From: Mesohalobacter salilacus
GTDB lineage: Bacteria > Bacteroidota > Bacteroidia > Flavobacteriales > Flavobacteriaceae
NCBI GenBank assembly: GCA_003931895.1
Contig: RRZV01000100.1
Coordinates: forward strand, 1-42,951
Length of the DNA: 42,951 nt
Direction: 5' to 3'
Shown here: positions 1 to 42,951 of the stretch, in pieces
Numbering within the stretch: the first letter of the stretch is position 1
Layout: every line of letters starts with the position of its first letter
The notes under the pieces: model-generated
Told to the model about the DNA's origin: nothing
Seen by the model: only the letters and a program-made list of their open reading frames with translations
Databases searched by the model: none
Program-made: the position numbers and the translations under genes

Positions 1-151
1 TCTTCGTTTTACTTCGAAAAATCACTCAATCTGACGGCTTTATAAAACCAAGTTATTTAAATCGAACTCATTTTAGAATTAAGTTTTTTTATGTAACAAA
101 TACGATAATGTTATTAGTGAATGAAATTGGGATAATAACGAGGGTTTTGTT

Positions 152-298
152 GGCTTAGGGATAGAAGCGGCATCCTTTTTGGCTAAAGTTTTTAGTAGAA
201 CAGCTCTGCCAAAGCTTTTTCAAAAAAAAAAGCTCTTGGCAGGGCTTGTGATACTTAACTTTAGACGAAAAGATATAGCTGATAGCCCGCTCGAAGCC
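152..298 (+). ncRNA. Structured RNA candidate, Flavo-1-like
   Basis: Nested complementary segments are seen directly: GGCTT (152-156) with AAGCC (294-298), GGG (158-160) with CCC (286-288), CTTTT (175-179) with AAAAG (268-272), CTAAAGTT (183-190) with AACTTTAG (257-264), and a long apical hairpin at about 204-244 (CTGCCAAAGCTTTTT against AAAAAGCTCTTGGCAG, one bulge). Between the outer helices lie GAAGCGGCATCC on the 5' side and GATATAGCTGATAG on the 3' side. From memory, this pattern recurs in many Flavobacteriia genomes and resembles the Flavo-1 RNA family. The family name is recall, not a search result. The element lies just past the 3' end of the minus-strand porV-like gene and reads in the opposite direction. 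Nothing gene-like was seen in 1-151. Confidence 0.55.
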
Positions 299-314
299 TC
301 AAACAGTCAAGCTT

Positions 315-1379
315 TTAAGGTCTAAACATTTGCCAATCAAGTTTGATGGAAAAGACGTTGGAATAGAGGCCGACACTTTGGTCACCGATGTCTGTAAAGG
401 CATAATCGATTTGGATGCCTTTGTATTTGAAGCCAACGCCAAAATTGGGTTGAAAACCGATGTCTTCTGAACCATCGAGTTGTCTGACGTTTTGAAAATT
501 GCCAACTCCTCCACGAAGATAAACCATATCGGTATAGTCGGCTTCGAAGCCGAAAGCTGGGGTTGCACTGGCACTTGATGTGGAAAAAATATCATTGGTT
601 TCGGCAAATCTAACATCAAGGTTCAAGGCGGTTTTGAGCCCAAAATCTCTGTTGAGTTCAAACTGACGTGCCATACCCATTTGTAGTTTTGGGAGTGTAA
701 TTTCTGTATCTTCGGGTAGTTCTTGGTTTTGACCGGCGACGGCGTTTTGGATTGTGGCGAATTCATCTTCGTCGATGGTCCAAGTGTTGTATGTGGTTGT
801 GATGTCGCGGGCCATAAAGCCAAACTCCCATTGTTTTGTGGAGAATTGCACACCAACATCAAAACCAAAGCCCCAAGCGGATGCGAAATCGCCTATGATT
901 CGTCTTATGACCTTAGCATTAACACCGTAGCTTAGGCCTTGAATAGGTAGGTTTCTGGCATAAGAAACGGTGAAGGCATAATCTGCTGTTGAAAATAAGC
1001 TGATACGATCAAAATCTATATTACCTTGCTGATCAATGAGTTGTGTAGTATTTAAAATATCATCGACACCAAAACGAATAATGCTGAAGCCAATGGCACT
1101 TTTTTCGTCTAAGGGTTTGGCTCCTGCGATGTAGTCGTAGTTAGCAATATTAGCAAAATAGCTTGAGTGCATAGCTGAAAATTGCCAATCTTCAAGATGA
1201 ATCAGTCCTGCGGGATTCCAATATACGGCGTTGACATCCTTTGATGTTGCGGTGACGGCATTGGCCATACCAAAAGCGGCAGCATCGACGCCAATGTTTA
1301 AAAATTCGTTAGAATATTTACGGGTTTGCGCCTGAAGTGCTACTGATATTAATAAGACTAAACTTAGTATGCCTTTCAA
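315..1379 (-). CDS. PorV/PorQ-family outer-membrane protein
   Basis: A 354-residue protein with an N-terminal signal peptide ending near ALQAQ. It is followed by the typical family opening (EFLNIGVDAAAFGMANAVTA, then NAVYWNPAGL) and then alternating amphipathic strands up to the C-terminus, as in FadL/PorV-like outer-membrane beta-barrels. PorV and PorQ relatives act in or near the type IX secretion system at the outer membrane, but several paralogues per genome are usual and which one this is cannot be told here. The start is TTG: no ATG lies near a position that would keep the whole signal peptide. It is divergent from pssA across 113 bp, with no close match to the TAnnTTTG promoter element facing it. 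A T9SS cargo protein lies at 5601-6965, but no operon links the two. Confidence 0.75.
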   Translation of the reverse strand: MKGILSLVLLISVALQAQTRKYSNEFLNIGVDAAAFGMANAVTATSKDVNAVYWNPAGLIHLEDWQFSAMHSSYFANIANYDYIAGAKPLDEKSAIGFSIIRFGVDDILNTTQLIDQQGNIDFDRISLFSTADYAFTVSYARNLPIQGLSYGVNAKVIRRIIGDFASAWGFGFDVGVQFSTKQWEFGFMARDITTTYNTWTIDEDEFATIQNAVAGQNQELPEDTEITLPKLQMGMARQFELNRDFGLKTALNLDVRFAETNDIFSTSSASATPAFGFEADYTDMVYLRGGVGNFQNVRQLDGSEDIGFQPNFGVGFKYKGIQIDYAFTDIGDQSVGLYSNVFSIKLDWQMFRP

Positions 1380-1492
1380 GAGTTACAATTTTTTGACAAA
1401 TATCTTTAATTATATGGTATATAAAACTTATTTTGGTCAATCATATTGCATTAAGTCGAAATTAATAGGCTAAAATTAACAAAATCAGAACC

Positions 1493-2224
1493 TTGAAAGC
1501 TTTTATTCCAAATCTTATTACTTTACTTAATTTATTGATGGGTTGTATTGGTATTTACTTTGCAATGCAAGGCGAATTAATTTTTGCAGCCTATTGTTCT
1601 GCGCTTGGAATTTTCTTTGATTTTTTTGATGGCTTGGCAGCAAGATTACTAAAAGTTAGTAGTGAATTAGGAAAGCAACTTGACTCTTTAGCTGATTTGG
1701 TGACCAGTGGTGTCGTGCCTGCATTGGTTGTGTTTCAGTTAATCTCCAAAGATTTAGTTGGATTAGGTCCATTTGAATTTTCTATTGAAAGTAAAACCCC
1801 TTGGTTTGCTTTTTTGGCGTTTGCGATTACTTTAGGTTCGGCCTATCGCTTAGCGAAATTTAATATTGACGAGAATCAGACTGAGAAATTTATTGGTTTA
1901 CCAACACCTGCCAATGCCATTTTGATATTGATTTTGCCTTTTATTCTAAAATACGAAAACATTGACTGGCTAAATAAATTGATTTTAAACGATATTTTTT
2001 TGATTGTTCTAAGTTTGTTGAGTGTTGTTTTATTGAATATGAAAGTTGAATTGTTTTCACTCAAGCTAAAATCTTTGAATTTTAAAGAGAATAAATTAAT
2101 ATTTCTGTTTTTGATAGCGTCATTAGTCTTATTGATCTTACTAAAGTTTTTAGCGATACCTCTGATTATTTTATCCTACATATTAGTTTCAATTTTATTC
2201 AAAAAAAATACGGCTAAGAATTAA
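1493..2224 (+). CDS. pssA: CDP-diacylglycerol-serine O-phosphatidyltransferase
   Basis: Makes phosphatidylserine from CDP-diacylglycerol and L-serine, the precursor of phosphatidylethanolamine, in the inner membrane. The CDP-alcohol phosphotransferase signature DGxxARxxxxxxxxGxxxDxxxD is complete, starting at DGLAARLL and ending at DSLAD (about residues 46-68). Hydrophobic segments cover the N-terminus, the middle and the C-terminal third. The opening MKAFIPNLITLLNLLMGC is the family's normal N-terminus and fixes the TTG start at 1493. Length (243 aa) is normal for Bacteroidota PssA. The last codons form one arm of a terminator hairpin that serves the convergent mscS gene. Confidence 0.9.
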   Translation: MKAFIPNLITLLNLLMGCIGIYFAMQGELIFAAYCSALGIFFDFFDGLAARLLKVSSELGKQLDSLADLVTSGVVPALVVFQLISKDLVGLGPFEFSIESKTPWFAFLAFAITLGSAYRLAKFNIDENQTEKFIGLPTPANAILILILPFILKYENIDWLNKLILNDIFLIVLSLLSVVLLNMKVELFSLKLKSLNFKENKLIFLFLIASLVLLILLKFLAIPLIILSYILVSILFKKNTAKN

Positions 2225-2236
2225 CCCAGCCGTATT
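2200..2236 (-). terminator. Rho-independent terminator of mscS, inside the 3' end of pssA
   Basis: AATACGGCT (2207-2215) and AGCCGTATT (2228-2236) form a perfect 9-bp stem with a 12-nt loop. Read on the minus strand the hairpin is followed by a run of eight T, as in an intrinsic terminator for mscS. On the plus strand there is no T run, only AT-rich sequence, so termination of pssA would be weaker. The pssA stop codon lies in the loop. Confidence 0.85.
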
Positions 2237-2258
2237 ATAATTATTATTAATTTGATTT

Positions 2259-3071
2259 TTACTTGTCTTGTTTGTGTAAATGTACATCCATTTGTGGGAA
2301 TGGAATATTGATACCCTCTTTAGCAAATTCGTTATAAACTTTTTCGTTCATCTCAAAATAAACTGGCCAAAGGTCAGAAGCTTTAGACCAAGTTCTTACA
2401 ACAATGTTGACAGAACTATCTCCGAGAGAATGTAAAGCTAAAAATGGTTCTGGATCTTGAAAAATTCTTTTATCTTCATCTATTAACCTTCGAATAATTT
2501 TTTTAGCCTTTGCAACATCATCTCCGTAACCAATACCAAAAGTCCACTCATTTCTTCTATCTTCTTCTTGTGAAAGATTAGTCATGTCAGAATTAGCTAA
2601 GCTACCATTTGGTAGATAAATAACTTTATTATCAAATGTATTGACAATTGTATAAAATATTTGAATTTCCTTTACAACGCCTAAAAACCCTTTTGCATCA
2701 ACAACATCTCCTATTTTAAAAGGTTTTAACAATAATAAGACAACTCCACCTGCGAAATTTTGAAGTGTACCTTGTAAAGACAAACCAATAGCAAGCCCAG
2801 CGGCACCAAGTATAGCGATAAAAGATGTAGCTTCTACGCCAACCATACTGACGACACTTAAAAAGAGAAGAATTTTTAAAAGAACCGAAAATACAGTTGA
2901 TAAAAACGGAATCAAGCTTGCGTCTACTTTTCGTCTTTCCATGGTTTTCCTTACGGTCTTAACAATAATTTTGATGAGCCATAACCCTATAACAAGGGTA
3001 ACAATGGCACCAACAACTTTAGGAGCGTAAGTAATAAGAATGTCAATAATTTGTGTTGAGTATTTTTCCAT
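2259..3071 (-). CDS. mscS: Small-conductance mechanosensitive channel, MscS family
   Basis: A 270-residue inner-membrane channel that opens under membrane tension and releases osmolytes during hypo-osmotic shock. Three hydrophobic segments are seen (about residues 14-38, 57-82 and 84-115). The third is the Gly/Ala-rich pore helix typical of MscS (ILGAAGLAIGLSLQGTLQNF), followed by KPFKIGDVV, the start of the beta domain. The cytosolic alpha/beta domain ends at the C-terminus. Length is close to E. coli MscS. A -7 promoter element lies 17 bp before the ATG and the transcript ends at a hairpin within pssA. It is convergent to pssA and not related to the polysaccharide locus that follows. Confidence 0.9.
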   Translation of the reverse strand: MEKYSTQIIDILITYAPKVVGAIVTLVIGLWLIKIIVKTVRKTMERRKVDASLIPFLSTVFSVLLKILLFLSVVSMVGVEATSFIAILGAAGLAIGLSLQGTLQNFAGGVVLLLLKPFKIGDVVDAKGFLGVVKEIQIFYTIVNTFDNKVIYLPNGSLANSDMTNLSQEEDRRNEWTFGIGYGDDVAKAKKIIRRLIDEDKRIFQDPEPFLALHSLGDSSVNIVVRTWSKASDLWPVYFEMNEKVYNEFAKEGINIPFPQMDVHLHKQDK

Positions 3072-3087
3072 AATTAATATTTTTTAG

Positions 3088-3095
3088 CAAATTTA
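3088..3095 (-). promoter_or_regulatory. Bacteroidota -7 promoter element of mscS
   Basis: On the minus strand this reads TAAATTTG, an exact match to the Bacteroidota sigma-ABfr -7 consensus TAnnTTTG, 17 bp before the mscS ATG. No clear TTG at -33 was found, which is common in this phylum. Confidence 0.45.
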
Positions 3096-3158
3096 TATTT
3101 TTAAATTAGACCTTCATAATAAGTTTAAAAAAACATTCCTTTTTGAATAAATAATTGT

Positions 3159-5447
3159 TTAAGTTTTAAAATAAAAAGATTTGGATTTTAGTGATTTTGA
3201 GCTTGAAGCGATAAACAATTTAAGCTCTCCTGGTTCTGCTTCCCATTTTTTATTGATCGTATAGAATTTTATGGTTTCTTCATTAATTTCAAACGAAACT
3301 GTTTTGGTTTCGCCTGGTTGAAGTTTAATTTTTTCAAAGTCTTTTAATTCTAACACAGGGCGCGTTATGCTACCTACTAAATCTCTAATATAAAGCTGAA
3401 CGACTTCTTCACCTACTCTATCGCCTGTATTTGTTATTTGAATTTCTGCTGTAATACTTTCGCCTTTGGTAAAACTATTCTGACTTAATTGGATATCGCC
3501 ATATTCAAATGTGGTATAACTCAAACCGTGACCAAATGGAAAAACAGCTTCGTTAGGCACATCATTGTGTTGACTATGTATAACATCATAAGGATTGACA
3601 TCTGGGCGACCTGTGTTTTTGTGGTTATAGAAAAATGGCTCTTGTCCACTACTTTGAGGAAATGACACAGGCAATTTTCCAGAAGGATTATACTTTCCAA
3701 GCAAAACATCGGCAATGGCATAGCCCGCTTGTGAGCCAAGATGCCATGCTTCAACGATTGCAGGGATGTTTTTAGCAGACCAACTAATATCCATAGGTCG
3801 GCCATTCATTAAGACCATAATGGTATTGGGGTTGGCTTCGTAAACGGCTTTGATGAGTCGTGTTTGAAGTCCAGCAAAACCAATATCAGTTTGACTTCTA
3901 CCTTCGCCACTTTGAAAGGCATTTTCGCCAACAGCTAAAATGACTAATTCTTGACTTTTAGCTATTTTGACAGCCTCTTTAATCTTTGAATCGTCTGTTG
4001 TATTAATTTTTAGTGGTGTGGCGAAATTTTCTCCAGAGATGACATAATCTACGCCTTCGTGATATTTTAAGTCAATGTTTTTTGGTAATTTTTCTTTCAA
4101 GCCTTCATAAAGAGAAACCGCAGAATTATTTTCAGCTCTTGCCCTCCAATTGCCCAGTGGTGAGTTTTTATCATTAGCCAAGGGTCCTATTAAAGCTATG
4201 GATTTTACATCTTTAGAAATTGGTAAAACTTTATTTTCATTTTTGAGTAAAACAATAGATTTTAAAGCTGCTTCATAGGCTAACTCAAGATGTTCTTTTG
4301 TGTAGATATTATTTTTTTCTCGTTCTTCATTACAATATTTGTAAGGATCTTCAAACAAACCGAGTTTGTATTTTAAAGTCAAAATACGACTTACGGCATC
4401 ATTAATTCTACTTTCTTTGACTTTTCCATCTTCAACTAATTGAACGAGATGTTTGGCATAAGCTGAACTTTCCATGCCCATATCATTTCCAGCATTGACT
4501 GCAATTTTTGCAGCATCAGCAAAATCCTCAGCAACACCGTGAGTGCTTAATTCTTCTACAGAGCCCCAATCAGACACGATCATGCCATTATAGCCCCATT
4601 CATCTTTTAGTAGTTCGGTTTGTAACCTATAACTTGCAGTAGCAGGTATACCATCCATATCGCTAAAAGAATTCATAAAGGTTGCTATACCAGCTTCAGC
4701 TAAAGCCTTAAAAGGTGGCAGAACTACATTGTGTAACTCGTGTTCGCCAATGCTTACAGTGTTGTATTCTTTACCACTTTTAACATAACCATAAGCTGCA
4801 AAATGTTTAGCACAAGCGGCTATGGAATTTACATCTGATAGACTATCGCCTTGATAGCCTCTCATTTTTGCAAGGCCGACAACGGTATTGAGATAGGTAT
4901 CTTCGCCAGCACTTTCCATTATTCGCCCCCATCTTGCATCTCTTGAGATATCAACCATTGGTGCAAAAGTCCAGTTGACACCAGCAGCTGCAGCTTCTTT
5001 GGCAGAAACTTTAGCAGTTCGTTCCATCAAATCTAAATCCCAGCTTGCTGCTTCAGCTAAAGGAAGCGGAAACATAGTTTTATAGCCATGAATAACGTCA
5101 TAACCAAAAAGCATGGGAATTTTAAGTCTTGAATTTTCTATGGCTAATTTTTGTGCGGCTCTGACTTGTTCAACTGAGGTGACGTTAAGCATACTACCGA
5201 CTAGACCATCTTCAATTTGTTGCTTTTTGAGCTTGTTATTATCTGATTTTGGTCCTGTTAAGTCCCAACCGCCGCTGTATTGCACCATTTGACCTACTTT
5301 TTCTTCAAGGGTCATTAATTTAATTAAAGAATCAACTTTGATTTTAAAATCGTTGTTTTTAGTACGAGACCTATTTTGATCTCTTGATTGTCCACAAGAC
5401 ATTATTAAAATGGCCATTATTAATAAAGGTAAAAGGAATGATTTCAT
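3159..5447 (-). CDS. Glycoside hydrolase family 3 beta-glucosidase, lipoprotein
   Basis: A 762-residue GH3 enzyme of the BglX type, expected to release glucose from the non-reducing ends of beta-glucan oligosaccharides. The signal peptide has lipobox IMSC (Cys18), so it is membrane-anchored, probably facing the periplasm. The GH3 N-terminal TIM-barrel domain (about 35-360) carries CAKHFAAYG (Lys214-His215) and the nucleophile motif IVSDWGS (Asp293). The GH3 C-terminal alpha/beta domain (about 395-620) carries GENAFQSGEGRSQ, and a fibronectin-III-like domain (about 665-755) ends the protein. All expected landmarks are present. It is the last gene of the laminarin locus and has its own promoter element, separated from the upstream gene by a terminator. 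The exact linkage preference (beta-1,3, 1,4 or 1,6) cannot be read from sequence. Confidence 0.93.
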   Translation of the reverse strand: MKSFLLPLLIMAILIMSCGQSRDQNRSRTKNNDFKIKVDSLIKLMTLEEKVGQMVQYSGGWDLTGPKSDNNKLKKQQIEDGLVGSMLNVTSVEQVRAAQKLAIENSRLKIPMLFGYDVIHGYKTMFPLPLAEAASWDLDLMERTAKVSAKEAAAAGVNWTFAPMVDISRDARWGRIMESAGEDTYLNTVVGLAKMRGYQGDSLSDVNSIAACAKHFAAYGYVKSGKEYNTVSIGEHELHNVVLPPFKALAEAGIATFMNSFSDMDGIPATASYRLQTELLKDEWGYNGMIVSDWGSVEELSTHGVAEDFADAAKIAVNAGNDMGMESSAYAKHLVQLVEDGKVKESRINDAVSRILTLKYKLGLFEDPYKYCNEEREKNNIYTKEHLELAYEAALKSIVLLKNENKVLPISKDVKSIALIGPLANDKNSPLGNWRARAENNSAVSLYEGLKEKLPKNIDLKYHEGVDYVISGENFATPLKINTTDDSKIKEAVKIAKSQELVILAVGENAFQSGEGRSQTDIGFAGLQTRLIKAVYEANPNTIMVLMNGRPMDISWSAKNIPAIVEAWHLGSQAGYAIADVLLGKYNPSGKLPVSFPQSSGQEPFFYNHKNTGRPDVNPYDVIHSQHNDVPNEAVFPFGHGLSYTTFEYGDIQLSQNSFTKGESITAEIQITNTGDRVGEEVVQLYIRDLVGSITRPVLELKDFEKIKLQPGETKTVSFEINEETIKFYTINKKWEAEPGELKLFIASSSKSLKSKSFYFKT

Positions 5448-5478
5448 GAATTTTGAATAAAATGGAAATTGTACTTTT

Positions 5479-5486
5479 CAAATATA
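5479..5486 (-). promoter_or_regulatory. -7 promoter element of the GH3 gene
   Basis: Minus strand TATATTTG, an exact TAnnTTTG match 31 bp before the GH3 ATG and downstream of the preceding gene's terminator. This supports separate transcription of GH3. Confidence 0.5.
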
Positions 5487-5539
5487 TTATAAATGTAAAA
5501 ATAAAAAGTAGAAATTTAAACTAGCTTATGAATGAGCAT

Positions 5540-5574
5540 AAAAAAAGCCTGTACCGAAAAAATCGATACAAGCT
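5540..5574 (-). terminator. Rho-independent terminator of the T9SS binding-protein gene
   Basis: On the minus strand AGCTTGTATCGA (5574-5563) pairs with TCGGTACAGGCT (5557-5546), a 12-bp stem with two G-U pairs and a short loop, followed by a run of seven T. It lies 26 bp past the stop codon. Confidence 0.85.
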
Positions 5575-5600
5575 TTTGTAATTACACCCCCGTAAATTAT

Positions 5601-6965
5601 TTACTCTTTAATTAATTTTAAAGTCGTGCTTTTGCTTTCGCTTGTAACTTTAGCGAAATATATACCACTAGATAAATCTGAAGCGTTTATTTCAGCATTT
5701 AAATCGTTAACTGAAACTTCCTTAACTAATCGACCTAATGTATTGAACACTTCTATCTTACTAATATTAACATTTTTAGATTTAATATTCCAAACATCAG
5801 AAGTTGGGTTAGGATATGAAGTGAATTCGTTAGCATCAAAATCATTAATACTGAGAGTTGTGTTATCATGGAAATATAAATTATCAACGTAAAATGGACC
5901 TGTCGCAGAACCATCAGCACCAGCGACTTGAACTATAACTTGTTGAATTTGGTCTCTTGGATTACCTGAATTGGCATCAAAATCTGCAAATGCTACATCC
6001 ATTTCATGCCACGTGTCTGATGCAAGTGAAGTCACATCAAAATTTTCTTGAATGTTTGTACCATCTGAATATTGAGCAATAACAATTAAAATTGTTCCTG
6101 TAGCAGTTGGATCACCTTCAAAATAGAAATCAACGTGCATATTACTCATTGCTGTTAGGTCCAGAAATTGAGGAGTTACATTAAAATATTGATACTGTAA
6201 ACCTGATCCATTATCCGGAGTAGTGACTTGCAAAATACTATTTCCAGAAAAATCTACTTCTGAAACAACAGCTCCTCCAAACGTTTGGAAACCATCGGTT
6301 GGTGCTTGAGTATAAGCATCACTGTAAACTGATACTACAGAAGCTGGATCTCTGGCTGGTGGTGTTGTTGGAGGTCCTGATGGTGGATTAGTACATGCTG
6401 GACAAATTGAACCACCACAGTCTACACCTGTTTCATCTCCATCTTGCACACCATTATTACATGTTGTTGTAACTTCAACGACTGATACGTCATCAATAAA
6501 AACAAAGCCTGTTTCTGCTGCTAAATCAAATAGCACTCTATCATTAACGGCATCACCATAATTTACTGTAAATTGAAAAGTAAATGTTTGAGCCGTTGAT
6601 GTAATCGTGGGTGTTTCTGTAAGTGCTGCAAAAGTACCTCCATTTTGACCTAAACCAGCAATAATAGTTCTTGAGTTTGTTGTTGCGTCAGTAAATGCAA
6701 CAAAACTTAATTCATAAGTAAGTCCATCTTGCAAAACAATTTCTTGGCTTAAATTAACTTGGAAAGGTTGACCAGGCGAAGCAGTTAATATTTCTGCTTC
6801 GTTAAGGTTGTTAGTGCCTTGTGTTACAATATTAAAGGCATTTCCAAACCAAGCACCGCTAGGTGCTGATTCAAAATCGCCATTTGTAACTAGTTCTGTT
6901 TGTGAAATTCCTAATAAAGGAAAAACAAACAACATCATTAAAAGAGTAATTTTTTTCATAATCAT
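5601..6965 (-). CDS. T9SS-exported non-catalytic glycan-binding protein (CBM4/9-like)
   Basis: A 454-residue protein with no catalytic domain visible. In order: signal peptide (ends about residue 22 at LGISQ), a CBM4/9-like jelly-roll (about 24-168, opening LVTNGDFES, closing FIDDVSVVEV), a cysteine-rich linker (about 169-193) of the flavobacterial type NGVQDGDETGVDCGG, a Pro-rich hinge, a second beta-sandwich (about 205-370, opening DPASVVSVYSDAYT, closing FYVDNLYFHD), and a type A T9SS sorting domain (about 380-454, YPNPTSDVWNIKS to TTLKLIKE). It should therefore be secreted through the type IX system and anchored or released at the cell surface, probably to hold beta-glucan. The CBM resembles that of the 16785-17555 lipoprotein and the second sandwich resembles the C-terminus of the 18433-19893 lipoprotein. 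Met3 is an equally good start. Confidence 0.82.
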   Translation of the reverse strand: MIMKKITLLMMLFVFPLLGISQTELVTNGDFESAPSGAWFGNAFNIVTQGTNNLNEAEILTASPGQPFQVNLSQEIVLQDGLTYELSFVAFTDATTNSRTIIAGLGQNGGTFAALTETPTITSTAQTFTFQFTVNYGDAVNDRVLFDLAAETGFVFIDDVSVVEVTTTCNNGVQDGDETGVDCGGSICPACTNPPSGPPTTPPARDPASVVSVYSDAYTQAPTDGFQTFGGAVVSEVDFSGNSILQVTTPDNGSGLQYQYFNVTPQFLDLTAMSNMHVDFYFEGDPTATGTILIVIAQYSDGTNIQENFDVTSLASDTWHEMDVAFADFDANSGNPRDQIQQVIVQVAGADGSATGPFYVDNLYFHDNTTLSINDFDANEFTSYPNPTSDVWNIKSKNVNISKIEVFNTLGRLVKEVSVNDLNAEINASDLSSGIYFAKVTSESKSTTLKLIKE

Positions 6966-6987
6966 AAATATTTATAGAGTTAAAGTT

Positions 6988-6995
6988 CAAATTTA
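6988..6995 (-). promoter_or_regulatory. -7 promoter element of the T9SS binding-protein gene
   Basis: Minus strand TAAATTTG, exact TAnnTTTG match 22 bp before the start codon, within the 95-bp gap after the GH17 gene. No terminator hairpin was seen in that gap, so read-through from the GH17 operon is also possible. Confidence 0.45.
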
Positions 6996-7060
6996 AGGTT
7001 TCTAAAACGATATAGTGTTAATTTTACCTATACAATATCTTTACATTTGGGTTAAAATTG

Positions 7061-7978
7061 TTAATATTTTAGGTTTTCGTGCTTATCCCATAATCCCCAG
7101 TAGGCTCCAACGTCACCTTCGTCTCCAATTTTCCAAGATTCATCAAAAGATGAAAAATAGAAACACTCTACATTGGCTTTTTTACACCACAACTGTGTAT
7201 TGATAAAATATTTTAAAAAGTTTTCATCAGAAGGTTGAGCACCTCCAAGACTTTCGCCTTGACTTGGCCAACCTGTTTCGGTAATAATTACTTTTTTGCC
7301 TTTTGCCGCAGCTAAGGTTTGACCATACATTTGTTGCATGTGTGCTAGAGAGTAGTCAATATGACAACTTTCCCAAAAGGGATAGCAATTGGTTAAAATC
7401 ACATCACAGAGTTCAGTTAAATCAGGATGTACACTAAACTCGTAATAAGCATCAACGTAACTTACTGGGATGTTATCTGGTATAGCTTGACGTACTTCTC
7501 TGATGTGGTCTTTAAGTTCTTCAAGTGGAATGTCATTTCTGTATAACACTTCATTACCAACTGCTGCGATATCAACTAAACCTTTGTTTGCCATATCGAT
7601 GAGTGCATCTATTTCTTGGCGGTTTTTTTCTCTATCATCACCTATCCAGGCGCCGACTAAAGTTTTGATTCCGACTGCTTTTGCTACTTTTGGCACAAAC
7701 TCATTACCTTCGATACAAGAAAAAGACCTGACCCATTTAATGTGTGGCTTTAAAATTTTCATTCGTCTCATCACTTGTGCTTCAGTGATATGGTCACCTG
7801 GTTCTTGACCATCTTCATACATACTGAAGCCAAGACCGTGGATACCACTTTTAAGAATTTTATGAAATAGCTTTATCAGCTCGCCATAAGATAAACCTTT
7901 AGTATGGTTGTGTTCATCTAAAGACGCTAAAAACTTTTTATACTCCTCAGTGAGTTGCTGTTCTTTTCTGTACGACAT
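7061..7978 (-). CDS. Cytosolic GH17 beta-1,3-glucanase/glucosidase
   Basis: A 305-residue GH17 (clan GH-A TIM barrel) enzyme with no signal peptide or lipobox, so probably cytosolic. The acid/base Glu is in VGNEVL (Glu143) and the nucleophile in IITETGWPS (Glu234). Other family marks are KWVRSFS, VGAWIG and FSSFDESWK. It is a close paralogue of the C-terminal domain of the adjacent transporter fusion: both open with KSG(I/V)HG and close with GLWDKHENLKY or GIWDKNENLKYN, and motif order is the same throughout. The gap to the fusion gene is 8 bp, so they are co-transcribed. GH17 enzymes act on beta-1,3-glucans; inside the cell this one should see short laminari-oligosaccharides. Endo, exo or transglycosylating action cannot be decided here. 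Confidence 0.9.
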   Translation of the reverse strand: MSYRKEQQLTEEYKKFLASLDEHNHTKGLSYGELIKLFHKILKSGIHGLGFSMYEDGQEPGDHITEAQVMRRMKILKPHIKWVRSFSCIEGNEFVPKVAKAVGIKTLVGAWIGDDREKNRQEIDALIDMANKGLVDIAAVGNEVLYRNDIPLEELKDHIREVRQAIPDNIPVSYVDAYYEFSVHPDLTELCDVILTNCYPFWESCHIDYSLAHMQQMYGQTLAAAKGKKVIITETGWPSQGESLGGAQPSDENFLKYFINTQLWCKKANVECFYFSSFDESWKIGDEGDVGAYWGLWDKHENLKY

Positions 7979-7986
7979 AGTGTATT

Positions 7987-10473
7987 TTAATTGTATTTTA
8001 AATTTTCGTTTTTATCCCAAATTCCCCATCTATCTCCAACATCGCCTTCATGACGAACTTTCCAAGATTCATCAAAAGAAGAGAAGTAAAATAAATCAAC
8101 ATTTTCAGCTTTAGCCCAATTGTTAACATTGACAAAATATTTAATTGCATTTAGAGCCGAAGGTTGAGCCTCCTCTGTATTAGAACCTAAATTTGGCCAG
8201 CCTGTTTCTGCAATTATAACGGGTTTGTCTTGGGCTTTTTCTTTAACCAAACTGTACATTTGACGTAAATAAGATGTTGCGATATCAATATGAGCACCCT
8301 CCCAAAATGGATAACAATTCATTAATATAACATCACAAACTTCAATTAATTCTGGATGTTCATCGAATATATAGTAGGCGTCAACACAAGTAACAGGAAT
8401 ATCAGGAAGGGCTCTTTTAACTTCATTTATATAACTTATAAGCCCTGCCTCTGTTAATTCGTTTCTCAATAAAACTTCATTTCCAACCACAGCTATGTCG
8501 ACTAAACCTGCTTTACCTAACTCGATTAAGGCATCAATTTCTTTTTGATTTTGTTCCGTATCTTGACTAATCCAAGCTCCAACTGCTGTTTTAAGATTAT
8601 TTTCTTTTGCTATTTTAGGTGTTAATTCGTTGCCGTTTGTAGATGAAAAAGACCTCACCCATTGTGTATAAGGTTTAATGACATTGATACGTCTTCTGAT
8701 TTGTTGTTCATTTAACAAGTCATTGACGTCCTGACCATCAACATAAGGGCTAAAACAAAAACCGTGCACACCACTTTTAAGGCTTTGACTAAATAGTTTT
8801 CTGGCGTCGTCCATAGATTTTGATGAAAAGTCTATGTCATACTTGTTATCAGATTTTAAATCTTTAGAAATTAAAGACTGAAGTTTTCTAGTTTGATAAA
8901 ATGAGTTAGGAATAGCGGGTTTAGCTTTTCGACGTTCTAAAGCTTTTCCTATTTCATTGACCCTGTTTTCATCTAGGTTATATTTCCACATCACAATAAA
9001 AGCCAAAGCTGCTGTAGAAGCAGGAACTATAATGTCTGCAATTCTTAAGCTAGTCATAGTTTCTGCAGCTTGGTTTGTCACGTTTTGGTCAAAGCCAACT
9101 AATTTTAAAATTACCCCACTTAATATAATGGCTAAAGCTTGACCAACTTTGACCATCCACCAGTAAATAGCGCCAAAAGTTCCTTCTTTTCTCGGCATCC
9201 CATTTTCGAGTTCATCTAAATCGCAGACGTCTGCCGTCATACTCATCATAAGGGTAAATAAGCCACCCATACCGAAAGCAAAAAAAGGAATAGGAATAAA
9301 CATCAACCAAGGCACACCATTTTCAACTTCAATACTGAACCAGGTCATTCCTACACTATCGAGAAAAGGATTTATGGCATCAAAAATACTTGCGAGGCCA
9401 TTGGTTAAACTCATTCCTAATTCAGTTTGATTAAATTGTTCATTGAGTTCTAGATCGAAGCCCCACCATTTTAATATATAGCCAACTATAGATATAAAAG
9501 TAGAAACTAAAAAAGCATTTCGCTTTCCTATTTTAGTCGCCATTTTAGAAATTATAGGAATCACGATAAAAGCTGTTATAACAGCATTTAAGGTATTAAA
9601 CCATGCTGGCCAAGCTCCGGCCAATTCCCAACTCCCTTCATATATATAAAAGACTATAATAAAAACAGAAAAGGCAGCGACCAATTGGAAACCATTAAAT
9701 ACCAAAAAAGTTGCTCCACATAATTTCATAAAAGGCTTGTTTTTTGATACCTGAACAATTCCTTTAAAAAGAGATTTAAGGTTAGAAGCTAAAGTTTTAA
9801 AATTAATTTCTTCCCTATTTTCCATATGAGAGGCATCAATGCCCTTACAGAAAAGGGATGGAAGTATTCCAAAAACAATACAAACCCCACCAACTATTAT
9901 CGCCATGGTTCTCACACCTTCTGCGGGATTATCGAAAGTATAAGGATCTGGAATGATGACGTATAACCAAGGAACAATCATCCAAGCAATTTGTCCCATT
10001 GAATTGGCTAAACTCATTAATCGTGTTCTCTCGTTATAATCAGGTGTCATTTCGTAACCCAATCCAACTAAAGGCGTTGCAAACATGGTATTTCCAACAA
10101 GGAATAGAATTTGTAAAATCATGACATACCAAAAATTGAATGTCATTGAAGCATTTTCATCTAACTGCCACATGAGTATAAATAGAATACCACTAATGAT
10201 AGCTCCACTAAAAATATATGGTCGTCGTCTACCCCATCTCGACTTAGTATTGTCTGAAATAAAACCCATTACAGGGTCGGTTAAGGCATCAAAAATTCTC
10301 GGTAAGCCACCTAACAAGCCTGCCCAAACAGGATCCATTCCAAAAGCAGTTAAAATAAAAACCTGCAAATAGACGCCTAATACTCCTGGTAAAAGATTGA
10401 GAACAAAATGTCCAGCACCAAATGCAGCTTTTTGACCTACTGGAACTTTGTGTGTAGATGGTGTTTTTGACAT
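7987..10473 (-). CDS. MFS (GPH-type) sugar transporter fused to a GH17 domain
   Basis: An 828-residue protein in one uninterrupted frame. Residues 1-500 form a 12-helix carrier of the glycoside-pentoside-hexuronide:cation symporter type (MelB-like), with FDALTDPVMGFISD in helix 2, then RWGRRRPYI, and NERTRL between helices 4 and 5. An insertion of about 45 residues lies between helices 9 and 10. A charged linker (about 501-550) leads to a complete GH17 domain (about 551-828) with acid/base Glu666 (VVGNEVL) and nucleophile Glu756 (IIAETGWP). MelB-type carriers have both termini in the cytosol, so the GH17 domain should hang on the cytosolic face and meet oligosaccharides as they enter. It lies 8 bp before the free GH17 gene and 4 bp after GH30. 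The domain call is secure; channelling is inference. Confidence 0.9.
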   Translation of the reverse strand: MSKTPSTHKVPVGQKAAFGAGHFVLNLLPGVLGVYLQVFILTAFGMDPVWAGLLGGLPRIFDALTDPVMGFISDNTKSRWGRRRPYIFSGAIISGILFILMWQLDENASMTFNFWYVMILQILFLVGNTMFATPLVGLGYEMTPDYNERTRLMSLANSMGQIAWMIVPWLYVIIPDPYTFDNPAEGVRTMAIIVGGVCIVFGILPSLFCKGIDASHMENREEINFKTLASNLKSLFKGIVQVSKNKPFMKLCGATFLVFNGFQLVAAFSVFIIVFYIYEGSWELAGAWPAWFNTLNAVITAFIVIPIISKMATKIGKRNAFLVSTFISIVGYILKWWGFDLELNEQFNQTELGMSLTNGLASIFDAINPFLDSVGMTWFSIEVENGVPWLMFIPIPFFAFGMGGLFTLMMSMTADVCDLDELENGMPRKEGTFGAIYWWMVKVGQALAIILSGVILKLVGFDQNVTNQAAETMTSLRIADIIVPASTAALAFIVMWKYNLDENRVNEIGKALERRKAKPAIPNSFYQTRKLQSLISKDLKSDNKYDIDFSSKSMDDARKLFSQSLKSGVHGFCFSPYVDGQDVNDLLNEQQIRRRINVIKPYTQWVRSFSSTNGNELTPKIAKENNLKTAVGAWISQDTEQNQKEIDALIELGKAGLVDIAVVGNEVLLRNELTEAGLISYINEVKRALPDIPVTCVDAYYIFDEHPELIEVCDVILMNCYPFWEGAHIDIATSYLRQMYSLVKEKAQDKPVIIAETGWPNLGSNTEEAQPSALNAIKYFVNVNNWAKAENVDLFYFSSFDESWKVRHEGDVGDRWGIWDKNENLKYN

Positions 10474-10477
10474 AGCT

Positions 10478-11968
10478 TTATAGTATTATGGTTTGTAATG
10501 CTTGGGGGCTAATTGATATGGTTTTTGAAATATTTTGGTGTTCAAGTTCAAAGACTTTTTCTTCTTCAGTAGGATTAAATACGATAACAGCTATAGAACC
10601 ATCAGGATTTTGAGCCGCTGTAACTTGAAGCTTTTCATCAGTAGAATCAAATGCTATACGTTTTGCGCCTGGTCTTACATATTTACTAAAGTGTGCCATA
10701 GTGTAATAAAGCGGTGTGAAGTAAACTTCGTCTTGATTTTCATCGACAATTACTGGAGCAACGCACCAATTTTCAAACCAATTTGGTCCACCTTGACGGT
10801 TTAAAACCATATTCCAATCTATCCAACCATCAACACCGTTATTCAAACAACCGATGATATCACGAGCATATCTGTACACTGGTCTGTATTTAGGGTGTAA
10901 ATGTTTGTTATCTTCAGATGCCCATTCCCAACCCCAATCAGTGGCTTCTTTTTGCCAGTACCAATCATCATCTTTCCAAACCGGTATCTGAGCGTCTATA
11001 CAACCTTCTGTTTCTATTAAATACTTATCAGGCGCTTTATTTTTAGCATATTCTAATTGGTCTTCAAATATTTTGTAAGTGCTGGCATACCAGTGGATGG
11101 CCGTTCCATCAAAGTATTTTCTGGAAGTTTCATCCCGGTACATTTCATCTACCCATTCATCAAGATGCTCTCTATTTTGGTCATAACCTAAAATGACTAA
11201 ATCACTTTTACCATCTTTTTCTAATTGTGGTCCAAGGTGGTTGACTACAAAATCTGTCATTTCTTTAGGGGTGTAGTGCATACTTTCCCAATTGCTATCG
11301 TTTCCTAAAGGCTCATTTTCTACTGTAAAACCCCATATATCAATACCTTCTGCTTTGTAAGCATCAGCATATTTTGAAAAGAATAAGGCCCAAGTGTCAT
11401 AGTATTCTGGCAAAAGCTTGCCGCCAACCCAGTCTTTGTTATCTTTCATCCAAGGTGGAGCTGTCCAAGGTGAAGAAATGATTTTAAAACCATCTGTTGA
11501 AGCTTTCATAGCGTCTTTTATCATTGGAATAAGGTCTTCTTTATCTTCTTCAATGCTAAAATTTTCAAGTGTTTTATCGCCTTCCACAGGAGCATAAGAA
11601 TATTGACCTAATGAAAAATCACAAGAATTCATATGCGTTCTGGTTAAAGAATAATGCGCACCTGTTTCAGCAAAATAGGCGTCGATGATTTTTTGACGAT
11701 TTTCTGCACTCAATTGATTTAAAAGATAAGCTGATGCTTCAGTAAACGAACCTCCAAAACCAGAAATAGTTTGATAGGTTTTGCTTGTATCAACAACTAT
11801 TTTTGAAGTGGGTTTATCTTCTTTAAATTGTTTTATTTCAGTTAATTTGTTTCCACTTCTTGAGGTTTCAAAGACTTGAACAGAAAGTTGTTTTTCTTCT
11901 TTAGGTTTAGAACAGGAACTCATTACAATTGCAATAATTAGTAGTTTTAAAAGAATAAAATTTTTCAT
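10478..11968 (-). CDS. GH30 beta-1,6-glucanase-like lipoprotein
   Basis: A 496-residue GH30 enzyme with lipobox VMSSC (Cys19). The TIM barrel opens with ISGFGGSFTEASA and carries the acid/base in TVENEP (Glu219) and the nucleophile in LIETEGC (Glu321). A C-terminal beta-sandwich (about 430-496) ends the protein, as in the GH30_1-like architecture. Characterised flavobacterial GH30 proteins from laminarin loci (for example from Formosa) remove beta-1,6-linked glucose branches from laminarin, and the context fits that role. It sits 4 bp upstream of the MFS-GH17 gene and 24 bp downstream of the GH17 lipoprotein gene, so it is inside the long operon. Other GH30 activities (glucosylceramidase, xylanase) are unlikely in this setting. 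Confidence 0.92.
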   Translation of the reverse strand: MKNFILLKLLIIAIVMSSCSKPKEEKQLSVQVFETSRSGNKLTEIKQFKEDKPTSKIVVDTSKTYQTISGFGGSFTEASAYLLNQLSAENRQKIIDAYFAETGAHYSLTRTHMNSCDFSLGQYSYAPVEGDKTLENFSIEEDKEDLIPMIKDAMKASTDGFKIISSPWTAPPWMKDNKDWVGGKLLPEYYDTWALFFSKYADAYKAEGIDIWGFTVENEPLGNDSNWESMHYTPKEMTDFVVNHLGPQLEKDGKSDLVILGYDQNREHLDEWVDEMYRDETSRKYFDGTAIHWYASTYKIFEDQLEYAKNKAPDKYLIETEGCIDAQIPVWKDDDWYWQKEATDWGWEWASEDNKHLHPKYRPVYRYARDIIGCLNNGVDGWIDWNMVLNRQGGPNWFENWCVAPVIVDENQDEVYFTPLYYTMAHFSKYVRPGAKRIAFDSTDEKLQVTAAQNPDGSIAVIVFNPTEEEKVFELEHQNISKTISISPQALQTIIL

Positions 11969-11992
11969 ACTTCAATGTTTTACATCATTGTT

Positions 11993-13282
11993 TTAATGAT
12001 TTGGAGTAATTTCTTTTTTGACATCGGGCATACTCACATCGAGTAATAAATCTTCTCGATTACCTTCGTAGGTTTTCTTAATTGAGTTTTTGCCACGTTT
12101 TAAATCTTTAAATATTCCTTGGTCAAATTCGTCCCAAAGCACATATTTGGCTTTACCATCAACTGTAAAAAGTCCAAAATGATTTTCTGAATCTAATGGA
12201 TTATGTGCGGCTTTCCAGGGTTCGTCAAAAGCTTCAAAATAGAAACAAGCGACTTTATTTTTTCTTGACCAAGCTCTGATTTTATCGTAATACAAAGCCT
12301 GTTTATACTCATCAGTTGCTTTAGAACCTTTTTTACCATAAAGGTGATTTGATAAACTTGCCCAGCCTGTTTCACCAATATGTACGGGTTTATTTACGCC
12401 ATTACTTTTCATATAATTTACTACACTATCGTACTGAGAAACCGCATAACTCAAAGCTCTATTCATCACCCTGTCAAGAATTTCTAAGTTTTTTAATTGT
12501 TTTTCTTTAGGCAAAACTCCCCAAAACGTGGGATTGTAATGCGTATCGTGCATTGGATAGGTATGAATAGATAAATAATCTACACTTTTCAAAAGTTCTT
12601 TAAGTTCTGGTGTATGGTATTCAGGGCTTCCGCCGCCCCAAGACGCAAAATTATCTGAACTTGTAATCCATACATTTTTATCGAGTTGACCATCTTTTTT
12701 AAGATTTTGCAAATGCTTGACCCATTTTAAAATGATATGCGGCTCAACATAGTAAGCTGCAGCCCATTTGACCATGGCTTCGTTACCAACAGCAATCACT
12801 TTTACAATATCAGGATAAGTATTAGCCAATTCAACAGCGCGGTCTATTTCTTCTGCATTTTTTGGACTTCCTTCATTATGATTTAAAGGTAAATCCGTCC
12901 AAGCGTTTTTACAGTCTATCCACGCGCCAAGCATCACATACATTTCAAAGTCTGGGTTTTCAGATTTGAGCTCTTTGATGGCTTTTAAAATATTAGCGGC
13001 ATGTGGCAAACGTACATTGTAAGTTCTTAAAATTTTTATTCCTAAAGCATCCAAAATTTTAAGATCTTGTTTGAGTTGTGGAATTGTGGGTTGCTTATCT
13101 CGAGTGTCTTGACGATAACCGCCGTAAGAAATAGCGAGATAGTCAGGATTGTTTAAAATTTCTTTTGCGGTTAGATTCGTGTTCTTTTGCTTTTGCATAG
13201 GCGTTTTGTCTTCACTTTTATTTTTGCAGGATACGATAAGCATCAGGCAAATTAATAATGATATGTGAAGTTGAGTTTTCAT
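11993..13282 (-). CDS. GH17 beta-1,3-glucanase lipoprotein
   Basis: A 429-residue GH17 protein with lipobox LIVSC (Cys19). The TIM barrel starts near AISYGGYRQDTRD and carries the acid/base in AVGNEA (Glu168) and the nucleophile in IGETGWAS (Glu304), with YFEAFDEPWK after it. A roughly 60-residue C-terminal tail beyond the barrel is not recognised. It is clearly more diverged from the two cytosolic GH17 domains than they are from each other, so it is an older relative rather than part of that duplication. Membrane anchoring puts it in the periplasm or on the cell surface, acting on laminarin fragments before inner-membrane uptake. The phosphorylase gene upstream ends one base before this start, showing tight co-transcription. 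Confidence 0.9.
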   Translation of the reverse strand: MKTQLHISLLICLMLIVSCKNKSEDKTPMQKQKNTNLTAKEILNNPDYLAISYGGYRQDTRDKQPTIPQLKQDLKILDALGIKILRTYNVRLPHAANILKAIKELKSENPDFEMYVMLGAWIDCKNAWTDLPLNHNEGSPKNAEEIDRAVELANTYPDIVKVIAVGNEAMVKWAAAYYVEPHIILKWVKHLQNLKKDGQLDKNVWITSSDNFASWGGGSPEYHTPELKELLKSVDYLSIHTYPMHDTHYNPTFWGVLPKEKQLKNLEILDRVMNRALSYAVSQYDSVVNYMKSNGVNKPVHIGETGWASLSNHLYGKKGSKATDEYKQALYYDKIRAWSRKNKVACFYFEAFDEPWKAAHNPLDSENHFGLFTVDGKAKYVLWDEFDQGIFKDLKRGKNSIKKTYEGNREDLLLDVSMPDVKKEITPNH

Positions 13283-13283
13283 A

Positions 13284-16200
13284 TTATTTTAAAATAGATT
13301 CTTTGATTTCAACTTGTAAAAGCTTGACTTGATTTGTTCTTTTAAAAATAGCTTTACTGATATCTTTAGGTAATTCAAGACTATCAATTGATTTATCTGA
13401 ACCCTTATTAAATTCAACTTTTATATTGTTTTTATCAGACTTTTTATAAACCACTGGAATTTGACAAATGGTAAAGAAAAGTTGATCTGGTTTTAAATCA
13501 AGATGTTGTATATCTTTGTTAACATTGATATATTTTACTGCTTTATCTTCAGTTAAAAATTCATCTTTTCGTAATAAATGTGGTTTAAATTTGAGTACAC
13601 CATCTTCAAAATCAACGCCCAATTCACCAAATCGGCTGATAATATCTTCTTTGACTTGTCCCGTCATTCCTGGCTGTTGTGCGCCTTTGCCATAAGGTGT
13701 ATGAGAATAAGGATCGGTTGGGAAAGCGCCGTAAAGTTTTGGCGATTTGTGCACGCCAATGCCTTCATTGATTTCGTAATAATGTTCAAGTAAATGACCC
13801 AAAACTTCTGGAGATTCTCTATCAGCAATGGCTTTATTACAGCATTCTAAAACGGCTAACTGTAATTTAGATACCATATGCCAATATATAGAACCCAAAC
13901 CTTCATAGCCATAGAAAGTACCTGATCTACCTGTAAAAGCTTTATGATTAAACACTTCTTCAAATATTTCACAAATACGACTAAAATCTTTTGATGCTAA
14001 TTCAGCATATTCAGTCTCTGCTAAATCGTTTAAGGCTTTTTTTAGAAATTTAACATTGTTGAAATTTCCATTAAAATGATAGTTGCCTAAAACATCTTTT
14101 TGAATGATACCAACGTGCTTATCTTCAACTAATTTTTGAAGTAATTCAGATGATTTTACGGATGCTTCTGGAATGTGGTTGCGCTCTAAAAATCCCTTAA
14201 GGTTTTTATTTGGGTATAACAAGTAACTGTATTGGTCTTCTCTAAATAAAGCACTTTGTTTTAAAGCGTCTAAGACTTCAACAGCTTCTTTAGATTTAAG
14301 ATATTTAGAACTCAATACCGCCACTTGACCTTCCAACATTTCTTCTAAATAAGAAACCACTATTTTATCGTCATCAAAAGTTGCAAGATTATAGGCGTGG
14401 TAGAGATTGTCAGATCTTTTATTGGCTTTAATAGATTGCTCTAAATATTGAAGTGACAGATTTATGAAAGATTTAATTTCACTGGCTTTCAACTCTTGCT
14501 TTTGACCTGAAAATTGCTGCTCGTATATTTGACATCTAAATTTGCTGGCTGCTTGCCCTAATTGTTCAGTGATCACTTTTCGATCTTTATCAGAAAAAGA
14601 TTGCTTAGTTAATGCTTGATGACTTTTAAAGCTATCCTGAATTTGGTTAAATAAATTATGGAGTTCTTCAGAAATTTGAAAGTTTTGATTGGCATCTATA
14701 TTTTCAAACACATTTTCAAAAAACGCCATAAATCGTCTGAGATAATACAAAGTTACCATAGACACGCCGTTACCTACTAAAGCGTTGTTAGCATCATTCC
14801 ATTCTGGTCTTTGGGTGTTCATCCAAATACCAGCTTCTGGAATTAAATTTGAAAGTTTAGCCAAAGAAGTTGCCAGTATTTTTTCTATAAAATTGACGTG
14901 AACTATATCTTGATTTTGGTTTTGGAGTAAAGCACCGTCTGCACCAATTTTATCTCTATGCTGTCTTACAAACTTATCAGCATTGTGGTCAAAATCAATA
15001 GTATCTTTTGGGTCGCTAACAATATCCTTATAAGGTTTGATTTTGTATGGCACATTGGCATAAACGAATGCATTTTCACTGAGTAAGGACTTTAGCCTAT
15101 CAGGATTATAATCGTTTAAAAACTCTAAGAATTTTTGTAAATAAATAATTTGATGATCGCCCCAATATCCAATATAAGACCAAGGGTCGTCTGGTTCTAT
15201 AACTTCCCAATCAAATCCGTCTTTAGTTAAGCGATAAGGATTATAGCCATCAAAAGTTGAGGCGTTTAAAAATTTAAAAATCATCCCTTCGATGAAGGCT
15301 GGATAAGAATAGGCAAGACTTTCCCAGTTTTGAAAAATATCACGCCAGTTGCCTTCATAATCTAAAACTTTATTACCATCTTCATCTTTTAGGTTGATTG
15401 AAAATTGGTTCCAAGGTCTACTGGGGTCACCGTGTCTTCGGCTAAATTTTAAGGGTAAATATTCTGTACAAAGCCTTGTTAAGTCGGGATTGTTTTCTTT
15501 TTTAACTAGCGCTTTAAGCTCTTCAAGGCTAAACTCATTCCCTAAGCTATCAATTTTAGGTAAATAGGTTTTAGCAATATGAACATTAGCGGCTTTGATA
15601 TATTTTTTAAAGTCTTTAGCATCAATGGTATAATTGTTGTCAAAAATACCGCCACGCATAATATTAAACATCGTGTTGGAATAATGTCTAATATCTCTCA
15701 ATTCATCACTTGAATACTGAAGTCCATCAGCGGCTGCACTGAGCTTAATTAAGTTTTGTGTGCCCGTATCAATGTCTTCTTGAAGTTTTGTATCTAAGCT
15801 TTTGTCATTTTTAATTTTGTGAATAAGCTCAACCACTGCAGATTGATTATAATTGACATCTGCAATAATTGACCATTCTAATGTAGATTCAGGTTGAGAA
15901 ACAAAACTTTGATGGACAAAATAAGCGCCTTTCTCAGCTTTGACATCATTTTCCTGTTCAATTGATTTGTTGTTTCTAAACTTTTCTAATTGTAAAGAAG
16001 ACAGAAGGTATTTTGGATGTTGTGTATTCAAACTCCAAACCACGTTAGCTTTTAAAGCTTCGCTTGGCTCTGCTTTATCAACAGGGACAGCACTTAAAGC
16101 AAAGACACCAACACCTGAAGTTTCTTCAAGTTCGCTACGCTTATAGGCATCAACGAGGTTGCTACTTTGGGTTTGTAAAGCTGTTTCTACTTTTGCAGGC

Positions 16201-16727
16201 AAAATATTTTGTATCCCGTCGATACATTCTATTTCATATTGAATTTCACCAAAGTTCTTCAATTGAGAATTTTTGATAAACCCAAAATGATCTGATGTAC
16301 TCCATTGATAAGAGAAACTTAAACCTAAGGTTACATTGACCTCTTCAAAAACAACTTTATGCCCGTAAATACTTTTGTAGATATTTCTGGACGTTTCATA
16401 CAAATCGTTAAAGCGTTTAGAAAAAGGTTCCCAAAAGTGGATTTTACCTTTATCATAAATTTTCAATACGGTTTTACTTCCTGTAATATCTGCAAATTCT
16501 GTGATTTTATCATCAGTGTAATAAGGAAACAGAGAATACTCAGAATTTTTTCTACCCGCTGTGAGTCCGCCATTGCTTGATATAAACATCCAGTGGTTGG
16601 ATGGACTTATAATACTCATAAAAAAAGGACGTAATTCACTACTGTTAGAAATTTTCAAAAATTTCTCTTCGTTAATATTTACAATATCAAGTTGTTTTTG
16701 GGCTTTATCAACTGAGTTTGTAGGCAT
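13284..16727 (-). CDS. Cytosolic GH149-like beta-1,3-glucan phosphorylase (probable)
   Basis: An 1147-residue protein with no signal peptide, lipobox or membrane helix, so cytosolic. The N-terminal part contains SNGGLTAGRKNSEYSLFPYY and later HFWEPF, and the central helical part contains RRHGDPSRPWNQF, EGNWRDIFQNWE and PWSYIGYWGDHQ. These resemble the beta-sandwich plus (alpha/alpha)6 layout of the GH94/GH149/GH161 inverting phosphorylases. Length (GH149 members are about 1100 aa) and the beta-1,3-glucan locus favour GH149, which splits beta-1,3-oligoglucans with phosphate into glucose 1-phosphate. EGNWRDIFQNWE sits where a catalytic Asp motif would be expected by analogy with GH94, but the residue is not assigned here. 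The family call rests on recall of motifs, length and context, not a search. It could be an uncharacterised relative with another beta-glucan specificity. Confidence 0.7.
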   Translation of the reverse strand: MPTNSVDKAQKQLDIVNINEEKFLKISNSSELRPFFMSIISPSNHWMFISSNGGLTAGRKNSEYSLFPYYTDDKITEFADITGSKTVLKIYDKGKIHFWEPFSKRFNDLYETSRNIYKSIYGHKVVFEEVNVTLGLSFSYQWSTSDHFGFIKNSQLKNFGEIQYEIECIDGIQNILPAKVETALQTQSSNLVDAYKRSELEETSGVGVFALSAVPVDKAEPSEALKANVVWSLNTQHPKYLLSSLQLEKFRNNKSIEQENDVKAEKGAYFVHQSFVSQPESTLEWSIIADVNYNQSAVVELIHKIKNDKSLDTKLQEDIDTGTQNLIKLSAAADGLQYSSDELRDIRHYSNTMFNIMRGGIFDNNYTIDAKDFKKYIKAANVHIAKTYLPKIDSLGNEFSLEELKALVKKENNPDLTRLCTEYLPLKFSRRHGDPSRPWNQFSINLKDEDGNKVLDYEGNWRDIFQNWESLAYSYPAFIEGMIFKFLNASTFDGYNPYRLTKDGFDWEVIEPDDPWSYIGYWGDHQIIYLQKFLEFLNDYNPDRLKSLLSENAFVYANVPYKIKPYKDIVSDPKDTIDFDHNADKFVRQHRDKIGADGALLQNQNQDIVHVNFIEKILATSLAKLSNLIPEAGIWMNTQRPEWNDANNALVGNGVSMVTLYYLRRFMAFFENVFENIDANQNFQISEELHNLFNQIQDSFKSHQALTKQSFSDKDRKVITEQLGQAASKFRCQIYEQQFSGQKQELKASEIKSFINLSLQYLEQSIKANKRSDNLYHAYNLATFDDDKIVVSYLEEMLEGQVAVLSSKYLKSKEAVEVLDALKQSALFREDQYSYLLYPNKNLKGFLERNHIPEASVKSSELLQKLVEDKHVGIIQKDVLGNYHFNGNFNNVKFLKKALNDLAETEYAELASKDFSRICEIFEEVFNHKAFTGRSGTFYGYEGLGSIYWHMVSKLQLAVLECCNKAIADRESPEVLGHLLEHYYEINEGIGVHKSPKLYGAFPTDPYSHTPYGKGAQQPGMTGQVKEDIISRFGELGVDFEDGVLKFKPHLLRKDEFLTEDKAVKYINVNKDIQHLDLKPDQLFFTICQIPVVYKKSDKNNIKVEFNKGSDKSIDSLELPKDISKAIFKRTNQVKLLQVEIKESILK

Positions 16728-16784
16728 ATATATCTTATTTAAAATAAATTTATTTAAATTTTAAAAACAAAAAAGGTCGATAAC

Positions 16785-17555
16785 TTATTGTAATTTTAAA
16801 GACACGTTATCAATTCTAACTAATCCAGCATCACCATTAGAATCAAATAATACTCTTGCGTCTGGCGCACCAAAATCTTGTGAACTTAACGTCAATTCAA
16901 AGGTTTGTTGGGTATCTGTAAGGTTTACGGTTTGAACATCATTTGAAAAGTCCCCACCGCTTAAGCCAATACCAGCAATCAAAGTCCGGTTTGTATCAGA
17001 CCAAGCATCAAAAGTAAGGACATAAGTATTGCCCTGTTCTATAGGTAGTTTTTGACTGAGATTGACCAGGAAAGGTTGATTAGGATCAGGGTTTGTAATA
17101 TTGACTTCATAAAAAGAATTGCCGTCTTCGGTTACTACTGGAGCAGGATTATTATCATCTACGCCTTGAATCCAACCTTCTGAACCATTTTCGAAATCAC
17201 CATTGACTAATAAACCACCATCAAATAAGTCTTCAATGATAAACGTATCTTGAAACGTATCGGTTTGGTTATTTTCGTTTGAAGCCGTAAGTGTAACAGT
17301 AAAGGTTCCGCCTTCATCATAGACTTTTGTAGGGTTAGCTACAGTTGAAAAAGTGCCGTCTCCAAAATCCCATTCAAAACTTGTCGCTTCATTAGATAAA
17401 TTTGTAAAAGTAATCACATTATTATTGACGTCACTTACAAATCTGGCTTCGAAACCGACAAATTCAATACCGCTTTCATTATCATCACAAGACCATTGAA
17501 CTAATGAAAAGGTAATGACTAACGTTAATACTAAACTTCTTTTTAATATTTTCAT
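16785..17555 (-). CDS. PKD-CBM4/9-like lipoprotein, laminarin binding (probable)
   Basis: A 256-residue lipoprotein (lipobox VQWSC, Cys23) with a PKD domain (about 35-110, core FEWDFGDGTFSTVANPTKVY) and a CBM4/9-like jelly-roll (about 115-256, LLVNGDFENGSEGW to VRIDNVSLKLQ). No catalytic residues are seen. The jelly-roll parallels the N-terminal CBM of the T9SS protein at 5601-6965: both contain QPF(L/Q)VNLSQ, then (R/S)TIIAG or RTLIAG(I/L)G, then (D/N)(A/D)RVLFD. It lies 14 bp downstream of the GH16 gene and may serve as a detached binding module for that enzyme at the cell surface. Binding to beta-1,3-glucan is inferred from context. Confidence 0.8.
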   Translation of the reverse strand: MKILKRSLVLTLVITFSLVQWSCDDNESGIEFVGFEARFVSDVNNNVITFTNLSNEATSFEWDFGDGTFSTVANPTKVYDEGGTFTVTLTASNENNQTDTFQDTFIIEDLFDGGLLVNGDFENGSEGWIQGVDDNNPAPVVTEDGNSFYEVNITNPDPNQPFLVNLSQKLPIEQGNTYVLTFDAWSDTNRTLIAGIGLSGGDFSNDVQTVNLTDTQQTFELTLSSQDFGAPDARVLFDSNGDAGLVRIDNVSLKLQ

Positions 17556-17569
17556 TTTAATAAATTTTA

Positions 17570-18415
17570 TTATTCATAAACTCTAACGTAATCAACTATC
17601 ATACTTTGAGGAAAAATAGTTTCTGCATTTGGATTACCAGGTAAATTGCCACCTACGGCTATATTAAGTATAATGTAAAACGGTCTATCATTAAATACCC
17701 AAACCCCTTCGCCATTGGTTTCTTCTTCAATATCTTTTGGCGTTAAAGACTGGTATAATTTATCATCGATATAGTAGTTGATTCGGTTTGGTGACCATTC
17801 AATACCGTAAATATGGAACTCAGTATCAACTCTGCTATTTTGAAGAGTAAACTCTTTAGAAACTGATGCAGCACCAGAAAAGCCTGGGCCGTGAGCGGTG
17901 CCGAAAATGGTAGTCGGTTCGTCACCAACATTTTCCATAATATCTATTTCTCCGACTTGGGGCCAAATAGCTCCATCACTATCATCACCAAGCAACCAAA
18001 ACGCTGGCCAATAGCCTTTTCCAGAAGGTAATTTTATTCGGGCTTCAAAACGACCAAATTGTTTTTCAAAGAGGCCTTTGGTTTTTAGCCTTGCAGAAGT
18101 AAAATTGCTGCCTTCAATCGACTCTTGTCTGGCTGTGATGACAAGAACACCATTTTCAACTTTGACGTTTTCTGGTCTATCGGTGTAGTATTGAAGTTCA
18201 TTATTACCCCAACCTGGAATACCTTCAGCTGAGCCGTCACCAATGTCGAAAGTCCAATTTTGAGGATTTGGCGCACCATCTTGGTCAAATTCGTCTGACC
18301 AAACGAGATTGTTTTTAGTCACCACTTCTTGAGTTTCGTCTTCACTACAACTCGAAAAACAAATTGAGAGTAAAAGAAAAATTGGTATATATTTCATTTT
18401 AAAAGTTTTTTTCAT
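17570..18415 (-). CDS. GH16 laminarinase (endo-beta-1,3-glucanase), lipoprotein
   Basis: A 281-residue single-domain GH16 enzyme with lipobox FSSC (Cys23). The catalytic signature ExDxxE is complete in VGEIDIMENVG (nucleophile Glu156, Asp158, acid/base Glu161). Family landmarks around it include WSDEFDQDG, GWGNNELQYYTDRPEN, GRFEARIKLPSGKGYWPAFWLL, FGTAHGPGFSG and FYIILNIAVGGNLPG. The IDIME form with an extra Met between the catalytic residues is typical of GH16 laminarinases (subfamily 3). It would cut the beta-1,3 backbone of laminarin at the surface or in the periplasm. The neighbours on both sides are non-catalytic binding lipoproteins at 14 and 17 bp, so enzyme and binding modules are made as separate polypeptides from one operon. 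Confidence 0.95.
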   Translation of the reverse strand: MKKTFKMKYIPIFLLLSICFSSCSEDETQEVVTKNNLVWSDEFDQDGAPNPQNWTFDIGDGSAEGIPGWGNNELQYYTDRPENVKVENGVLVITARQESIEGSNFTSARLKTKGLFEKQFGRFEARIKLPSGKGYWPAFWLLGDDSDGAIWPQVGEIDIMENVGDEPTTIFGTAHGPGFSGAASVSKEFTLQNSRVDTEFHIYGIEWSPNRINYYIDDKLYQSLTPKDIEEETNGEGVWVFNDRPFYIILNIAVGGNLPGNPNAETIFPQSMIVDYVRVYE

Positions 18416-18432
18416 AATTAATAATTTAAAAC

Positions 18433-19893
18433 TTACTCCACATAGAAGTAAATGTTATCTAAAAATACATTAGAAATGGTAGGGTTATTAGGTCCTGCTT
18501 CTGAATTAAACAACAATAAACCTATCCGGTTTCTGTCCGACAAGCCAGAAAAATCTGAGAGTGGGATATCAAAACTCACCCATTCATCTTCGAGCAACTG
18601 GTCTCCTGTAATTAAGAAAGAGCCTACGGTTTCAGATGCTCCAAAATTTGTTAATTCCATTAGAAACCTATCGTTAGCTTCAAGAGGTTCTTGGATATTA
18701 ATATCAATGTGTAAATGCGTTAAATTAGTAGCATCAACTGGTTGAACTGCTTCTGCTGGAAATGTTACATCATTAAAAACAATCCCAACAAAATTTAATT
18801 GCGTGTAACTGATTATATTTTCTGGTCCAACCGGAACAATACCACCAAGAGTAGTTTGAAATGGCTCAAAAAACGAGTTATATCTTGAAACTGGAATATC
18901 TTGATAAGCATCGCTAAAAATAGAGACCACATCTTCAGCTGGTCTTGTTGGAGTTGGTGCAAAATTAAAACCACCTTCTACAGTTAAGTTCAAAGAGCCT
19001 TCTGCGGCTATATTGCGTAAACTAGCTGTTATTGAAGCATCACCAGTACTCGCAACTGACACTAAACCTGTTTCATCTACCGATGCGACTTGCGGGTTTG
19101 TTGATTGAAAATCAAAATACGCTGGTGCGGCTTGTACTGTGACGTTTTCTCCTGAAGCTAAGTTTGCTGTCAAGTTTAACCCGGTAAGTTCAATAGGGAC
19201 ATCAATAAATCCTTGTTGCACTACGTCTTCTCCGTTTAATATTGCAGGCCTCAATTGCCCAATAGTGCTTAAATTTTCAAATTTAATTTCATCAAGCCAA
19301 AATGTCCAAGCGACTTCATTGCCGTTAGGCTCATCATCAACAATATCAAAACCTCCAGCTGTAAAGAAAAACATACCTCTTTCCTGAACAAGTTTAGAAG
19401 GGTTTGGAATTGGAACGACGTACTTCTTCCAGTCGGTTGTCAATTCTAGACCTTGTCTTACAACAGGAAATTTATCTTCTAAAAAATCATTACCAAAACC
19501 AACGTTACTTAAAGTTCCATTTACAGAACCTTTAGCCCAAAACGTGAGGGCGTCAAAACCTGTTAAGTCTCTGCCTTCTCCTCTATCTCTAAAAATTCCT
19601 CCAACAAAATTACCGTCTGGATTATTTGGTCCAGGCACAGCAATTTTAATAGACGAAGAACCAAGAAAGGACTCGTTATCATCTGTTCCAAAAGCTTCAG
19701 GGTTTGCACCTTCCAAGGGATCTATTGATATGAAAAACTCATCTGTTAATCCCACAGGGTTGTCCGTGTAAACTTCAGCAGTATTAGGAAAAGAAGCTAA
19801 AACTGCATCATCTGAAATATCACGCTCGCATCCTGAAAAGATTGCCAGGCATAAAAGTAAAAGCGTATAGGTTTTAAAATTTAATTTGATCAT
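18433..19893 (-). CDS. Multi-domain glycan-binding lipoprotein (beta-sandwich, Big_2, beta-sandwich)
   Basis: A 486-residue lipoprotein (lipobox FSGC, Cys22) without a catalytic motif. The N-terminal jelly-roll (about 40-215) shows GFDALTFWAKGS and VAWTFWLDEIKFEN, typical of galactose-binding-like carbohydrate modules. A bacterial Ig-like (Big_2-type) domain follows (about 235-315, FQSTNPQVASVDETGLVSV). The C-terminal sandwich (about 320-486) opens PTRPAEDVVSIFSDAYQDI and ends VFLDNIYFYVE, matching the second sandwich of the T9SS protein at 5601-6965 and resembling the ExoP-type C-terminal module known from beta-glucan enzymes. The role inferred is a surface glycan-binding protein for laminarin. 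It lies 6 bp after the GH-A/barrel gene and 17 bp before GH16. Confidence 0.78.
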   Translation of the reverse strand: MIKLNFKTYTLLLLCLAIFSGCERDISDDAVLASFPNTAEVYTDNPVGLTDEFFISIDPLEGANPEAFGTDDNESFLGSSSIKIAVPGPNNPDGNFVGGIFRDRGEGRDLTGFDALTFWAKGSVNGTLSNVGFGNDFLEDKFPVVRQGLELTTDWKKYVVPIPNPSKLVQERGMFFFTAGGFDIVDDEPNGNEVAWTFWLDEIKFENLSTIGQLRPAILNGEDVVQQGFIDVPIELTGLNLTANLASGENVTVQAAPAYFDFQSTNPQVASVDETGLVSVASTGDASITASLRNIAAEGSLNLTVEGGFNFAPTPTRPAEDVVSIFSDAYQDIPVSRYNSFFEPFQTTLGGIVPVGPENIISYTQLNFVGIVFNDVTFPAEAVQPVDATNLTHLHIDINIQEPLEANDRFLMELTNFGASETVGSFLITGDQLLEDEWVSFDIPLSDFSGLSDRNRIGLLLFNSEAGPNNPTISNVFLDNIYFYVE

Positions 19894-19899
19894 TATCTT

Positions 19900-22800
19900 T
19901 TATTTTCCGATATTAATATGAATATATGTTCTGATTTCCCACTCCGTACCATCTGGAAAGCCAGCAGCACTTAAAATGGGGTCACCATTAAAAGTCCCTA
20001 CAGGCGTTTGATTGGGTAAATATCTTGGTGAATTTTCGTCTAATGAACGCCAAGTTCCGCGTATACCGATGCGTGTATTTGGTAAAACAAACCAATCAGG
20101 TTTACTCAACGAATACGATACATCTAACATTAATTGAACAGGATAAGTTAAGTTAAAATCTCTGTGGTAGTCAAATGGTCCCCAATCGTCAATTTTGACG
20201 TGACCTTGGACTTTCCAGTTTTTATAAAGAGCTCTTAAATCTGCACCATAACGATAAATATTTCTCTCGTCATCACCATTAGCTTGACCCTTACCGTAGT
20301 AAAAGTTTCCTATTAAACCTAATTCTGGACTAATTTTAGACACCATTCTGGTATGGGCTTCCCATAAATCTTCTTCAGGAACAGTATTTCCAAAAGCAAA
20401 AAACGTACGATCAGCTAAAAACCCTACGTGACCATCAGTTGTAGATTTATTGTCGTGATAAACAAAACCTGCACTCATGGCAAAACTGGCATCTTCTGCC
20501 CTGTCGTTATTCCACTCATACATATAAGTACCTGGTGTTGGGTCGAAAGTGATCAAAATTTCACCAGCAGTTTTTTCTCTATTGCTTCGTACAGCAAAGG
20601 GATCATCAATGATATTTCGTATTCTCCCTGGAGCTGCAACATCGTTTGGCATTGGATCAACTAAAGGTTGTTGCCATAAGAAGTTTGGTGCTATTTGCCA
20701 TTTTCCAATATTATAGGTAAAGCCAGTTAGCACATTTGATAAGTTACCTGTACCAACGTCTTTAAGTTTCCAACCAGTTAGGGTCATGGTTTGATCGTAT
20801 CCACCTCCAGCAACAAGACCTGAAACACCACCTTGGGCATACCATTGAAACTTTCCGCCTTGATAAGTAAGTTTACCTTTCCAACCCCAATTGTCATCAG
20901 AATCTATTTTATCAATAACGACTTGACCATCGTCTGTAATATCTTGGTAAGAACTATCATTAAGTGGGCTACCACCCCAAATTCCTCCTAAAGTCAAACC
21001 AAATCTTCCGAAATCCCTTTCAAAAACAAGTGTTGCTCGTTCTGTCGGCCATGGTGGAATAACACCACTACGAACTTGATTTTGGTCTAAAACACGACGA
21101 CCGTTTTCGTCAAACTCTAAATCCGTTTCAACATCTCTATGGTAAATACCTGTTACTGTCCAATGTTTAATTTCTGTTCTATATTTAAAAAGCATCGTTG
21201 GATTAGCACCCCACCAGAGTTGTGGACCAAACGCTGCTTTAAAGCCGTCTGCTACACCTTTACCATCTAATTCAAAACCAAGGATTTCACCATTATAAAT
21301 ATCTAAATTGGGTCCGTAGTTAGCTTCAGGATAAAGGCCGAAGAAATCACCTTCGTAGCCCCAATGGTAATGGCCTGTTCTATAGAAGCCTCTTAAATCA
21401 AAATGTTCAGCATTCCATTCATATTCGGCTTGATAAACAGTTACTCGCTCATTATCTTCTAAAACAACTTCTCCATCTGGAGTATCTACCGTTATAGGTC
21501 TGGCTCTATTTTCATAAAATATTTCGTCAATTGGATTTGTAGCGACATTCCCAACAATGTTAAAATCAACTTTGGCACGCATATTCGGAGAAGGCCTTCC
21601 TTCCACACCAATATAATAAGACTGCATATGATCAAAACCTTGCTGATCAGGAAATGTGTTAGCATCTGGGTCTGCATTTTCTGGTGTCGTGAGAAGGCTA
21701 CCACCTGTATTGAAAGTAGTAAATTCTGCTCTTAATGTACTTATGCTAATTTTATTTGAACCACCACCGCCTAATGCAGCTTTATCACCGCGAGCACGCA
21801 AAACGGCGTCCATTATGGAGATGTTATTAAAGTAATTATTAACAAAGTCTAAATTAGTGCCTTCAGCAAATGGATCTAATTTATGTGCTTCTTTTAAAGC
21901 ATAGTAAGCTGCTCTGGGATATAATTCATATAATCCTCTTGAATTAGAAAAGCCTTTAGCGCAAATACCAAACCACTCTTCGTTCATATTGTTTTTGCCC
22001 TCTACGTGGTCAATTTCGTAACCTCCATTAGACCAAGATGCATTATTGTCGTGAACATCTAAATTGGTGGTTTGTCCAAATTTCCACCAACCATCACTAA
22101 ATTGAAATGTATAACCACCTAATGAGTTTTCTGCCTTACCAAGGCCAGCTGCATTTTGATAAATTTCTTTCCAGTTTTCAACCATATAATGCGCTTGCAT
22201 TTTTTGATCTTCTTGATTGTCTTTTGCATTAAAAGCATCTGATCCAAATTCTGTAAATAAGATGGGTTTTCCATATTCTTTTTTGACACGTTCAAAAGCA
22301 TCTCCAAAAGAAGCACCTCTATACATATTGGTTCCGTAAATATCTACATCAGGACATTCTTCAGCAATAATATCTAAAAACAGTAAATCACCATTACAAA
22401 TTGCAACTGGTACGTCATTGTTTATAGACTTTATTTTGAGGGCTGCGTCATTCATTAACTTATACATAGGTCGTCCTCGGCTTTCTCCAACTGCTCGGCG
22501 TTGGTCTTCTTCATCAGGAAAATCCTCTGTTTCCGCTCCAGCCCAAAACAATCCATAATTATTTTCATTACCTAATAAATAGAGTAATAAACCTGGCGTG
22601 TTTTTATATGTCTGTGCTAAATCAGTTACCTCAGACATTAATAATTCTTTAGTTGCAGGATCATCGTATTTTGTTACAGGAGTCCATACGCCATCAATGG
22701 TTAATCCATAACGCCCAAAAGAATGATTTAACATGGTGTAAATACCGTAATTCTCATAGATATATGTGATCCACTTGGGTTGAATACCGGTGTAGATTCT

Positions 22801-23067
22801 TACAGTATTCACACCCATATTTTTTAGCAAGCTCATCTCGTTATCAAGCGCTGCTTTAATGATGTCATCAGGCTGTTCCCAAAGGCTATAATTAAAATTT
22901 TTACCAATTGGCATATGAGCCCAATTCATTCCATTAGCAATAAACTTCTCACCATTAACAAGTAAATACTGACCACTGGCGTCGTCTATAACTTTAACTT
23001 GATTTGTTTGAGCAAAAGTTGCATAGCAACATAAAATGTAAACTAAAACTAAATATATGCTTTTCAT
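19900..23067 (-). CDS. GH-A TIM-barrel glycosidase fused to a beta-barrel-like C-terminal domain
   Basis: A 1055-residue exported protein (signal peptide ends about ATFAQ, residue 20; no lipobox). Residues about 24-405 form a clan GH-A TIM barrel: NGMNWAHMP, MGVNTVRIYTG, acid/base in LLYLLGNENN (Glu168), IYGTNMYRG, and nucleophile in ILFTEFGSDAF (Glu273). It looks closest to the GH2 C-terminal/GH5-like group, but no defined family can be assigned. Residues about 420-1055 contain many short alternating strands rich in aromatic residues separated by charged turns, ending EIRTYIHINIGK, as in porin-like outer-membrane barrels. One polypeptide thus seems to carry a glycosidase and an outer-membrane barrel, with no break in frame. 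It is the first gene of the long laminarin operon. Specificity for beta-1,3- or beta-1,6-glucan is inferred from context. Confidence 0.75.
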   Translation of the reverse strand: MKSIYLVLVYILCCYATFAQTNQVKVIDDASGQYLLVNGEKFIANGMNWAHMPIGKNFNYSLWEQPDDIIKAALDNEMSLLKNMGVNTVRIYTGIQPKWITYIYENYGIYTMLNHSFGRYGLTIDGVWTPVTKYDDPATKELLMSEVTDLAQTYKNTPGLLLYLLGNENNYGLFWAGAETEDFPDEEDQRRAVGESRGRPMYKLMNDAALKIKSINNDVPVAICNGDLLFLDIIAEECPDVDIYGTNMYRGASFGDAFERVKKEYGKPILFTEFGSDAFNAKDNQEDQKMQAHYMVENWKEIYQNAAGLGKAENSLGGYTFQFSDGWWKFGQTTNLDVHDNNASWSNGGYEIDHVEGKNNMNEEWFGICAKGFSNSRGLYELYPRAAYYALKEAHKLDPFAEGTNLDFVNNYFNNISIMDAVLRARGDKAALGGGGSNKISISTLRAEFTTFNTGGSLLTTPENADPDANTFPDQQGFDHMQSYYIGVEGRPSPNMRAKVDFNIVGNVATNPIDEIFYENRARPITVDTPDGEVVLEDNERVTVYQAEYEWNAEHFDLRGFYRTGHYHWGYEGDFFGLYPEANYGPNLDIYNGEILGFELDGKGVADGFKAAFGPQLWWGANPTMLFKYRTEIKHWTVTGIYHRDVETDLEFDENGRRVLDQNQVRSGVIPPWPTERATLVFERDFGRFGLTLGGIWGGSPLNDSSYQDITDDGQVVIDKIDSDDNWGWKGKLTYQGGKFQWYAQGGVSGLVAGGGYDQTMTLTGWKLKDVGTGNLSNVLTGFTYNIGKWQIAPNFLWQQPLVDPMPNDVAAPGRIRNIIDDPFAVRSNREKTAGEILITFDPTPGTYMYEWNNDRAEDASFAMSAGFVYHDNKSTTDGHVGFLADRTFFAFGNTVPEEDLWEAHTRMVSKISPELGLIGNFYYGKGQANGDDERNIYRYGADLRALYKNWKVQGHVKIDDWGPFDYHRDFNLTYPVQLMLDVSYSLSKPDWFVLPNTRIGIRGTWRSLDENSPRYLPNQTPVGTFNGDPILSAAGFPDGTEWEIRTYIHINIGK

Positions 23068-23297
23068 AAGGATGAAATTAATATGTTGTTAACAAACTTA
23101 AACGTTTTCGTAAATTAAATGTAGTAAACTACCTTTACAAAAAACATACATCTTAAAATTTTAACATTTAAATCTGTTGTATAGCTAATGATACCACTTA
23201 AATACTATCTAAACGCTTAAATAATAATAAAATATAGAAAGCATTCTTTACTCAGTGTAAAGTTGATGTAAAGTTATTTAAATGTAATGTAAAGAAG
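23068..23297 (-). promoter_or_regulatory. Promoter/operator region of the laminarinase operon
   Basis: This 230-bp gap separates the regulator's stop codon from the first operon gene. A -7 element reads TAAGTTTG on the minus strand (23100-23093), 25 bp before the ATG, and overlaps the 10-bp palindrome TTGTTAACAA (23086-23095). CTTAAAATTTTAAC lies at 23152-23165. At the far end three direct copies of TGTAAAG start at 23256, 23267 and 23288 (11 and 21 bp apart, about one and two helical turns), and CTTTAC (23246-23251) makes an inverted repeat with the first. An inverted single copy CTTTACA is at 23133-23139. These are plausible binding sites for the regulator encoded next door; the sequence is AT-rich, so chance is not excluded. 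Confidence 0.5.
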
Positions 23298-26087
23298 TTA
23301 TAATCCTAAAATATAGTTTGTTAAGCTTTCATCACGATTTAAATTCATTTTTTTACGCAATCGATAGCGTTTTATTTCAACGCTTTTGGTTGAAATATTA
23401 AATAAAGGTGCTATTTCTTTTGAAGTTAAATTTAACCTCAGATAAGCACAAAGTTTTAAATCGTTAGGTGTGAGTGAAGAATGCTTGTCTTTAAGTTTTT
23501 TGAAAAAATCTTTATCAGCGTTATTGAAAGCTTCTTCAAAGAATTTCCAATCATCGGTATCATTTAGGTTGTTGTCAATAGTTTTTATTACCTTTTTAAT
23601 TTTTGAGTGAGATGAGCTGACTGGGTTCAAGTCAGATTTGATTTTAGATAAAAATTCATTTTTCTTTATGAGTCCCATAGTAGAAATGGCTAACTCTCTA
23701 TTTTTACTCTCTACGTCATGCTTGAGTTTTTCATTATTAAGTTTCATTATTTTTTTTTGCGACTCGAGCTCTTTTAATTCTAATTTTCTTTCTGCTTCTT
23801 CTTCTAAATGCCTCTTTTGTTTTTTATAATATTGTTTATATATACTATGAATTGAGAGTGCAATTAAGACAAAAAGTACAACATATATCACAATCATTAG
23901 ATTAGACAAATAAAATGGTCTTTTGACTTTAAATTTAAAGGATTGGATTTTACTCAAATTATCTTTACCTATTCGACTTCTAACTTTGAATGTGTAATCT
24001 CCAAAAGACAAGTTTTTGTAAACTATATTTCCACTATCTTGCCATTCACTCCAAGTGTCATTGTATCCTTGGAGCTTGTATTGATATTCACTTTTTAAAA
24101 GTAAGTCAAAGTTATTTGAGCTCACATAAAATGAAATATTATTAAATTTATTCTTAAAAACTGGTATTTGTTCACTCCCACTAACAATAATAGTTTGATT
24201 TGCTTTATTTTCAACATTGATTTTTTTAATTGATACCTCAGGCTTTAAATTAATAAATTGTTTTGGATTTACTTTTAGGTATCCATCACTTTTGCCTATC
24301 AAATAATTTCCTGACTTGAGTAAATTTACGTTTTCGTAGCCAGATATTTGATGTCGAGCTTCAACGTTAATTGGTATTCTATTGATTGTGTATTCATTTT
24401 TAACTGAACTCGGTGTAATATTTACGATATCTGTTTTTGTAAAAACCCAGAGTTTATTGTCTTTAGTTTTAATTAAACGCCCTGATGAATAGTTTTCTGG
24501 TGTGTATATTTTTGATAAAACAGTATCTTTTTTAAATTCTGAAAGATTTTTATCATAAAAATAGATACCTTTTTTATAAGCATAAAGTATTTTATCTTGA
24601 AATTTTATAATTGAAGAAAATAAGCCTTTCTCAATAGACTCGTCTTTTTTAAAATTGACAACCTGAGTTAAATCTTCATCGAGAGTCAGTTTATATATGC
24701 CTTTGTATTCGTGATTAACCAGTATATTATTAGAGTCTATAAATTCAAAATACTTTGTAGAAATTTCAAATCCTTTAAGTTTCTTATCGTGTTGCCAAAG
24801 ACCCTCATTTCGGGTATAAATATTTAAACCTTCGTAATTACCTGAAATGATTGTATTCTCGTCGATAGCTTTGAACATCCAAGTTCCTTGCACGCCATTT
24901 AAAAGTTTTGCGTTATCATCATTTATTATGTAAGTACCGTTATGATGCCCGCAAAAAAGGGTGTTTTTGTGCTCAAACAAAGACCACACTTGACCTTTGG
25001 TATTATTAATTAGTTCAAATTCTTTAGATTCTTGATTAAGTTTAAACAAGCCTTGATTAGTCCCTAAATATATATCCCCATTAAATATAATAGAGGTATA
25101 AATCGTGCCTAATTTACCATTATCGTCATTAAATATTGACAATTCTGAATTAACATTTACAGTATTAATTCCATTATCTAAACCCAACCAAATATTTTTA
25201 TCGTTATCTTGAAATAAACTCAATACCGTGTTGTTGAGTAAAGCATTGTCTTGATTAAGTTGAAAGCTGATTTTATTTTGAGACAATTTGATTAATCCGT
25301 GAGAAATTGTTCCTAAGTAAATATCACCATTATCGACTTGAAGGCTGTTATAAACTGAAATTTTTGATAAAAGTCCGTTATCATTTGATGCTGTATAAAT
25401 AGTATTATCTTTTATATTTATAATACCATTATACTGAGTTTGTGCATAAATTTGATCGTTTATTTTATAAAGATTAATTAATATGCTGTTTTTTATTGCA
25501 TTAGATGTATTGACTTGAATTTCTTTACCGTTAATTTGTTTGAAAATCCCTTCATGTTTTTTGTGGTAGTACATTATGTTATCAAGAACCACAAGCTTTG
25601 TGATACCGTTATCAGCGCTTATAACCTCAAAATCTTTATTTATAGTATCGTACATATAAATAGAGTTTAGGGACTGAAAAAGCACATAATCATTTAAGGT
25701 GGTTATTTTCCAAAACTGCTCGTCTTCTGCAAGGTTTAATTCTTTAGAAAGTGATTTGTATTGGTATGTAGCGTTGTCTTTTTTTTGCCAAATACCGAAA
25801 TCCATATAAGCACCTGTGTAAATGTCATTACCAACTGCAAAAACAGATCTTAGAATAGTATTATTTGGTGAACCAAGCAACTGCCATCTTTCGCCGTCAT
25901 ACATCAATAAACCCTTGCCATTAGCAAAAAACATATTATTATCATCTGTTTGAGTAATAGACCAATTTTGATTATCGGCCCCATATATTTCTGGAGAAAA
26001 ACTCAACACAGGAGGTATTTCTTGTGCAAATAGTTGATTTGCATGAAATAGAGATAATAATAAAAAAAATGACAAAGAATTTTTCAA
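23298..26087 (-). CDS. Membrane-spanning sensor/LuxR-type HTH transcription regulator
   Basis: A 929-residue one-component regulator. In order: signal peptide (ends about residue 22, QLFAQ), a periplasmic beta-propeller of two-component-regulator-propeller repeats (about 30-640, e.g. DNKDNKNIWLGLDNGINTV-type units), a Y_Y_Y immunoglobulin-like domain (about 660-725, YQYKLQGYNDTWSEWQ, FKVRSR), one membrane helix (about 733-757), a Lys/Glu-rich coiled coil (about 760-815), and a C-terminal LuxR/GerE-type helix-turn-helix (about 865-925, LTPNDLKLCAYLRLNLTSKEIAPLF then KSVEIKRYRLRKKMN). No histidine kinase, ATPase or receiver domain is present, so the membrane protein itself must carry the signal to DNA. 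It lies 12 bp after pepT and between the two halves of the laminarin locus, which it presumably controls by sensing beta-glucan oligosaccharides. Confidence 0.88.
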   Translation of the reverse strand: MKNSLSFFLLLSLFHANQLFAQEIPPVLSFSPEIYGADNQNWSITQTDDNNMFFANGKGLLMYDGERWQLLGSPNNTILRSVFAVGNDIYTGAYMDFGIWQKKDNATYQYKSLSKELNLAEDEQFWKITTLNDYVLFQSLNSIYMYDTINKDFEVISADNGITKLVVLDNIMYYHKKHEGIFKQINGKEIQVNTSNAIKNSILINLYKINDQIYAQTQYNGIINIKDNTIYTASNDNGLLSKISVYNSLQVDNGDIYLGTISHGLIKLSQNKISFQLNQDNALLNNTVLSLFQDNDKNIWLGLDNGINTVNVNSELSIFNDDNGKLGTIYTSIIFNGDIYLGTNQGLFKLNQESKEFELINNTKGQVWSLFEHKNTLFCGHHNGTYIINDDNAKLLNGVQGTWMFKAIDENTIISGNYEGLNIYTRNEGLWQHDKKLKGFEISTKYFEFIDSNNILVNHEYKGIYKLTLDEDLTQVVNFKKDESIEKGLFSSIIKFQDKILYAYKKGIYFYDKNLSEFKKDTVLSKIYTPENYSSGRLIKTKDNKLWVFTKTDIVNITPSSVKNEYTINRIPINVEARHQISGYENVNLLKSGNYLIGKSDGYLKVNPKQFINLKPEVSIKKINVENKANQTIIVSGSEQIPVFKNKFNNISFYVSSNNFDLLLKSEYQYKLQGYNDTWSEWQDSGNIVYKNLSFGDYTFKVRSRIGKDNLSKIQSFKFKVKRPFYLSNLMIVIYVVLFVLIALSIHSIYKQYYKKQKRHLEEEAERKLELKELESQKKIMKLNNEKLKHDVESKNRELAISTMGLIKKNEFLSKIKSDLNPVSSSHSKIKKVIKTIDNNLNDTDDWKFFEEAFNNADKDFFKKLKDKHSSLTPNDLKLCAYLRLNLTSKEIAPLFNISTKSVEIKRYRLRKKMNLNRDESLTNYILGL

Positions 26088-26099
26088 AAGCTCTAAAGT

Positions 26100-27335
26100 T
26101 TAAGATGTTTTAGCAGTTAATTTTGCGATAGCAACAATCACTTCTGTTGCTTTTAGCATACTTTCTAACGGAACATATTCATATGGACCGTGAAAATTGT
26201 GACCTCCGGCAAAAATATTAGGACAAGGCAACCCCATATAACTTAATTGAGCACCATCCGTTCCACCTCTTATGGGTTTTATTATAGGTTCAACACCACA
26301 TTGTTCCATAGCTTTTTTTGCAATATCAATACTATGCATCACTGGAATAATTTTTTCCTTCATATTAAAATATTGATCCTTAATTTCTATATGAACGGTG
26401 TCACTTCCATATTGATCATTTACTTCTGATACGATATCGTTTAAAAGTTTTTTACGGTTTTCAAATAAATTTTTATCGTGATCTCTTATAATGAAGTGAA
26501 GTTCTGTTAGGCTTACATCACCTTTGATGCTGGTCAAGTGAAAAAAGCCTTCTCGACCTTCTGTCTTAGCAGGAATTTCAGATTCCGGTAGTACGTTAAT
26601 TATTTTAGCTGCTATCAAGCTACTGTTGATCATTTTATTCTTAGCATAACCAGGGTGAACGCTTTTTCCATTTATGGTGATTTTAGCTTCTGCAGCATTA
26701 AAATTTTCGTATTCCAGCTCACCAATTTGACTGCCGTCCATGGTATAAGCCCATTCAGCACCAAATTTGTTAACATCAAACTTGTGAGCGCCACGACCTA
26801 TTTCCTCGTCAGGTGTAAAACACACTTTTATTTTTCCATGTTTAATTTCAGGATGTTTGACGAGATATTCCATAGCACAAACAATTTCTGTAATTCCAGC
26901 TTTATCATCTGCGCCTAAAAGCGTTGTTCCGTCTGTAGTAATTAAAGTTTGACCTTTATATAGTTTGAGATCTTCAAAATATTCGGGAGATAAAATTTTG
27001 CCTTGACTTAGTCTTATCTCTTTGCCATTGTAATTTTCGTGAATTTGTGGATTAACATTTTTTCCAGAGTAGTCTGGTGTAGTATCAAAGTGAGAAACAA
27101 ATCCAATTGTAGGAACATTTTTATCCTCAACATTTGAAGGTAAAGTTGCCATAACATAGGCATTGTTATCTATGCTGACTTCTTCTAATCCAATTTGCTC
27201 AAGTTCATTTTTGAGAAGATTAGCAATTTCCCATTGTTTTTCAGTACTTGGTGTGGTTTTGCTATTAGGGTCACTTTGAGAATCTATTTTGACGTATTTT
27301 ATAAAACGCTTTAAGAGGATTTCTTTATTAATCAT
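26100..27335 (-). CDS. pepT: Peptidase T (tripeptide aminopeptidase)
   Basis: A 411-residue cytosolic M20B zinc metallopeptidase that removes the N-terminal residue from tripeptides. Metal-site and catalytic motifs are all seen: [74 protein letters not shown] and [13 protein letters not shown]. Length matches E. coli PepT. The gene has its own -7 element just downstream of the susC-operon terminator and runs into the regulator gene with a 12-bp gap, so a housekeeping peptidase and the regulator appear to share a transcript. Its link with polysaccharide use is probably only positional. Confidence 0.95.
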
Positions 27336-27358
27336 GTATTTAATTATTGATTGATATC

Positions 27359-27366
27359 CAAATTTA
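27359..27366 (-). promoter_or_regulatory. -7 promoter element of pepT and the regulator gene
   Basis: Minus strand TAAATTTG, an exact TAnnTTTG match 23 bp before the pepT ATG and downstream of the terminator that closes the susC operon. Confidence 0.5.
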
Positions 27367-27397
27367 AGATTTTTTAGGCATTAAAATTGTTTTAAAC

Positions 27398-27432
27398 AAA
27401 AAAACTGCGTAAGCTTAAAGCTTACGCAGTTT
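27398..27432 (-). terminator. Rho-independent terminator of the SusC/SusD operon
   Basis: AAACTGCGTAAGC (27402-27414) and GCTTACGCAGTTT (27420-27432) form a perfect 13-bp stem, with a run of seven T following on the minus strand. It lies 62 bp past the last gene of the susC operon and insulates it from pepT. Confidence 0.93.
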
Positions 27433-27493
27433 AAAATTGATTTTAAAAATAGATCGGCTAAACCAAATTTATAATTGTTTTATTGTTTATGGG

Positions 27494-28414
27494 TTATCCA
27501 CCACTGACAGTGCCATCAGGATTTGTAGTAAATTTGAAGTACCAAGCTAATGGGCTACTAGAACCAGAAATAGCTCTAACACTTAAAAAGTCTTCGGTAA
27601 TCTCTATTACTTCATAAGTACTAGTATTAATAAAGTAACTCATAAAACCGTCATCAGTAATATTAATTGCTGTTCCAGTTGTCTCCTCTTCAGGTACTAT
27701 ACTATCAGCGGCTGATAGTGTTATATTTTTATCTCCTGAAGTATCAAAAGGTAAACATTGGTCTTCATTTCCACCGCCACCACCAACGCTTACAAATTCT
27801 GCGTTGAAAAATGTAACACCAGCGTTATCATGGTTAAAAGTGATATTTGTACCGTCTAAACCTATAGTTATTTGATCATCGTAAAAACAATCTGCTAATA
27901 AATTAGGAGTAGCTGCAAAGAAATCTGGTGAAGAAGAATCTAGAGGACCAACTCCAAGATGTGCATTTTCACCACGTGCTACAAACCATGTTTTAGACGA
28001 ACCATCTCCTCCGGTTAATAAATCTCGTGTTTCTGGATCTTCAAAATCACTACGAACAGAAATCTCGATAGATGTACTCGTAGAGACTCCGCCTACACCA
28101 GAAGCAACAACAGTAACAGTATAATCATTTACACCAGTCAAATTATAGGTATTCTGAATAATTCCATCTGAATCGGTTTCATTGCTATTGTCACCAAAAA
28201 AGAATTTATAAACTATAGCGTTATCAGCAGTGGCTACAAAATTAACAACACCGCTACCATCGCCATTAGGGTTTTGGTCATCTGCACCCACTATTTGAGC
28301 TTCTATGGTTAAATTTGAGGGTGCTATAATCTCTCCAAATTGCTGGTCGTCATCCTGACAACCTGTTACAATCACAAAGGATAAAATGAGTATTAAATAT
28401 GCTCTAAAATTCAT
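27494..28414 (-). CDS. PKD-domain lipoprotein, SusE/F position, unknown C-terminal domain
   Basis: A 306-residue lipoprotein (lipobox VTGC, Cys19). A PKD-like domain (about 30-120, YKFFFGDNSNETDSDGIIQ, then VNDYTVTVVASGVGG) is followed by a C-terminal region (about 130-306) of unrecognised type. That region opens RDLLTGGDGSSKTWFVARG and has two cysteines (ADCFYDD and DQCLPFD) that could form a disulphide. The TGGDGSSKTW opening recurs, as I recall it, in many SusD-linked lipoproteins of marine flavobacteria, often before a glycan-binding or glycosidase-like region. It lies 5 bp after the preceding gene and is the last gene of the susC operon, the place where SusE/SusF-type surface glycan-binding proteins are usually encoded. 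Glycan binding is inferred from position. Confidence 0.72.
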   Translation of the reverse strand: MNFRAYLILILSFVIVTGCQDDDQQFGEIIAPSNLTIEAQIVGADDQNPNGDGSGVVNFVATADNAIVYKFFFGDNSNETDSDGIIQNTYNLTGVNDYTVTVVASGVGGVSTSTSIEISVRSDFEDPETRDLLTGGDGSSKTWFVARGENAHLGVGPLDSSSPDFFAATPNLLADCFYDDQITIGLDGTNITFNHDNAGVTFFNAEFVSVGGGGGNEDQCLPFDTSGDKNITLSAADSIVPEEETTGTAINITDDGFMSYFINTSTYEVIEITEDFLSVRAISGSSSPLAWYFKFTTNPDGTVSGG

Positions 28415-28419
28415 AGTTA

Positions 28420-30444
28420 TTAATTTACAAGTTTTATTTCATCAAAGAAGTATTCGCTACCATCACCAGCGTTTCCAAAGTCAAAGAATATTACAATCCT
28501 CACATAGTCTGCAGGTGGTGCTGCGCTGAAGTCATAGACCAATTCTTCCCAATTGTTAGCCACTGTATTGGTAATATCGACTTCGTGTGTGGTTCCACCA
28601 TTATCCCCAAGTTGACTTTCTATTTTAAGTTTTACTACAGCGCCTGTAATTGGAGCATGGGTTTTTACGCTTATTTTTGAAAAGCTATCGAGGTCTAGAG
28701 GCTCTGAGAGTTCAAAGAAAGTTCCAGCCCAAACTTCAGATCCTGCAGTTTTTGTAAGTTTTGCAGTTTGAGCGGTTGTGTTAACTCCGGTAGGGTTTGG
28801 GTTAGCAACCACTTCAGTAGGATCTATATTACCAAATACGGTGAATGTTGGTTCAGCACCTTCAAAATCCTGAACATTAAAGCTACCGTAATTTACATCG
28901 TCAAAAAAATATTGATTACCAGCGCCATCTTGACCTAAATTAAAGAAAACAACCATTCTATTAAATACAGTCAGCGAACTTCCAAAGGACGAGAAATCTA
29001 TAGTTACAGTTTCCCAGGCAGAATCTAAAGTAGTTGTAGTAGATTGCTCTACGGAATTGCTACTATTACCAATTTCTTCAAACTTTAGAGTCACTGTTGT
29101 ATTAGGAACTGGGGACCAAACCTTAAGAGATATCTGTGTACTAACGGAAAAATCTACAGGATTTTCTAAATCGATAAAGGTTCCTGCAAAATTTGGCGCC
29201 CCTTGAGGCCTTAATGTTGATGCTACCTGAGCACTCATATTTTCTCCAGATTGATCTGGATTTGCAATTACAGAAGTCTGTGCATCACCAAAATCACTAA
29301 ATGGATAAGCTATTGGATTGCCTTCAAAATCTAGTGGAAAATTGATCTCAAAAGGTTGTGTAGTTCTTAAGTTATCAAAGAAGTATGTTTCTCCGGTACC
29401 AGAAGTATTGAAATTAAAAAATATAGCTATCACATCGTAATCTACGCTTTGGTCAATATTAGGTAGTGTAAACTCCAATGTTTCCCATTGATTAGCCGCG
29501 GTTGTATTGACTTCAATTTCAGAAAACAGCGTATTATCTTCAGAATTTTCTACTTTAAATAATATTGGTGTTCCAGCTGCAGGTGACCAAACGTCCATAG
29601 CTACTGTAGTCGTTGTAGAAAAATCTATAGGTTCATTAAGTGTAGTAGATGTTCCCGCCCAAACTTCAGAGCCTGATGGTTTAGTGTAAGACGCTACTTT
29701 TGGGCTGTCATTTATACCACTAGGGTCTGGATTATCAATCACAGGAGCACCGTTTCCTTCTCCACCACCAAAGTTAAAAAAGGTGTAATCAACAGTAGAA
29801 GATTCAAAGTCTATAGGAAAGAGTAAGGGATCAAAAATTTCAACATCTTCAGATATACTTGTTGTTGCGGCTCCGCCACTTAGAGCAGTCACAGTCACAG
29901 TAAAAGTGCCGACATCTTGATATGTATGCTCTAAAACTTCATCTATCATCATTGGGGTTGGTTCTTCACCTTCAGTTTCATCCCCAAAAAGAACTTCAAA
30001 GCCAGCAGCATTATCCGCTTGTGCTTCAACAGTTATTTTCAAAGGATCTGTAGGATCTTTTGTTATAGTGACCTCAAGATTTTCTGGTGGTAGGAACGAC
30101 ACCACCAATTCTTGAGTGACAGAAGTTGATTCTCCTTTCACATTAAAAGCGGTAACTTCTACTTGAAAATTACCTTCCTCGTAAATGTGGTCTATGCTTT
30201 CACCCTGTTTGATATCAACAACAGGTTCAGACCCATCACCAAAATCAACTGTAAAAGCCGAAGCCCCTTCAGCTGTAGGTGTGAGGGTAACTAAACCTGA
30301 ATTATCTTGTGTCAGTCTAAAGTCAACCTCCACATTTTGCGGTAAGCCGACTTCTACATTTGTAAGTTCGTCGTCATCTTCGCAGCCCATAAGAGCTATG
30401 GCTACAAAGCATAAGATTAATTTATAAAACTGTTTTTTCATCAT
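28420..30444 (-). CDS. Surface glycan-binding lipoprotein, 2 PKD plus 3 tandem beta-sandwich repeats
   Basis: A 674-residue lipoprotein (lipobox LMGC, Cys21) without catalytic motifs. Two PKD domains (about 37-115 with FTVDFGDGSEPVVD, and about 118-205 with FEVLFGDETEGEE) are followed by three tandem repeats of about 150 residues (about 208-370, 370-522 and 523-674). Each repeat opens with DFEG or DFES and contains a block like NPDPSG or NPDQSG, then SEVWAGT or PNFAGT, a NNWEEL-like turn and a closing YFFD motif. The repeats look like galactose-binding-fold carbohydrate modules. The gene lies 10 bp after susD, so this is the main SGBP of the system and should present laminarin to the SusCD transporter. 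Either Met1 or Met2 may be the start. Confidence 0.85.
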   Translation of the reverse strand: MMKKQFYKLILCFVAIALMGCEDDDELTNVEVGLPQNVEVDFRLTQDNSGLVTLTPTAEGASAFTVDFGDGSEPVVDIKQGESIDHIYEEGNFQVEVTAFNVKGESTSVTQELVVSFLPPENLEVTITKDPTDPLKITVEAQADNAAGFEVLFGDETEGEEPTPMMIDEVLEHTYQDVGTFTVTVTALSGGAATTSISEDVEIFDPLLFPIDFESSTVDYTFFNFGGGEGNGAPVIDNPDPSGINDSPKVASYTKPSGSEVWAGTSTTLNEPIDFSTTTTVAMDVWSPAAGTPILFKVENSEDNTLFSEIEVNTTAANQWETLEFTLPNIDQSVDYDVIAIFFNFNTSGTGETYFFDNLRTTQPFEINFPLDFEGNPIAYPFSDFGDAQTSVIANPDQSGENMSAQVASTLRPQGAPNFAGTFIDLENPVDFSVSTQISLKVWSPVPNTTVTLKFEEIGNSSNSVEQSTTTTLDSAWETVTIDFSSFGSSLTVFNRMVVFFNLGQDGAGNQYFFDDVNYGSFNVQDFEGAEPTFTVFGNIDPTEVVANPNPTGVNTTAQTAKLTKTAGSEVWAGTFFELSEPLDLDSFSKISVKTHAPITGAVVKLKIESQLGDNGGTTHEVDITNTVANNWEELVYDFSAAPPADYVRIVIFFDFGNAGDGSEYFFDEIKLVN

Positions 30445-30454
30445 TTTTGTTTTT

Positions 30455-31945
30455 TTAGTATCCTAGGTTTTGTTCCCAATTGCCTTGAGAGAATTGAATT
30501 TCTTCCAAAGGTATTGGAAATACATTATTTTTAGGGGCTTCAAAGCCATCTATGAATTGTGATGCTCTATCAGTCCTGACTAAATCAAAAAAGCGATGAC
30601 CTTCACCCATCAATTCGAGTCGTCTGTCGTTGTAAATATTATTGAGCAAATCAGCACCTGAAGAATTTACAGGCTGTAAGCCGGCACGTTGTCTCACTTG
30701 ATTGAGATACTGACGTGCTAAATCGTCATTAATACCACCTCTATTATAAGCTTCTGCAGCCATCAATAAAACATCGGCATATCTAATGGCACGATAGTTA
30801 TTAGGATGCGTCAAATTAGCATCTGGTAAATTATCGTTTTCTCTAGGAAGGTATTTTTTATTGTAGAATCCTGTGTGTCCTGTAACTGGATCTTGGTTTC
30901 CAATAGTAAATGTTGCGCCAGTATCAGCTGCCCAAGCTTCTATGTCTAAAATTGATAATTCTTTTCTGAGATCATTATCTGCAAAAGCATCAACAGTTTC
31001 TTGTGTTGGTAAATTAAAGCCAAAACCAGATTCATAGACTGGACCATTATAACCTCTTACTCCGCTAAATCCAACTGCTACGTTACCTTCAGAACACTGT
31101 AAACATTCAAATCCTGCACCTTGGTCTCCTGAATATTGAACTTCAAATACAGATTCTGGTCCGTTTTCAGCTGAAAACTCAAAAAGATTTAAAAAGTCTT
31201 CGCCTGCTTGTGTTCCAAATAAGTGAAACTGTCCAGAGTCGATAACCACTTGAAGTTGTTGAGCACTTAGATCAAATTTATCTTGATATAAAAAGACTTT
31301 ACCAAGTAAAGCTTGTGCAGCTGCTTTTGAAGCTCGACCTACTTGTGGAGCTTGAGGAGCTAAATCGGCGATAGCCAATTGTAAGTCATCTTCAATAAAT
31401 GCATAAACCTCTTCAACAGGCGATCTTGGAATGCTAAGCTCTTCACCTAATTGAAATTGTCCTTCAGGCTTAATTGGAATTGGACCAAACCATTTGACTA
31501 ATTCAAAATTAAAATAGGCTCTTAAAAATCTGGCCTCTGCAATGATTTGGGCTTTACCGTCAAAATCAATATTGTCTTGGTTTTCTATAATAAAAGCCGC
31601 CCGTTGCACGCCCGCAAAGTTAAAATCCCATACATCATCAATATTGTCGTTAATTGGAGTATGTTCCATTCTATCTACTTGTTGCCAACCTACAACGTCT
31701 GTTGCACTCTCGCCACCGGCATGGGTATTGTCAGAAGCAATTTCACCTAAAATCACATTAACATAAGTTGCTTGTGTTAAATCATAAGCCCCTATCAGTG
31801 CATTATTGAAGTCTGTTTCAGACTGAAAGAAACTTCCAGAGGTAACCTGAAAAGGTGGCTCTTCTTGAACAAAATCATCACTACAAGAAACTAGTAAAGT
31901 TGTTATAAAAAGTGATAAATAAATTTTATATGTTTTCATTTTCAT
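30455..31945 (-). CDS. susD: SusD/RagB-family glycan-binding lipoprotein
   Basis: A 496-residue lipoprotein (lipobox LVSC, Cys21) that forms the lid of the SusC transporter at the cell surface. Family features include the N-terminal FVQEEPPFQVTSGSFFQSETDFNNALIGAYD, the TPR-like helical core (AQIIAEARFLRAYFNFELVKWFGPIP, then ASKAAAQALLGKVFLY), and the C-terminal RYADVLLMAAEAYN and RRLELMGEGHRFFDLVRTDR. Length is ordinary for the family. It lies 9 bp downstream of susC. Laminarin as ligand is inferred from the linked GH16, GH17 and GH30 enzymes. Confidence 0.95.
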   Translation of the reverse strand: MKMKTYKIYLSLFITTLLVSCSDDFVQEEPPFQVTSGSFFQSETDFNNALIGAYDLTQATYVNVILGEIASDNTHAGGESATDVVGWQQVDRMEHTPINDNIDDVWDFNFAGVQRAAFIIENQDNIDFDGKAQIIAEARFLRAYFNFELVKWFGPIPIKPEGQFQLGEELSIPRSPVEEVYAFIEDDLQLAIADLAPQAPQVGRASKAAAQALLGKVFLYQDKFDLSAQQLQVVIDSGQFHLFGTQAGEDFLNLFEFSAENGPESVFEVQYSGDQGAGFECLQCSEGNVAVGFSGVRGYNGPVYESGFGFNLPTQETVDAFADNDLRKELSILDIEAWAADTGATFTIGNQDPVTGHTGFYNKKYLPRENDNLPDANLTHPNNYRAIRYADVLLMAAEAYNRGGINDDLARQYLNQVRQRAGLQPVNSSGADLLNNIYNDRRLELMGEGHRFFDLVRTDRASQFIDGFEAPKNNVFPIPLEEIQFSQGNWEQNLGY

Positions 31946-31954
31946 GATATTAAA

Positions 31955-34900
31955 TTAAAATTTGACATTAAGTCCTAAAGTATAAGTTCTTGGTACGGGA
32001 TAAAAGCCAAGGTCAATTCCACCACCTATAGGAGCACCTGTAGAGGCCGTAGGATCAAACCCAGAATATTCTGTAAAAGTAAAAGCATTATCAACTTTAG
32101 CATATAGTTTTAGAGAGCTTGCCCCGATAGATTTCAATATACTTTCTGGGAAGAAGTATCCTACAGAAATGGTCTGAATTCTTAAGAAATCTCCGTCTTC
32201 AACAAAATAGTCTGAAAAAATTCTATTCGTATTAGCACCAGCAGTAACTCTTGGCTCAGTATTACTTGTACCTGGCCCTGTCCATCGATCAAGTCGTTTT
32301 CTGAGGACATTGACGTTTGGTTGATCTCTTTCAAAGTTTCTGACAATTTCTTGACCTAAATTAGCAAATGAATAAGCGCTAAAGTCAAAGTTTTTGTATC
32401 TAAATGAAAGATTAAAACCCATAGTGATATCAGGTATTGGATCGCCAATATTGGTTCTATCGTCTTCATTTATAACACCATCGTTATTTGTATCTACAAA
32501 TCTTAAATCACCAGGCTGCGCTTCAGCACCAAGAGAACCTTGCGAAGGGTGCGCATCAACCTCAGCCTGTGTCTGGAAAATACCATCGGTTTGAAGTCCA
32601 TAGAAGAACCCAATAGGCTCACCCTCTTGCATTCTTGATGGTGGCAACTGTCCTACACTAAAAGCACCTCCTTCTATAAACTCGGTGCCATTAACTTCAG
32701 TAACTTCGTTATCTATAGTACTTATATTATAACCAACATTAAAAGAAAAATTTTTAGACACTTCTTTGCTATAATTAAGCGCCACTTCAACACCTTTATT
32801 TTCAACTGTCCCTGCATTTATTGTTGGCGCAGAGCTACCCGGAGCTGAAGTTCCAAAGATTCCAGATACAGGAATGTTTGTGATTAACAAGTCTTCTCTT
32901 TCGTTTGAAAAATAATCAATTGTTACATCTAAATCAGAGTTAAAAAATCTAAGATCTAAACCAACATCTAACTTTTTAGAAGTTTCCCACTTAATATTAG
33001 GGTTTGATAATGGCCCTAAAGCTTGTCCATTAGTTAAGTTTTGATCTTGACCCAAAACAGCCTCAGCTTCACCACTCAAAAGAGAGAGGAAGAGAAAATC
33101 AGGGATTCTATCATTTCCCAGTTCACCGTAACTTGCTCTTAACTTGGCAAAGTTAAACCAGTCACCTGTATCAAAAAATTCTTCTTCTGATATAATCCAA
33201 CCTGTAGTTACAGATGGAAACCAAGCAGTTTGATTATTAGGCCCAAACCTTGAGGAAGTATCTCTTCTTAAAATACCAGATAACAAATAACGGTCTTTAT
33301 AAGCATATTCAACACGGCCAAAATAAGAAAGACGCCTAGCTTCAGAAACAAAAGAACCATTAGTTTGATCGTCGCCTGCTCCTGTAGCCGTTCCCAAATC
33401 TGCAAAATCAAAGCTATTATTTGGCACACCTGTTCGACTTCCAAATAAACCTTCGCCATGTGTTCTAAAGACTGTCATACCAAGCGTTAAGGTTACATCG
33501 TGTTCATCAGCAATAGTTTTGTCAATGGTATGAAATAAATCAAACGTATAATCGTAAAAGTCTTGCTGGTTTAAATTGACTTGATTTTCATCTCGTGTGA
33601 ATACTTTAGAAGTCCCAAAATTAAACTCTGGAAAAAATTCTCTATTGTTTAATTTTGAGGAGTTAAATCCGTATCTAGCAGTCAACTTAAAATCATCTAT
33701 ATATTCTAGCTCAGCTTGAAAAGAGCCGCTTAAGCGATTACTTTCAAAATCATTAAATGTATTGGCGAGTTGAGTAAGTGGGTTAACTACCTCGTTACCT
33801 AAATCTATAGTACCATCTAGATTATCTCTGTCACGACTAATCGTAGGAGCCATGTTGATAGCATTAAATAGTACAGAACCTAAGCCAAAAGAATTTATTC
33901 CTTTTGAACGGTTATTGGTGTGAAAAACATTAGCCTTTAAGTTTAAAAAATCTCTAACGTCTGTATTAATAGATAATTTAACAGTAGTTCTTTTAAAGCT
34001 AGACTTATCTGCCCCAACAATACCTTCTTGATCTAAATGGGAAGCGCTCATGGAGTAGTCTGTATTTTCAGAACCTCCAGCAACTGATATGTTATGACTA
34101 ATTATTTCAGCCGTTTCGAATACTTCATCCTGCCAATCGGTATCATTTTCAATAGCTGATATATTAGAAAAGGGCTGATTTAAACCTGCATTAGCATAGC
34201 TTTCATTTAATAACAAAGCATATTCATTAGAATTCAGTAAAGGTAGCTCCCGTGAGGTTTCTTGAAGACCTACATATGTATTATAAGTTACTACAGCTTT
34301 TTGATTTCTTTCACCCGATTTAGTTTCTATTAAAACGACTCCATTTGCTCCAACCGACCCATAAATAGCAGCTTGAGCGTCTTTTAAAACCGTAATAGAT
34401 TCAATATCTTGTGGGTTTAAGGAGTTGAGACCACCGTCGTATTGAAAACCATCAACTATAATTAAAGGCGCACTATTACCATTTGTTGATATACCTCTAA
34501 TTCTAATATTTGACTCAGCTCCTGGAGCACCAGAATTTGGTGTTACATTAACACCAGCTGTTGTACCTTGCAAAGCTGACGCTGCATTTAAAGGGTCTAA
34601 GTCTTGTATCGACTCCGAGTCAATTGTACTAACAGACCCTGTTAGTTTACGCTTACTAGAAGAACCATAACCAATTACGACAACTTCTTCAAGAGCTTCT
34701 GCAGAAACTTTAAGCTGAACGTCTATGGTTTGTTGACCAGTAAATTTAACTTCTTGGGTCTCAAAACTGACATAAGAAAAAACAATAATATCATTAAGTG
34801 ATACATTATTGAGTGTAAACTCACCATCAAAATTAGTTACTGTACCTTGTGTAGTACCTTTAATGCTAATATTAACGCCAGGAATAGGTAAATTGGCGTC

Positions 34901-34987
34901 ATCAACTACAGTTCCTGATACTGTTTGTTGGGAAAACGCAATCGTTGTAGTTATACTAAACAACAATAAATAAATCCATTTGTTCAT
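31955..34987 (-). CDS. susC: SusC/RagA-family TonB-dependent outer-membrane transporter
   Basis: A 1010-residue outer-membrane transporter driven by TonB. In order: signal peptide (ends about residue 20, AFSQ), a carboxypeptidase-D-like regulatory domain (about 21-105, VSGTVVDDANLPIPGVNISI), a TonB-box-like stretch (EEVVVIGYGSS), the plug (about 115-225, with NIRIRGISTNGNSAPLIIVDG and IESITVLKDAQAAIYGSVGANGVV) and the 22-strand barrel to the C-terminus (RTYTLGLNVKF, ending in Phe as expected). The plug has GSVGANG in place of the usual GSRAANG. It is the first gene of a four-gene operon with susD and two binding lipoproteins. The 347-bp upstream gap holds inverted-repeat operator candidates but no exact -7 match. 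Confidence 0.96.
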   Translation of the reverse strand: MNKWIYLLLFSITTTIAFSQQTVSGTVVDDANLPIPGVNISIKGTTQGTVTNFDGEFTLNNVSLNDIIVFSYVSFETQEVKFTGQQTIDVQLKVSAEALEEVVVIGYGSSSKRKLTGSVSTIDSESIQDLDPLNAASALQGTTAGVNVTPNSGAPGAESNIRIRGISTNGNSAPLIIVDGFQYDGGLNSLNPQDIESITVLKDAQAAIYGSVGANGVVLIETKSGERNQKAVVTYNTYVGLQETSRELPLLNSNEYALLLNESYANAGLNQPFSNISAIENDTDWQDEVFETAEIISHNISVAGGSENTDYSMSASHLDQEGIVGADKSSFKRTTVKLSINTDVRDFLNLKANVFHTNNRSKGINSFGLGSVLFNAINMAPTISRDRDNLDGTIDLGNEVVNPLTQLANTFNDFESNRLSGSFQAELEYIDDFKLTARYGFNSSKLNNREFFPEFNFGTSKVFTRDENQVNLNQQDFYDYTFDLFHTIDKTIADEHDVTLTLGMTVFRTHGEGLFGSRTGVPNNSFDFADLGTATGAGDDQTNGSFVSEARRLSYFGRVEYAYKDRYLLSGILRRDTSSRFGPNNQTAWFPSVTTGWIISEEEFFDTGDWFNFAKLRASYGELGNDRIPDFLFLSLLSGEAEAVLGQDQNLTNGQALGPLSNPNIKWETSKKLDVGLDLRFFNSDLDVTIDYFSNEREDLLITNIPVSGIFGTSAPGSSAPTINAGTVENKGVEVALNYSKEVSKNFSFNVGYNISTIDNEVTEVNGTEFIEGGAFSVGQLPPSRMQEGEPIGFFYGLQTDGIFQTQAEVDAHPSQGSLGAEAQPGDLRFVDTNNDGVINEDDRTNIGDPIPDITMGFNLSFRYKNFDFSAYSFANLGQEIVRNFERDQPNVNVLRKRLDRWTGPGTSNTEPRVTAGANTNRIFSDYFVEDGDFLRIQTISVGYFFPESILKSIGASSLKLYAKVDNAFTFTEYSGFDPTASTGAPIGGGIDLGFYPVPRTYTLGLNVKF

Positions 34988-35334
34988 GAGAATATTTTTT
35001 TTGTTATGTAAAATTAATGTTAATATCTAATTGTGAATTACTAAACAGCACTACATTAAATTAACATTGTGTTAAAGTTTTTAACTCAAACATTAAAATT
35101 ATATCTATTTGTTTGTGAGCATATTATATTCTATGTAATTGACAAAAACTAATGTATGTAGTGTTCATGTATAGTTTATTAATAAATATAGGATTTGATA
35201 AAGCGAAAATAAATTTTAAATGTGTTAAAATTTTTAAATAAAAAAGAGTTTAATGTGATTTAAAAAACATTTTAGTTAGATCAGAGCAAAGTAATCTACT
35301 ATGTTAATACGTTTTATTTCTGATATTCTTATTT
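34988..35334. promoter_or_regulatory. Divergent control region between susC and pyrD, with operator candidates
   Basis: No gene is seen in these 347 AT-rich bases. Two overlapping inverted repeats are present: TTAACA-TTG-TGTTAA (35061-35075) and GTTAAA-GTT-TTTAAC (35071-35085). They place TTAAC/GTTAA half-sites at 35061, 35071 and 35081, exactly 10 bp apart. A 17-bp stretch at 35068-35084 (TGTGTTAAAGTTTTTAA) recurs with one change at 35221-35237. They lie about 80 and 235 bp upstream of susC. No exact minus-strand TAnnTTTG was found for susC; near matches with a 3-nt spacer exist. These are operator candidates for the locus regulator, not proven sites. Confidence 0.45.
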
Positions 35335-35337
35335 TTG
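35330..35337 (+). promoter_or_regulatory. -7 promoter element of pyrD
   Basis: TATTTTTG, an exact TAnnTTTG match 15 bp before the ATG at 35353. It overlaps the TTG codon of a longer reading frame, which argues that the ATG is the true pyrD start. Confidence 0.45.
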
Positions 35338-35352
35338 CTGAAACTTACATCC

Positions 35353-36375
35353 ATGTATAAATGGCTTATCAAACCCTTACTTTTTAGTTTTGATCCAGAG
35401 CGTGTTCATTATTTTACAACAAGCTTATTAAGGTTAATTTTAAACATACCTGTACTTTCTTATATATATAGAAGTCATTATAAATATGAATCAGAAAAAC
35501 TTCAGGCTAAAGTTTTTAATATATTATTCAAAAACCCTGTCGGGCTTGCCGCGGGTTTTGATAAAAATGCAGAATTCTACAAAGAGATGTCTGCACTTGG
35601 ATTTGGATTTATAGAAATTGGCACCGTAACACCGAAGCCGCAACCTGGAAATCCTAAAAAAAGATTATTTCGTTTAAAAAAGGACAAAGCGCTAATTAAT
35701 AGAATGGGTTTTAATAACAAAGGCCTTGAAGCTGCTGTAAAGGCTTTGAAAAACAAAGGCGATATCATTATTGGTGGTAATATTGGCAAAAACAAAACCA
35801 CACCTAATGAAAAAGCTGTTGATGACTATGAAATTTGCTTTAAAGCCTTATTTGATGTTGTCGATTATTTTGTGGTTAATGTAAGTTCACCAAACACGCC
35901 AGATTTAAGGGCTTTACAAGACAAAAAGCCGCTTTTAAAAATTTTAAAGCGCTTACAAAACCTCAATTTATCTAAATCAAGCCCCAAACCTATTTTGCTA
36001 AAAATTGCTCCAGATTTAAATGACAGTCAACTTTTAGATATTCTCGAGATTGTTGAAGACAGTAAAATCGCTGGAATTATTGCCACAAATACCACTATAG
36101 CAAGAGAGAATTTAAAATCTGATAACCAAAATGAAACGGGTGGTTTAAGTGGACAACCTCTGAAACACAGGTCAACGGAAGTGATACAATTTTTAAAAGC
36201 CAATGCAAAAAGTGATTTTCCTATCATCGGCGTTGGTGGAATTCATTCTGCCAGCGATGCCTTAGAAAAATTTGAAGCGGGAGCGTCTTTAGTTCAGCTT
36301 TATACGGGGTTTGTTTACGAAGGCCCAAAACTGGTAAAAGACATTAAAAAAGCATATTCCAGTCATTATGCTTGA
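35353..36375 (+). CDS. pyrD: Dihydroorotate dehydrogenase (quinone), class 2
   Basis: A 340-residue FMN enzyme of pyrimidine synthesis that oxidises dihydroorotate to orotate and passes electrons to quinone at the inner membrane. The N-terminal helix extension [22 protein letters not shown], specific to class 2, aligns with the start of E. coli PyrD and selects the ATG at 35353 over a TTG 18 bp upstream. Core motifs are [48 protein letters not shown] (with the class 2 catalytic Ser), [14 protein letters not shown] and [10 protein letters not shown]. It overlaps the lysE-like gene by 8 bp, so the two are co-transcribed. Confidence 0.96.
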
Positions 36376-36991
36376 AATTATACTGCAATTTTTAACAGCT
36401 TCTATCTTACTTACCTTATCGCCAGGTCCAGATATTATTTATGTATTAGTCACTGGCCTTAGTCGTGGTGTGAAACAGGGCTTATTGTTGAGTTTCGGTT
36501 TGGTTTTAGGCATTTTAGTTCATACCTCTTTAGTGGCTTTTGGAATTTCAGCATTAATTACGGCTTCTGATACGCTATTCCTGATTGTAAAATTAGCTGG
36601 GGCTTTGTATTTACTTTATCTGGCATTCAAAATATATCAAGAACCCACTTCAATTGATTTAAAATCAAAACAACCTAAAAAACCTACTGAAAATTATATG
36701 AAGCAAGGCTTTTTAATGAATGTACTTAACCCAAAAGTTACCTTATTTTTTATGGCTTTTTTTCCTCAATTTTTATGGGATAAAACAGGAGATACTGTAT
36801 TTCAGTTTTATATTTTAGGATTTATTTTTATGCTGCAGGCTTTTATTATTTTTGGAGTTATTGCCGTTTTTGCTCATAAATTTTATAATTTGATTCAGAA
36901 CTATTCAAAATCTGCTCTTATATTTAAATATTTACAAATTCTAACTTTTGTAAGTATAGCCATTTATATTATATTTAGCCATGACTATTGA
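36368..36991 (+). CDS. LysE/RhtB-family amino-acid exporter
   Basis: A 207-residue inner-membrane protein with about six hydrophobic helices. The family signature follows the first helix: [24 protein letters not shown], then [25 protein letters not shown] in the middle is also typical. Members export amino acids such as threonine, homoserine or lysine, but the substrate cannot be inferred here. It overlaps pyrD by 8 bp and the next gene by 11 bp, so translation is probably coupled in this three-gene transcript. Confidence 0.9.
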
Positions 36992-37364
36992 AGAGCTTAG
37001 AAATTATTGTTTATCAAAACCTGGGGCTTCAGAATCTTTCCCGTTTGACGACAATGTGTTAGTGTTTAAAGTTATGAACAAAATGTTTGCATTAACTTCC
37101 TTAAAAAAGTGGGAAGCGGGTGAGCACAGCATCAACTTAAAATGCGATCCGAAAAAAGCAATAAAACTGCGAGAAAAGTATCCAGAATTTGTGTTTCCGG
37201 GCTTTCATATGCATAAAAAGCATTGGAATACTGTAGTTATTGAAAACTCCGATTTAATAGAAACATTCATCAAGCATTTGATCAATTACAGTTATGAACT
37301 TGTGGTGAGTAAACTTTCTAAAAAAGATAAGGCAAAACTTGATAGTTTCATGCATAGGCGCTAA
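36981..37364 (+). CDS. MmcQ/YjbR-family protein
   Basis: A 127-residue small protein of the MmcQ/YjbR group (double-wing DNA-binding-like fold). Landmarks are KPGASESFPFDDNVLVFKV near the N-terminus, FALTSL, INLKCDPKKAIKLRE and FPGFHMHKKHWNTV. Length is typical. The family is widespread and mostly uncharacterised; DNA binding is suggested by the fold only. It overlaps the exporter gene by 11 bp and ends 15 bp from the convergent pheT stop, with no convincing terminator hairpin in that short gap. Confidence 0.88.
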   Translation: MTIEELRNYCLSKPGASESFPFDDNVLVFKVMNKMFALTSLKKWEAGEHSINLKCDPKKAIKLREKYPEFVFPGFHMHKKHWNTVVIENSDLIETFIKHLINYSYELVVSKLSKKDKAKLDSFMHRR

Positions 37365-37379
37365 GTAGATTTAATAAAA

Positions 37380-39803
37380 CTACCTCAACTCTGCCTGTAA
37401 TTGCGATTCAAATTGGTTTTGAAGTTTGCTCATGATTTTATCTACTTGTTTGTCTGTAAGTGTTTTATGCTGGTCTCTAAAAGTGAAACTCACCGCATAA
37501 CTCTTTTTACCTTGGGGTAATTTTTCACCTTGATAAACATCAAACAGATTGACTTGTTGTAGAAGTTTTTTGTCTGTTTTTTGGGCTATATTCTCAATTT
37601 GCTCAAATGAAATATTCTCGTCTACTAACAAGGCAAAATCTCGTCTCACTTCAGGATATTTAGGTATATCTTGAGCTTTGAACTGGATTTTAGACGTTAG
37701 CTTCAAGAGATTGTCCCAATCAAAATTGGCGTATAAAACTTCTGTGGAAACATCAAAAGCTTCGGTGATTTCTTTTTTGAGTCGACCAAATTTTACAATG
37801 GTTTTCTTATTGATTTTATAGTTTAAACCTTCGGCAATGCTATCATCTTTATTAGACGTCGATGTAAAGTATAGACCTAATTTATCTAAAATACTTTCTA
37901 CAACACCTTTTAAATAAAAGAAGTCAACATGGTAAGCAGGTTTTAGCCAATTTTCTTCTGTTCTATTGCCAACCACAAAAAGAGACAGGTGTTTTTGTTC
38001 CTCTACTTTTTTATCAAATTTGTGGTAGGTTTTTCCAAATTCAAAAAACTTTAGATTTTCATTTTTACGGTTCAGGTTGAAACTGATATTTTCTAAGCCA
38101 GAAAACAATAAGCTTTGTCGCATCACTGCCAAATCTTGACTTAACGGATTAATTATTTCAACATTATTTTCCTTTGATAATTGACTGTTGTATTCTGTGT
38201 AATCGGCGGTTGTCAAAGAATTGGCCATAGTTTCGTAAAACCCTTTAGACACCAGCATATTGGCTATGATATTTTGAACTTTATAATCTTCAAATTTTGA
38301 AGAATTGGCGACCGAAACACTAAATTTATTATCCAACTTTATGTTGTTGTAACCATAGACTCTGAGAATTTCTTCAATCACATCTACTTCGCGAGTCACA
38401 TCAACACGATATGCAGGAATGGTAAGGCCCATACCACTTTCCGATACATTATTGACTTTGATATCTAATGATGTTAAAATAGATTTTATGACACCGGAAT
38501 CGAGTTCTTCGCCGACAAGCGAATTAATTTTATCAAAGGTGAGAAATACCTGATGGTCTTCAATTTTTTTGGGATAAAAATCATCTATATCGCTGCTCAC
38601 TTTGCCGCTGGCAATTTCACTGATTAAGATAGCGGCACGTTTCAGAGCATCTTCAGTTATATGCGGGTCAATACCACGCTCAAATCTAAAAGAAGCATCG
38701 GTGCTGATACCGTGTCTTTTAGCCGTTTTACGAACACTCACTGGGTTGAAGTAGGCGCTTTCTAAGAAAATACTTTTTGTGGTTTCAGAAACCCCTGAGT
38801 TTTCACCTCCTAAAACACCCGCAATACAAAGTGGTTTTTCAGCATCGCATATCATTAAATCTTCGGCTGAAAGTTTTCGTTCAACACCGTCTAAGGTTTT
38901 GAATTGAGTACCTTCTTCTAAAGTTTTGACTATGATTTTGGAATCTTTAATCTTATCGGCGTCAAAAGCATGTAAAGGCTGACCGAGCTCGTGCATGACG
39001 TAATTGGTAATGTCAACAATATTATTTTTAGGATTTATGCCAATCGCTTTTAATCGGTTTTGTAGCCAAAGTGGCGAAGCATCAATGTTAATATCTGTTA
39101 TAGTAACGCCACAGTATCGAGGGGCTAAAACAGATTTTTTAACTTCTATTTTAGTTCGTCTTGATCGGTCTTCAACATGAAAACTACTAATTGACGGCGT
39201 ATTAATTGGTAAACTTTTGCCTTGTTGAATAATGCCGGCTCTCAAATCACGGGCAACTCCCCAATGACTCATGGCGTCTGCACGGTTTGGCGTTAATCCT
39301 ATTTCAAAGACTTTATCAGTTTCAACTGGAAATATCGTATTTAAAGCTTGTCCAGGTTTGAATTCGCCTTCTAAAACCATAATTCCTTCGTGTGATTGGC
39401 CTAAACCAATCTCGTCTTCGGCACAAATCATACCCATACTCACTTCGCCTCTAATCTTCCCTTTTTTTATTTTTAAGGACTCTCCTTTTTCATTATAAAT
39501 GGTTGTGCCAACTGTAGCCACAGGCACCCATTGACCTTTGTCTACATTAGGTGCACCACAAACAATTTGAACGGGTTCTTTTTCACCTATATCTACTTTA
39601 GTAAGTTTAAGTCGGTCTGCATTTGGGTGTTTTTTACATTCTAAAACTTTTCCCACAACAAGTCCCTGTAATTGACCTTTGATAGATTCAAAATCATCTA
39701 TACCTTCAACTTCAAGACCTAAATCTGTAAGAATGGTTTCGACTTTATCTGCTGGCCATTTTACGTCTATAAAATCTTTTAACCAATTATAAGAAATCTT
39801 CAT
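37380..39803 (-). CDS. pheT: Phenylalanine-tRNA ligase beta subunit
   Basis: An 807-residue subunit of the alpha2-beta2 phenylalanyl-tRNA synthetase in the cytosol. Domains in order: N-terminal MKISYNWLKDFIDV, an EMAP-type tRNA-binding OB fold (about 40-150, HPNADRLKLTKVDIG, IVCGAPNV, MGMICAEDEIGLG), B3/B4 editing domain (about 210-370), B5 domain (about 405-475), the catalytic-like core (EILRVYGYNNI onward) and the C-terminal ferredoxin-fold anticodon-binding domain (about 715-807, YPEVRRDFALLVDENI). Length and order match the bacterial family. It is a housekeeping gene, transcribed away from the lipoprotein gene at 39919. Confidence 0.97.
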   Translation of the reverse strand: MKISYNWLKDFIDVKWPADKVETILTDLGLEVEGIDDFESIKGQLQGLVVGKVLECKKHPNADRLKLTKVDIGEKEPVQIVCGAPNVDKGQWVPVATVGTTIYNEKGESLKIKKGKIRGEVSMGMICAEDEIGLGQSHEGIMVLEGEFKPGQALNTIFPVETDKVFEIGLTPNRADAMSHWGVARDLRAGIIQQGKSLPINTPSISSFHVEDRSRRTKIEVKKSVLAPRYCGVTITDINIDASPLWLQNRLKAIGINPKNNIVDITNYVMHELGQPLHAFDADKIKDSKIIVKTLEEGTQFKTLDGVERKLSAEDLMICDAEKPLCIAGVLGGENSGVSETTKSIFLESAYFNPVSVRKTAKRHGISTDASFRFERGIDPHITEDALKRAAILISEIASGKVSSDIDDFYPKKIEDHQVFLTFDKINSLVGEELDSGVIKSILTSLDIKVNNVSESGMGLTIPAYRVDVTREVDVIEEILRVYGYNNIKLDNKFSVSVANSSKFEDYKVQNIIANMLVSKGFYETMANSLTTADYTEYNSQLSKENNVEIINPLSQDLAVMRQSLLFSGLENISFNLNRKNENLKFFEFGKTYHKFDKKVEEQKHLSLFVVGNRTEENWLKPAYHVDFFYLKGVVESILDKLGLYFTSTSNKDDSIAEGLNYKINKKTIVKFGRLKKEITEAFDVSTEVLYANFDWDNLLKLTSKIQFKAQDIPKYPEVRRDFALLVDENISFEQIENIAQKTDKKLLQQVNLFDVYQGEKLPQGKKSYAVSFTFRDQHKTLTDKQVDKIMSKLQNQFESQLQAELR

Positions 39804-39848
39804 GCAATCCGTATTCTAAGCTTTATAGCTTATGTTAATTTGAGTTTG

Positions 39849-39856
39849 CAAAGATA
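39849..39856 (-). promoter_or_regulatory. -7 promoter element of pheT
   Basis: Minus strand TATCTTTG, an exact TAnnTTTG match 45 bp before the pheT ATG. Confidence 0.4.
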
Positions 39857-39918
39857 ATAAAACGAGTGCGGGCTGATAAATAATAATGCGTAATATTGTA
39901 ATTAAAATCACTACAATT

Positions 39919-40680
39919 ATGAAATCTAATATTTATATTTTATTCCTACTGGTTATAATCATAAGTTGTAAAACTAATAACGACTCACCACCTACTGCAG
40001 AATATATAGTTAATAAAGCTATTGAAGTTTCTGGTAAAGATGCATTTAAACACTCAAATGTTAGCTTTACGTTTAGAAATAAAAAATATACGAGTGAAGG
40101 ACATTGCAATCATTATATATATTCAAGAGTTTCCCGTAAACCTGATACCTTGATAAAAGATTTTTATGAACCAGGCAAAAGTTTTAAACGTTACATTAAT
40201 GACTCATTATTTCAAGTTGCAGATACAACAGCACAGAAATATGCCGAATCAATTAATTCTGTACATTATTTTGTTCAATTACCATATCGGCTCAATGATA
40301 AAGCCGTCAACAAAACCTACATAGGTTTAGATACTATAAAAAACAAAACCTATCATCAACTTCAAGTCACTTTTGACCAAAAAGGCGGCGGAACAGATTT
40401 TCAAGATGTGTATATGTATTGGTTTGGGAAAAAAGATTATAAACTCGATTATTTGGCTTATAGTTTTGTAGTTAATGGGGGTGGTATTCGATTTAGAGAA
40501 GCCTATAACGAAAGATATATTGACAGCATCAGGTTTGTAGATTATAGAAATTATAAGCCAAAATTAGACGATATCAAGCTCCAAAACATCTCAAAAGCCT
40601 TTAATAACAACCAACTTGAATTACTCTCAAAAATTGAAAATAAAAAAATCCAAGTCGAGAAGTCTAAAGAAAAATGTTAA
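39919..40680 (+). CDS. DUF6503-like lipoprotein of unknown function
   Basis: A 253-residue lipoprotein with lipobox IISC (Cys17 counted from the ATG at 39919). An in-frame ATG 33 bp upstream would add eleven residues before a complete signal peptide, so the inner ATG is preferred. The mature part opens PTAEYIVNKAIEVSGKDAFKHSNVSFTFRNKKY and continues as a beta-rich single domain with GLDTIKNKTYHQLQVTF and GGTDFQDVYMYWF. From memory this matches a Flavobacteriia lipoprotein family annotated DUF6503, possibly LolA/LppX-like in fold; function unknown. It is transcribed away from pheT and is followed 63 bp later by the toxin-antitoxin operon. Confidence 0.75.
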   Translation: MKSNIYILFLLVIIISCKTNNDSPPTAEYIVNKAIEVSGKDAFKHSNVSFTFRNKKYTSEGHCNHYIYSRVSRKPDTLIKDFYEPGKSFKRYINDSLFQVADTTAQKYAESINSVHYFVQLPYRLNDKAVNKTYIGLDTIKNKTYHQLQVTFDQKGGGTDFQDVYMYWFGKKDYKLDYLAYSFVVNGGGIRFREAYNERYIDSIRFVDYRNYKPKLDDIKLQNISKAFNNNQLELLSKIENKKIQVEKSKEKC

Positions 40681-40683
40681 AAA

Positions 40684-40725
40684 TTAGACATTTGTCTTTT
40701 TATTTTAGACAATTTTATATATTTG
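40684..40725 (+). promoter_or_regulatory. Promoter and operator candidate of the Xre-RES operon
   Basis: TATATTTG (40718-40725) is an exact TAnnTTTG -7 element 18 bp before the antitoxin ATG. Just upstream, TTAGACA occurs at 40684-40690 and 40705-40711, exactly 21 bp apart (two helical turns), and the first copy forms the inverted repeat AGACA-TT-TGTCT (40686-40697). The repeats cover the -33 to -7 spacer, the place expected for autorepression by an Xre-type antitoxin. Confidence 0.55.
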
Positions 40726-40743
40726 TGGGTAAATATATGAGAT

Positions 40744-41241
40744 ATGAAAAAATATAGCACCCATAACGAGCTACAAGTTGTTAATGAAGCCGTATCGGCA
40801 TATATCACCAAAGACATCAAGCCTTTTCTTGATATTAAAAACTTTTCATTTTCAGATTTTATTAACGACAAAATATTAGTCATAAAGTCCATCAGAAAGG
40901 GGTTGTCTTATCAACTTTTTAAAACAGTAATGTTGTTTTCGCCTTTTTCTGAAGACGAATGGGCAGAATACCTCAATATTTCTACCAAAAGTTTACAACG
41001 CTACAAAAAAACTAAAGACTTTCATTTTAAGCCCATACATTCTGAGAAAATACTAGAAATTGCAGAGGTTACCGCTTTCGGCAAAGAAGTTTTTGACAAT
41101 AACACACAATTTCACGATTGGCTCAACACACCTTCTTTGGCTTTTAATAATCTTACACCCGCAGAGTTGCTTAAAGATTCATACGGCAAGGCGCTTGTTA
41201 TGGATGAGCTCAACAGAATAGATCAAGGCATTTTTGCATAG
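40744..41241 (+). CDS. Xre/MbcA/ParS-type antitoxin
   Basis: A 165-residue antitoxin. An N-terminal helical part and an Xre-like helix-turn-helix (about 45-105, SEDEWAEYLNISTKSLQRY) are followed by a C-terminal MbcA/ParS/DUF2384 toxin-binding domain (about 110-165), with FGKEVFDNNTQFHDWLNTPS, LTPAELLKDSYGKALVMDEL and the terminal helix. It should bind and block the RES toxin encoded next and repress its own promoter through the TTAGACA repeats. The stop codon TAG shares its G with the GTG start of the toxin gene, so translation is coupled and antitoxin is made first. Confidence 0.9.
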   Translation: MKKYSTHNELQVVNEAVSAYITKDIKPFLDIKNFSFSDFINDKILVIKSIRKGLSYQLFKTVMLFSPFSEDEWAEYLNISTKSLQRYKKTKDFHFKPIHSEKILEIAEVTAFGKEVFDNNTQFHDWLNTPSLAFNNLTPAELLKDSYGKALVMDELNRIDQGIFA

Positions 41242-41699
41242 TGGAAGTCTTTAGGTTAACACGGGAAAAATATTCCAAAGCCTTAAGCGGTAAGGGTTCT
41301 GCATTATCTGGTAACCGTTGGAATAGCAAAGGCGTTGAAATGATTTACACTTCCCAAAGTAGGGCTTTAGCCATGGCTGAAGTTTTGGTGCATCTGCCTT
41401 TACACCAACTCCCAAGCGATTTCAAAATGATGTGTATTGAAATTCCACAAGCTGTAAGCGTAGAAACTCTCAAAACCAAAGATTTACCCAAATTATGGAA
41501 TGCTTTACCACATCATATAAGCAGTCAAAAAATTGGCGATGACTTTATAATGCAAAGTCAAGGTGCTATTTTAAAAGTGCCAAGCGCCGTAGTTTATGGT
41601 GATTTTAACTATCTTATTAACCCTTATCACGCTGATTTTAAATCTATAAGCATCAAATCTGTAGATGATTTTCCGATAGATCAAAGATTGAAGTCTTAA
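41241..41699 (+). CDS. RES-domain toxin (NAD+-degrading)
   Basis: A 152-residue RES-domain protein. Characterised members destroy NAD+ by phosphorolysis or hydrolysis and stop growth when not held by the antitoxin. The conserved residues are seen as Arg26 (SGNRWNSKG), Tyr36 (MIYTS) and Glu47 (ALAMAEVLVHL). Their spacing of 10 and 11 residues equals that recalled for the Pseudomonas putida RES toxin (Arg31, Tyr41, Glu52). The C-terminal VPSAVVYGDFNYLINPYH holds the family's conserved Ser and Asn-Pro-x-His block. The start is GTG, overlapping the antitoxin stop by one base. The system looks complete and active. Confidence 0.92.
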   Translation: MEVFRLTREKYSKALSGKGSALSGNRWNSKGVEMIYTSQSRALAMAEVLVHLPLHQLPSDFKMMCIEIPQAVSVETLKTKDLPKLWNALPHHISSQKIGDDFIMQSQGAILKVPSAVVYGDFNYLINPYHADFKSISIKSVDDFPIDQRLKS

Positions 41700-41734
41700 A
41701 AATATTATTTAATTTATGTTCTTAAGGGTTCTGA

Positions 41735-42433
41735 TTATTTATTCCAAGGCATTTGACCAACAGAAACCCTATAGACACCTTCACCTTTATTTTTTAGTTT
41801 TAATTTGAGTTTTTTACCAGGTTGAAGGTTCCATTTTTCTGATAAATCTGTGTTTATTCTTATAAATTCAACATTCTTTTCATTACTAAAAGAAGATTTA
41901 AAAGCTTGCCAATATTCTTTGTAAAGTTTTTTATCAGAAGCAAAATTCCAATAATACAAAACAGTGTAAGTATTTGAATTTTTATATTCATTTTGAATAA
42001 ATTCTATATCACCAATGATGGTATTTAAATTTTCATTTTCTGAGTTGTGGTTGCAAATTTTGTATTCTTTTTGGATACTACTTTGTTCAATAGATTCCAA
42101 CTCTGCTGGACCGCAATATGCTTTTTGACTTTTACATAAAAGTTCACCTTTACTATTGTATATATAAGCTTTGGTTTCCATACCCTTAAAAAACAAATTC
42201 ATTATTTTAGAAGAATCAATAGCTTGTGTATAAACAGCATCGTAAACATTATTATTTTTAGGTAAGTCTTTAATTGCATTAGTGATTTCTTTTTCAGTAA
42301 GCACTTTTGGATCAGGCAAGCCTGAGACTGTTTTCATCATTAGGCTGCAGGATGTGATAAATAAAATAAATAGCAAAACAGACCAAGTATGTATTGGTCT
42401 GTTCCCTTTAAATATTTTTAAAGTGACTCCCAT
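41735..42433 (-). CDS. Lipoprotein with thioredoxin-like region, no CXXC; unknown function
   Basis: A 232-residue lipoprotein with lipobox ITSC (Cys29). The first sixteen residues before the hydrophobic segment are unusually long and overlap the upstream gene by 16 bp. Residues about 150-200 (NTYTVLYYWNFASDKKLYKEYW, then VEFIRINTDLSEKWNL) resemble the first strand, helix and second strand of a thioredoxin fold, but the position of the CXXC active site is ASDKK, so no redox chemistry is expected from it. Two other cysteine sites (LLCKSQKAYCG) lie in the middle. No family is recognised and the thioredoxin comparison is inference. It is co-transcribed with, and translationally coupled to, the preceding lipoprotein gene. 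Confidence 0.65.
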   Translation of the reverse strand: MGVTLKIFKGNRPIHTWSVLLFILFITSCSLMMKTVSGLPDPKVLTEKEITNAIKDLPKNNNVYDAVYTQAIDSSKIMNLFFKGMETKAYIYNSKGELLCKSQKAYCGPAELESIEQSSIQKEYKICNHNSENENLNTIIGDIEFIQNEYKNSNTYTVLYYWNFASDKKLYKEYWQAFKSSFSNEKNVEFIRINTDLSEKWNLQPGKKLKLKLKNKGEGVYRVSVGQMPWNK

Positions 42434-42945
42434 TCTATTTCATTTTGAGGCTCAAGAATTATTTGAGAACTTTCTTCATCAAAAGCTACTGATGCTTGAA
42501 GAATAGGCTCTTCAGGTATTGGATTACCGTCGTCATCACAATTAAAAATTCTGCACCTAAAGCCTATACCACATTGGCAAGGCTTTTTACAATCTCTTCT
42601 ATCTGGTCTTGGTTTTCTACTTGCAATTGTAATACAAACACCTTCTGGAGATATTTTATTTAAATTATATATGGAATTTGATAAATCATTGGTTATTACA
42701 ACAGGATAATAAATTAGACTAGTGTTTAAGTCAATGTAAGAATCTTTTGTTGTATCAAGATTAAAAGAAATATTATCTTTATAGAAGTGGCTTACATCCA
42801 ATGCGTCATCAGTTTCGATAATAATTCTAGATGTCTTATTTTTTACATTTTGATTTATACCATCATTAATCTCTTCTGAAGTACAGCCAACAAGAAAAAG
42901 ACTTAGTGTAAAAAATAGTAGTGGAAATTTTATTAAATTATACAT
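42418..42945 (-). CDS. Cysteine-containing lipoprotein of unknown function
   Basis: A 175-residue lipoprotein (lipobox LVGC, Cys21) with no recognised family. After a beta-rich middle part it has a short cysteine cluster (RRDCKKPCQCGIGFRCRIFNC; five to six Cys within about twenty residues, about residues 118-139), flanked by basic residues. It ends with an acidic tail with several Glu. The cluster could bind metal or form disulphides; there is no evidence to choose. It overlaps the next lipoprotein gene by 16 bp. The gene starts six bases from the window edge, so its promoter and any upstream operon partner are not visible. Confidence 0.65.
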   Translation of the reverse strand: MYNLIKFPLLFFTLSLFLVGCTSEEINDGINQNVKNKTSRIIIETDDALDVSHFYKDNISFNLDTTKDSYIDLNTSLIYYPVVITNDLSNSIYNLNKISPEGVCITIASRKPRPDRRDCKKPCQCGIGFRCRIFNCDDDGNPIPEEPILQASVAFDEESSQIILEPQNEIEWESL

Positions 42946-42951
42946 AGTTAA

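Follow-up and report, generated by a model that had tools for sequence, protein, structure and literature searches.

A TIM-barrel glycosidase fused to an outer-membrane-type beta-barrel in a flavobacterial laminarin locus

Laminarin is a major marine storage glucan, and in Bacteroidota its uptake across the outer membrane is credited to SusCD. The window analysed here, the whole of a 42 951 bp stretch of DNA from Mesohalobacter salilacus (contig RRZV01000100.1), holds a laminarin PUL that comes with a SusCD pair and, in the same PUL, a gene for a protein that joins a glycosidase to a large beta-barrel (Table 1). A PUL that already includes SusCD does not strictly need a second pore.

Table 1. 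Features of the window discussed in the text
Feature	Position in window	Strand	Details
TIM-barrel glycosidase and outer-membrane beta-barrel fusion	19900..23067	-	Single ORF, 1055 aa
Signal peptide	23008..23067	-	Residues 1-20 (MKSIYLVLVYILCCYATFAQ); by eye, relatives' N-termini compared
Clan GH-A TIM barrel	21868..23004	-	Residues 22-400; GH158 and GH157 are the nearest solved structures
Helical linker	21763..21852	-	Residues 406-435; structure model
Outer-membrane-type beta-barrel	19903..21750	-	Residues 440-1055; 24 long antiparallel strands in model
Predicted acid/base E168 (GNE motif)	22564..22566	-	Invariant; role predicted from clan GH-A
Predicted nucleophile E273 (TEFG motif)	22249..22251	-	Invariant; role predicted from clan GH-A
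Conserved long barrel loop	21283..21381	-	Residues 563-595; mean entropy 0.97 bits
Loop LWWGANP	21199..21219	-	Residues 617-623; most conserved barrel connection, mean entropy 0.37 bits
Big_2-containing lipoprotein	18433..19893	-	Lipobox FSGC by eye; 6 bp downstream of fused gene
Bacteroidota -7-like element TAAGTTTG	23093..23100	-	Consensus match; in 230-bp gap before fused gene
SusD and SusC	30455..34987	-	SusD 30455-31945, SusC 31955-34987; same PUL
GH16	17570..18415	-	
GH149-type beta-1,3-oligoglucan phosphorylase	13284..16727	-	1526 bits to 6hq6
GH17	11993..13282	-	
GH30	10478..11968	-	
MFS transporter fused to GH17	7987..10473	-	Inner-membrane transporter-enzyme fusion

Architecture and fold of the fused protein

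The gene is one intact ORF with an ATG start, and 39 of 199 sampled genomes of the same family (its own included) carry the fusion as a single ORF matching approximately 990 or more of the 1055 residues. Hence, the fusion does not stem from an annotation error. Identities in the TIM domain and in the barrel are closely correlated (r 0.94 over 703 pairs), and it is near certain that the protein consists of a TIM glycosidase followed by a C-terminal outer-membrane-type barrel. Among the matches listed in a full-text literature search no paper dealt with this architecture, and the gene is probably called "GH2" in papers.

Relatives were collected as 99 stretches from pattern hits, so close relatives are over-represented; these gave 90 relatives, of which 80 were kept (49 with fused and 31 with stand-alone TIM genes). 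The alignment of fused proteins has 38 rows, the window protein and those of 37 of the 49 fused loci, near-duplicates and partial genes having been left out, and the TIM domain alignment has 33 (the window and 32 of the 80 loci). E168 and E273 are invariant in all 38 fused proteins, window included, and also across the 33 TIM domains, fused and stand-alone. Clan GH-A enzymes are TIM barrels with glutamates after strands 4 and 7 and an NE pair at the acid/base. N167, E168 and E273 are all invariant in the fused proteins, and N167-E168 and E273 lie at the ends of model strands E160-165 and E269-274, respectively; from the clan, the roles of acid/base and nucleophile are predicted for the two glutamates. 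The clan GH-A glycosidase of the initial annotation is borne out, with matches to GH2, GH158 and GH157.

That the domain falls in no clear family also holds. It passes the generic Pfam TIM model of GH2 (Glyco_hydro_2_C, PF02836; residues 73-290, E 1e-5, 25.3 bits against a cut-off of 21), and no NCBIfam model passes in a scan of the domain. GH2 enzymes have jelly-roll and Ig-like domains preceding the TIM barrel. Membership of GH2 was rejected, since PF02836 passes alone and no other GH2 domain is found in the protein, and NCBIfam beta-galactosidase models score 15-21 on the window protein against cut-offs >1200. A PDB search with the single sequence returned only weak matches to GH2 beta-galactosidases and the profile of 33 domains was needed to reach GH158, with BuGH158 (6pal) at E 1.8e-11 and GH158(Pro) (9oro) at 3.6e-8, though phmmer gave no GH158 match at E 10. 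GH157 was absent among the best 60 matches of the sequence profile. In Foldseek, the best matches among solved structures were LaGH157 (9g5g, 1.2e-13) and GH158 (1.8e-13), at 12-14 % identity; the rmsd of 17-25 A is due to full-model alignments that extend beyond the TIM domain. Judged by profile and fold, the domain is GH158/GH157-like (both laminarinase families) at family-level distance. It shares with them the clan GH-A TIM barrel and the NE acid/base motif, but the similarity is at profile level and an invariant WWK...NNMNEEW stretch (residues 327-365) sets the fused proteins apart. BuGH158 is described as a laminarinase with a C-terminal Ig-like domain packed on its TIM barrel (PMC7157763), whereas in the fused protein linker helices and the large barrel follow the TIM domain instead of an Ig-like domain.

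The C-terminal 650 residues gave no Pfam or NCBIfam match above cut-off, and they are without cysteine in the window protein and in 34 of the 38 aligned proteins. Structure models of the full protein (pLDDT 81, pTM 0.56) and of the barrel alone (pLDDT 79.7, pTM 0.79) have in common 24 long antiparallel strands of at least 7 residues, a count reached after assigning to loops the shorter ones of 3-5 residues, of which the full model has eight and the barrel-only model six. All 50 Foldseek matches listed for the barrel-only model were outer-membrane barrels, at low TMq values of up to 0.35. They include TonB-dependent receptors, of which those of BtuB, PfeA and FepA type are the best, LptD, the Mtr complex, OprD-type and general porins, and two chitoporins (7vu2 and 5mdo); 8agd, 4q35 and 6r2q, whose titles alone are not explicit, we take to be outer-membrane barrels. 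The alternation of hydrophobicity over the 24 strands scores 1.78, a value reached in 0 of 2000 within-strand shuffles (0.87 +/- 0.13); the strand boundaries used were taken from the model, which itself derives from this alignment. Strand 1 convinces least (0.09). A C-terminal Phe, the beta-signal aromatic common in outer-membrane proteins, ends 15 of the 18 aligned non-Bacteroidota relatives (e.g. YFTYQF) and none of the 20 aligned Bacteroidota/Balneolota proteins, that of the window included. Together with a signal peptide assigned by eye, the amphipathic antiparallel strands and barrel-type fold of the models indicate that this domain is very probably a large outer-membrane barrel, the porin-type barrel first proposed, rather than a series of sandwich domains or a propeller.

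The laminarin locus and the adjoining lipoprotein

The genes around the fused gene are catabolic, namely GH149, GH16, GH17, GH30, GH3, SusCD, a Y_Y_Y/LuxR-type regulator and MFS transporters. With a -7-like element (matched to what we take to be the Bacteroidota consensus) in the gap that precedes it, the fused gene would head an operon. The laminarin context, which points to the substrate, and the adjoining lipoprotein gene were not part of the initial annotation. At least 35 of the 49 fused and at least 26 of the 31 stand-alone loci include a GH149-like gene, both lower bounds because some contigs end early; genes in the flanks took their labels from the top BLAST match among the window's proteins, a procedure that passes over divergent homologues.

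An uptake route independent of SusC, as first suggested, does not describe this PUL, where the SusC/SusD pair leaves the fused protein a parallel route at most, but is plausible elsewhere. Six non-Bacteroidota loci in which approximately 10 kb flanks the fused gene on either side were examined for a TonB-dependent receptor, by a Pfam scan of all 19 unlabelled large ORFs and of ten further neighbours (in L066, L068 and L101). None was found among the genes examined in four (L062, L066, L068 and L101), and in L067 and L085 one lies 8-9 kb downstream. Woeseiaceae laminarin loci with SusC have already been published.

A lipoprotein gene accompanies the fusion far beyond the window. The Big_2 lipoprotein family is the next gene in all 27 fused Bacteroidota/Balneolota loci in which a next gene is present, and a different lipoprotein family of approximately 200-260 aa, here called the partner, takes that place in 17 of 18 fused non-Bacteroidota loci (the remaining two of 20, L083 and L105, have no next gene). 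Among the pairs listed, the partner of L059 matches those of all 16 other loci; the partner alignment holds 16 of the 17 genes, some beginning inside the longest ORF, with L068 (extended frame) left out. The partner profile found no match in the window's genome, and neither it (E up to 10) nor the Big_2 lipoprotein (E up to 1) found anything in the PDB. By eye, the partner resembles TPR proteins. Among 274 genomes of the class of one genome picked for having the system (G580, with at most ten candidates scored per genome), the barrel was present in four and the partner was adjacent in the same four. Spirochaete MAGs include partner-barrel and partner-TIM fusions, the partner domain lying N-terminal to the barrel in one protein and to the TIM domain in two, and several TIM-family genes adjoin the partner-barrel protein (776 aa; L160:6720-9047), which has a related barrel and no TIM domain. 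Thus, with TIM-barrel, each of the three possible pairs is found as a fusion.

The relatives are spread over five phyla, and many of them are known solely from MAGs. Related and otherwise similar PULs also include stand-alone TIM genes, hence the barrel is dispensable in many lineages. Many of the stand-alone proteins end in what by eye are linker-like tails. A split form, with the barrel as a gene of its own, was sought in the window's phylum and not seen among 395 genomes: the barrel search gave 36 match rows in 35 genomes, 33 of them in ORFs of at least 1028 aa, and of the remainder short matches in G423 and G311 follow a TIM domain and a 99-aa fragment in G393 was left out.

Sidedness of the enzyme and role of the barrel

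The connections between modelled strands differ sharply by parity: those from even to odd strands have 2-3 residues in eight of eleven cases (6, 20 and 12 in the rest), and all twelve from odd to even strands have 7-36. Short turns confined to one side, a strand at the C-terminus and a total of 24 strands suggest that the N-terminal enzyme is on the periplasmic side of the outer membrane. The full model (pTM 0.56) does not itself fix the position of the TIM domain relative to the barrel, and were strand 1 to be dropped, the odd strand number would turn the enzyme outwards. An enzyme anchored in the outer membrane together with a pore, as initially annotated, is consistent with this topology; an enzyme feeding its products into its own pore is not, as a periplasmic enzyme would process what the pore admits.

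We therefore favour, with moderate confidence, an enzyme-coupled outer-membrane channel for beta-1,3-glucan (laminarin) oligosaccharides, in which the periplasmic side, the open channel, the substrate, the direction of transport and the physical complex are all putative. The 24-strand barrel would admit oligosaccharides without a TonB plug, and the GH158/GH157-like glucanase, tethered at its periplasmic mouth, would cut or rearrange the emerging chains. Cleavage would keep the inside level of the entering species low, making uptake effectively one-way, and MFS-GH17 and the GH149 phosphorylase would receive the short products. The lipoprotein encoded next door, of the Big_2 family in Bacteroidota/Balneolota and of the partner family elsewhere, may be part of the complex.

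A barrel that serves only to tether the glucanase on the inside of the outer membrane beside SusC/SusD, with its lumen blocked by loops, we regard as unlikely. It would fit a PUL with its own SusCD and stand-alone TIM proteins that manage without a barrel, and four well conserved loops (563-595, 617-623, 801-831 and 963-973) could occlude the lumen, the first being predicted on the extracellular side and perhaps folded inwards. However, a lipid anchor would do the same job at far lower cost, and the fusion is present in the four fully flanked loci with no TonB-dependent receptor seen nearby. Furthermore, the lumen-side (less hydrophobic) phase is better conserved than the lipid side in 18 of the 24 strands (Wilcoxon p 0.004), which suggests a working barrel interior.

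Less credence still is given to a TIM domain on the cell surface, with the barrel exporting it or anchoring it at the surface, in the manner of type V secretion. Classical autotransporters have an N-terminal passenger, a preceding helix and a C-terminal barrel, the order found here with helix 406-435, and the weak strand 1 leaves room for an inverted topology. Type V translocators have 12 or 16 strands, C-terminal to a surface passenger, whereas 24 long strands are modelled here; a Pfam scan of the window protein gave no autotransporter match, and on both grounds the protein does not class as a type V autotransporter. The parity of turns and loops also argues against surface exposure, as does the lack of a strict lipobox in 28 of the 31 stand-alone homologues, though starts are misplaced or missing in a few (e.g. 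L090, L097 and L099) and five (L079, L084, L088, L093 and L109) have by eye a cysteine outside the strict pattern; 26 of the 31 are 472 aa or shorter. Finally, the spirochaete chains in which the partner domain precedes either the barrel or the TIM domain would place all three modules on one side.

The PgaA, BcsC, PelB and AlgK/AlgE systems combine an outer-membrane barrel and a TIM-type hydrolase with a lipoprotein or a helical domain in the periplasm, and in exopolysaccharide export PgaB or PelA trims the polymer. An equivalent device, passing glucan outwards while the TIM domain trims it, is very improbable, for though its parts are those of the exopolysaccharide secretins and Pfam registers a weak, sub-threshold resemblance to GH72 glucanosyltransferases, those loci are biosynthetic whereas the neighbours here are catabolic, with no glycosyltransferase among those scanned with Pfam, and the hydrolase is fused to the barrel itself.

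Relation to known transporters and implications

The proposed channel has features of several known systems. With TonB-dependent receptors, SusC included, the fused protein shares a large outer-membrane barrel, a glycan locus and an adjoining lipoprotein gene. The barrels of these receptors have 22 strands, not the 24 long strands modelled here, and the enzyme stands at the place of the plug; neither Plug (PF07715) nor PF00593 matched the window protein in the scan in which SusC matched both. Carbohydrate porins such as LamB, OprB and chitoporin are plugless and substrate-specific, as is proposed for the fused protein, but have 16 or 18 strands, are smaller and include no catalytic domain. The MFS-GH17 fusion of flavobacterial laminarin PULs, found in the same cluster, likewise combines a transporter and a glucanase in one chain, though in the inner membrane and with an unrelated transporter and another enzyme family. 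PMC6246565 discusses a fusion of a transporter to a CAZyme that involves GH17.

The fused gene is found in the same laminarin loci of many flavobacteria, yet has probably been annotated as an ordinary GH2, and its TIM domains form a distinct catalytic group near GH158/GH157. Were the channel reading true, passage coupled to cleavage would be an alternative to TonB-driven import and, with MFS-GH17, there would be an enzyme-bearing transporter in each membrane. More tentatively, and possible rather than probable, the laminarin protein may belong to a larger system not yet described: a new class of glycan importers of the outer membrane, spread over five phyla, that combine a plugless 24-strand channel with a periplasmic glycosidase and a lipoprotein. 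Uptake would be made one-way by cleavage of the substrate at the inner mouth instead of by TonB energy, and the spirochaete protein that joins partner and barrel would then be a version for other glycans. The system offers a testable three-part complex, and the fusions seen in distantly related bacteria suggest a machine of a new kind for sugar uptake, a pore with its own inner-side enzyme.

Architecture and enzyme family of the fused protein

The fused gene lies where the initial annotation had placed it and reads from an ATG start into a protein with a hydrophobic signal sequence at the N-terminus. The sole Pfam model to pass its cut-off is the generic GH2 TIM barrel (residues 73–290, E 1e-5). 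The C-terminal 650 residues give no Pfam match above the cut-off, and the whole protein gives none to NCBIfam, in keeping with the earlier remark that the catalytic domain has no clear family. In an alignment of 38 fused proteins, E168 (GNE) and E273 (TEFG), the predicted acid/base and nucleophile, are invariant, as are many further positions in the TIM (the N-terminal glycosidase domain) and the barrel alike.

AlphaFold2 models were built with a 38-sequence alignment of fused proteins. The full-length model reached a pLDDT of 81 and a pTM of 0.56, and the model of only the C-terminal part 79.7 and 0.79. Both contain an identical set of 24 strands of at least 7 residues, which start at residue 440 and continue to the final residues; shorter strands of 3–5 residues, of which the full model has eight and the barrel-only model six, were taken as loop hairpins. 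The 50 listed PDB fold matches of the barrel-only model are outer-membrane barrels (best E 1.9e-9, TM-scores low), among them TonB-dependent receptors, LptD, the Mtr complex, OprD-type and general porins and two chitoporins; 8agd, 4q35 and 6r2q, whose titles do not say so, are presumed to be such barrels. A fold search with the full model gave separate matches for the two halves: GH157 and GH158 for the enzyme, and BtuB, PfeA, FepA, OccAB3 and a Vibrio porin for the barrel. The outer-membrane-type barrel first proposed from the sequence is thus borne out, and we regard the combined architecture as almost certain.

On the Moon–Fleming scale, and with strand boundaries taken from the model, the mean odd-versus-even hydrophobicity difference over the 24 barrel strands was 1.78 versus 0.87 ± 0.13 for within-strand shuffles on the alignment (0 of 2000 as high); for the 15 shorter TIM strands it was 1.11. 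The presumed lumen phase is the more conserved in 18 of the 24 strands (Wilcoxon p 0.004). A C-terminal Phe is present in 15 of 18 aligned relatives outside Bacteroidota/Balneolota and 0 of 20 inside.

When a profile built from 33 TIM domains was compared to solved structures, GH158 ranked first (6pal, E 1.8e-11; 9oro, 3.6e-8) and GH2 enzymes followed from E 1.6e-5. The Pfam GH2 TIM profile is matched by 31 of the 33 members, and GH72 also by four. We place the TIM in clan GH-A, as a group close to GH158 and GH157; it shares 12–14 % identity with structures of these families in Foldseek alignments. BuGH158 is reported to be a laminarinase that carries an Ig-like domain at its C-terminus (PMC7157763), which the proteins studied here lack.

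The laminarin locus and adjoining lipoprotein genes

The window holds a laminarin utilisation locus, in the order SusC, SusD, a PKD/CBM4 protein, a 306-aa protein without a Pfam family, peptidase T, a regulator (Reg_prop and Y_Y_Y domains, with a sub-threshold Pfam match to a LuxR-type HTH), a 230-bp gap, the fused gene, a Big_2 lipoprotein, GH16, a PKD protein, a 1147-aa phosphorylase, GH17, GH30, an MFS-GH17 fusion, GH17, a CBM4 protein with a T9SS tail, and GH3. Peptidase T sits between the regulator and glycan-binding genes, and the MFS-GH17 fusion would be the inner-membrane match to the cluster's other enzyme-transporter fusion. The phosphorylase scores 1526 bits against 6hq6, a solved bacterial beta-1,3-oligosaccharide phosphorylase that we take to be a GH149 enzyme, and by sequence it is GH149-type. 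Between the fused gene and the GH17 gene at 7061, the successive gaps measure 6, 17, 14, 57, 1, 24, 4 and 8 bp, those beyond being 95 and 153 bp; hence, the fused gene probably heads an operon. Directly upstream of it is TAAGTTTG, which resembles what we take to be the -7 consensus. From this context, beta-1,3-glucan is the likely substrate of the TIM.

Coordinates of the fused gene, its neighbours and related genes (L numbers denote loci with relatives)
Feature	Location	Strand	Length	Also in
Fused gene	window 19900–23067	minus	1055 aa	
Big_2 lipoprotein	window 18433–19893			
Peptidase T	window 26100–27335			
MFS-GH17 fusion	window 7987–10473			
Partner gene	L066:13046–13783			L059, L062, L064, L067, L068, L070, L071, L072, L074, L075, L076, L080, L085, L086, L101, L110
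Second, distant TIM-family protein, after partner gene	L066:13755–15584		about 600–650 aa	L067, L071, L072, L075, L080 (Woeseiaceae-type loci)
Partner-barrel gene	L160:6720–9047		776 aa	
Partner-TIM gene	L158:8312–10315		668 aa	
Partner-TIM gene	L159:6200–8239	minus	680 aa	
Stand-alone TIM	L065:2781–4130			

A Big_2 gene is next after the fused gene in all 27 Bacteroidota/Balneolota loci with a next gene in the sequence, and never next after a stand-alone TIM (31 loci), where a phosphorylase (19), an MFS/GH17-like gene (5), an opposite-strand gene (3) or no gene within the sequence covered (4) is found. In all 27 Big_2 proteins the N-terminal hydrophobic stretch ends with a cysteine preceded by G, A, S, N, T or C, and nine conform to the strict lipobox pattern. 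The window protein and 27 relatives carry a conserved charged stretch after this cysteine, mostly CER then D/E-rich, perhaps a surface-export signal.

Outside these phyla, the gene next to the fused one is in 17 of 18 loci a member of another lipoprotein family, the partner, on the same strand and within 80 bp or overlapping as the ORFs were called. Partner proteins are mostly 183–263 aa and TPR-like by eye; in 16 aligned, the lipobox cysteine is invariant and the region around GENQ conserved. Three members scanned had no Pfam match, and the partner profile had none in PDB. The distant TIM-family protein shares 21–29 % with the TIM. Among 274 genomes of the class of G580 (labelled Gammaproteobacteria, and chosen for having the system), the barrel occurs in four and the partner in the same four, adjoining.

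The partner profile also matches five of 149 genomes of the phylum of G585 (labelled Brevinema, Spirochaetota), two of them (G874 and G983) weakly (E 6e-4 to 9e-4). In L160, from a spirochaete MAG, a partner domain (residues 84–182, whole-genome E 6.3e-26) precedes a related barrel (whole-genome E 2.9e-11), and several separate TIM-family genes, perhaps for other glycans, lie downstream. In L158 and L159, also from spirochaete MAGs, a TIM (E 6.8e-64 and 9.1e-61, each among a few dozen proteins) follows a partner domain (whole-genome E-values of 4.0e-7 and 3.6e-5), and in L161 the partner adjoins a TIM-barrel gene of the usual kind (1111 aa). Thus, partner-barrel, partner-TIM and TIM-barrel chains all exist, and pairwise fusions in all combinations are a classical sign of proteins working together. 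L158 is flanked by a two-component system and an RND pump, and therefore its substrate need not be laminarin.

Distribution, and gain or loss of the barrel

Matches at E 0.001 or better were found in 64 of 199 same-family genomes; in 39 of these a single ORF is matched over nearly its full length, the remainder having stand-alone TIMs, fragments or weaker relatives. Named records with relatives include Psychroflexus, Mesohalobacter, Polaribacter, Flavobacterium filum, Allomuricauda, Lewinellaceae, Balneolaceae, Mariprofundus, Woeseiaceae, Ectothiorhodospiraceae, Leucothrix, Cloacimonadota and one labelled Brevinema; among these records the fused forms outside Bacteroidota are all MAGs, in which single cases may be binning errors.

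Of 80 labelled loci, 49 are fused and 31 stand-alone. A TIM tree of 81 rows (quick method) requires a minimum of 11 switches between the two states, of which well-supported branches force at least five, and hence the barrel has been lost, gained or exchanged repeatedly. The stand-alone TIM of L065 shares 96 % DNA identity over the TIM with the fused gene of L045; it lacks the barrel, Big_2 and GH16 block present in L047 and L042 and has the phosphorylase directly next, for which an assembly fault in this MAG is a possible explanation. L143 retains approximately 78 barrel residues behind the TIM, and L142 and L144 are frame-broken copies; all three are from genomes of the window's phylum. TIM and barrel divergence are correlated (r 0.94 over 703 non-independent pairs).

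Side of the enzyme and role of the barrel

Outer-membrane barrels end on the periplasmic side, as established for BAM substrates. With 24 strands and such an end, the N-terminus, and hence the enzyme, would be periplasmic, which the model makes the likely side for the TIM. This reading requires strand 1 to be a membrane strand; both models contain it, yet its alternation is the weakest (0.09). The mostly short even-to-odd connections (2, 3, 6, 2, 2, 2, 2, 20, 2, 2 and 12 residues; n=11), as opposed to 7–36 residues for the 12 odd-to-even ones, agree with a periplasmic enzyme. The scarcity of lipoboxes among stand-alone TIM homologues (strict in just 3 of 31, with five more having a cysteine by eye and a few starts uncertain) is also consistent with it.

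The initial annotation envisaged a SusC-independent route; SusC is present in the window's own locus. Six non-Bacteroidota loci have roughly 10 kb of flanking sequence on either side. Of these, L062, L066, L068 and L101 showed no TonB-dependent receptor among the genes examined, and L067 and L085 have one 8–9 kb downstream. Among the matches listed, the Plug family occurs at least twice in the genome of L062 and was not found in that of L110, both MAGs that may be incomplete. A study of Woeseiaceae laminarin loci reports seven with a single SusC and names GH158 among their families, which may be the present protein (PMC12175321); this is evidence against full SusC independence there.

Among the papers listed by full-text searches, in a collection from which most subscription papers and preprints are absent, no description of a glycosidase-outer-membrane-barrel fusion was found. 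Published studies state that fusions of outer-membrane pore proteins to other domains are rare (PMC4827864), discuss a transporter-CAZyme fusion with GH17 (PMC6246565), give GH149 gene clusters (PMC5827456), name GH2 in similar loci (PMC11345257) and place a 'GH2 beta-glycosidase', probably the present gene, upstream in Muricauda laminarin loci together with GH16 and GH149 (PMC13188888).

The main rival to a channel role is that the barrel serves only as an anchor. If beta-1,3-glucan oligosaccharides were taken up through the barrel and cleaved or transferred by the TIM at its periplasmic mouth, this would account for the fusion, for the conservation on the lumen side and for the lipoprotein as well as the catabolic neighbours, and we favour this channel role, by a little over even chances, as the likeliest.
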